A DNA stretch of 40,112 nt from SAR202 cluster bacterium AC-647-P02_OGT_505m (lineage in GTDB: Bacteria > Chloroflexota > Dehalococcoidia > Lucifugimonadales > UBA826): NCBI GenBank assembly GCA_009391195.1, contig VEXB01000010.1, positions 1 to 40,112 on the forward strand, given 5' to 3'. The notes under the pieces are model-generated. The model was not told where the DNA came from, ran no database searches, and saw nothing but the letters and a program-made list of their open reading frames with translations. The position numbers were made by a program, and so were the translations under genes. Within the stretch, counting starts at the first letter, position 1; each line of letters starts with the position of its first letter. This document shows positions 1 to 40,112 of the stretch, in pieces.

Positions 1-3
1 CGT

Positions 4-38
4 GACCCGGTGGTAAGTTTCCTCCTCACCACCGGGTC
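4..38. terminator. Perfect 11-bp hairpin, possible terminator
   Basis: Arms GACCCGGTGGT (4-14) and ACCACCGGGTC (28-38) are perfect reverse complements around a 13-nt loop. On the + strand the stem is followed by a moderately T-rich stretch (AATTTGTTTG), so it may end a gene lying left of the window. It is also about 135 bases downstream of the minus-strand aldo/keto reductase stop. There is no clean run of T on either side, so a terminator role is inferred from the stem strength and position only. Confidence 0.45.
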
Positions 39-172
39 GCAATTTGTTTGCGGCCAGAAACTTTTCGACCAGAATTTCCCTTTCGTGAGCTTGCTGACTC
101 ACTAAATAATGACCTCAGCCAATAATATGGCCCTGCTAAAAATCTCTGGTAGATGACACGAACTAAATTGAG

Positions 173-1162
173 TTAGATAGCCTGTTCAGTATCCGCATGA
201 GTTGGAACATCTTCATCAGAGAACACCGTGTTGATTTCCTCTCTAATATCCTCGCTCAAGGTCCATTCGACCGCGGCTACATTTTCCTTCAGCTCCCACT
301 CATTTCGAACACCAACCAATCCAACTGAAACAGCTGGATGGCCGATAGTCCAGGCAATCGCCAGTTGGGCAACAGATTTCTCATATCTCTTTGCAATGTC
401 CTTCAGCCTATCTACTACTTTTAGTTCCTTTCGGAATTCCTCTGGTTGGAACAAAGGTAGTCTGAACGCATTTCCACTACTACGCCAGTCACCTTCACCA
501 AATGACGTCTCAGGGGTAAAGGCACCTGAAAGAAGTCCAAATCCTAATGTGCCGTAAGCCATGAAACCAATATTTTCCTTTTGGCAGTAAGGCAATACAG
601 CAGATTCCATTCTGCGATCAAACATGTGATAGCCAACTTGATTTGCAGCCAGGTCACCATATTTCTTACACTCATCCATCATGTCGGGAGTAAAATTTGA
701 TACACCGTAGTGCCTTATTTTCCCATCTCGCTTCAATCTCTCCAAGGCCTCCATAGTTTCTTCAAAAGGAGTCTCGTGATCAGGCCAATGTATTAGCAGC
801 AAATCCAGGTAATCTGTTTCAAGTCTCTCCAAGCATCCTTCAGCCCGGGCTATGACATGATCGTGTTTTGAATTTCGTCCAACATTTTTTCCATCCTCGT
901 CATACTCAAATCCAACCTTACTGACTAAAACAATATCTTTTCGCTTTTCCCCCAATGCCTTGGCAAGTAATCTTTCAGAATGAAATGGTCCATACACTTC
1001 AGCGGTGTCAAACAGTGTTATACCGTGATCAATGGCAGAATTAACAGCAATACTTGCCTCATTGACATCCAAAGCCCCATACTGCGTGGTACTCATCTCC
1101 CACGTTCCAAAACCGATTGCAGAAGTATATAAACCGCTATTACCCAACTCTCTCTGTTCCAT
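173..1162 (-). CDS. Aldo/keto reductase
   Basis: A 329-residue protein of the NAD(P)H-dependent aldo/keto reductase family, which reduces aldehydes and ketones (or oxidises sugars) in the cytoplasm. It has the usual family length and a (beta/alpha)8-type pattern. The catalytic tetrad is visible: D52 and Y57 in FDTAEVYG, K82 in VSKVG, and H125 in LLIHWPD. The start ATG at 1162 follows a good ribosome binding site (GGGGA, 5-nt spacing). It is divergent from GMC oxidoreductase 1 across about 110 bases, so the two may share a control region. The family is certain; the substrate is unknown, although oxidoreductase neighbours suggest sugar or alcohol metabolism. Confidence 0.93.
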   Translation of the reverse strand: MEQRELGNSGLYTSAIGFGTWEMSTTQYGALDVNEASIAVNSAIDHGITLFDTAEVYGPFHSERLLAKALGEKRKDIVLVSKVGFEYDEDGKNVGRNSKHDHVIARAEGCLERLETDYLDLLLIHWPDHETPFEETMEALERLKRDGKIRHYGVSNFTPDMMDECKKYGDLAANQVGYHMFDRRMESAVLPYCQKENIGFMAYGTLGFGLLSGAFTPETSFGEGDWRSSGNAFRLPLFQPEEFRKELKVVDRLKDIAKRYEKSVAQLAIAWTIGHPAVSVGLVGVRNEWELKENVAAVEWTLSEDIREEINTVFSDEDVPTHADTEQAI

Positions 1163-1276
1163 AAATTCCCCTATCTATTCCTTATCATTGCTTATGACTG
1201 CTCCCGAACCTTAAGATAGCACAAATAAATCCGGGTATTAGTGCTACAGAGTGTGGCTTGGGGAGAGATAAAACCG

Positions 1277-2824
1277 ATGAAATACGATGCAATAATAGTT
1301 GGGGCTGGTTCTGCAGGGTCAGTTCTTGCCACTCGATTATCCGAAGACCCTAGTAAATCTATATTACTACTTGAAGCCGGTCCTGATTATCAGGATTTTG
1401 AATCCACACCTGATGTAGTCAAATATGGCAACACTGTATGGCCCGCTGCATATGGTCCAGAGGCCCATGTTTGGGGATATCAAGGCATTGCAACCCCCGA
1501 TAGAGAGCCTTTTGATCTACCAAGGGGAAAGGTAATTGGGGGATCAAGTTCTGTAAATGGACAGGTGTTTTTTCGTGGAATACCAGATGACTATGATGAA
1601 TGGGAAAAAGAAGGAAACGAGGGATGGTCTTACCTGGATGTACTTCCATATTTTCGTAAATCAGAAAACGACCTTACCTTCGGTTCAGATGATTTTCATG
1701 GCAACGAAGGCCCTATTCCTGTACGTCGATATGGCGAAGATGAATTATTACAAACGCCCAAGGCATTCATACAGGCCTGTCTTGCTGAAGGTTTCGACTA
1801 CAGTGCCGATCATAATCATCCCGAGTCGACAGGTGTTGGACCAAGGCCATTAAATAATGTAAACGGGGTCAGGATGAGTACGGCTCTGACTTATTTAACT
1901 ATCGCAAGACACAGAATAAATTTGACTATTAAAGGTGATGTTTTAGTCAGAAAAATCATTCTGTCGGGTTCCACAGCTACAGGGCTCGAAGTGGAAAGCG
2001 GTGGGGAAACCTTCACAGTCGAATCTGACCAAATTATTCTCTGTGGCGGAGCCATAAATTCCCCCCAACTACTTATGTTATCTGGAATAGGACCAAAGTC
2101 CCATCTTGAGGGGCTAGGAATTGAGGTCGCCGTAGATCTTCCTGGAGTAGGTCAAAACCTACGCGATCACCCTTCAGCTTTCCTTTTATTCGAGTCGTTA
2201 CTAGAAGAGCCCCCCGAAAATTCTCCTTCAATCCAAGTCGGTTTACGTTACAAGATACCCGGCAGCAATCTAGAAAACGACATGCAAATGAGCCCACTAT
2301 TAATGACAAGCGAACACCGTCCCGTCAATTTAGATTTAGAAGATGGTCGACACTACCTCGGATTTAGCATTGCATTGCAGAAGGCGCTTAGCAGCGGTGA
2401 GATTCGATTAAATTCCTCAGACCCAAACGATCATCCGATTCTGGATTATAAGTATCTGACGAATCCGGAGGACATGAGGCGTATGAGAGAGGCTCTACGT
2501 CAATGTATAGCAATAACTAACAGACCTGAATTTGACAATATTCTGAAAGAACGACTCCAACCACTTGATAGTGAAATAGAAAATGATGAAGCCCTTGATA
2601 AATGGCTACTTTCCGTAGTTGGTACTCAACACCACTCCTCAGGCACATGCAAAATGGGCCCTGATGGAGACGAGTTAGCCGTTGTTGACAAGTCTGGATC
2701 GGTCCGAGGAATTGATGGTCTTAGGGTTGTTGATGCATCGATAATGCCGGACGTCGTTAGAGCCAATACCAACGCGACAGTCATAATGATTGCAGAGAAA
2801 ATAGCCTCCGAGATAATGGGCTAA
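1277..2824 (+). CDS. GMC-family FAD oxidoreductase, paralog 1
   Basis: A 515-residue flavoprotein of the glucose-methanol-choline (GMC) oxidoreductase family (choline dehydrogenase-like), which oxidises an alcohol to an aldehyde, ketone or lactone with FAD. The dinucleotide-binding motif is at the N terminus (IIVGAGSAG, residues 6-14), followed by LLLEAGPDY. The GMC signature GKVIGGSSSVNGQ lies near residue 85, and the second signature GGAINSPQLLMLSGIGP in the middle. The C terminus has the catalytic H453 (HSSGTCKMG) and partner N497 (ANTNAT). I chose the ATG at 1277: a GTG 36 bases upstream adds only unconserved residues, and GGAG at 1262-1265 precedes the ATG. Paralogs lie at 7197 and 14240. 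The substrate cannot be read from the sequence. Confidence 0.93.
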   Translation: MKYDAIIVGAGSAGSVLATRLSEDPSKSILLLEAGPDYQDFESTPDVVKYGNTVWPAAYGPEAHVWGYQGIATPDREPFDLPRGKVIGGSSSVNGQVFFRGIPDDYDEWEKEGNEGWSYLDVLPYFRKSENDLTFGSDDFHGNEGPIPVRRYGEDELLQTPKAFIQACLAEGFDYSADHNHPESTGVGPRPLNNVNGVRMSTALTYLTIARHRINLTIKGDVLVRKIILSGSTATGLEVESGGETFTVESDQIILCGGAINSPQLLMLSGIGPKSHLEGLGIEVAVDLPGVGQNLRDHPSAFLLFESLLEEPPENSPSIQVGLRYKIPGSNLENDMQMSPLLMTSEHRPVNLDLEDGRHYLGFSIALQKALSSGEIRLNSSDPNDHPILDYKYLTNPEDMRRMREALRQCIAITNRPEFDNILKERLQPLDSEIENDEALDKWLLSVVGTQHHSSGTCKMGPDGDELAVVDKSGSVRGIDGLRVVDASIMPDVVRANTNATVIMIAEKIASEIMG

Positions 2825-2879
2825 TAATCAATTCCAAAAGATATCTATACAGCACTCCCTTTGCGATATACGTTCACAC

Positions 2880-2885
2880 TATAAT
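2880..2885 (+). promoter_or_regulatory. Possible -10 box before NHL/DUF1800 pair 1
   Basis: A perfect TATAAT stands 55 bases before the NHL start codon, within the 115-base gap after GMC oxidoreductase 1. It would give a leader of about 48 bases. No convincing -35 box lies 16-18 bases upstream (the nearest candidate, TTGCGA, is 13 away), so this is a tentative call based on one box. Confidence 0.35.
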
Positions 2886-2939
2886 TCGCTAGAATAGCTG
2901 AAATCGATGACGTGGAACGATTGCTTATGGAGTGTGATG

Positions 2940-3941
2940 ATGCAGTACGTGAAATCCATTGGATTAAACAGCAACCAGCAAATCGGTAGAGGATTTAATC
3001 ATCCTTACGACATAGCTTTCAGTGAAAACAACCGGATTTATGTTCTGAACAGAATGTACCCCCAGTCGACAGATGGAATTCGGGTACAGATTTGCGATTT
3101 TGATGACGAGTGGTACGGTGAGTTCGGACATGGCCCTGGAGATACAAATGATAAATTCCTGGTCCCTGTGTGCATCGACTTTAACGATGAAGAGAAACTT
3201 TACGTAACCGACGAATCTCACCATCAAATCAAAATATTCGATAAAGACGGGAGCTTTTTAGAAGCATGGGGTAGAAACACTTCCAAAATCACAAGCTTGG
3301 AAGCCCCTTCGGGAATCTGTTTTGACTCAGATGGTAATGCCTTGGTGGTCCAGCAATTTAAAGGAACCGTTCTAAGAATCTCTAATGACGGAAATATCCT
3401 TCAAACATTTGGAGAACCTGGGAGCGAACCAGGTGAACTTAATCTACCGTGGGGGATATGCACGGACACTGAAGACAATATTTACGTTGCTGACTGGAGA
3501 AACGACAGAATACAGAAATTTGATTCCGATGGAAAGTTTATTCAAAACTTTGGAGAACCTGGATCTGGCGAAGGCCAACTTTCCAGACCTTCATCAGTAG
3601 CTGTGGCCGATGACGGCCGAGTCATTGTTGCTGACTGGGGTAACGAGCGGGTTCAAATATTCGACAAAAATGGATCTTTTCAAACCATACTGCAGGGTGA
3701 GGCTACATTGTCCAAATGGGCGTCTGAATGGCTGGATGTAAACCAAGATGAGCTGAATGCTAGGCATACTGCTGATTTGGCAATAAAGACGCTTCCGTCT
3801 CATTTAAACACTCCTTATCATAAAGCTTCCCAAACAGAGCACATATTTTGGGGACCGGTCTCCGTAAAAATTGATAAGACACAACTGCTGTATGTCACCG
3901 AACACAGCAGACATAGAATACAGATATTTGACCTGAAATAG
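2940..3941 (+). CDS. NHL-repeat beta-propeller protein, copy 1
   Basis: About 333 residues of NHL repeats expected to fold as a six-bladed beta-propeller. Repeats are recognised by recurring PxGIxxDxxxNxYVADxxNxRIQKFD patterns, for example NIYVADWRNDRIQKFD and VIVADWGNERVQIFD. After the fifth or so repeat there is a non-NHL insert (about 3695-3864, GEATLSKWASEWLDV to HIFWGPVSV), then a last repeat ending in RHRIQIFD. I start at the ATG at 2940, preceded by GGAG at 2929-2932; copy 2 begins at the matching point. No signal peptide or membrane segment is visible. It is 53 bases upstream of a DUF1800 gene, and the same pairing recurs twice in the window. Propellers of this kind usually bind a partner or substrate; a lyase or lactonase activity cannot be excluded. 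Confidence 0.88.
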   Translation: MQYVKSIGLNSNQQIGRGFNHPYDIAFSENNRIYVLNRMYPQSTDGIRVQICDFDDEWYGEFGHGPGDTNDKFLVPVCIDFNDEEKLYVTDESHHQIKIFDKDGSFLEAWGRNTSKITSLEAPSGICFDSDGNALVVQQFKGTVLRISNDGNILQTFGEPGSEPGELNLPWGICTDTEDNIYVADWRNDRIQKFDSDGKFIQNFGEPGSGEGQLSRPSSVAVADDGRVIVADWGNERVQIFDKNGSFQTILQGEATLSKWASEWLDVNQDELNARHTADLAIKTLPSHLNTPYHKASQTEHIFWGPVSVKIDKTQLLYVTEHSRHRIQIFDLK

Positions 3942-3994
3942 GTTTTGTTAACATCAGAGCTGTAGTGAAATACCGATGAGGATGGAGAAAATAT

Positions 3995-5422
3995 ATGGCC
4001 ACTCATGACAGAAAATTAGCAGCCCATTTGGCACGACGAGCAGGTTTCGGGGCAACTCCTGATGAATTGGATTACTACGAGTCTATGGCTTATGAGGACT
4101 TAGTCGATCATTTCTTGGATCGAGAAAGTATAGATCATGTCACGGACGATATGATCTACCGAAGGCATCCGAATATACATGCCCAACTTACACATAACCC
4201 AATGCACTGGGCCTACCGTATGCTCACTACCAATTCGCCTCTAGAAGAAAAGATTTCCTTATTCTGGCACGGCATTTTCGCCACAGCTGAACCGAAGATA
4301 AATAATTTTGGTGCTATCAACAACCAGATCACTATGTTCAGAGACAAAGGCCTAGAGAAATTTGACGATATTTTGATTGAACTATCCAAAGATCCCGCAA
4401 TGATCGTATGGCTTGATAATCAGACCAACCACAAAAACGAAATCAATGAGAACTACGGAAGGGAAATCTTAGAACTTTTTTCCATGGGTGTTGGTAACTA
4501 CACTGAGCAGGATATTAAGGAGTGTGCACGGGCATTCACGGGATGGACAATAAAAAACTCCGAATATATGGCTCTAATGGGAAATAAAGACTCTATTTGG
4601 CCGTATGGAAGAATTTTCTGGCACTTTGAATATGATGAGACCGACCACGACGGAGGAGAAAAAACTTTTCTGGGGGAAACTGGTAACTTCAATGGCGATG
4701 ACATAATACGGATCATCTGTAAGCAGGAAGCAACCGCTCAATTCGTATCGCGCCATATTTACAATTATTTCGTTGCTGACGAAGTACCTGTCCCACAATG
4801 GGGACATGTCCCCCCCAAAGACCCTGATGCCATAAACAAATTATCACAAGCCTATAGGGAATCGGATTATTCCATCAGGGAAATGCTTCGATTCTTGTTC
4901 AATTCTGATTTCTTCAAACAATCAAGATTCACCAGGATTAAAAGCCCTGCTGAATTTATAGTTAACACATTACGTTACACAAATGAGTTTAATGTTATTG
5001 ACGGGGCTGACAGCACTGTATACCAAGTAATGGAAGAAAGTGGTTTCATGGGCCAAAAGCTCACAAATCCCCCATCTGTGGAGGGGTGGCATACGGGTGA
5101 AGAATGGATCACAAGTGGGTCTCTTGTAGATAGAGTCAATTTTGCTAGTAAATATATTACGGATCTAGCCAACCCTGGCGTGGAAAAAATGGTGGCCCGC
5201 GTGGGCGAATCTATAAATGCTGAAACTAGCCCGACCGAGTTAGTGGATAAGTGCATTGCTATCTTAGGAGAATTGGAAGTTTCTCCTGACACCTATGATT
5301 CTCTTATGACAATAGCAGAACACGCTCATTCCGTGGACGGTAACTTTACGTCCAAACCGGAACCTATAATTACCAAGGCATTCCAAATCATATCTTCAAG
5401 TAAAGAGTTTCAACTTTGCTAA
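3995..5422 (+). CDS. DUF1800 family protein, copy 1
   Basis: A 475-residue DUF1800 protein of unknown biochemical function. The family hallmarks are all present: HLARRAGFGATPDEL at 11-25, the WHG motif at 91-93 (LFWHGIFAT), NENYGREILELFSMGVG at 151-167, ECARAFTGW at 176-184, and the C-terminal NPPSVEGW (358-365) followed by a leucine-rich end. It finishes with EFQLC, a C-terminal cysteine shared with copy 2. There is no recognisable Sec or Tat signal. The start ATG at 3995 follows GGAG with good spacing. It is probably co-transcribed with the NHL gene just upstream. Elsewhere DUF1800 proteins are often encoded beside DUF1501 proteins, but here no intact DUF1501 gene follows. Confidence 0.92.
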   Translation: MATHDRKLAAHLARRAGFGATPDELDYYESMAYEDLVDHFLDRESIDHVTDDMIYRRHPNIHAQLTHNPMHWAYRMLTTNSPLEEKISLFWHGIFATAEPKINNFGAINNQITMFRDKGLEKFDDILIELSKDPAMIVWLDNQTNHKNEINENYGREILELFSMGVGNYTEQDIKECARAFTGWTIKNSEYMALMGNKDSIWPYGRIFWHFEYDETDHDGGEKTFLGETGNFNGDDIIRIICKQEATAQFVSRHIYNYFVADEVPVPQWGHVPPKDPDAINKLSQAYRESDYSIREMLRFLFNSDFFKQSRFTRIKSPAEFIVNTLRYTNEFNVIDGADSTVYQVMEESGFMGQKLTNPPSVEGWHTGEEWITSGSLVDRVNFASKYITDLANPGVEKMVARVGESINAETSPTELVDKCIAILGELEVSPDTYDSLMTIAEHAHSVDGNFTSKPEPIITKAFQIISSSKEFQLC

Positions 5423-5464
5423 GCTTCGTCATTTTTGAATAACAGTCACGGAGTGTAATAACTC

Positions 5465-5506
5465 ATGAAATTTTCAAGACGTGGTTTACAGAGAGTGTTC
5501 AGCTAG
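5465..5506 (+). other. Short open frame with twin-arginine-like peptide
   Basis: A 13-codon frame, MKFSRRGLQRVFS then TAG, starts 43 bases after the DUF1800 stop and has GGAG about 10 bases before its ATG. The SRRGLQR core resembles the twin-arginine motif that usually opens DUF1501 proteins, the expected next gene in this kind of cluster. It ends inside the stop of the convergent YajQ gene. It may be the stump of a deleted gene or simply chance; it is too short to call a gene. Confidence 0.25.
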
Positions 5507-5988
5507 TCACGAAAGTTCACGTATTGCAATGGCTGGGCATTATCCATTTTTTTTATGAATTCAATGGTGCTTTGAAGATCGTCTCTTTTCTTCCCTGACA
5601 CGTGAAGCTCGGATCCCTTTATAGAAATTTGCACCTTGATTTTTGAGCCTTTCACAGCCTTGTTGATTTTTCTAGCCAAATCGGAATCAATACCCTGTTG
5701 TATGACAATCGTTTGCCGAAGAGAGTCACCGGATGCACTCTGAGGTTTTTGAAAATCAAATGACCCGCTGTCTACTTTCCTACGCGCTAGGTTTTGTTTA
5801 AGCAAATCCTGTAATTGGGTAAGCTTCATGTTATCGTCTGCTAGCACAGTTAAATCATTTTCTGCACGATCGATTTCGCAATTGCCCCCCTTCAAATCAA
5901 ATCTTTGCCTTACCTGTCGCTTGACCTCATTGATGGCATTATCCACCTCCATCAAATCTGTTCGTGAAACTACATCGAATGATGGCAT
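5503..5988 (-). CDS. yajQ: YajQ-family nucleotide-binding protein
   Basis: A 161-residue YajQ (UPF0234) protein. Family members are small cytoplasmic proteins with two similar alpha/beta domains that bind nucleotides; some Xanthomonas and Pseudomonas homologues bind cyclic di-GMP. The diagnostic start MPSFDVVSRTDLMEVDNA is present, as are DLKGG in the first domain and the ending DNAQPLQYVNFRD. I use the ATG at 5988 because a strong AGGAGG (5998-6003 on the minus strand) lies 9 bases before it and homologues begin MPSFD; a TTG nine bases upstream is in frame but unlikely. It is the only broadly conserved housekeeping-type gene here. It runs in the same direction as the dehydrogenase at 6028, 39 bases downstream of it. 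Confidence 0.93.
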   Translation of the reverse strand: MPSFDVVSRTDLMEVDNAINEVKRQVRQRFDLKGGNCEIDRAENDLTVLADDNMKLTQLQDLLKQNLARRKVDSGSFDFQKPQSASGDSLRQTIVIQQGIDSDLARKINKAVKGSKIKVQISIKGSELHVSGKKRDDLQSTIEFIKKMDNAQPLQYVNFRD

Positions 5989-6027
5989 TATGATCAACCT
6001 CCTTTCATGTTTGCTTTACACAGTATA

Positions 6028-6981
6028 TTAGCTATTAATGATTCTCACGGGTGTTCCCGATAGGAACTCACTCACACACTCCAAACTCTGTTCATAAAAT
6101 ATTTTGTAGGTTTCACGTGTTACATATCCAATATGGGGGGTAATAACCGTACGGTCGGAGAGGATAAGAGGATGGTTGCTTTCCATTGGTTCAAGGTCAA
6201 ATACGTCCAAACCCGCACCCGCTATCGCCTCATCTTCCAAAATTTTAATTAGCGCATGTTCATCAACTATAGGTCCTCGTGAGGTATTTACCAAATAACT
6301 CGTCTTTTTCATCAAGTTAAGTTTTGAACCGTCTATGAGACCTTTAGTTCGCGGGCTGAGAACGGTATGAATAGAAACAAAGTCAGATTCTGACATTAGC
6401 GTGTCAAGAGAAACATATTTAGCACCTTTCTCTTTAGCCAGGTCACTAGTCAGGTTTTGGCTCCAAGCAATCACTTCCATACCAAAAGCATTTCCGTAGA
6501 TGGCAACCTGACTGCCAAGATTTCCCAATCCTATTATTCCTAAAGTTTTCCCTTTTAATCCAACTCCAACTTCTTTTTGCCATATGCCTTCTTTTACCGA
6601 TTGATGCTCCACAGTAATATTTCTCGCCAACGCCAAAATCAATGCCCAGGTAAGTTCTGCGGTCGGGTAGGGAAGTCCTTCAGTGCCAGAAACCGTTATG
6701 CCGAGTTCGGAGGCCGTCTTAATGTCTATTGACGCATTCCTCATCCCGGTGGTAACCAATAATTTCAAGTCTGGAAGAGACTCAAGAACCTCCTTGGTAA
6801 ATGGTGTTCTTTCCCTCATTGCACATATCACCTGAAATTTTCTCAATCGTTTGATTAGCATTTCACGATCATGAACATGGTCATTAAATACAGTAATTTT
6901 CGCTTTCCCAGACAGCTTGCCCCAATTTGCCATTTTAAGAGCACTGTTCTGGTAATCGTCCAGTATGGCTACATTAAGCAT
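6028..6981 (-). CDS. D-2-hydroxyacid dehydrogenase
   Basis: A 317-residue NAD-dependent D-isomer-specific 2-hydroxyacid dehydrogenase, interconverting a 2-keto acid and the D-2-hydroxy acid in the cytoplasm. The Rossmann motif is GLGNLG at 151-156. The catalytic Arg-Glu-His triad is R235 (NTSRGPIVD), E264 (FDLEP) and H283 (TPHIGY). The start ATG at 6981 follows GGGAGG. It is divergent from GMC oxidoreductase 2 across a 215-base gap. The substrate is not readable from the sequence; phosphoglycerate-type, glyoxylate-type and hydroxypyruvate-type enzymes share these motifs. No C-terminal ACT domain is present, so it is not a standard long-form SerA. Confidence 0.93.
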   Translation of the reverse strand: MLNVAILDDYQNSALKMANWGKLSGKAKITVFNDHVHDREMLIKRLRKFQVICAMRERTPFTKEVLESLPDLKLLVTTGMRNASIDIKTASELGITVSGTEGLPYPTAELTWALILALARNITVEHQSVKEGIWQKEVGVGLKGKTLGIIGLGNLGSQVAIYGNAFGMEVIAWSQNLTSDLAKEKGAKYVSLDTLMSESDFVSIHTVLSPRTKGLIDGSKLNLMKKTSYLVNTSRGPIVDEHALIKILEDEAIAGAGLDVFDLEPMESNHPLILSDRTVITPHIGYVTRETYKIFYEQSLECVSEFLSGTPVRIINS

Positions 6982-7196
6982 TTTGCCTCCCTAAATAACG
7001 AGTTAATTTAGTGTTTTCGTACTTATATTGAGTTACACAATACCGTAATTAAAAGAGAATCCTATGCCTAATATACAGGTAACTCTTCGATCGGTAATTG
7101 GTTGGGTTAGATACCAGAAACGAACCGAAATGTTATCCTTCGCCAATATTCGTGCAAGAAACATACATACCTGTGAATTTATATGGGATATCCCTC
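6982..7196. other. Divergent intergenic region
   Basis: This 215-base AT-rich gap separates the minus-strand hydroxyacid dehydrogenase from the plus-strand GMC oxidoreductase 2 and must hold both promoters. The sequence GAGTTAC occurs at 7030-7036 and its complement GTAACTC at 7079-7085, too far apart to be a convincing operator. I could not pick a good -35/-10 pair on either strand. Confidence 0.4.
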
Positions 7197-8765
7197 ATGA
7201 AATATGATTACATTATTGTCGGAGCCGGGTCAGCGGGAGCAATCCTGGCAACAAGACTAACTGAAAACCCGGATTTCTCAGTCCTTCTACTGGAAGCGGG
7301 TCCCGATTATCCAGACCTTGAATCTCTACCCGACGAGGTACGAATAGGTCTCTCCACTGGCGCAGATATTATTACGAAAGATCACAACTGGCAGTTTTGG
7401 GGAAATCCTTCACCAAAAGCAAGTCCGATGCCTGTTCCAAGAGGCCGGGTGATAGGGGGGTCAAGTTCTATTAACGGTCAAGTTTTCTTGCGAGGCATGC
7501 CTGAAGACTATGACACGTGGTATGAGATGGGAAACAATGAGTGGAGTTATGAGAAGGTCTTGCCATATTTTAGAAAGTTGGAAACTGACCTTGATTATTC
7601 AGGAGATTTTCATGGTAGTGACGGACCAATCATAGCCAGAAGGCATAAACGAGAAAATTGGATAGAATCTCAAGTGGCCTTTTATGATGCCTGTAAGGAC
7701 TCCGGGTTCCCCGACGGCCCAGATCAGAATCATCCGGATGTAACCGGTGTAGGACCGACTCCATTTAATAATCCGAATGGAATCAGGTGGAGCACGAATT
7801 TAGGCTATTTAACCATGTCTAGACATCGGCTTAATTTGACCATAAAGGCAAATTGCATCACCCAGAAAATCATATTCGATGGAACTTCTGCCTGCGGTGT
7901 GGAGGTTGAAAGTCAGGGTGAAAAATTCACTGTCTATGGAAATCAAATAATCCTAAGTGCAGGGGCAGTCGCTTCCCCTCAATTACTTATGTTGTCAGGT
8001 ATAGGTCCATCTGATCAGCTAACCTCATTAGGAATAAATGTTGTCAAAGATAATCCAGGAGTTGGTGGGAATCTTCGAGACCATCCAATAATGTCCGCTC
8101 TTTGGTCTGTTAAAAAAGAGCACATCCAGGACCCTGACGCTCCGCGTACACAAGTTGCGGCTCGCTACACGGCCACAGGTTCCGAAATACGAAATGATAT
8201 GAAGTTGACTCTCAATAGTTTTGCTATAGCCGACAGTCGCGTGGAAGATCGCTTAAGTGAGTCTCCTCAAAGCCATCATGCAGACATTAATACACCAATT
8301 GGAGTAAAAATTTCAGTCTCTCTACAATTGGCAGAAAGTGTGGGGCAACTACGGTTAGTCTCATCCGACGTTAATGAACAACCTGAACTAAATTTCAATT
8401 ATTACAGCACAGACTTCGATTTGGAACGGGGCCGTGAAGGAATGCGTAAAGCAGTTGACTTAGGTGAATCAAAACATTTCTCTAACATTATTAGCCAAAG
8501 GCTTCAACCAACCGATATAGATCTATCCAATGATCATGAACTTGATGACTGGATACTTAGAAACGCTACAACCGGCCAGCATATCTCCGGGACTTGCAAG
8601 ATGGGACCAGAGTCAGACGAACTAGCCGTTGTAAATCAGTTTGGTGACGTGAGAGGAACATCCAATCTAAAAGTTATTGATGCTTCCATCATGCCTGACT
8701 GTATCAGGGCCAATACAAACGCCACCACAATGATGATCGCAGAAAGAATGATAGATCTCATCTAA
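7197..8765 (+). CDS. GMC-family FAD oxidoreductase, paralog 2
   Basis: A 522-residue GMC oxidoreductase with the FAD-binding start MKYDYIIVGAGSAG, the signatures GRVIGGSSSINGQ and GAVASPQLLMLSGIGP, and the active-site pair H462 (HISGTCKMG) and N506 (ANTNAT). The reading frame is open 99 bases further upstream, but I use the ATG at 7197 because the two paralogs begin at the same point. The ribosome binding site is weak (GGGATA). The protein closely follows paralogs 1 and 3 over its whole length, and all three share LLLEAG(P/S)DYP/Q-type and CKMGP segments, so they arose from one ancestor. The stop codon sits inside a palindrome (see 8753-8775). The electron acceptor and substrate are unknown. 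Confidence 0.93.
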   Translation: MKYDYIIVGAGSAGAILATRLTENPDFSVLLLEAGPDYPDLESLPDEVRIGLSTGADIITKDHNWQFWGNPSPKASPMPVPRGRVIGGSSSINGQVFLRGMPEDYDTWYEMGNNEWSYEKVLPYFRKLETDLDYSGDFHGSDGPIIARRHKRENWIESQVAFYDACKDSGFPDGPDQNHPDVTGVGPTPFNNPNGIRWSTNLGYLTMSRHRLNLTIKANCITQKIIFDGTSACGVEVESQGEKFTVYGNQIILSAGAVASPQLLMLSGIGPSDQLTSLGINVVKDNPGVGGNLRDHPIMSALWSVKKEHIQDPDAPRTQVAARYTATGSEIRNDMKLTLNSFAIADSRVEDRLSESPQSHHADINTPIGVKISVSLQLAESVGQLRLVSSDVNEQPELNFNYYSTDFDLERGREGMRKAVDLGESKHFSNIISQRLQPTDIDLSNDHELDDWILRNATTGQHISGTCKMGPESDELAVVNQFGDVRGTSNLKVIDASIMPDCIRANTNATTMMIAERMIDLI

Positions 8766-8775
8766 GATGAGATCT
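8753..8775 (+). terminator. Palindrome across the GMC2 stop codon
   Basis: AGATCTCATCT (8753-8763) and AGATGAGATCT (8765-8775) are perfect reverse complements around one base. The RNA could form a nine-pair stem with a CUAAG loop that contains the UAA stop. There is no T run after it, so it is a weak terminator candidate, or a 3' mRNA-stabilising stem. It also faces the convergent aldolase gene ending at 8847. Confidence 0.4.
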
Positions 8776-8846
8776 CTTGTACATCAAATATTTAAGGGTA
8801 TCTTCTAAAGTCCTAACTGTAGTTCAATCTTGAACTGACGATGGAG

Positions 8847-9641
8847 TTAATCAGACCTGCCCAGAGCTTCGTGTATTGACGTTAAGGACTTCTTCATCTC
8901 TCTCATCAATATCGCTGGAGGTGGCGGAGCAACGTGAGTATATCCAACCCCGAGTCGGACGAGATCATCAGGACCGAGCGGAAATGCAGGATGATTCATT
9001 GGTATTTGCAATTTGGCGTTTCCGGCCTGTTTAACCTCATTGGCAATCCTTTCCACTTCATTTTTCAACTTGGGATCTGACGGATCTGTGACACCGAGGG
9101 TCTGAGATAAATCTGTGGGACCAAGAGCGACAAGATCAACACCATCAAGAGCAGCAATTTCAGGGACTTGTTCTATCGCCTTTGCATCCTCCGTCATGAC
9201 AGAAAGTAAAATTTCCTCATTTGATGTCCTCACATGATCAGCCCAACTTACATCACCAAAACTAGCCGCCCTTGTACCGCCAGCTCCTCCTCTAGTTCCG
9301 ATCGGGGCATATCTCACAGCGTTAACTGCCTCTTTGGCTCCTTCAAGGCCATCAACATGAGGTATTACGATACCTTGAGCACCCATATCTAAAACTCTTA
9401 ATATGAAACCAGGGTCACTATCAGAAACCCTCACAATAGGCGCTATGCCAACTAATTCAGCTGCAATTATCATCTGCTGAACAATCGACAAGTCGAAAGA
9501 CGTGTGTTCCATGTCAATGAAAGCAGCATCAAAACCAGCAATACCAATTATCTCGACTATTTGGGGGTCAGCAAGACCAACATAAGCGCCCAAGGCCAGC
9601 TGGTCGGATTCCATCACCTGTTTTATTTTGTTCCTACGCAA
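8847..9641 (-). CDS. HpcH/HpaI family aldolase
   Basis: A class II, metal-dependent aldolase of the HpcH/HpaI family (264 residues from this start). Family members cleave 2-keto-3-deoxy acids or 4-hydroxy-2-oxo acids to pyruvate plus an aldehyde. Signatures visible: FIDMEHTSFD near residue 40, the RGGAGGTR segment near residue 115, and GVDLVALGPTDLSQTLG near residue 175. I choose the TTG at 9641: GGAGG (9647-9651) lies 5 bases before it and the next residues, RRNKIKQ, match how family members begin. A TTG four codons upstream overlaps that ribosome site, and an ATG at 9614 would cut the first helix. It is the last gene of a four-gene operon headed by a galactonate-dehydratase-like enzyme, whose product type suits this aldolase. 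Confidence 0.9.
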   Translation of the reverse strand: MRRNKIKQVMESDQLALGAYVGLADPQIVEIIGIAGFDAAFIDMEHTSFDLSIVQQMIIAAELVGIAPIVRVSDSDPGFILRVLDMGAQGIVIPHVDGLEGAKEAVNAVRYAPIGTRGGAGGTRAASFGDVSWADHVRTSNEEILLSVMTEDAKAIEQVPEIAALDGVDLVALGPTDLSQTLGVTDPSDPKLKNEVERIANEVKQAGNAKLQIPMNHPAFPLGPDDLVRLGVGYTHVAPPPPAILMREMKKSLTSIHEALGRSD

Positions 9642-9712
9642 ATTAACCTCCAATAATAAAAAACAACCGCAAAATCAATCAAAGCAAAACACAAAACAGG
9701 AACATATGAGAT

Positions 9713-10723
9713 TCAGCTTGGCAAAACATCTCCGATGAGACGTTTCATGTTTCCAGAGGTTATTTTGTCAATATCTGATTCTGAAAACCCAGCCTTTTTT
9801 AGAGCATCCACAATATTATAAATTTCTGAGGTATCTTCCAGTCCTTTGGTCCAACTTATATCAAGCTGATTGGTATTACGTAAATAATCCTCATCCCGAC
9901 CCTCGAAATTCAACATGTAATCAGGTCCAAGTCCAACAACTTCAATACCACCAATTTGTGTAACGCACTCAATCTGCCTCACAACATCCTCAATTTCTGA
10001 TTGAACCCCATTTATCCCGAGAACAAGTCTTGAACAAAAATGAACTCCAATAACTCCCCCGTTTTCGGCCATATCTGTAATTTGGTCATCCCACAAGTTC
10101 TGTTCTTTATCAGCTAAAGATCTTGACCCAGAATGGGAATTAAGAAGGGGCTTAGTCGTGGTCTCTATAACGTCTCTAATCGTTTTTGGAGCTGAATGTG
10201 ACACGTCTACGATAATTCCCAGGTCGTTCATTCGGGATATGACTTCGAAGCCAAATTCGGTTAACCCGGGCTGGTCCAATTCGTCCTCTTCGGCTTGGCT
10301 GGCACCAATACTGTTCCTCATAGCCCAATTTAGTTGCATATGACGAAGACCGAGAGCAAACCATGCGTCAAGTAGATCAACGTCTTCTTCGATAATTTTC
10401 CCACCCTCAAATCCGAGTATAAGAGCGAGTTTATCTTCTTCAACCGCTTGCTGTATATCTGCAACATTACGCACGATTTTTATAGGCTCTCCTAAACGTT
10501 CTAACTTAAGAACTTCAGTAAGTCTTTTCAGACCACGGGCCAAAAAACCTGTGTTGACATAGTAAGCAGCTTCATAATCTCTAACACTTGGTGCTTCTAT
10601 CCATGCATCGACGCCGAGATGTACAATTTTGAGCCCTACACCCCCATCAAAATCCCGTCTGAAATCCTCAGCCCTGTACATATGGTCGTGAGCCAAATAT
10701 AACGAATGTTCTCGCTTAGTCAT
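9713..10723 (-). CDS. Peptidase M19 (membrane dipeptidase family)
   Basis: A 336-residue zinc hydrolase of the renal/membrane dipeptidase family (M19), which cleaves dipeptides, including some with D-residues, and related amides. Metal-ligand positions can be read: H12 and H14 in LAHDHMY, E106 in LGFEGG, H176 in VDVSHSAP and H197 in LLNSHSGSR. The segment RHMQLNWAMRNSIG matches the family's RYLTLTHxxxN region. The usual first motif is H-x-D, so H-x-H here is a variation to note. No signal peptide is present, so it is probably cytoplasmic, unlike the mammalian enzyme. Its ATG overlaps the stop of the upstream deacylase by four bases (ATGA), so the two are translationally coupled. Confidence 0.88.
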   Translation of the reverse strand: MTKREHSLYLAHDHMYRAEDFRRDFDGGVGLKIVHLGVDAWIEAPSVRDYEAAYYVNTGFLARGLKRLTEVLKLERLGEPIKIVRNVADIQQAVEEDKLALILGFEGGKIIEEDVDLLDAWFALGLRHMQLNWAMRNSIGASQAEEDELDQPGLTEFGFEVISRMNDLGIIVDVSHSAPKTIRDVIETTTKPLLNSHSGSRSLADKEQNLWDDQITDMAENGGVIGVHFCSRLVLGINGVQSEIEDVVRQIECVTQIGGIEVVGLGPDYMLNFEGRDEDYLRNTNQLDISWTKGLEDTSEIYNIVDALKKAGFSESDIDKITSGNMKRLIGDVLPS

Positions 10724-11670
10724 TCTTCTTCCATCGTTATCATGCTAATTAAACCCGTGTGCCAATCATAGCCATGAGGTTGTCTATCATAATTAATTGC
10801 GGGACTCGTCCAATAATAAAGGACGAGGGATCGTTCAGGAGCATAGTACGTCTCCAGCTCGTCACCAAAAAAATCGGTAAGTCTTCCTAAATATTGTCCT
10901 TTTTCAACTATATCGCCTTCTTTAATAGCAGGGCGCCAAACTCCTGATTGTCCCGCGTTGATCTGATATCTGCGCCCACTAATCTCTATTTGATCTGGTC
11001 TATCAGGCGAACCAGGTAACATGCCCACCGTTTTAAGAGCTGATATAACGCCGTCATAGTTTATTGACACATGTTCAGGCGTAGGTATCCCATTCTTGCC
11101 GCATTCAACCCATATGTTGGGGATCCCATGTTCTGCCATAGCGACACAAAGAGCAGGGATTGCCTCAGGGTCTCTTTTTAACTCAATATATTCAACTCTA
11201 AATCCTCTAGCCAGTGAAGTTGATATGTCTTGCGTCACCTTGCTACCTACAAGTGGAACAGGGACCCAGGGATGAAGTGCTTGGGCAAATTCTCCAGCGT
11301 GAATGTCAATAAGATAGTTTGAATCCTTAGTCAGTTCAAACAATTTATCTATTTGAAATTCTGTATAGCTGCCTGAGGGATTCCCAGGCCGATGGTAATG
11401 CACTTCCCGTGAATCTACAGGCGACAACTGCATATTCCGCATCATAAACGCTTCCAATGAAATGATAGGAATAATCTTAATAGTCCCAGAAAGCTCACTG
11501 GGATTTATAGTCTGTATAAGCTGTTGTGCGGCAAGTATCCCAGCGTATTCACCTGCATGCATTCCGGAGGTGACAGTAAAGATGGGACCTTCCTGAGAAC
11601 CCTGTATTGTTGCCATTGGCATTTTGACTGAATGGTTATCATCATATTTCCATTCATAAATTTTCTTCAT
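10720..11670 (-). CDS. Succinylglutamate desuccinylase/aspartoacylase-type deacylase
   Basis: A 316-residue zinc carboxypeptidase-fold deacylase (M14-like, AstE/AspA superfamily) that would remove an acyl group from an N-acyl amine or amino acid. The zinc ligands fit: H38 and E41 in SGMHAGEY, and H124 in IDIHAGE. The C-terminal part (AGQSGVWRPAIKEGDIVEKGQYLGRL) is the beta-barrel, biotinyl-like domain common in this group. It lies 67 bases downstream of the dehydratase gene and overlaps the M19 gene by four bases, so it belongs to the operon. With the dipeptidase it suggests that amide-linked compounds are opened before or beside sugar-acid breakdown; that link is inferred. Confidence 0.87.
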   Translation of the reverse strand: MKKIYEWKYDDNHSVKMPMATIQGSQEGPIFTVTSGMHAGEYAGILAAQQLIQTINPSELSGTIKIIPIISLEAFMMRNMQLSPVDSREVHYHRPGNPSGSYTEFQIDKLFELTKDSNYLIDIHAGEFAQALHPWVPVPLVGSKVTQDISTSLARGFRVEYIELKRDPEAIPALCVAMAEHGIPNIWVECGKNGIPTPEHVSINYDGVISALKTVGMLPGSPDRPDQIEISGRRYQINAGQSGVWRPAIKEGDIVEKGQYLGRLTDFFGDELETYYAPERSLVLYYWTSPAINYDRQPHGYDWHTGLISMITMEEE

Positions 11671-11737
11671 AGATTAACCCCATCCAATATGGCCCCTTGT
11701 TAGATTTTCCATTTCATAATCTAGTGAGCTGAATCTC

Positions 11738-12886
11738 CTACCAGTCCGCTACGCTTCCATCCTCATGAAACCAATTGTCGCCTCCGAGTTCCGGTTCGTG
11801 GGACTCGACGTTTCGGCAGGCCGCATCCTCGTCAATATCGATACCCAGTCCGGGTTTGGTTGGAAGGTCAATGTAACCATCTTTAACAACCCAATCCTCC
11901 TGAAGAAGCCCATTCCCCAGTCCAGCGTCCACCTGCTCTTGTATGAAAAAATTGGGAGTACAGGCATCTACCTGCAAGCACGAAGAAAATGCTACAGGAC
12001 CTATAGCACAATGAGGGGCGGAATGAATATAGTAAACCTCCGCCATACTGGCTATCCTACGCAGTTCAGACATACCTCCACAATGAGCTACGTCTGGCTG
12101 AATGATAGCAACTGAATTAGATTCAAATATTTCTCTAAATTCCCACCTGCTAAGGAGTCTTTCACCAGTGGCGATCGGGAAAGGTACGGACTGAGATACC
12201 AGTTTTAAGGCATCCTTATTTTCCTGCGGCACTGGCTCTTCTACAAAGCCTGGGCGCATTCCTTTGATCTCATTACATACTTCGATGGCCAAAGCTGGTG
12301 TCATTTTTGCATGAAAATCAAAATACAGATCGACGTCGTCCCCCACCCATTCCCTCATGAGATATGCTGCCTTCACAAATTCATCTATTCGAGCTGGCGG
12401 TTCGTGTGCACGCCATTTTCCTGCAGGACCCGATTTATAGGCCGTATAGCCACTTTTCTGAAGCCAATCAAGTCTCTCCCTAGATTTTTCAAGACCAGAT
12501 TCACTCAAATCATTTATTCCCCAGTGAGCATAAGTCCTGATTTTATCTCTGGTGGCGTTGCCCATTAACTTATATGAAGGAACGCCGTAAAATTTGCCTG
12601 ATATGTCCCAGAGAGCCTGATCTATGCCTGCAAGAGCCGACATTAATACGTTTCCTCCCCTAAAAAATGCAGACCTGTATATGTGCTGCCAGTGATGCTC
12701 AATTCTTAATGGATCTTGCCCTATCAAATACTCGGAAAGTTCCTCAACCGCCGCCCAAGTACTCTTGGGTTTGCCTTCAAGTGTTGTCTCCCCCCATCCG
12801 GATATACCGCTGTCAGTCGTTATCCTGACCAACCTGGTTCGATGTTTCGGTCTGTATTGTTCAATTTTTGCGATCTTCAAGTTCAT
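11738..12886 (-). CDS. Galactonate dehydratase-like enolase-superfamily enzyme
   Basis: A 382-residue mandelate racemase/muconate lactonizing enzyme-type protein closest to the D-galactonate dehydratase (DgoD) group. It removes water from an aldonic acid to give a 2-keto-3-deoxy acid, using Mg2+. Active-site residues align with DgoD: D190 and H192 (YFDFH), E216 (FVEEPV), E242 (ATGERL), H292 (SAPHC) and E317 (FIQEQ). IIQPDVAHCGG is also typical. The capping domain is residues 1-115. It heads a minus-strand operon whose last gene is an HpcH/HpaI aldolase able in principle to cleave the 2-keto-3-deoxy product. The exact stereochemistry of the substrate (galactonate, mannonate, gluconate or other) cannot be decided. 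Confidence 0.9.
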   Translation of the reverse strand: MNLKIAKIEQYRPKHRTRLVRITTDSGISGWGETTLEGKPKSTWAAVEELSEYLIGQDPLRIEHHWQHIYRSAFFRGGNVLMSALAGIDQALWDISGKFYGVPSYKLMGNATRDKIRTYAHWGINDLSESGLEKSRERLDWLQKSGYTAYKSGPAGKWRAHEPPARIDEFVKAAYLMREWVGDDVDLYFDFHAKMTPALAIEVCNEIKGMRPGFVEEPVPQENKDALKLVSQSVPFPIATGERLLSRWEFREIFESNSVAIIQPDVAHCGGMSELRRIASMAEVYYIHSAPHCAIGPVAFSSCLQVDACTPNFFIQEQVDAGLGNGLLQEDWVVKDGYIDLPTKPGLGIDIDEDAACRNVESHEPELGGDNWFHEDGSVADW

Positions 12887-12952
12887 TCCCCTCTAAGCAC
12901 AATATTCTGGATACCTAGATACTACGCCATGTTGGCAATCCCTTGAATTCAT

Positions 12953-12989
12953 ATTGTTTATGAAAAATACTTCATAATGACAAAACAAT
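12953..12989. promoter_or_regulatory. Nested inverted repeats, candidate operator
   Basis: In the 217-base gap between the dehydratase operon (-) and the LLM monooxygenase (+) two inverted repeats interlock. The inner one is TTATGAA (12958-12964) and TTCATAA (12971-12977) with a 6-base spacer. The outer one is ATTGTTT (12953-12959) and AAACAAT (12983-12989). The inner repeat has the size of a dimeric regulator site (20 bp). It lies 67 bases before the dehydratase start, so it could control both directions. No regulator gene is encoded in the window. Confidence 0.45.
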
Positions 12990-13103
12990 GAGCAATCCAA
13001 TAAGATGCTGCTATCTAGAAAACAACTGGAAATCCGTAAAATAGCTTGGTGGGTGGGTAGAAAAGGCATTTAAATAGCATCGAGCGAACCCTAGGAGACT
13101 AAA

Positions 13104-14186
13104 ATGGAACTTGGTTTATTTCTCATGCCTCTACACAGGCCTGATAGCTTTCATGCAGATACATACGATGAAGACCTCAAGCTCATGGAAATTGCAGATG
13201 ATCTGGGCTACACCGAATCATGGATAGGAGAACATTTCACTATGCCATGGGAGAACATGCCCTCACCTGAACTTTTTGTAGCTAGGGCGCTAGGGGTGAC
13301 CTCCAAGATGAAATTCGGCATCGGGGTGTCTTTGCTCCATTTCCATCACCCTGCTCACGTAGCTCTAAGAATAGCTCAGCTTGATCATCTGGCCAGAGGA
13401 CGTCTCTATTTTGGTATTGGTTCAGGGGCCGGAGCAATGGATAAGGAGATGTTTGGAGTTGATACCGAACGGGAAGATATACATAACCAGATGATGGAAG
13501 CAGTTTCTGTTATCCAGCAATTTTGGGCAGGGAAGCCATTCCACCACAAAGGAACCTACTATGACACGGGCATTCCTGAGCCAGCTGGAGACACTCTATA
13601 TGACTACCACATGCTACCTTACCAGAAACCTCATCCACCCATAGCCGTTGCAGGTAGTAGCCCAAGCTCGGGAACTCTGTCAGTGGTGGGAGAAAAAGGG
13701 TGGATTCCAATGAGTACCTGTTTTCTACACGAAATGTACCTGCCAAGTCACCGTGAGGTCGTAGTCAAAGGAGCGTCAAAAGCAAATCTAGATGCTCCTA
13801 GATCAGAGTGGAGGATTTCCAGAGAAATATACGTAGCGGAAGATGGAGAAAAAGCTAGAAAAGATGCCTTGGAGGGTCCAATGGGGCAATTTTTCCAGGA
13901 CTACTGGATTCCATTATTGGGTTCGGGAACTGGACTGGAAGGCCTTAAATTAGACCCTGACATGCCAATTGAAGAAATTACTCCTGAATATATGCTCGAA
14001 AACGTGTGGATCGTAGGAGATCCAGAAGAGTGTGCTAATCGATTGAGAAAACTTCATGGGGATGTAGGCGGATTTGGTACGCTTCTTGCACTCTGCCATG
14101 ACTGGGGAGATATGACCTCAAAGTGGCACAAATCACTAGAGTTATTGAGTAAGGAAGTCTTACCCGCGCTCTCAGACTTAGATTAG
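13104..14186 (+). CDS. Luciferase-like (LLM) flavin monooxygenase
   Basis: A 360-residue class A/C-type flavin-dependent monooxygenase of the bacterial luciferase-like superfamily, using FMNH2 supplied by a separate reductase to insert oxygen into an organic substrate. Signatures: MELGLFLMPLHRP at the start, GYTESWIGEHF near 35-46, GIGVSLLHFHHPAHVALRIAQLDHLARGR near 72-100, and the GIGSG loop. The FMN-side region around IAVAGSSPSSGTL is also typical. Length matches limonene- or alkane-type monooxygenases. The start ATG follows AGGAG (13093-13097). GMC oxidoreductase 3 follows after 53 bases, so an alcohol made by this enzyme could be oxidised by its neighbour; that coupling is an inference. 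The substrate is unknown. Confidence 0.92.
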   Translation: MELGLFLMPLHRPDSFHADTYDEDLKLMEIADDLGYTESWIGEHFTMPWENMPSPELFVARALGVTSKMKFGIGVSLLHFHHPAHVALRIAQLDHLARGRLYFGIGSGAGAMDKEMFGVDTEREDIHNQMMEAVSVIQQFWAGKPFHHKGTYYDTGIPEPAGDTLYDYHMLPYQKPHPPIAVAGSSPSSGTLSVVGEKGWIPMSTCFLHEMYLPSHREVVVKGASKANLDAPRSEWRISREIYVAEDGEKARKDALEGPMGQFFQDYWIPLLGSGTGLEGLKLDPDMPIEEITPEYMLENVWIVGDPEECANRLRKLHGDVGGFGTLLALCHDWGDMTSKWHKSLELLSKEVLPALSDLD

Positions 14187-14239
14187 GTCCAGTCAGTTCA
14201 TATAGACGAAAATATAAGCATTCTTTTTGAAGGTTCTAG

Positions 14240-15823
14240 ATGAAATATGACTACATAGTGGTAGGGGCTGGCTCGGCTGGAGCTATCATAGCTACGCGAC
14301 TGAGCGAAGACCCTTCGGTGTCAGTGCTTTTACTCGAAGCTGGAAGTGATTATCCCGATTTTCAGTCATTACCTGACAAATTTAAATATGGATATGGCCC
14401 AGAACTTCAAAACAAGCCTAATTGGTGGCTCGACCCAGGAGATGAGAAAAGATGGCTATATGTCGCCAAATCTACTGAGGAACAGGACCTACCAATGCTT
14501 GTCCCAAGAGGAAAGGGAATGGGAGGATCTAGTGCTGTCAACGCTCAGATATTTTTGAGAGGAGATCCAGAAGACTACGATACTTGGTCTGACAATGGAA
14601 ACGATGAATGGAGTTTTCAAAAATGTCTACCTGCCTTCAAGCGTCTGGAAAATGATACCGATATGGGGGGTGATTTTCACGGACACGAGGGCCCAATACG
14701 TGTGAGAAGACATCCAAAAAGTGAATGGACCCAGGATGCTAGTGCCTTTTATGAAGGTTTCCAGTCTTTGGGATTCCCTCCAACTGCCGACCATAACGAT
14801 CCTGACTCTACAGGGGTCGGACCCATGCCATTTAACACAATTGATAGAGTAAGACAGAGCACTTCACTAAATTATATAAATCCGGCCAGGAATCGTCTCA
14901 ATCTAACCCTACGGGGCGACTGTACCGTGCATAGGATACTTTTTGACAAAAATCGTGCGGTAGGTGTAGAGATTGAGAGTAAAGGGGAGATGTTTGAGGT
15001 ACTAGGTAACGAAGTAATTCTGAGCAGCGGCGCCATCGGGTCTCCCCAACTGTTAATGCTGTCAGGTATCGGGCCCAGAAACCACCTTGAAGAAAATGGA
15101 ATAGGCGTTGTTCGAGACTCGCCAGGTGTGGGGCAAAATCTAAGAGATCACCCACAGGTACGACTCATTTGGAAGGCAAAGGAGGACTACCAACATCATC
15201 GAGACGGCCGCATAAGGGGAGCAACAGTCGCGATCAGATATACCGCTAGTGGTTCAGATTTACACAACGACATGATGGTTCACCATACAGCTACTGTTCC
15301 ACAACGGTTTTACATGACCGACGGAGATGACATGTACCAGGGCGTGGGAATGACAGCCTGTCTATATCTGCAAGTCGGTTCGGGAGAGCTCACACTTCGC
15401 TCATCTGACCCCAAAATTCAGCCAATGCTCAACTACAACTATTACAGAGAAGAAGAAGATCTTAGAAGAATGAGGGAATGTGTGAGGCTATGTGCCGAAG
15501 TTGGAAGTGGTCCTTCATACTCAGCAATAGTGGCCAATCGCATTGAACCCAGCGACCAAGAGCTAAACGACGATGAAGCTTTAAATTTATGGATCAGGAA
15601 AAATGCCGTAACGAGCCATCACATCAGCAGTACCTGCAAGATGGGACCACCATCTGACCCCATGGCGGTAGTCGATCAGTATGGAAAAGTACATGGTACG
15701 AAAGGGCTGCGAGTGGGGGACGCATCGATAATGTACGACTGCGTTAGAGCCAACACCAACGTTCCATCAATGATGATAGGCGAGCGCATTGCAGAATTCA
15801 TAAAATTTGATAAACGTAAATAG
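14240..15823 (+). CDS. GMC-family FAD oxidoreductase, paralog 3
   Basis: A 527-residue GMC oxidoreductase beginning MKYDYIVVGAGSAG, with GKGMGGSSAVNAQ and GAIGSPQLLMLSGIGP signatures. The C-terminal active site reads HISSTCKMG, with H461 and N505 (ANTNVPS). Two features set it apart from paralogs 1 and 2: the usual HxxGT is HxxST, and the following DASIMYD has Y in place of P. There is also an N-terminal insertion around residues 55-85 (NWWLDPGDEKRWLYVAKS), so its pocket probably differs. The ATG follows AAGG. It is the second gene of a probable two-gene unit with the LLM monooxygenase upstream. Confidence 0.92.
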   Translation: MKYDYIVVGAGSAGAIIATRLSEDPSVSVLLLEAGSDYPDFQSLPDKFKYGYGPELQNKPNWWLDPGDEKRWLYVAKSTEEQDLPMLVPRGKGMGGSSAVNAQIFLRGDPEDYDTWSDNGNDEWSFQKCLPAFKRLENDTDMGGDFHGHEGPIRVRRHPKSEWTQDASAFYEGFQSLGFPPTADHNDPDSTGVGPMPFNTIDRVRQSTSLNYINPARNRLNLTLRGDCTVHRILFDKNRAVGVEIESKGEMFEVLGNEVILSSGAIGSPQLLMLSGIGPRNHLEENGIGVVRDSPGVGQNLRDHPQVRLIWKAKEDYQHHRDGRIRGATVAIRYTASGSDLHNDMMVHHTATVPQRFYMTDGDDMYQGVGMTACLYLQVGSGELTLRSSDPKIQPMLNYNYYREEEDLRRMRECVRLCAEVGSGPSYSAIVANRIEPSDQELNDDEALNLWIRKNAVTSHHISSTCKMGPPSDPMAVVDQYGKVHGTKGLRVGDASIMYDCVRANTNVPSMMIGERIAEFIKFDKRK

Positions 15824-15931
15824 TTATCTAACCACTGTTAAAGTAAATGGATTTTTTTTCATCTAGTATCTACGATGTCTTAAAGCACATTTTTGATTAG
15901 ATATTAACAACCCTCCTCAAGAGGTTTCATC

Positions 15932-18577
15932 GTGCTCTGTTCAGAATGTAACAATCAAATTCATCCGTATATGACATTCTGTCCCCACTGTGGGGTACGC
16001 ATAAAGAGCGATGTAGAGTCACCTCAACATCCAGAAGCAGAAACCAATAATCAAAAGCTATGCTCACAATGCGGGTTCGTGTCCGAGGCCTCACTTAGAT
16101 TTTGCGGATCATGCGGTAAAGAATTCGAAGATTCTAATGAAACCTCTCCTGAACCTCCTCCCTTGGAAGATCTTAAGGAGGAGGAAAACATGAAGTCTTG
16201 TCCAACATGTGACGAGCCCGTTAGACCCGAACTTTCTTTCTGCATATCCTGTGGCACAAATTTAATAACGTCAGAAAGATACACCGATCCAACGCAATCC
16301 ACGCCCAGTTCACTAGTATCGGCCCCAATAATGCTGAAAACTGAATCGCCACATTCAGGAAAGGAGAAATCACGAGCCTCTAATTTTAGCTGGACTGACA
16401 CGTTGAAAACGTTGTATTCGGAAAATGCCATGTCCTCTATACTCGGGCTGGGCATTTTACTGGTGACGATTGGATCTTTGGTGATTTTAGTGTCCATGTG
16501 GGAGGAGGAATCTAATCGCCCTTATCTAGTCCTTTTATCAGCCATTCAAGTTGCCGCATTCATCTTTGTGGGACACATGGTCAAAAATAGAATGAATCTT
16601 CACCTGTCCGGATTGGCCTTTATAACAATTGCGGCAGTCTGGGCCTTATTTACCTCAGGGGTCATCACCTATCTTGTATTTGACCCTATTTCTCCGAATC
16701 CGAAACTACCCGGAATTGATCTCGAAATACATTTGGAACCCAAGGCATGGCTAATGCTAGTGGCACTAGCTCTTCCATTATGGGGTTGCCTAAGTTACGT
16801 ATATAAGGGATATGTGTTGACACATGGTTCCCTTTTATTAGCTGGGATTGCTGTCTCTCTTATTGTCTTTGTCTTTGACAACGACTGGCAAAGTTGGGAA
16901 TGGTCTTACTTTTTCGCCGGAATATCAGTCGTTTACATATCTACAGGCATTGTTTGGAGAATCCGTGGTAATGACATAGTCAATGAGATCATATTTTCAT
17001 TTGGCAACGTGCTAGCCGCCTTAACCATACTTATTACTATTGGAGAGACGAACACCTGGGGCAAAGTTGTAATATTAGTCCTGGCTGGATTCTATTTCTT
17101 GACATCAGGCGCCACTGTAATCGAACTCGTATCGTCTAAAGTGCCTCTGTTACGAGGCCCAAAGCATCTGGTGAGTGTCTTCTGCCCAATGGCTCTAGGA
17201 GCTAGTGCACTTTCCCTAACGATTGCTTTTATTTCGGCGGCTATTTTATTGTCATTCGACTGGCAAATCAGTTTACTAGCCTTGACCTCATTGCTAACCG
17301 TAATCTCGGTTATCGCTATGATTTTCGCCAAGAGATGGTACTGGTTATACCCAGTCACAATCTTCGCCCACATATCGGCACTGTTGGCTATTACACTACC
17401 GCAAATTGGTATTGGAGATCCTCATACATATGGATTGATCACAATACCGATAGTCTCAATTTATATATTCTTTTTAACCTTTGCCTATAAAAAAGTGAAT
17501 CCTCGTACCGAGGGATACTCTAATTTTGTAGATCGTCGTCTTGCACCACTAGTCGCAATCGCATGCGTAGATGTGCTTGTAAGCATAATAGTGTCGGGAT
17601 GGTCTGACTGGTCAAACACTGAGGGCATTCTGGCTGCATCTGTATATACAATTATTACGGTAATAGTTTGTTATATATCGAAAAACAGATATGTGCCTTA
17701 TGCCACCACCGTCCTAGTAGCAATAACTAGTATGTTTTTGGTTGGAAACATAGGTGATGGTTCATGGACACTGCGAGCCGTTTGTTGGTCTATCCAAGGC
17801 CTTGCCTCATGGTGGATGGCTGCTGGGATAGGAAAATTGTCTGAGTCTTCAAACAGATCATGGCTGGAAATCTGGGAAACTCCTTTAAGACAAACCTCTA
17901 CCAGGTTTGCAATTGCCTCAACCATATTTGTAATTCTCGCTGTCATTCTAAGCTTGAGCGGTGAAAGTGACAGCGGATCTCACATCATCAACGCAACAAC
18001 TGTTGTGGCCATATTGGGACTCTTATATCTTGGTATAGGCATTACCAAGCGAGACACCAGATATGTCTATGTTTCAGCTGCTTCACTTATTCTAAGTTGG
18101 TATATACAAGCCGCAAACCAAGAATTTTCAGGCGTACATTTCTATGCTATACCTGCAGGACTCTACCTTCTTGGTTTGGCCTATTTCGAATATCGGCGAA
18201 CGTCGAGAATTAAATTTATTGCCCCAGTCTCCAATGCTCTTGCCATATTGATTCTTCCATTGTCTGCATTTCTACAGTCAATATATGAGAAACCCGAACT
18301 CCCTTATTTCTTTTTGTCGGGATTTGAGTCACTCCTCTTAATTTTTTGGGGGCTGTATTCTAAATCCAGAATAATTTTGATAGGAAGTTTGGCAACTTTT
18401 ACTATAAATCTCTTATGGAACCTAGGCCGATTACTGCCTGATATAGATGGTGCAGTGATTGCAATAACAATTGGTATTTTACTAATAGCAGTGGCAGTCA
18501 TCCTTGAGAGAATGAAAAAGCGAGTAGCCCAATCTGGGCGAGTATGGATTGAGCAGCTATCTGACTGGAACTGGTGA
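15932..18577 (+). CDS. Zinc-ribbon polytopic membrane protein
   Basis: An 881-residue protein of unknown function. The N terminus carries three zinc ribbons, each C-x2-C ... C-x2-C: residues about 3-21 (CSEC, CPHC), 44-61 (CSQC, CGSC) and 90-107 (CPTC, CISC). A low-complexity linker rich in Ser, Pro and Glu follows. From about residue 168 to the end there are roughly twenty hydrophobic membrane segments, interrupted by short loops. This arrangement resembles the zinc-ribbon, SCO7613-type or DUF2157-like large membrane proteins of Actinobacteria and Chloroflexota. The start is a GTG at 15932, with GAGG (15921-15924) seven bases before it. It has no obvious operon partner except the zinc-ribbon remnant after it. 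A transport, sensing or envelope role is open. Confidence 0.8.
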   Translation: MLCSECNNQIHPYMTFCPHCGVRIKSDVESPQHPEAETNNQKLCSQCGFVSEASLRFCGSCGKEFEDSNETSPEPPPLEDLKEEENMKSCPTCDEPVRPELSFCISCGTNLITSERYTDPTQSTPSSLVSAPIMLKTESPHSGKEKSRASNFSWTDTLKTLYSENAMSSILGLGILLVTIGSLVILVSMWEEESNRPYLVLLSAIQVAAFIFVGHMVKNRMNLHLSGLAFITIAAVWALFTSGVITYLVFDPISPNPKLPGIDLEIHLEPKAWLMLVALALPLWGCLSYVYKGYVLTHGSLLLAGIAVSLIVFVFDNDWQSWEWSYFFAGISVVYISTGIVWRIRGNDIVNEIIFSFGNVLAALTILITIGETNTWGKVVILVLAGFYFLTSGATVIELVSSKVPLLRGPKHLVSVFCPMALGASALSLTIAFISAAILLSFDWQISLLALTSLLTVISVIAMIFAKRWYWLYPVTIFAHISALLAITLPQIGIGDPHTYGLITIPIVSIYIFFLTFAYKKVNPRTEGYSNFVDRRLAPLVAIACVDVLVSIIVSGWSDWSNTEGILAASVYTIITVIVCYISKNRYVPYATTVLVAITSMFLVGNIGDGSWTLRAVCWSIQGLASWWMAAGIGKLSESSNRSWLEIWETPLRQTSTRFAIASTIFVILAVILSLSGESDSGSHIINATTVVAILGLLYLGIGITKRDTRYVYVSAASLILSWYIQAANQEFSGVHFYAIPAGLYLLGLAYFEYRRTSRIKFIAPVSNALAILILPLSAFLQSIYEKPELPYFFLSGFESLLLIFWGLYSKSRIILIGSLATFTINLLWNLGRLLPDIDGAVIAITIGILLIAVAVILERMKKRVAQSGRVWIEQLSDWNW

Positions 18578-18591
18578 GCCTAAACTATCGT

Positions 18592-18691
18592 ATGAAATGC
18601 TAGATTTGCCAAGACTTTAACCCTGAGGGTTCAGCATTTTGTGGTTCATGCGGAGAATCTAATTTTGACTTACTCACCTATCTAAGTTTTA
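18592..18691 (+). pseudogene. Zinc-ribbon remnant with in-frame stop
   Basis: Starting 14 bases after the previous stop, the frame reads M-K-C, then TAG (18601-18603), then ICQDFNPEGSAFCGSCGESN. Ignoring the stop, it is a complete zinc ribbon of the form C-x2-C-x10-C-x2-C, like the ribbons at the front of the 881-residue protein. The stop falls between the first two cysteines, and one C-to-T change from CAG would create it. The frame stays open past 18700, but the recognisable part ends where the convergent SnoaL-like gene begins. It looks like a decayed, truncated zinc-ribbon gene. Confidence 0.55.
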
Positions 18692-19063
18692 CTAGCTACC
18701 AAGTGCCGCAGCCATTTTTTGAGAATCATCAAATATATGAAATTCTGTTTCTAATTCATCCTCAACCACAAACATGTGAACAGATTCAGAATCTAAATTA
18801 TCGGCTGTATAACGAACGTGAAGATATACTCGATCACCTTCAGAAGATACGTTTAATATTTCAAGGCCGAAGTTTGGAAATTTAACAGGCAATTTAGATA
18901 TAAAATTCTCCAGGAAATCATTAAATCCATGATATTGCCCTGAAAGTTCATGATTCCCATTTACCCGGATTAACGCATCTTCATGGTAAATCTTTGCCAG
19001 ACTCTCCATATCACCTTCAGCGAAAGATGCATAACCACCTAAAACCAACTCTTTTGGGGTCAT
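18692..19063 (-). CDS. SnoaL-like / NTF2-fold protein
   Basis: A 123-residue protein of the NTF2/SnoaL-like fold, a small cone-shaped cytoplasmic domain used as isomerase, hydrolase or binding protein. The pattern fits: an N-terminal helix (LVLGGYASFAEGDMESLAKIYHEDALIRVNG), then curved beta strands with GxGF-like HGFNDFLENFI and a strand-rich end. I start at the ATG at 19063 because GGAGGA (19071-19076 on the minus strand) lies seven bases before it; an upstream in-frame start at 19102 lacks one. It follows the F420-type oxidoreductase after about 107 bases in the same direction. The substrate is unknown. Confidence 0.8.
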   Translation of the reverse strand: MTPKELVLGGYASFAEGDMESLAKIYHEDALIRVNGNHELSGQYHGFNDFLENFISKLPVKFPNFGLEILNVSSEGDRVYLHVRYTADNLDSESVHMFVVEDELETEFHIFDDSQKMAAALGS

Positions 19064-19170
19064 TTCAAACTCCTCCAAAACATTCTCTTTCCTGTAAAAC
19101 AAAATATCCCGCTACTAAAGCGATTCCCAAGCATATTCGCCCCATGTTACCAGTTGCTTCTTCCTGTCTT

Positions 19171-20097
19171 TCAAAGTTTGCCAATTAAACTACGCAGTAG
19201 ATTTCTAGTTCGGGCAATTGATTCATCCGCATCTGAACCCACGGGATAAATTTGCGCAGCTATGTCTGTAACCCCAGCCTCGGCGTACGCCCTTAATTGT
19301 TCTTCAACCTCTTCTTCATCTCCGACAAGTGCCATCTCTGCAGGGCTTTCAACTCCCTCTCTGTCTAGCATTGCCCTATAGCTAGGTAGTTGTCCATAAC
19401 GACCGAAATAGTCATTAGCCTGCCTGTAGGCGGCAGTACGATCATCCGTAACTGTCACCGGAACTGCTGCAACCACCCGGGGGTTATCTCTACCAACAGC
19501 CTCGGCAGCACGATTTATCGTCGGTGCAATATGGTTTTTGAGAGTTTGTGCTCCGGTCATCCAGGTAATGGTCCCATCCGCAGTTTCTCCGGCCGTTTTT
19601 AACATTCTAGGACCCAATGCGGCCAAAAGAACCGGAATATAAGAGCGCTTAGCTATTGTGAACTGCGTGTTAGCACTGAATATCTGGCCCTTGTAGTCCA
19701 CCATTCCATCTCTGGAAAGTGTTCTAACTATGTCAAGATATTCCTTCATGTGCCGCGCTGGTCGGTGAAATTCCATACCCAATCGATCCTCCACAACAGG
19801 TTTGTGACTGACACCTAAACCCAAAGTGAACCTGCCACCAGCAATCGACTGAACTGTTAAAGCCTGCTGAGCCATAGCTACTGGGTGTCTGAGGAAAGTA
19901 GGGGTTACAGCTGTTCCCATTTCAATCCGACTGGTTTTTTCTGCCGCCAAACACATCATGGACATTATGTCTACATCCATAATATGGGCCGCCCACAAGC
20001 TGTGGAATCCATCTTTTTCAGCTTCCAGAATCTGAGTGATTTGACTTTCTAGTGATCCGGCAGACCCTATGCCACCTATGAACAATCCCATTCTCAT
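19171..20097 (-). CDS. LLM-class oxidoreductase, F420-dependent type
   Basis: A 308-residue luciferase-like-superfamily oxidoreductase. Its spacing and motifs (MGLFIGGIG, FHSLWAAHIMDVD, EMGTAVTPTFLRHPVAMAQQALTVQ, GGRFTLGLGVSHKPVVE, ALGPRMLKTAGETADG) match the subfamily annotated as F420-dependent, which transfers hydride rather than inserting oxygen. Whether this host makes F420 cannot be seen here; FMN remains possible. By eye its codons look richer in G and C than the neighbours'. It is divergent from the second enolase-superfamily gene across about 115 bases. Start ATG at 20097, two codons before a second ATG. Confidence 0.9.
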   Translation of the reverse strand: MRMGLFIGGIGSAGSLESQITQILEAEKDGFHSLWAAHIMDVDIMSMMCLAAEKTSRIEMGTAVTPTFLRHPVAMAQQALTVQSIAGGRFTLGLGVSHKPVVEDRLGMEFHRPARHMKEYLDIVRTLSRDGMVDYKGQIFSANTQFTIAKRSYIPVLLAALGPRMLKTAGETADGTITWMTGAQTLKNHIAPTINRAAEAVGRDNPRVVAAVPVTVTDDRTAAYRQANDYFGRYGQLPSYRAMLDREGVESPAEMALVGDEEEVEEQLRAYAEAGVTDIAAQIYPVGSDADESIARTRNLLRSLIGKL

Positions 20098-20138
20098 GTC
20101 AATTAAGTTCCTTTTTGCTCCAAGATATATGAAGTAAG

Positions 20139-20167
20139 TTAAAAATATTGGAATCGGATTATATGAT
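20139..20167 (+). promoter_or_regulatory. Candidate sigma-70-type promoter
   Basis: TTAAAA (20139-20144) and TATGAT (20162-20167) are separated by 17 bases, four and five matches to the -35 and -10 consensus. Transcription would start near 20174, leaving a 40-base leader to the ATG at 20214. This supports that start over an upstream in-frame one at 20148, which would lie in the promoter. Confidence 0.4.
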
Positions 20168-20213
20168 AGTGTCGGACTGCTCTATAGCAATGAATACCTT
20201 ACCGGGAGAAAGT

Positions 20214-21404
20214 ATGAAAATTGCAGACGTTCAAGTGATCAGATTCTCGGTTGAAGCCGAAGATTACGGAACCAAATGGGGGTATGGGCAACGTGGACCC
20301 AAAAGAAGAGTTCCCAGGGGACTAATTAAAATAACAACTGATGATGGACAAAGTGGTTTTGATACTCAATACGGCTGGGATGGTTATTACGAACCTCCAA
20401 GTGTTGAAGAAACGGAAAATATTATAAAACCTCTTCTCGTTGGGGAAGACCCCAGAAATATAGAAAAATTATGGCAGTGGATGATGGCTCACAGGGGATT
20501 TTCTGAAACAACGATTGGATCCATCGATTGCGCCCTGTGGGATCTTATGGGAAAACTGGCAAATTCTCCCACATACCAGGTTCTTGGTGGAGCACGCGAC
20601 AAAGTTAAAGCGTATGCAAGCACGTATCCAAATCTGGGAAACCCAGATGTCTATGCGGCGCATGCAAAAGAAGCAGTTGCTCGTGGTTACAAAGCCTTTA
20701 AAGTCCACGCCTATATTTTCTGGGATCCCATAAATGACTGTCCCGCTCCGGGAAAACCTGCCTTCCCCAAACAGGACATAGAGGTTTGTGAAGCTGTAAG
20801 GGATGCAGTAGGTGACGATATCGTACTAATGCTGGACCCTTGGAGTGTTTATACATATCAGGAATCCTTAATGGTTGGTAGACAATTAGAAAAACTCGAC
20901 TACTACTGGCTGGAGCATCCGATGGATGAACGAAGGATGGAACCCTACAAGCAGCTTACAAAGGAATTAGACATAAACGTTATGGGTCCGGAGATGGAAC
21001 CGGGCAGCTTTTACACCAGAGCAAATTGGGCATTTCAAAGGGCATCGGACATGGGAAGAATTGACGTAAGCTTCGGTGGAATCACTGGCTGCAGAAAAGC
21101 AATCGCAATGTATGAGTCCCTCGGAATGCAGTGTGAAATGCACGTTGGTGGATTCGCAAATCTGGCCATTCTAGGATCCACAACCGAAGAACAATGTGAA
21201 TACTATGAAAGAGGTTTGACCAAACCTGATGAGGATCGCGACGCTTGTCCGGTATTCTTGAAAAACCCGTGTGACCCTCTGGATAATGAAGGTTTTGTGG
21301 AGATACCAAAAGGACCGGGGCTAGGAATTGAATTCAATTGGGACTATATCCAGGACAATTTCCTACCTGATTTAAGCAGTAAAAATATCAACTTCATGGG
21401 GTGA
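20214..21404 (+). CDS. Enolase-superfamily (mandelate racemase-like) enzyme 2
   Basis: A 396-residue mandelate racemase/muconate lactonizing-type enzyme that abstracts the alpha proton of a carboxylate, bound to Mg2+. Candidate active-site residues: K163 and H165 (FKVHAY), metal ligands D208 (MLDPW), E234 (LEHPM) and E260 (GPEME), and general acid/base H310 (EMHVGG). The capping domain (1-125) has an unusual TKWGYGQRGPKRRVPRG segment. GGGAG (20204-20208) precedes the ATG at 20214. The SDR gene follows after 58 bases in the same direction. Reaction (dehydration, racemization or other) and substrate are not determinable. Confidence 0.9.
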   Translation: MKIADVQVIRFSVEAEDYGTKWGYGQRGPKRRVPRGLIKITTDDGQSGFDTQYGWDGYYEPPSVEETENIIKPLLVGEDPRNIEKLWQWMMAHRGFSETTIGSIDCALWDLMGKLANSPTYQVLGGARDKVKAYASTYPNLGNPDVYAAHAKEAVARGYKAFKVHAYIFWDPINDCPAPGKPAFPKQDIEVCEAVRDAVGDDIVLMLDPWSVYTYQESLMVGRQLEKLDYYWLEHPMDERRMEPYKQLTKELDINVMGPEMEPGSFYTRANWAFQRASDMGRIDVSFGGITGCRKAIAMYESLGMQCEMHVGGFANLAILGSTTEEQCEYYERGLTKPDEDRDACPVFLKNPCDPLDNEGFVEIPKGPGLGIEFNWDYIQDNFLPDLSSKNINFMG

Positions 21405-21462
21405 TTAAGGTCTATATCAAAGTGGGCATCTGAGATCGGTCTATTAAGACTAGGAGCCAAAA

Positions 21463-22251
21463 ATGGGCGATTTAGAAGGAAAAATAGCAATAGTTACTGG
21501 CGGTGGACTTGGTATAGGTTCAGCAGGTGCAAAGGAACTCGCATCCCAAGGAGCATCAGTCACTATCATGGACATAGACCAAAATGCTGCTGAATCAACA
21601 GTGTCAACGATACGAGATAACGGTGGAACAGCATTTTCAGCGATAGGTGATGCATCTCTATCTTTGGATTGTGAGAGAACTGTATCCGAATGCGTGTCTC
21701 GATTCGGAGGCTTGGACATATTATTTAACAATGTTGGAATCCAACCAATAAGTTCTTACACTAACGTTGAAAATACTACTGAGGAGATGTGGGATAGAGT
21801 TATAGCAGTTAACTTAAAGAGTCGTTTTCTCATGGCTAAATACTCAATACCTGAAATGAGAATTAGAGGTGGGGGCGTAATTATCAGCACCGCGAGCGTG
21901 CAAGGGCAGCAATCTGCTTATTTGGTGCCGGCATATGCTGCAACAAAAGGAGGCGACCTCTCACTAACGCGCCAGATGGCATTAGACTACGCAGAAGATA
22001 ATATACGCGTCCTTTCTGTTTGCCCCGGTGGGGTAGACACCCCCCTATGGAGGGATTCTGTGATTAGTTCTGGAACAGAAATTGAGAATGCAATAATAGA
22101 ATCGGGTAAGACTCACCCAATCGGCCGATTGGGCGCCCCTGAAGACATCGCAAAGGTAGTCGCTTTCCTTGCCAGTGATAAAGCTTCATTTATGACAGGC
22201 ACTTTTGTAAATGTCGACGGAGGAATTATGGCAAAAGGGTCTTGGGCCTAA
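21463..22251 (+). CDS. Short-chain dehydrogenase/reductase (SDR)
   Basis: A 262-residue classical SDR, NAD(P)-dependent, oxidising or reducing an alcohol/ketone. The coenzyme motif TGGGLGIG is at 12-19, D37 after strand beta-2 suggests NAD preference, and NNVG is at 89-92. The catalytic triad is S145, Y158 and K162 (YAATK). The C terminus GTFVNVDGGIMAKGSWA is typical. AGGAG precedes the ATG. It is probably co-transcribed with the enolase-superfamily gene 58 bases upstream, so its substrate may be that enzyme's product or precursor. Confidence 0.94.
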   Translation: MGDLEGKIAIVTGGGLGIGSAGAKELASQGASVTIMDIDQNAAESTVSTIRDNGGTAFSAIGDASLSLDCERTVSECVSRFGGLDILFNNVGIQPISSYTNVENTTEEMWDRVIAVNLKSRFLMAKYSIPEMRIRGGGVIISTASVQGQQSAYLVPAYAATKGGDLSLTRQMALDYAEDNIRVLSVCPGGVDTPLWRDSVISSGTEIENAIIESGKTHPIGRLGAPEDIAKVVAFLASDKASFMTGTFVNVDGGIMAKGSWA

Positions 22252-22312
22252 ATCGTTTTCAAATGTGGAGAAAGTACCTCTATACATTTCAAAATATTCA
22301 GTAGTTAACCCA

Positions 22313-23515
22313 CTAGATACTGCGAAGCCTCTTAAAGGCAAGAAGTGTAATGACCGCCAAGAGAACCAGTCCTCCACCATGGAATGCTAATGCGACGGTC
22401 ACTCCCATAAAAGAAGCCAATGCCCCGATTTCAAGGTTACCTACCGGACTCGTACCAACAGCCGTAGTCCAGGCACCCATAATACGGCCTCTCAAGTCAT
22501 TAGGAACCAGCCTCTGCAAAAGAGTTTGAGAGAACAGATCGGAAAGTGCCATGGTCCCGCTTAGAATGACAATGGCAATCACAGCTACATAGACTGATGG
22601 AGCAAAACCGAGGAGCAGCAAGGCTCCTCCAAATAAATGCAAAACAACAATAAACGCTAAGCCTTGATAACGTATATGGCCCACCAAAGAAATAACTGCA
22701 ATAGCGAGCATTCCTCCCCCCGAACTGAAAGCGTTTAAAATTCCAAGGCCCTGTGGACCCAAACCCCAAACGTCACGAGCAATACTTGGCATTAAAGCAT
22801 TATTAGGAGTAAAACCAAAAAACTCGACGAGCATTACGATCAAGACTAGTCCTGCAATGGTCCGGTTTTGTCGCATTTCTCTCCAGAACTCTGAAAACCC
22901 CGTAAGGATATTTCCCTTTCGAGAAGGAGCAGACTTACCACGAGAACGAATAAATCCTATAAATCCCACAGATATACAGCAAGCAACTGCGACAACAAAA
23001 TATCCGGCTCCAGCACCCCATCTTGCGAGTGCAAATCCTACACCGAGAGCCCCCAACATCCCTCCTCCTCTCATTGAGAGACCAAGATACGACATCCCGT
23101 TAAGTCCATTTTCACGTCCCACCAGGTCAAAAACGAAGCTCTGCTTTGCGGTGTTGAACATCATGTGAATGGTGCCCGAAAAAACGGGAATAGCCAGTAA
23201 ATGCCAAAGCTCGACGTTACCTGAGGCAAGCAATAATCCCATTGTCAAAGCGACCAAAGCCGCCAACGCCATCAACAGGCGCATAAACTTACGCCTATCA
23301 ACAAGATCAGAAATCGTACCAGCTGTTATACCAAGAAAAAACCCTGGCGCCGCCCGAATCCCCATGGTTAAGCCAACCATGAAAGGCGAATCCGTCATCT
23401 CCAGAACTACCCAGCCCAAAACCACGTTTTCCCCTCGCATAAAACTCTCGAAAAAAGTAGCAGCGATCAACATCCTAAAGTCTCGTAACTTTAAGACAGG
23501 GGAAGAAATTTTCAT
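22313..23515 (-). CDS. MFS transporter, DHA3/EntS-like
   Basis: A 400-residue major facilitator superfamily carrier with about 12 hydrophobic segments in the inner membrane. The N-terminal half has FFESFMRGENVVLGWVVLE and the loop motif GTISDLVDRRKFMRLLM, typical of the DHA3-type exporters that include EntS-like proteins. The second half has the matching loop RLVPNDLRGRIMGAW. It lies 60 bases downstream of the RraA-like gene and in the same direction, and is convergent with the SDR gene. Export of a small organic molecule is the likely direction for this subfamily; the substrate is unknown. Confidence 0.88.
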   Translation of the reverse strand: MKISSPVLKLRDFRMLIAATFFESFMRGENVVLGWVVLEMTDSPFMVGLTMGIRAAPGFFLGITAGTISDLVDRRKFMRLLMALAALVALTMGLLLASGNVELWHLLAIPVFSGTIHMMFNTAKQSFVFDLVGRENGLNGMSYLGLSMRGGGMLGALGVGFALARWGAGAGYFVVAVACCISVGFIGFIRSRGKSAPSRKGNILTGFSEFWREMRQNRTIAGLVLIVMLVEFFGFTPNNALMPSIARDVWGLGPQGLGILNAFSSGGGMLAIAVISLVGHIRYQGLAFIVVLHLFGGALLLLGFAPSVYVAVIAIVILSGTMALSDLFSQTLLQRLVPNDLRGRIMGAWTTAVGTSPVGNLEIGALASFMGVTVALAFHGGGLVLLAVITLLAFKRLRSI

Positions 23516-23575
23516 ACCAAAATAGATTTAAGGTCAGAAAATTTATATAGAATCAACATCGCCGCAAGGGACCTC

Positions 23576-24316
23576 TTATCCAGAGTTCCGTCTTCGCCAT
23601 TCTTCTATGGTTTCTTGAGTGGGCGGATAATATTTCCCCGGGGGAACGTTCTCTGCCTTTATCTTGTCTTTAACCAAGTTCTCAGCGCCCTCATGCTCAA
23701 TGGCCCACTCTAATACTTTTTCAGCCATCCATGATGGAACTACGAGAACTCCATCATTATCACCCACCATGACATCACCTGGACGCACTAAAGCTCCCCC
23801 ACACTGAATTTGAACATTTTCTTCAGCTGGAAGGCTACTTGGATTGCCGTGAAAACTGCGTGCTTTGGCGTACACGGAAAGAGCGTAATCTTCATCCAGT
23901 AATACATCCAAATCCCGTATCGCACCGTCTATCACCACTCCATCAGCGTTATTCATTGCAAGTTGAAGCAATTTTACGTCTCCGGCTACCACATCCTGGA
24001 CTCTTCCACCTATATCTGCCACAAGCACGTCTCCCGGACCACACCGGCCCATAGCGATGTATTCAGGAGAATCAACACCATCCGGCTTATCATTCGCAAT
24101 ATCGGGACGAACTGGCATAAACCTAAGGGTACGTGCTCTTGCTGCAAATCGTTCTTTGCCAGGTGTAAACGGCGTGAAGTTTTGAATACCTTCACAGACA
24201 CAAAATAAAGATCCGAAATTTCTAAGCGCGTTATAGACAGTTGCTGTAGGAATTTCCTTGAGACGGTCAAGAATTTCCTGTGACACCTCCACAGGACTCA
24301 TATCAAAATTTGTCAT
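23576..24316 (-). CDS. RraA-like / 4-hydroxy-4-methyl-2-oxoglutarate aldolase family
   Basis: A 246-residue protein of the RraA/HMG-aldolase fold. Metal-dependent members cleave 4-hydroxy-2-oxo acids to pyruvate; others inhibit RNase E. The conserved core is [10 protein letters not shown] (96-104) and [12 protein letters not shown], with R134 and D135, positions that bind substrate or metal in the aldolases. The sequence is longer than a classical RraA (about 160 residues), with N- and C-terminal additions ending [10 protein letters not shown] catabolic pyruvate-forming aldolase or decarboxylase fits the neighbours better than RNase E control. The ribosome site is strong (AGGAGG). Confidence 0.88.
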
Positions 24317-24497
24317 GCTGTCGCCTCCTATATGCGGGCAGAATAGAACGTTATTTGAACTATCCGAAATAAAATTTATTAGTCCTTAGACGAATTTCCT
24401 ATCACATGTCCAGAATACTTGCTCTTCCAAAATTAACAATGGACCAAACACAATTGTATAGATGATCTCCCGGATTTGCCTCGTTAAAACCTTATGC

Positions 24498-25196
24498 TCA
24501 AAGACTAGTGACGCCGGTGGGAGGAACCTGTAGTGCATTTATCCACTCCTCAACCCTACTGACCCTGCCATGATCATTCACAGCGGCATAAATGGCCCGA
24601 AGATTTCTTAAAATCCGCGTGATTAACTCCCTGTCGCTTACTCCGGCAACATATCTCTTATCCCAAGCCACCGTTTCGCCAACAATTTGTTGGAGTCTTT
24701 TGGCACATTCTTGCTCAGACACAATAATCCCTCGGTGAAACGGGTCCACCAATATATCTTCCTGACCAGACTTGACACGTACAAGAAAGTGACCAGGCAT
24801 ACCAACACCTTCTAAGTCCATCTCCAACCTCTTTCCAACCTCGATATAGAGTAAAGATAAGGTTATGGGAATTCCCACTCGTCTTTCGAGAACCTCGTTC
24901 AAATAAGAATTCCGTGGGTCATAGTAGTCTTCCTGGTTGGCGCTGAAGCCTACTTCATCAAAAAGATATTCACTCAACATATTAGCTCGGGCCAGAGGTT
25001 CCTTCTCATCATCAAGGCGGTGGGAGGCTCCGGAGGCAAGTGAGTCCAATGATTGTTGTTCTAGCTGTAAATCTAAATTGGGATATTCACTTAAAGCAAT
25101 CAACAACGCCATTTGCGTCAAATCTAGATCATCAGAGTCTGCTGCATCAGAAAATTGCTGCAAAGGGGAAGGGTTATTTGGAGTCGACCAGTTCAT
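24498..25196 (-). CDS. SirB1-like transglutaminase-fold protein
   Basis: A 232-residue protein of the SirB1 group, a transglutaminase-like domain followed by a helical (TPR-like) end. The family core is clear: LANMLSEYLF-type helix, then YYDPRNSYLNEVLERRVGIPITLSLLYIEVG near residues 90-120, GVGMPGHFLVRV near 127-140, and DPFHRG. In the first segment the family's usual catalytic-Cys position is not evident. The biochemical role of SirB1 proteins is unclear. It is flanked by gaps of 105 and 181 bases, so it may be transcribed alone. Confidence 0.85.
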   Translation of the reverse strand: MNWSTPNNPSPLQQFSDAADSDDLDLTQMALLIALSEYPNLDLQLEQQSLDSLASGASHRLDDEKEPLARANMLSEYLFDEVGFSANQEDYYDPRNSYLNEVLERRVGIPITLSLLYIEVGKRLEMDLEGVGMPGHFLVRVKSGQEDILVDPFHRGIIVSEQECAKRLQQIVGETVAWDKRYVAGVSDRELITRILRNLRAIYAAVNDHGRVSRVEEWINALQVPPTGVTSL

Positions 25197-25301
25197 AAAA
25201 TCCAGCCTACCATAAAGTAAATTTCCTGGTTAATCATCCAAAAGCAAAAGGGTAGGGAAGTACAAACTCATAACCCAATCCGATCATGCTAAATAGGTCT
25301 A

Positions 25302-26984
25302 TCAGAAACCTTTCAACCCATTGTTGTGAAGGACATCAATGCCACCTGACATCAGGGATTTATCTTTAGTAAAACTCAACCCTACATGATTGCCAAAGGA
25401 TGTATTCCCATAACTTGATTCCTTTAAGACTAGTTTGTGGCCCATATTAGTAAGACCCTCAAGAAGATCGATGTCCATCCGACTATCAACCCATATTTCC
25501 TCTCCCGCAGGGTGAAACCTCAATGAATTAATTGCTTCATGTATACCCATGCCAAAATCAACCATGTTCACGAAGGGATGAATTCCCATCCCACCAAGAA
25601 ATATGCTAAGAGAACCGGCAAGCGCAGAAACTGGAACATTATTGTTAAATGTAATCACACTTGAAGTTAATCGTTGCATCCCTTTGCCAGGCATTATGGA
25701 ATTTATGTACCCGGGTCTGGGATCAAGTCTATGCATACTGTTATTCAGAAGAATTCCCGTTCCGGGAACTATAATCTGCGACCCAAAATAAGTCCCCAGA
25801 CTAGTTATCAATGAAACCACGTTATTATCCCGATCCATAACTACTACTTTTGTCGTATGACCACTGATTTTTCCTGAATCATCGATCGGAATCTTATTCA
25901 AGCCTGGGTCATCTTTATTTTCAAACGTCCACGGATTGCCAAAATTAGGAAAAGAGGAAACCTTATCAGGATCTATAATCGAAGCTCTTTCCCTGGCGTA
26001 CTCCTTCGATATCAAAGACTTCCAGGGGCTATCGCTTCCTCTTGGATCTCCAACGTGGGCCAAGGTGTCAGCCCAGGAAAGCTTCATAGACTCAATCATA
26101 AGATGTACAGTCTCTAGGGTTTGATGTCCTGAAGGTGAAATATCGAAGTTTTCCAATATGTTAAGAGCTTCAACCAGGGTCACATTTCCACCGGTTACGT
26201 AGCTAAAATCCCTGTAAGTGTATTGATCTGACTCGTAAACCAGGGGACGATAGCTATCCAAGTCTTCTGCTGAAAGAATTCCGCCGTTATCGCACATATC
26301 CTGAACGATTAGCTCAGCTACAGCTCCCCGGTAAAACACGTCCTCCCCTTCATTCGCTATAAGCTCCAAGGTTTTTGCAAGATCACTCCGCACAACGAAA
26401 TCACCTATATTCTTTCCAAATGTGGATTCCATTTCTGGATATCTATTCCACATATGCTTTGTGTCCTGGATATACCTAGCCATTATTTTGTCGACTGGGA
26501 CACCTTTGCTCGCAAGGTTTATCGCAGGCCCCATGAGCTTAGTAAGTGGAAGAGAAGCAAATAACTTAAAAGCAGAACATAACCCAGCTACTTGGCTAGG
26601 AACCATGACAGACCTATGCCCAAAAAATTGTTCATCATTTTCAACTGACGGATAGCCAAGAGCCCCAGTCTTCTCTGGGGATGACTTACCAAGTGCAGTC
26701 CTAAACATAGAGGTAGAAGCAGTGGCAGGCGCAACATCATAAAAGTCAATAACAGTGGTTTTACCGGTCTCTGCCCAGTAAACAGACATTACCCCATGCG
26801 CCCCTAAGCCGCACATGGCCGGTTCAGCCAAGTCGGCGACAAAAGCAGCCGTTATAGCAGCATCGACAGCATTCCCACCTAGCTGAAGAATATCTAGTCC
26901 GGCTTCGACTTCCAGTGGATGACCGGCAGCGACCATTCCATTTGAAAAACTACTAGAAACTAAATGACCGATTTCTTTAGTCAA
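25302..26984 (-). CDS. Gamma-glutamyltransferase-like Ntn hydrolase
   Basis: A 560-residue N-terminal-nucleophile hydrolase of the gamma-glutamyltransferase family, which self-cleaves to two subunits. The processing site and nucleophile should be T377 in GHTTKVVVMD; the downstream PGTGILLNNSM and PGKGMQRL segments are family signatures, as is GGNAVDAAIT near 37-45. Two differences from true GGTs: the usual TTH is TTK, and the segment normally read as REMAPA/RETAPA is YDVAPA (82-87), losing the Arg that binds the gamma-glutamyl carboxylate. No signal peptide is visible. The start is uncertain: TTG at 26984 lacks a good ribosome site, and an ATG at 26936 is a possible alternative. Confidence 0.88.
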   Translation of the reverse strand: MTKEIGHLVSSSFSNGMVAAGHPLEVEAGLDILQLGGNAVDAAITAAFVADLAEPAMCGLGAHGVMSVYWAETGKTTVIDFYDVAPATASTSMFRTALGKSSPEKTGALGYPSVENDEQFFGHRSVMVPSQVAGLCSAFKLFASLPLTKLMGPAINLASKGVPVDKIMARYIQDTKHMWNRYPEMESTFGKNIGDFVVRSDLAKTLELIANEGEDVFYRGAVAELIVQDMCDNGGILSAEDLDSYRPLVYESDQYTYRDFSYVTGGNVTLVEALNILENFDISPSGHQTLETVHLMIESMKLSWADTLAHVGDPRGSDSPWKSLISKEYARERASIIDPDKVSSFPNFGNPWTFENKDDPGLNKIPIDDSGKISGHTTKVVVMDRDNNVVSLITSLGTYFGSQIIVPGTGILLNNSMHRLDPRPGYINSIMPGKGMQRLTSSVITFNNNVPVSALAGSLSIFLGGMGIHPFVNMVDFGMGIHEAINSLRFHPAGEEIWVDSRMDIDLLEGLTNMGHKLVLKESSYGNTSFGNHVGLSFTKDKSLMSGGIDVLHNNGLKGF

Positions 26985-27033
26985 TATAGTTCAGATCAAT
27001 CTCGGAATAAAAATAATAATATTCCTCAAAATT

Positions 27034-28176
27034 TCAACAGTAACTTGTTGAGGTAACTTGATTTTTCTTAATGTATTCCCAGTCGTATTCGACTCCCAAC
27101 CCTGGCCCTTCGGGTACCGATACACATCCCTGATCGTCAATTGAATTGAGATCATCTGAATATCCATTTACGTAGACCGGTACAGCGCTTGGTGGGGCTT
27201 CTGGATGAAGAAGAGCCATTTCATAGTAGTTGCTGTTTCTAAGAGATGCCATCACGTGGCGATGAGCAGGACCGCAGTTATGTATTTCAGCATCCAGACC
27301 AAACCCTTCAGCCGCATGCCCAATTTTCATGGCTCCAGTTATTCCACCGTCGAAATCAGGATCCACTCGAATTAAGTCTGTTCCACCAGATTTCATAAAA
27401 TTTACATTGGGTTCAAGCATTCGGACATGCTCTCCTTGAAGGAGTGGGGTTTTAATGAGCGATTTCAGCTGAAAGTGTCCATGCGAGGAAATTCCTCCAT
27501 CACTATATGGATCCTCGTACCATAAGTAGTTCGCCTCATCACAAGCCTGTCCTACTTTGAGGGCATCTAAGAATGTTCGGTAATTGCATGCTGGATCTAT
27601 CATCAAATCCATATCGTCCCCAACGGCGGACCTAACAGCCATGACGGTTTTGATATCCAAATCAATATTTTCCCCTTTTATGGGATGAATTTTGAAGCCG
27701 GGATAACCAAGTTCCTTACACTGGATAGCAAAGTCTGCATAGGCTTCTGGGGTTCCTAAGGCGGTGCCTATCTCCCCCTGATAAGTACTGGCGTAGGTAG
27801 GTAGTTTTTTTCTGTATCCGCCTAATAATTCATAAACGGGGGACCCGTAAAACTTACCTGCTATATCCCACAGGGCTATATCCAAAACCCCCATGCTGAG
27901 AAAACCAATCTGTCTCGTGGCTAGTTTGGAAATAGTGTAAATTTTTTCCCGCTCAAGAGGATTAAGGCCCATGAGGTTTGAGGCGTAGTGACGGAGGCCA
28001 GCGTATTCAGACGGATGCCTACCGACATATTCACCTGTTATTCCTAAATTGGTATGGATTCTGATTCCACCAAGAATTCTCCAATAACCGCTTCCGTCAC
28101 CCATGCTGGGCCGCCCCAATTCGCAGTTGAATTCAAGTACCTCTATCTTGGTTATATTAATCTTGTCTGTCGGCAT
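27034..28176 (-). CDS. Enolase-superfamily (mandelate racemase-like) enzyme 3
   Basis: A 380-residue mandelate racemase-like enzyme. Candidate residues: K162 and H164 (FKIHP), metal ligands D194 (MIDPACNY), E221 (WYEDPY) and E249 (QGEHV), and H299 (AEIHNCG). The K-x-H pair, and HNCGPAHRH after the last strand, resemble enzyme 2 more than the galactonate-dehydratase-like enzyme 1, so the two are from another branch. The C terminus GLGVEYDWEYIKKN is also shared in kind with enzyme 2 (GLGIEFNWDYIQDN). The GGT-like gene follows 49 bases downstream in the same direction, so a shared transcript is likely. The substrate is unknown. Confidence 0.9.
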   Translation of the reverse strand: MPTDKINITKIEVLEFNCELGRPSMGDGSGYWRILGGIRIHTNLGITGEYVGRHPSEYAGLRHYASNLMGLNPLEREKIYTISKLATRQIGFLSMGVLDIALWDIAGKFYGSPVYELLGGYRKKLPTYASTYQGEIGTALGTPEAYADFAIQCKELGYPGFKIHPIKGENIDLDIKTVMAVRSAVGDDMDLMIDPACNYRTFLDALKVGQACDEANYLWYEDPYSDGGISSHGHFQLKSLIKTPLLQGEHVRMLEPNVNFMKSGGTDLIRVDPDFDGGITGAMKIGHAAEGFGLDAEIHNCGPAHRHVMASLRNSNYYEMALLHPEAPPSAVPVYVNGYSDDLNSIDDQGCVSVPEGPGLGVEYDWEYIKKNQVTSTSYC

Positions 28177-28330
28177 ATGACACCTCGAGGTAGCTTCAAT
28201 GCAGTGGTCTTATCCTAATGACACCAAAGTTTTTCCAGTCCTTACTAGTAGTAAGCCCAAGAACCTACAGATACATTCCCTATCGAGACCATACAAACTG
28301 GTATCTTGAACTTTGTTATAAGAAAATCGT

Positions 28331-29770
28331 CTAACAGAGCTGGTATTCTCGACTGGATACCATAAATTCCAGCACTCTTAAGATAGTGTCATCTTCGATT
28401 GGAATTTTGGCATCCTTGCCCTTTACCTGAACTTCCTCTTGAGAAAAAAGGTCAAGTACACCTTCAGTAGTGTCTTCTGAAATTCTGGTTATACCAACAG
28501 AATTCCCACAAGATTCAATCAATTCGCCTACGGTGTGGGCATCATCCCTCAGGTCAGTGCGAATTCTGTCAACGATATGTTTAACTCCATCGTTATCAGG
28601 ATTACCAATATGCTGGGAAGCAAAATTCACCCTATCTACAAGGGCACCGCTAGATATCCATTCCTCCCCGGTATGCCATCCTTCCACGGACGGTGGATTA
28701 CATAAAGCCTGTCCCATATAGTCAGATTCAGCGATGACTCCAAAAATGCTGGAATCAACTTTCGAATCATCGTTATATTCTCCACTCAGGCGAAGCGTTC
28801 CAATAACAAGTTCAACCGGACTTTTAATTTTCTGATATCGAGACTCCTTGAAAAAATTTGATGTCAGGAGGACTCTCAAAACAGATTTGATGTCATGATC
28901 GTATTCAAAATATGCTTCAACTAATGTGTCTATTGCTGCGGGATCGCGAGGCGGGGTGTCTTTCCACTGTGGCACTGGCACTTCATCGGCTACAAAAAAA
29001 TTGTACATATGCCTTGCAATAAATCTTGCAGTCGCTTTCTGACTACAAATAATCCGAATTACGTCATCCCCATTAAATGGTCCCTGCTCACCAAGGAATT
29101 CTTTGGTGTCGACATCGTGTATCCCGGGTTTAAAGTCGTAATGCCAAACTATTCTCCCATAAGGCCAAATAGAATCTTTTTGGGCCATGAGGGACATATA
29201 CTCTGAATTAGCCACTGACCATCCTGTAAATGCCCTGGCACACTCTTTTATGTCATCTTCCGTATAGTTCCCAACACCCATTGAAAATAATTCCAGAATC
29301 TCTCTTCCATAATTCTCATTAATCGATTCGTTGAGATTGTCCTGATTATCCAACCAGATTAGCATCGCAGGATCTTGGGACAGCTCAAGTAGGAGATCGT
29401 CAAACTTACCTGTACCTGACCTCCTAAACATCTCGATTTGATTCAACAAGGACCTAAGGTTATTAAGTTTTGAATTCCCTGTTGCAAAAATCCCATGCCA
29501 AAATAGTGACATCTTTTCCTCAAGTGGAGATTTCGTAGAAATCATGCGATAGGCCCAGTATGCAGGCACCCCACTCCTCGATGCATGAAGATCTACATGG
29601 TCACGAAAAATTACGTCATCAGGTATATGTGAAGATTCCTTGGAACCAAGCAAATTCTCCACTAAGTCTTCATAGGCTATTCCCGTACAAGAATCCAGTT
29701 CATCAGGAGTTATACCAAAACCAGCTCGATTCATCAGATGAATTACCAATTCTGTGTCAATGCTTACCAT
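28331..29770 (-). CDS. DUF1800 family protein, copy 2
   Basis: A 479-residue DUF1800 protein with the same landmarks as copy 1: HLMNRAGFGITPDEL near the N terminus, LFWHGIFAT, NENYGREILELFSMGVGNYT, ECARAFTGW and NPPSVEGWHTGEEW. The end reads SSREYQLC, again with a terminal cysteine. No signal peptide is visible. It follows NHL copy 2 by 48 bases in the same direction, the same order as copy 1. GGGAG precedes the ATG. Copies 1 and 2 look closer to each other than to copy 3, consistent with a duplication of the two-gene unit. Confidence 0.92.
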   Translation of the reverse strand: MVSIDTELVIHLMNRAGFGITPDELDSCTGIAYEDLVENLLGSKESSHIPDDVIFRDHVDLHASRSGVPAYWAYRMISTKSPLEEKMSLFWHGIFATGNSKLNNLRSLLNQIEMFRRSGTGKFDDLLLELSQDPAMLIWLDNQDNLNESINENYGREILELFSMGVGNYTEDDIKECARAFTGWSVANSEYMSLMAQKDSIWPYGRIVWHYDFKPGIHDVDTKEFLGEQGPFNGDDVIRIICSQKATARFIARHMYNFFVADEVPVPQWKDTPPRDPAAIDTLVEAYFEYDHDIKSVLRVLLTSNFFKESRYQKIKSPVELVIGTLRLSGEYNDDSKVDSSIFGVIAESDYMGQALCNPPSVEGWHTGEEWISSGALVDRVNFASQHIGNPDNDGVKHIVDRIRTDLRDDAHTVGELIESCGNSVGITRISEDTTEGVLDLFSQEEVQVKGKDAKIPIEDDTILRVLEFMVSSREYQLC

Positions 29771-29818
29771 GAGAATGCTCCCTAGTTAGAGGTTACTAAT
29801 AAATCTGAAACGCTATTT

Positions 29819-30841
29819 TTAACTCGCTGGCTCAAATACCTGAATCCTGTGCCTGCTGTGTTCTGTAACGTATAGCTGATTCTCTGAATCAAACTTAACT
29901 GAAACAGGCCCCCAAAATTTATGTTCGGTCTGCGAAGCTTCATGATAGGCATTTTTCAAGTGATCCGGAAGATCCAGAACTTTTAAATCCGCCCTATTCC
30001 TGGCCTCCCTCTCGTCCAAATTCACGTCTAGCCACTCATGGGACCACTTGGAAAGTGTCGCTTCACCTTCTAACACGTTTATCACTGAGCCTGCGTTATC
30101 CAGTATCTGTACTCTCTCGTTCCCCCAATCAGCCACTGCAACGTTGAGATTGGCATCTACCGCTACTGAAGAGGGCCTGTGGAACTGTCCAACGCCTCTC
30201 CCAGACTCCCCGTAAGTTTTTAAAAAAATTCCTTCAGAATCAAATTTCTGAATGCGATCATTTCTCCAATCTGCAACATATAGATCGCCTTGAGAATCTA
30301 CATCCATACCCCACGGCATTGAGAACTCACCAGGCCCGCCACCAGTACCCCCCCATTCCTTCACAACTCTTCCCTCTGGAGTTAGTTTCTGGATTAGATT
30401 TAAATAACGCGATGAAACATAGATGAAATCGCCAGAATCAATAGCTATACCGGCCGGACCAAACCGGTCCCCATTACCCTGGCTATCAGAGTCCAATTTA
30501 ATGGATCGTTGAAATTTTCCTTCACTATTAAAAATTTTTATTTCATCGGTAGCTTCGTCAGTAACATGAAGTTGGTCACTATTGTCAAAGGCCAAGGTGA
30601 CTGGTCTGGTAAATTTTGCCTCATCATCCTCAAGAGGATTGCCAAACTCGCCAATCCAATCCTCTTCATACGTGAAATATTGAATTCGCGTTCCCATTCG
30701 AGTAGCTGAATTGGAGCGGTTCAAAAGATATATAGTTCTGGATTTCCCGAGATCCTCCTTGATAGCGATATCATAAGGAAAATTGAACCCTCTCCCGACT
30801 GGTTGATTACTATTTATACCTATCGTTTTAACAGTTTTCAT
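29819..30841 (-). CDS. NHL-repeat beta-propeller protein, copy 2
   Basis: A 340-residue NHL-repeat propeller protein. The first residues, MKTVKTIGINSNQPVGRGFN, match the start chosen for copy 1. Repeats carry LYVADWRNDRIQKFD and VAVADWGNERVQILD. The same non-NHL insert is present at about 29899-30071 on this strand (GEATLSKWSHEWLDV to HKFWGPVSV), and the last repeat ends RHRIQVFE. The ribosome site is weak. The 183-base gap upstream separates it from the MFS carrier. It is probably the first gene of a two-gene unit with DUF1800 copy 2. Confidence 0.9.
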   Translation of the reverse strand: MKTVKTIGINSNQPVGRGFNFPYDIAIKEDLGKSRTIYLLNRSNSATRMGTRIQYFTYEEDWIGEFGNPLEDDEAKFTRPVTLAFDNSDQLHVTDEATDEIKIFNSEGKFQRSIKLDSDSQGNGDRFGPAGIAIDSGDFIYVSSRYLNLIQKLTPEGRVVKEWGGTGGGPGEFSMPWGMDVDSQGDLYVADWRNDRIQKFDSEGIFLKTYGESGRGVGQFHRPSSVAVDANLNVAVADWGNERVQILDNAGSVINVLEGEATLSKWSHEWLDVNLDEREARNRADLKVLDLPDHLKNAYHEASQTEHKFWGPVSVKFDSENQLYVTEHSRHRIQVFEPAS

Positions 30842-31008
30842 TTTGTCGCTCTTTTTATTAGATATATAGCCTATGGATTGAGAGTATAAATTAGTCTTCC
30901 CTAAAATTCGACGTTTTGCAATTTAATTTCGAGTCCTGAAAACTGAAGGTTTTATATTTTCCCCTCCATTCCCCAACAATACTGTAGAAAACCGCATCAA
31001 ATTTTAAT

Positions 31009-31025
31009 ATTGAGAATAACTCAAT
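31009..31025 (-). terminator. Weak stem-loop after the MFS gene
   Basis: ATTGAG (31009-31014) and CTCAAT (31020-31025) can pair across a five-base loop directly after the stop codon of the minus-strand MFS gene. On that strand the stem is followed by ATTAAAATTT. The stem is short and AT-rich, so this is a low-confidence terminator. Confidence 0.3.
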
Positions 31026-32326
31026 CATTTTTGAGGAATTTCGATTCCAATAGCAGTCTTGACAGGTCTCTTGGCAAGAACTATCAAAAAAGTGGCTACG
31101 ATGTAAGAGGCTACTGAAAAAAGAAAAAGCGTTTCATATCCATTAGTCATCTTGAACATAAATGCTCCTAGAGTCGGTCCCAAACCAAGACCCAGGATCT
31201 GAAATGGACCTATGATGCCAGCAATAGTTCCATAGGAATTACGACCATAATAGCTTGCCAACAACATTCCACCAAGTACTTCAAGTCCACCACTAGACGT
31301 TCCCCAAAGTAACACTAATCCAAATGCTAATTTAATGTCATTCACTAATAAGAATAGAAAGGTTGCCACTATGACGGAAGGTAATCCAACAAACATCAGT
31401 CGCCTGGGAGAATACTTATCAGACATAAATCCCCAGAATGGGTGAGAAAAAGAATCCAGGACGGAGGTTAGGCTCCAGGCCAATGCTGCCAAGGGAAGCG
31501 ACAAGCCCAAGTAATTTAAGAAAGGAACTAATTGAAAACTTACATTTCCGAGGGTAAGTATTATTAAAAACTGGGAAATACCTATGAGCCAAAGTGCTTT
31601 GGTCTTCATCGCCTCAGAAGAGGTCCAACTAATCTCTTCATTGATTTGCGGCTGTCCTTCCTTTTCACTTGTTTTAATAGGATCAGCACTAACTCCATCG
31701 GGCAAGAGTCCAATTTCTTCAGGAGCCTTTCTCATGAATAAAATCAATGGAATAGACAACAAAACAGAATAGATACCAATAACCCGATAACCTGTTCTCC
31801 AACTAGATCGAATGGCAAGCAGCGAAATGATTTGAACATTTATCGCCCCATAGAAGGGTCTCGCCATCGATATAAGTCCTAATGCAAGATTCCTCCATCT
31901 ATAAAAGAAATTCACCGCAACAGTTCTTGGCATAACACTTATAAGGACTGGCGTACCTATTCCTCGCGCTATAACGTAGGCAGCGGAAAACTGCCATAAC
32001 GTGGATGCTCCTGCTAAAAAATAGAAGCAAATCCCAATTATGATGGCCGCGATTGGCATAAATAATCTCGGGCCCTTCCTGTCGGCGAAATAGCCAACCA
32101 AGGGAGTTAAAATACCAGCCGTCCAGGTTCCTATAGTCACCCCAATAGCTAGGGATTCCCTATCCCAACCCGTTTCGGCCAATATAAAACTCTGTACCCC
32201 GGCAAGTGTGACTTGGGCAGAACCTGTAGAAGCGAACGTCCCCAGAGAAGCCACACCCAAAATTATCCATCCGTAATATATTTTGGTTTTAGGGGTCCAT
32301 CTCCTTAAATCTCTAAAAGTTTGCAT
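31025..32326 (-). CDS. MFS transporter, monocarboxylate/oxalate-formate-like
   Basis: A 433-residue major facilitator superfamily carrier with about 12 membrane segments. The start YYGWIILGVASLGTFAS and the loop GYFADRKGPRLFM are typical of the monocarboxylate (MCT) and oxalate/formate (OFA) type importers; a central cytoplasmic loop follows segment 6 (around PDGVSADPIKTSEKEG). It is the last gene of the stretch DUF1800-NHL-DUF1501-MFS, 120 bases after DUF1501, with a terminator-like hairpin in between. It may import an organic acid related to the module's substrate, but this is not shown by the sequence. Confidence 0.88.
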   Translation of the reverse strand: MQTFRDLRRWTPKTKIYYGWIILGVASLGTFASTGSAQVTLAGVQSFILAETGWDRESLAIGVTIGTWTAGILTPLVGYFADRKGPRLFMPIAAIIIGICFYFLAGASTLWQFSAAYVIARGIGTPVLISVMPRTVAVNFFYRWRNLALGLISMARPFYGAINVQIISLLAIRSSWRTGYRVIGIYSVLLSIPLILFMRKAPEEIGLLPDGVSADPIKTSEKEGQPQINEEISWTSSEAMKTKALWLIGISQFLIILTLGNVSFQLVPFLNYLGLSLPLAALAWSLTSVLDSFSHPFWGFMSDKYSPRRLMFVGLPSVIVATFLFLLVNDIKLAFGLVLLWGTSSGGLEVLGGMLLASYYGRNSYGTIAGIIGPFQILGLGLGPTLGAFMFKMTNGYETLFLFSVASYIVATFLIVLAKRPVKTAIGIEIPQK

Positions 32327-32413
32327 TGCAAAATGCTAACACCCTTTAAAGAGGCGAAATGCATTTAACTCCTACGCAGGCCACCACGATGGCCCGCCAA
32401 AAGTCTACGGTTT

Positions 32414-32438
32414 AAGAAGAACCTCTCACGCGGAGAGG
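32414..32438 (-). terminator. Terminator-like hairpin after DUF1501
   Basis: CCTCTC (32422-32427) and GAGAGG (32433-32438) form a 6-bp stem with a 5-base loop, 8 bases past the DUF1501 stop. Read on the minus strand it is preceded by a run of seven T and followed by TTCTTCTT (32414-32421). This is the best terminator candidate in the window, and it would separate DUF1501 from the MFS gene unless read-through occurs. Confidence 0.5.
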
Positions 32439-32446
32439 AAAAAAAC

Positions 32447-33592
32447 TCAGTTGGAAGTTAGGGGTGAAATAAACTCGTGTTGCTCATAATTTCCATTAGA
32501 CACTATGGCTGGGTCAACCTCTAACCATCTCTCAGCTATGGTCGAATAGATGCTGCGGAAATCGTTGTTAAAATGAAGATCCCCCTCAAGGTGATCACTC
32601 TCTTTCAGTGACGGATATTCACCATATAGCCCTCCGTTTACTGTTCCACCTATAACAAATGCTGTTCCCCCAGACCCATGGTCAGTCCCAGCCGAATTAT
32701 CTTTGATACGACGTCCAAATTCAGACCAAACCAATACGAGAACATCATCTTCCAGATTGTGCTCTTTCATATCTTCCATAAAATCGGCAATTGCGTCTGA
32801 AGTCTCGGTCCATAATCTAGTGTGAGTTTCTAACTCAGCCGCGTGAGTGTCAAAACTCCCGTGCTGAGTATAAAACACCCTAGTGCCTATATCCGCAGTA
32901 AGAACCTGAGCAATACTCTTCATGGATTGGGCGATCGGATTATTGGCATATTCAATAGCCGACGAATACTGTGCAGGAGCCGTCCTAAGTATATCGGCAC
33001 CTTTAAGTGCATCAATTCCCGTTTGTCCAATAAACTGCGCTACATTGTCATGTGCCATGGCGCTGCCATATATTTGAGAAAAAGCGCTTAATGTAAGGTC
33101 ACGTGACCGTTCACCCTGTATGTCTGGAAACAATCCATAATTTTCTAGATCACTAACTGAAGCAACTGGCACGCCCCTACAGGACAATGCCCTAGGTAAA
33201 CCCTTACCGAAATTCACGCCTGCAATAGGGTTTTCACCATTTGGGTCAATTTCCCTTAAAGCGCGTCCCAACCAGCCAGAGTCACCGATTCCGACAGACT
33301 CTCCAGTATTCCATATATCAATTGAACGGAAATGAGACCTATTAGGTTCCGGGTAGCCTACACCATTTATTACAGCAACTTTTTCATGGTCCCACAGGTT
33401 TTTGATCGACTTAAGAGCAGGATTTAAACCTAACTGGTTATTGATTTTAAGAACTCTGTCCTGCTCTATACGAACTTCTTTTCTCCAATCGTAGTAGAGA
33501 CCATCCCCGTACGGGATCACGGTATTAAGGGCGTCATTCCCGCCGCTAAGTTGGACGATCACTAAGGAACGGGGTTTCGTTTCTGTTACCAT
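32447..33592 (-). CDS. DUF1501 family protein (alkaline-phosphatase-like fold)
   Basis: A 381-residue DUF1501 protein, related in fold to alkaline phosphatases and sulfatases; the substrate is unknown. Likely metal/active-site positions: GGND at 17-20, SHF at 86-88, FDTH at 247-250, SEFGRR at 290-295 and TDHGSGG at 303-309. Most DUF1501 proteins start with a twin-arginine signal peptide, but this one begins directly at the first strand of the fold (MVTETKPRSLVIVQLSGGND), after a good GAGGAG ribosome site, so it appears to stay in the cytoplasm. It is the third gene of a tight run with DUF1800 copy 3 and NHL copy 3 (gaps 63 and 57 bases). Confidence 0.9.
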   Translation of the reverse strand: MVTETKPRSLVIVQLSGGNDALNTVIPYGDGLYYDWRKEVRIEQDRVLKINNQLGLNPALKSIKNLWDHEKVAVINGVGYPEPNRSHFRSIDIWNTGESVGIGDSGWLGRALREIDPNGENPIAGVNFGKGLPRALSCRGVPVASVSDLENYGLFPDIQGERSRDLTLSAFSQIYGSAMAHDNVAQFIGQTGIDALKGADILRTAPAQYSSAIEYANNPIAQSMKSIAQVLTADIGTRVFYTQHGSFDTHAAELETHTRLWTETSDAIADFMEDMKEHNLEDDVLVLVWSEFGRRIKDNSAGTDHGSGGTAFVIGGTVNGGLYGEYPSLKESDHLEGDLHFNNDFRSIYSTIAERWLEVDPAIVSNGNYEQHEFISPLTSN

Positions 33593-33649
33593 TTAAAGTC
33601 TCCTCACTAGCCCTCTAAACAACTACTTTATTTTATGCGATATAGCCTT

Positions 33650-34681
33650 TTAATTATCTCTCTCGAACACTTGAATACGATGTCTATTTGTTTCAGTTAT
33701 GAAAAGTCGGTCCTCAGCATCTAGCATAAGAGACACAGGTCCCCAAAAAAGTTTTTCTATATGCGATGATTCTTCATGAGGGTCGTCATTAAAATACTCT
33801 ATATCTGGCTCTAGATTGGCACGTTTCCTAGCACCGGCTTCCTCCACATTCACCCCCAAAAAATCCTCAGCCCATTCAGAATTGGTAGCTTGACCCCGGA
33901 TTTTTTGTACGAATTCTCCGTCGGGGCTCAATACTTGTACCCTCTCGTTTCCCCAGTCGGCCACATATATATATCCCTCCTGATTCACTATGACACCAGC
34001 AGGTCTCGTAAATTCTCCCTCCTCTCGGCCAGGAGAACCATACTTTGCTACAAACTCACCATTAGGAGTAAATCTCTGGATGCGGTCGTTACCCCAGTCC
34101 GCTACAAAAATCTCACCTTCTTGGTTTACTCCCAGACCCCATGGTAAGTTCAAGCACCCGTCTCCACTACCGTATTCACCGAAGGATTTGACGAATTCCC
34201 CATCACTCGTAAATTTTTGGATTCTGTGGTTTCTGGAATCTGCTATTAATACATTGTTATCTCGATCAAAGACTATTCCAGATGGACCATTAAGCATTCC
34301 CTCCATTTCCCCCTCAGATCCCCAATGCTTTAGAAACTCACCTGACTCATTGAAAACGGAAACGCGATTGAGATATTCGTCGGTTACAAATACGCGATTC
34401 TGATCGTTTACTGCGATACCACAGGGCCATCTAAACTGACCGTCCCCGATTCCAGCACTCCCAAACACGCCAAAATACTCCCCATCCTCGTTTAGCATCG
34501 TGACCCTCATGCTGTCAGAGACAGCTCTTTCAAACGACCTGCTAAGAACATAGAGGCGGCCACCATCATTAGACATTGCCGAGTCAATCGGATAATAGAA
34601 CCCACGCCCACGCATAGTAGTCATTCCGACCGTTCGAACATATCTCAAAAACTGTCCTTGTTCTAATCCTTTAGTCGCCAT
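33650..34681 (-). CDS. NHL-repeat beta-propeller protein, copy 3
   Basis: A 343-residue NHL-repeat propeller protein, with clearer repeat units than copies 1 and 2, e.g. VLIADSRNHRIQKF, IFVADWGNDRIQRF and IYVADWGNERVQVL, each about 47 residues. The non-NHL insert is present at about 33732-33898 but diverged (RGQATNSEWAEDFLGV to EKLFWGPVSL), and the protein again ends in RHRIQVFE. The insert keeps Trp, Asp/Glu and the FWGPVS end. Start ATG follows AAAGGAG. It sits between DUF1800 copy 3 and DUF1501, so this cluster has DUF1800 first, unlike the other two. Confidence 0.92.
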   Translation of the reverse strand: MATKGLEQGQFLRYVRTVGMTTMRGRGFYYPIDSAMSNDGGRLYVLSRSFERAVSDSMRVTMLNEDGEYFGVFGSAGIGDGQFRWPCGIAVNDQNRVFVTDEYLNRVSVFNESGEFLKHWGSEGEMEGMLNGPSGIVFDRDNNVLIADSRNHRIQKFTSDGEFVKSFGEYGSGDGCLNLPWGLGVNQEGEIFVADWGNDRIQRFTPNGEFVAKYGSPGREEGEFTRPAGVIVNQEGYIYVADWGNERVQVLSPDGEFVQKIRGQATNSEWAEDFLGVNVEEAGARKRANLEPDIEYFNDDPHEESSHIEKLFWGPVSLMLDAEDRLFITETNRHRIQVFERDN

Positions 34682-34744
34682 ACTTCTCCTTTGAAAAGTT
34701 ACAGAGTCAACTGCTCTGATCCGCTGGCATCCCTCTACTTGAGG

Positions 34745-36184
34745 TTAAGCTCGTTGGAATTCAGGTGTCGATGCTATGAGTTTCACGACTCCAGCGATCT
34801 TCTCCTTGCCTACGTCATCGATTTCCTGGTCTATAACTCTTATAACTCCATTTTCAGAAGCATAGTCAACAAGCTTTGACCTCGTATCATCCTTGACGTT
34901 AATTGTTCCCAAATGTTTAAGGCATATGTCAATAATGCGGTCTGCCTCAACCTCCCCATTCCCTTCAAAAGCTATTTTGCTGAACAATTCTTTTGACCCA
35001 GGAGTTTCTAGCTTGCCAAGTTCTTCAGAAGCAAAATTCATTCTCTCGACAAGAGCACCAGTGTCAATCCATGTTGTACCACCATCCCAACCCTCAACTG
35101 AGGGAGGATTACTTAACGTCTGACCCATGTACTGCATACGCAACTGTCTGCTCGAATGCTCGTATTGCGGTCGATCTACTGATTCAGTCAATCTCATGAC
35201 ACCAGTAACTAGCTCTGCCGGGCTTTTAACCTTCTCGTACCAGCAGTCTTCAGATTTAAAAAAGTCGGAGTTGAACACGAATTTCATTACTGACTTTATG
35301 TCGTAATTGCTGTCAAAATATGCCTGTACTATCTGGTTGATTGCCTCCGGATCTCTCGGAGGTTGATATGGCCACTGAGGGACTGGGGGCTCATCAGCGA
35401 CAAAAAAATGGTAGATATGCCGGGCTATAAAACGAGCTGTCGCCTCTTGCTCACAGATAATTTCAACTATGTCTTCGCCGTTGAAATTACCTTTGCGACC
35501 AAGAAATTCTTTTTCACCATCATCGTGGTCCTGAGCATCAAATTCGTAATGCCAAGAAATACGACCGTAAGGCCAATCGGAGTCACGTGCAGAACGTAAC
35601 TCCATATATTCACAATTACCAATTGTCCATCCGGTAAAAGCCCGAGCACATTCTTTCACATCATCTTCCGTGTAATTGCCAACTCCCATGGAAAAAAGTT
35701 CCAAGAGTTCTCTACCGAAATTCTCGTTAATGGAATCTTTGTGATTTTGTTGGTTATCAAGCCATATGATCATGGCGGGATCTCGCGCCATCTCTACAAG
35801 CAGATCTCTAAAATCCCCCATTGCGTACTTTTTGAACATACGTATTTGGTCTGAGAGGGGTTTGGCGTTAAGCACCTTAGGATAACCGGTAGCAAAAATA
35901 CCATGCCAGAAGAGAGTCATTTTCTCCAGTAGTGGGGCATCCGTAGTAATCATTCGATAAAGCCATGCTTCTAAACCGCTCAATCCGGCCAGCATGCTGG
36001 ATTCATCGGGGTGATACCTCCGTATAAGGTATTCGGACATCCATTGAGGACTGGATGTTTCTAAGAGTTTGTCTACAGTACCCTCGTAACCTATCTTGCC
36101 GTACTCTTCAAGCTCTTCTCTGGTGGCACCAAATCCGGCTCTTCGTGCTAGGTGAGCAATCAACTCTATTTGACTTTCAGGCAT
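34745..36184 (-). CDS. DUF1800 family protein, copy 3
   Basis: A 479-residue DUF1800 protein. Landmarks: HLARRAGFGATREEL at the start, LFWHGIFATGYPK, NENFGRELLELFSMGVGNYT, ECARAFTGW and NPPSVEGWDGGTTW. Its end, STPEFQRA, lacks the terminal cysteine of copies 1 and 2. No signal peptide is visible. AAAGGAGG precedes the ATG, the strongest ribosome site of the module. It heads the unit DUF1800-NHL-DUF1501 and is divergent from the ABC binding protein across 195 bases, where both promoters must lie. Confidence 0.92.
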   Translation of the reverse strand: MPESQIELIAHLARRAGFGATREELEEYGKIGYEGTVDKLLETSSPQWMSEYLIRRYHPDESSMLAGLSGLEAWLYRMITTDAPLLEKMTLFWHGIFATGYPKVLNAKPLSDQIRMFKKYAMGDFRDLLVEMARDPAMIIWLDNQQNHKDSINENFGRELLELFSMGVGNYTEDDVKECARAFTGWTIGNCEYMELRSARDSDWPYGRISWHYEFDAQDHDDGEKEFLGRKGNFNGEDIVEIICEQEATARFIARHIYHFFVADEPPVPQWPYQPPRDPEAINQIVQAYFDSNYDIKSVMKFVFNSDFFKSEDCWYEKVKSPAELVTGVMRLTESVDRPQYEHSSRQLRMQYMGQTLSNPPSVEGWDGGTTWIDTGALVERMNFASEELGKLETPGSKELFSKIAFEGNGEVEADRIIDICLKHLGTINVKDDTRSKLVDYASENGVIRVIDQEIDDVGKEKIAGVVKLIASTPEFQRA

Positions 36185-36379
36185 TGTTACGCCTCCTTTT
36201 CGATCAAAGCAAGAACTATCACAATGTGCATGTAATCAACGTTTAAAAGGATTCTACGAATTGCTGCCAAAAGGGTCAAGAAATTCTAGTGGAATTATCA
36301 AGCAAAATATTGGCTTTTTGGTGTAAAATCCGTGCAGATACAAAGTAGACCCATTATCAAAGAAAGGAGACCTAAGATC

Positions 36380-37528
36380 ATGAGACTATTCAGTACCTTT
36401 GTTTTGCTATTGTCCGCGATGCTACTGGCTGCTTTTGCAGTTGGATGCAGCGGCGAAAGTGAAACAGTTAAAATTGGGCTTTTAGCTCCCCAGACCGGTC
36501 CGATAGCGCAATATGCCCCAGGGTTTGAAGATGCAGCTAATGTAGCCATAGCTGAACTCAACGAGACTCATGATGGTGACTTCGTGTTTGAACTGATTGT
36601 CATGGACTCTGGTTGTGACGGTACCCAAGCAGCAACATCCGCCCAGTCACTTATTGACAGCGGAGTGTCTGTCATCGTGGGAGCCGCCTGTTCAGGCGCG
36701 ACTCTCGGAGCGATCGCAGTTGCTGCCCCTGCAGGTGTCCCAATGGTGTCTTACGCTAGCACTTCGCCTGCTGTTACCACCGCCGACGATAGTGACCACC
36801 TCTTCCGTGTCGTACCAAGCGATGCTCAACAGGCGGTTGCTCTGGCTACAGTAGCTGCTGCTTCTGGTGCCAGTAACCCGGCAGTCTTATATATGACAAA
36901 TGACTACGGAGCTGGACTTGGAGACAACTTCGCTGCCAACTGGTCCGGTAGCGTTTGCACCCAGGTAGGATACGACCCGGCTGAAGGGTCTTACGACGCA
37001 TCGACTATGGCCCAGTCGGTCATAGATGGCGGATGTGATTCTGTACTACTAATGTCCTACGCAACAGATGGCGCAGCCATTATGGAAGCATTGTCAGCAC
37101 AAGGCTTTGACGGCAGTATTCTTGGTGCTGACGGTCTGGCTGACGCTGCTTTCACGGAATCATTCACTGACGTGAGTGCTGTCGATGGACTGGTTGCTAC
37201 CAGGCCCAGACCAGGAGAAGCATCCAACGCCAAAGAGAAGTTTGAAAGCGCTTATGCGGCAGCCGGCGGATCCGACGGAGCTATTTATACTGGTGAAACC
37301 TATGACGCCATTAAGATTTCAGCTGCAGCGGTTGTGGCAGATCCTGGGGGTGACATAGTGGCTTCCTTGAAAAAGACGGGGATTAAATACGCTGGTGCCA
37401 GTGGAGAGCATACATTTGACACAGCTGGTGACGTTCTAGGCACTGGATACGAGGTATGTGAGTTTGCAGGTGCTAATTTCTCCTGCCCACAGATCTGGAC
37501 GGCCGACGGTGGATTAGCCTCTAATTAA
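36380..37528 (+). CDS. ABC importer substrate-binding lipoprotein (Leu/Ile/Val type)
   Basis: A 382-residue extracytoplasmic solute-binding protein of the LivJ/LivK type (periplasmic-binding fold I), the substrate-capturing part of a branched-chain amino-acid-type ABC importer. A lipoprotein signal is clear: MRLFSTFVLLLSAMLLAAFAVGC, with the lipidated cysteine at C23. The mature part begins VKIGLLAPQTGPIAQYA and has VSVIVGAACSGATLGAIAVAAPAGVPMVS. I start at the ATG at 36380 behind AAAGGAG (36363-36369). The gene is richer in G and C than its surroundings by eye, as expected for a highly expressed binding protein. The permease follows after 132 bases that hold two strong hairpins. Ligands of this family range from amino acids to amides and aromatics. 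Confidence 0.92.
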   Translation: MRLFSTFVLLLSAMLLAAFAVGCSGESETVKIGLLAPQTGPIAQYAPGFEDAANVAIAELNETHDGDFVFELIVMDSGCDGTQAATSAQSLIDSGVSVIVGAACSGATLGAIAVAAPAGVPMVSYASTSPAVTTADDSDHLFRVVPSDAQQAVALATVAAASGASNPAVLYMTNDYGAGLGDNFAANWSGSVCTQVGYDPAEGSYDASTMAQSVIDGGCDSVLLMSYATDGAAIMEALSAQGFDGSILGADGLADAAFTESFTDVSAVDGLVATRPRPGEASNAKEKFESAYAAAGGSDGAIYTGETYDAIKISAAAVVADPGGDIVASLKKTGIKYAGASGEHTFDTAGDVLGTGYEVCEFAGANFSCPQIWTADGGLASN

Positions 37529-37561
37529 CAGTTTCCTGAAAGCAATCGTTATCCATAGCGG

Positions 37562-37601
37562 GTCACGCCATATTCGGAATTTGAACTGGATATGGCGTGA
37601 C
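37562..37601 (+). other. RNA hairpin 1 after binding-protein gene
   Basis: GTCACGCCATAT (37562-37573) and ATATGGCGTGAC (37590-37601) form a perfect 12-bp stem with a 16-base loop, 34 bases after the binding-protein stop. There is no T run. Strong stems in this place in transporter operons usually protect the upstream mRNA from 3' decay or partly stop transcription, so binding protein exceeds permease. Confidence 0.6.
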
Positions 37602-37603
37602 TT

Positions 37604-37630
37604 GCCTACTTGCAATGACATTGCGTAGGC
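37604..37630 (+). other. RNA hairpin 2 between binding protein and permease
   Basis: GCCTAC (37604-37609) pairs with GTAGGC (37625-37630) and, after a two-base bulge, GCAAT (37612-37616) pairs with ATTGC (37620-37624) around the loop GAC. It starts two bases after hairpin 1 and ends 30 bases before the permease start. Also without a T run, so a stabiliser or processing element is more likely than a full terminator. Confidence 0.6.
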
Positions 37631-37660
37631 TACGAAACCACTCTCCCAATTCAAGGAATA

Positions 37661-40112
37661 GTGTTGGCTTTGATTAGGCTATTTCGACTCCCGTTTATTC
37701 CCAACTCATTGTGGTTCCGCAGACTTATATTGCCCTTTTTACTACTCCTAGACTCCTATTTTGGGTTGAGTTACGGGGCTGGAATCATTTCATGGACAGG
37801 CCTATTTACTGGTGACATAAAGTGGTTCATGTTGGCAGTTGAAATGTTGGTCGGAGCTTTACTGATCATTCGGCTAATACTTAACCAAACAAATCCGAAG
37901 TGGCGTACGGCAATCATCGTCTCTGTGCCAATCTTAGTGGTCTTAATTTCCTTTGAAATTCTCGAAGTTGTACTTAGTGGACTCGGCAGATCATCCACTA
38001 TGAATTTCAATTTATCCTCCATCGGACTGAGTGGTCTCTACTGGTCAGCGGTCTACCTAAGCATAGCGATAGGACTAACCCTTACATACAAAGTTCAACG
38101 ATTTGCCAATTTTGCTCAAGCTGAGATGATGCTTGTTGGGTCTTATGTCGCCCTCACTTTGATGTGGTCAGATAGATTTTTCCAAGTGTCGGATGCCCCA
38201 AAAGACGGTGTCCTCAATTGGGAATTGTTGGTTTACGCGGGTATCTGCTCATTTTTAATAGCCGGAGTCTTCGGCCTGATTATTGACCGGCTGGTTTACA
38301 GCCGATTAAGAATGCGAATGGCAACTCCTCAGGTTATGATGATCGTTTCTCTTGGAGTATCCATGGTACTTCGTGCCCTCCTCTTTATGAGATTCAGTGC
38401 AGGGACTTTCAGGTTTGTCCCAGATAGAGACTGGAGACTTGGGACATCAACCTTTGAAATGCCCACTGCGGTATTACAACTACGTCTCGGCGATAGGATT
38501 GGGGCACCTCTAATAGAACTAGCTGACGCTGTTAATCCGTATGGCTTCTCCTACTCAAAAATAGCTCTCGTAGTGGGAATATTCGGTGCGATTCTGCTTC
38601 TCTTATTTCTTTTGCACCGTACGCGGCTTGGTAGACAGATGCGGGCAGTAGCGGATAACCCAGGTTTAGCAGCATCCAGCGGGATTCACGTCGAACGAGT
38701 ACATGGTGGCACGGCTTTCCTCTCATCTGGTATCGCAGGATTCGGTGGCGCCTTACTCGCTCTAATTCTTCCCATCAATCCTGAACTGGGACTTTCTCTG
38801 CTATTACCCGCTTTCGCGGTAATCGTACTAGGCACGATTGGATCAATACCGGGTGTAATCCTTGGAGCTCTTATAGTAGGTTTGCTACGGGCTGCATCTG
38901 AACCCGTGTTGATCGGTGCGGGAAACGCTTTAGATCGCCCTACTGCCAGCGGTTTCGCAGAGGTTATGCCATTTGTTTTTCTGGTTGGACTACTAATTCT
39001 GGCCCCAAGCGGTATAGGCTCAGCGATTCAAAATTGGAATATAGAACGCATAAGAAAGAAGCGGCTGACACAACCCAATAAAACCCGTTTCATAATGGAA
39101 CTTCCATTTAACCCACTAGAAAACTTCTCAAAGGTTTTGACACTGGCAACTACTCATATTGATAAGTGCTATGACTTTATAGGCCGAATAGTGGCCCTCA
39201 CGAAAAGTATAATATTAATTATCTGTTCGCCTTTGTATTCTTATCTAATTCGACAACAAATTAATGCGAAACGCGTCGCTGGAAACATAGTAAACAGATC
39301 CCCGAAAGTGAATTTAATACCTCGAAATTGGATACGAATCGACCGTGAAACAGAAAGGGGATCATGGATAACTTTTCTTATTCTTTTTGCAGTGCTTGTA
39401 TTGATAGTTTGGCTTCTCCCAAGTGTAAGCAACCTCACAAAAACCCTTCAGGTAGCCCGAATTATCACACTTTTAGGAATCTTTGGCCTAGCTGCTTTCT
39501 CATTAAACTTGCATACCGGTATTACCGGGATGACAAATTTTGGGGTTATATTTTTCGTTGGCCTCGGTGCCGTGACAGTGGGGTTGCTATCCGCACCCGT
39601 TGAGACCAATGGGTATGGATGGAATCCATGGATAGCCACGATTATTGCTGTATCCGTGGCTGCTGTGGTCGGCTGGTTGCTAGCATATCCCACCGCTAGA
39701 CTGAGAATGGATTACTTCGCTATAGTGACTATTTCACTCGGTGAAATGCTACGGATCGCCCTCCAAGCTGAACCATTGTTACGTGCTGGTACGGTTACAT
39801 CAGCAATAGGAATATCACAATATTCCCGACCATTGGAAGACTGGTGGGAGAGTGGGCCATCAGGCATTGCAGCTACTTTACTGGGCCTACCAGTTGATGC
39901 GCCATACGTAGTCCTTCTAGCTATACTGACAACGATAACTGTCCTATTAATATGGTTTCTACTTACAACCTTACTTGCATCCCCCTGGGGACGTATTCTA
40001 CGTTCGATTAGGGATGATGAATTAGTTAGCCAACATCACGGACACAATATATTGACCCATAAAGCTGCCAGTCTTGCGTTGGGAGCAGCCATAGCAGCAC
40101 TCTCTGGTGCCC
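37661..40112 (+). CDS. Fused LivH-LivM branched-chain-type ABC permease (partial)
   Basis: I read this frame codon by codon from the GTG at 37661 to the window end (over 817 codons) and found no stop, so both permease subunits are in one protein, cut by the window edge. Residues 1-125: about three membrane segments not seen in ordinary LivH. Residues about 125-455: LivH-like, with RFANFAQAEMMLVGSYV and the ATPase-contact loop TRLGRQMRAVADNPGLAASSGI near 320. Residues about 458-567: basic linker with one hydrophobic stretch. From about 567: LivM-like, with SLNLHTGITGMTNFG and the loop WGRILRSIRDDELVSQHHG. AGGA lies 3 bases before the GTG; a TTG at 37664 is an alternative start. LivG and LivF ATPases should follow outside the window. 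Confidence 0.88.
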   Translation, partial: MLALIRLFRLPFIPNSLWFRRLILPFLLLLDSYFGLSYGAGIISWTGLFTGDIKWFMLAVEMLVGALLIIRLILNQTNPKWRTAIIVSVPILVVLISFEILEVVLSGLGRSSTMNFNLSSIGLSGLYWSAVYLSIAIGLTLTYKVQRFANFAQAEMMLVGSYVALTLMWSDRFFQVSDAPKDGVLNWELLVYAGICSFLIAGVFGLIIDRLVYSRLRMRMATPQVMMIVSLGVSMVLRALLFMRFSAGTFRFVPDRDWRLGTSTFEMPTAVLQLRLGDRIGAPLIELADAVNPYGFSYSKIALVVGIFGAILLLLFLLHRTRLGRQMRAVADNPGLAASSGIHVERVHGGTAFLSSGIAGFGGALLALILPINPELGLSLLLPAFAVIVLGTIGSIPGVILGALIVGLLRAASEPVLIGAGNALDRPTASGFAEVMPFVFLVGLLILAPSGIGSAIQNWNIERIRKKRLTQPNKTRFIMELPFNPLENFSKVLTLATTHIDKCYDFIGRIVALTKSIILIICSPLYSYLIRQQINAKRVAGNIVNRSPKVNLIPRNWIRIDRETERGSWITFLILFAVLVLIVWLLPSVSNLTKTLQVARIITLLGIFGLAAFSLNLHTGITGMTNFGVIFFVGLGAVTVGLLSAPVETNGYGWNPWIATIIAVSVAAVVGWLLAYPTARLRMDYFAIVTISLGEMLRIALQAEPLLRAGTVTSAIGISQYSRPLEDWWESGPSGIAATLLGLPVDAPYVVLLAILTTITVLLIWFLLTTLLASPWGRILRSIRDDELVSQHHGHNILTHKAASLALGAAIAALSGA

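Follow-up and report, generated by a model that had tools for sequence, protein, structure and literature searches.

A leaderless DUF1800-NHL cassette with an optional DUF1501 gene, present in many copies in SAR202 genomes

DUF1800 and an NHL beta-propeller form the core of a cassette found in at least ten copies in the 55.7%-complete genome of SAR202 cluster bacterium AC-647-P02_OGT_505m. DUF1501 is an optional part, as it is absent from five of ten cassettes in this genome and from 52 of 134 operons overall; the original prediction, in which DUF1501 was central to a three-protein system, has to be revised in this respect. SAR202 bacteria, heterotrophs that abound in the ocean, are believed to oxidise refractory dissolved organic matter, and expansions of paralogues in their genomes have been read as a record of this oxidation. 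The DUF1800-NHL cassette is one of these expansions, now with a definite minimal unit (DUF1800 plus NHL). By their COG numbering, we take COG3391, COG4102 and COG5267 to be the three families of the cassette. Correlated expansion of these COGs in SAR202, as uncharacterised families, has been published (Saw et al. 2020, PMC6946804), so that the system is not wholly undescribed as originally supposed, although neither an operon nor a function is given in the available part of that paper's text. Relative to that part, the operon, the invariant DUF1800-NHL pairing, the leader analysis and the cassette-wise diversification are new here, and no description of a DUF1800-NHL operon was found in the literature.

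Cassettes and neighbouring genes in the window

The window (the whole stretch of 40,112 nucleotides analysed) contains three cassettes. Cassette C is encoded on the minus strand and runs from DUF1800 (34745–36184; 479 aa; PF08811, E 1.1e-104) through NHL (33650–34681; 343 aa; PF01436, E 1.3e-37) to DUF1501 (32447–33592; 381 aa; PF07394, E 2.8e-28), with intergenic gaps of exactly 63 and 57 bases and Shine-Dalgarno sites (AAGGAGG, AAAGGAGA and GAGGAGA) ~4–7 bases 5′ of each ATG. Sequence reading and Pfam searches thus bear out the genes, gaps, ribosome sites and families first proposed for this locus. A weak hairpin 3′ of DUF1501 (32422–32438, minus strand; 6-bp stem, tail TTCTTCTT), put forward earlier as a terminator-like structure, is present, but hairpins of this kind occur at background rate (five found vs 4.6 +/- 2.2 in shuffles) and this stretch folds no better than shuffled sequence (z 0.22), and it was therefore dropped as support for operon structure. 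DUF1800 and NHL of a cassette are probably translated from one shared mRNA.

The two other cassettes, A (2907–5422, plus strand) and B (28331–30841, minus strand), each consist of an NHL paralogue (A, 2907–3941, phmmer to the cassette C protein E 3.5e-86; B, 29819–30841, PF01436 E 4.4e-30) and a DUF1800 paralogue (A, 3995–5422; B, 28331–29770, PF08811 E 5.1e-97). DUF1501 accompanies DUF1800 in cassette C, with NHL between them, and in five of the ten cassettes of the genome, and is missing from A and B. A single-strand gene run (36184 to 24498) links cassette C, an MFS transporter (31025–32326, minus strand; PF07690, E 1.2e-39), cassette B and, downstream of it, an enolase-superfamily (MR/MLE) enzyme (27034–28176, minus strand; PF13378, E 1.3e-38). 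The transporter could possibly carry a cassette substrate; MFS genes are close same-strand neighbours in three operon placements, two of which correspond to this gene.

A GMC oxidoreductase gene (1241–2824, plus strand; PF00732, E 8.7e-49) lies 82 bases upstream of cassette A. Although this is the commonest extra same-strand neighbour, it accompanies only 8 of 138 operons, and no fixed fourth gene was found among these, GMC oxidoreductase being the best candidate. Enolase, MFS and Zn-alcohol dehydrogenase genes are also among the commonest close same-strand neighbours. These catabolic genes differ from operon to operon and genes of this type abound across SAR202 genomes, so the catabolic context is weak. 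Two apparent neighbour clusters (represented by L060, 4807–7365, plus strand, and L126, 5710–6972, minus strand) proved to consist of antisense reading frames overlying cassette genes and were left out.

Linkage and joint diversification of DUF1800 and NHL

All ten DUF1800 genes identified in the genome adjoin an NHL gene of the insert-bearing type, and none of its more distant NHL-like genes is near any DUF1800. Outward from NHL, DUF1800 lies on the same strand within 4 kb (within 500 bp in 70) at all of the 80 best-scoring loci from 84,980 species genomes, and DUF1501 lies within 3 kb at 48 of them. Looking outward from DUF1800 under a fixed rule in seven genomes, 56 of 59 genes share one operon with NHL, the other three being tandem copies or lying ~2.1 kb away. 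Across operons, the median DUF1800>NHL intergenic gap is 34.5 bp. Pairing is thus near-universal in relatives. NHL had been proposed as a fixed partner of DUF1800, with its absence beside DUF1800 outside this genome named as one possible refutation; the proposal holds in 10/10 cases here and at all 80 top-scoring loci elsewhere.

Within each of four genomes, distances among DUF1800 and NHL paralogues are correlated (Mantel r 0.79, 0.71 and 0.85, each with p 2e-4, and 0.52, p 0.012), and in one genome (G006) DUF1501 correlates with both DUF1800 and NHL at 0.85–0.89. Paralogous cassettes have therefore diversified as units. Gene order is inherited, with 19 changes on the tree vs 68–76 in shuffles.

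Features of DUF1501 and DUF1800

DUF1501 of cassette C is a clear member of its family (PF07394, 99.6 bits vs a cut-off of 27). Its predicted model (pLDDT 79) has the common alpha/beta core fold of the alkaline phosphatase superfamily (sulfatases, LTA synthases, YejM), with Foldseek matches to many members (E 7e-8, probability 1.00) at low TM-scores (0.3–0.44) and about 10% identity, and no named enzyme class can be assigned from it. A search of PDB sequences with the DUF1501 profile gave nothing credible. D20, S86, H87, D248, H250, D304 and H305 are invariant in the alignment and are shared with DUF1501 from pairs that lack NHL; all of these except H87 are, from alignment and fold, putative bimetal ligands or nucleophile. 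The formylglycine-sulfatase motif (C/S-x-P/A-x-R) is absent, the aligned position reading RSHFRS, so that a true sulfatase is unlikely. Of the phosphatase/sulfatase-like hydrolase originally envisaged, the superfamily fold is supported and a true sulfatase is not.

The DUF1800 protein matches PF08811 over its full length (351 bits, profile positions 1–419 of 419), and N153, E154, N155, R158, E159 and E162 are common to NHL-linked DUF1800 and that of pairs without NHL. Its predicted model (pLDDT 84) matched no PDB structure with E below 0.001 and, among viral structures, only a phage DUF1800 homolog; a PDB sequence search with the DUF1800 profile gave nothing credible.

Proposed role and alternatives

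The cassette is probably involved in catabolism of carbohydrate-like organic matter. We tentatively favour, at a little short of even confidence, a cytoplasmic DUF1800-NHL complex with optional DUF1501, in which paralogues have become specialised for such matter through duplication. DUF1800 would associate stably with the propeller within the cell; the propeller, which carries the conserved insert, would bind and select a substrate or partner, and DUF1800, as the helical core subunit, would act on or position whatever is bound. Where present, DUF1501 may add metal-dependent hydrolysis of a phosphate-type ester, a step not essential to the core, since half of the cassettes here lack it. Each cassette, as a unit, would be specialised for a different compound of the carbohydrate-like dissolved organic matter oxidised by these bacteria. 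Sugars and sugar acids improve the growth of cultured SAR202 group I bacteria, an effect assigned to enolase and dehydrogenase paralogues (PMC10444878).

The propeller might itself be catalytic, acting as a lyase or lactonase in the manner of Vgb, PAL or SMP-30, with DUF1800 as activator or chaperone. NHL is no less constant than DUF1800, a SAR202 isolate shows enhanced growth with lactones (PMC10444878), and, beyond its NHL repeats (PF01436, five repeats, 126 bits), the protein has Pfam/NCBIfam matches to SGL, Vgb lyase and ScyF families and, among PDB profile matches to NHL propellers, PAL (3fvz, E 4e-20) and Vgb (2z2n, E 2.9e-11). However, such matches are common to NHL repeats in general, the top PDB hits are to binding propellers (TRIM71), and conservation is strongest at residues (P, G, D, W, N, R) that mostly occupy structural positions of the repeat, making an enzymatic propeller rather improbable. 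The late insert (33732–33898, minus strand; residues about 262–317, RGQATNSEWAEDFLGVNVEE...FWGPVS), to which attention was drawn in the original prediction, is real and conserved in part: in an alignment of 134 operon NHLs its start is fully occupied, its middle is occupied in 81% and its ends are conserved.

DUF1800 and DUF1501 (COG5267-COG4102) are also known as a widespread canonical pair of adjacent genes, usually with DUF1800 first, mostly with Tat/Sec leaders on one or both proteins and with no NHL gene (24 loci). The NHL-linked form, by contrast, lacks leaders, with NHL as its constant member and DUF1501 as an optional one. No export leader was found on the cassette C proteins, the domains of which start at the N-terminus, and fewer than 11 residues precede the conserved domain in 75/88 NHL-linked DUF1501, 122/146 DUF1800 and 121/144 NHL proteins. 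A leader-like segment was identified in 2/88 NHL-linked DUF1501 proteins, compared with a leader in 20/22 from pairs without NHL, and one Entotheonella record carries a leader-bearing pair and leaderless triads side by side. The cassette is best read as a leaderless, NHL-dependent cytoplasmic variant of the exported pair, and its proteins seem to work inside rather than outside the cell. Since most pairs without NHL bear leaders, the ancestral place of action may have been outside the membrane, and the cassette proteins might still reach the envelope through an export route that escaped recognition, and act there; this is unlikely, as the short N-termini leave no room for a leader and both forms coexist in the Entotheonella record. 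Exported pairs without NHL, and Entotheonella as a natural within-genome contrast, provide comparison groups for the cassette and, together with the minimal unit, allow the function of two long-known DUF families to be tested directly. In a single case, a phosphatidylinositol phospholipase gene adjoins a Sphingomonas DUF1800-DUF1501 pair; a role linked to this enzyme was not retained.

That the cassette serves to assemble or synthesise a polymer or cell structure is less likely again. Chitin synthase does share operons with DUF1800-DUF1501 genes in Dickeya, Pectobacterium and Agrobacterium vitis (PMC5122149), and propellers are common scaffolds, but none of the recurrent neighbours of NHL cassettes was recognised as a glycosyltransferase, and the 10–18 divergent paralogues in each of several genomes fit a variety of substrates better than one structure. 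That the genes are linked without physical interaction, as a selfish block or through co-inheritance alone, is very improbable: cassettes in records labelled Entotheonella and Proteobacteria may indicate movement between phyla, but the partnership is kept through five gene orders, implying selection for the set, and the window contains no tRNA gene.

Extending the favoured cytoplasmic complex, a bolder and doubtful proposal is that the cassettes represent a new kind of intracellular enzyme complex, a structurally unassigned DUF1800 fold gated by an NHL propeller, with as many as 18 copies per genome, each specialised for a substrate. This complex would be the cytoplasmic counterpart of planctomycete PSCyt/PSD-DUF1501 systems, both within one unrecognised superfamily of enzymes that are assisted by propellers and act on recalcitrant marine organic matter. 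PSCyt2-PSD1 (DUF1549-DUF1553) and PSCyt3-PSD2 are multi-copy like the cassettes, PSCyt genes usually adjoining families of unknown genes (PMC5615132) and reaching 41 copies in Rhodopirellula baltica (PMC2754498), and in Planctomycetes WD40 propellers adjoin DUF1501 genes (PMC5587647). Unlike these systems, the cassettes have no cytochrome domain, and no PSD1 gene was found in 101 Chloroflexota genomes or five chosen records, in a search that had no working positive control. A weak link through PSD1/PSD2 would, if true, join the cassette to the PSCyt proteins, which Planctomycetes and Verrucomicrobia carry in multiple copies. Apart from DUF1800 itself, only two Pfam families, PSD1 and PSD2, are weakly matched by many DUF1800 members, in all cases below Pfam cut-offs (best E 0.0077 and 1.6e-5, respectively), and the similarity, although weak, appears register-consistent, with matches in NHL-linked DUF1800 proteins falling in the same stretch (265–308) wherever positions are shown.

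DUF1800-NHL cassettes in the window and its genome

The operon at 36184-32447 (DUF1800, 34745-36184; NHL, 33650-34681; DUF1501, 32447-33592; all minus strand) has the gaps of 63 and 57 bases originally described, strong Pfam scores for all three families and, by direct reading of the sequence, good ribosome sites, while the terminator-like hairpin claimed 3′ of DUF1501 does not rise above background. It is one of three cassettes on this 40-kb contig, the others being NHL-DUF1800 pairs without DUF1501 at 2907-5422 (cassette A, plus strand) and 28331-30841 (cassette B, minus strand). The three-gene operon and cassette B lie within an unbroken minus-strand gene run (36184-24498; DUF1800, NHL, DUF1501, MFS, NHL, DUF1800, enolase-superfamily, gamma-glutamyltransferase, transglutaminase-like) and may be co-transcribed, as several junctions have gaps of <130 bases. 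Three GMC oxidoreductase paralogues share a 15-kb part of the window (1241-2824, 7098-8765 and 14240-15823). An 881-aa protein (15932-18577) has N-terminal zinc ribbons, the only family recognised in it, and a long hydrophobic part, apparently multi-pass.

The genome holding the contig (1.37 Mb, 55.7%-complete) encodes ten DUF1800, five DUF1501 and ten full-length NHL proteins of the type carrying the insert (33732-33898 in the window). In every neighbourhood read, all ten DUF1800 genes adjoin NHL or connect to it via DUF1501 on the same strand, and the five DUF1501 genes all sit inside NHL-DUF1800 cassettes. Remoter NHL-like genes (E worse than 1e-30) are on other contigs; those on C1 are ~26 kb away from the closest DUF1800. 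One contig edge carries the last part of an NHL gene (G000:C11:1-150, locus L039; 52% identity to the window NHL), probably from an eleventh cassette. Nearest relatives of the window NHL carry the names Dehalococcoidia, Chloroflexi or SAR202. These names, and the genome's genes for enolase-superfamily enzymes, FMN monooxygenases of the luciferase-like type and GMC oxidoreductases, probably place it within or close to the SAR202 clade.

Linkage and co-diversification of cassettes

Association of NHL with DUF1800, as proposed in the original prediction, extends beyond this genome. A search of genome contigs with the NHL alignment confirmed 581 loci. The best 80 were read; they are those closest to the query, so that the rate covers near NHL types only. 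Each has DUF1800 on the same strand within 4 kb (70/80 within 500 bp), and in 48 DUF1501 lies within 3 kb, also on the same strand. DUF1800 is present in 17 of 21 genomes (this one and relatives) at 3-18 copies each. In the reverse direction, under a fixed distance rule, 56/59 DUF1800 genes from this genome and six relatives are in one operon with NHL; the exceptions are a gene 2.1 kb from NHL (L050) and two tandem copies (L057, L086), whose duplication inside one cassette is a sign of ongoing duplication. Gene order shuffles while the DUF1800-NHL partnership persists (1800-NHL, 49; 1501-1800-NHL, 32; 1800-NHL-1501, 27; 1800-1501-NHL, 24; NHL-1800, 6; counts contain some loci retrieved twice).

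Pairwise distances were compared within single genomes, excluding species history as a confounder. DUF1800 distances correlate with those of same-cassette NHL in genomes with 10, 11, 18 and 7 cassettes (r = 0.79, 0.71, 0.85 and 0.52; permutation p = 2e-4, 2e-4, 2e-4 and 0.012, respectively). For DUF1501, the larger two sets likewise correlate (r = 0.78-0.89), and the two smaller ones (4 and 5 cassettes) show no significant correlation. On a tree built from the DUF1800 proteins of 134 cassettes there are 19 changes of gene order, against 68-76 in shuffles, and 16 changes in DUF1501 presence, against 37-44. Duplication and divergence thus went cassette by cassette, and DUF1501 was repeatedly lost or gained.

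Exported pairs and the leaderless NHL-linked form

The DUF1800-DUF1501 operon is already known (PMC5122149), and one sentence and a figure in PMC6946804 report correlated expansion of COG3391, COG4102 and COG5267, which we take to be these three families, in SAR202. Among the open-access papers searched, none describes NHL as a partner, the form without leaders or divergence cassette by cassette.

Pairs without NHL were identified at 7/7 annotated plasmid loci (Actinomycetota, Pseudomonadota and Acidobacteriota), at sixteen Chloroflexota loci, nearly all outside the class of the window, and at one locus in a record labelled Entotheonella; no NHL gene occurs in the stretches read around them. 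A twin-arginine or hydrophobic leader is present on 20/22 scored DUF1501 proteins of such pairs, whereas in the NHL-linked form <11 residues generally precede the conserved domain (DUF1501, 75/88; DUF1800, 122/146; NHL, 121/144). All four leaderless DUF1501 loci in the Chloroflexota survey (L215, L216, L217 and L220) have NHL. The loss of export thus coincides with the gain of NHL.

In the Entotheonella record (phylum label Tectimicrobiota), an exported pair that lacks NHL (L171) coexists with five leaderless triads (other loci of the record: L148, L176, L181, L185, L189, L193), which points to movement between phyla or to a mislabelled record. On a Sphingomonas plasmid (L168:1608-8349), genes for a TonB receptor and for a protein resembling phosphatidylinositol phospholipase C lie directly upstream of a canonical DUF1800-DUF1501 pair.

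Protein features and possible function

The DUF1501 model (pLDDT 79) best matches sulfatases, carrageenan sulfatases and lipoteichoic acid synthases in the PDB (best E 7e-8, probability 1.00; TM-scores low, 0.3-0.44), and Pfam Sulfatase is the sole other family matched, weakly, by several members. Among 20 NHL-linked and four canonical proteins D20, S86, H87, D248, H250, D304 and H305 are invariant; by place in the fold, D20, D248, H250, D304 and H305 are putative metal ligands and S86 a candidate nucleophile. The formylglycine sulfatase motif is absent from DUF1501, making a phosphatase or phosphodiesterase likelier than a sulfatase.

The mainly helical DUF1800 model (pLDDT 84) has no structural relative in the PDB; a BFVD protein of an uncultured Caudovirales phage (A0A6J5M749) is a homologue (TM 0.70 to the model). 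N153, E154, N155, R158, E159, E162 and D175, invariant even when canonical members are included, could form an active or metal site. In a Pfam scan of 24 DUF1800 proteins at a lax threshold, the weak matches beyond DUF1800 itself are to PSD1 in 8 proteins (best E 0.0077) and to PSD2 in 6 (best E 1.6e-5); Glyco_hydro_94 is hit by two proteins and each remaining family by one. In the NHL-linked proteins with positions shown, PSD1 always falls at about 265-310 in the same register, overlapped by PSD2 (277-309). Planctomycete PSCyt proteins with PSD1/PSD2 are multi-copy, lie beside unknown gene families and are tied to carbohydrate metabolism (PMC5615132, PMC2754498), and WD40 propeller genes frequently neighbour DUF1501 genes in Planctomycetes (PMC5587647), suggesting that propeller, DUF1800/PSD-like protein and DUF1501 may be a recurring combination.

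The NHL protein has five Pfam repeats, and its invariant positions are mainly repeat residues; in the insert region S268, W270, N278 and R285 are 88-97% conserved. In the PDB its closest sequences come from NHL propellers, TRIM71 among them, a likeness that mirrors the NHL repeat rather than RNA binding.

Close same-strand neighbours vary, the commonest being GMC oxidoreductase (8/138 operons, including cassette A), followed by enolase-superfamily proteins, a second propeller, MFS transporters, amidohydrolase-like proteins and Zn-alcohol dehydrogenases (outside the window, names derive from cluster membership and sequence reading). Growth of cultured SAR202 group I is improved by fucose, rhamnose and their lactones and acids, and its enolase/dehydrogenase paralogues are assigned to non-phosphorylative pathways (PMC10444878). 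From these neighbours and growth data, the likeliest role is in catabolism of carbohydrate-like compounds, where the NHL propeller would be the selector and DUF1800 the core, and DUF1501 would be an optional hydrolase. The second propeller belongs to a distinct family (MRIG.G.YTYEW...) and closely follows DUF1800-NHL in four operons (L058:11222-12238 and L126:8289-9302 among them).
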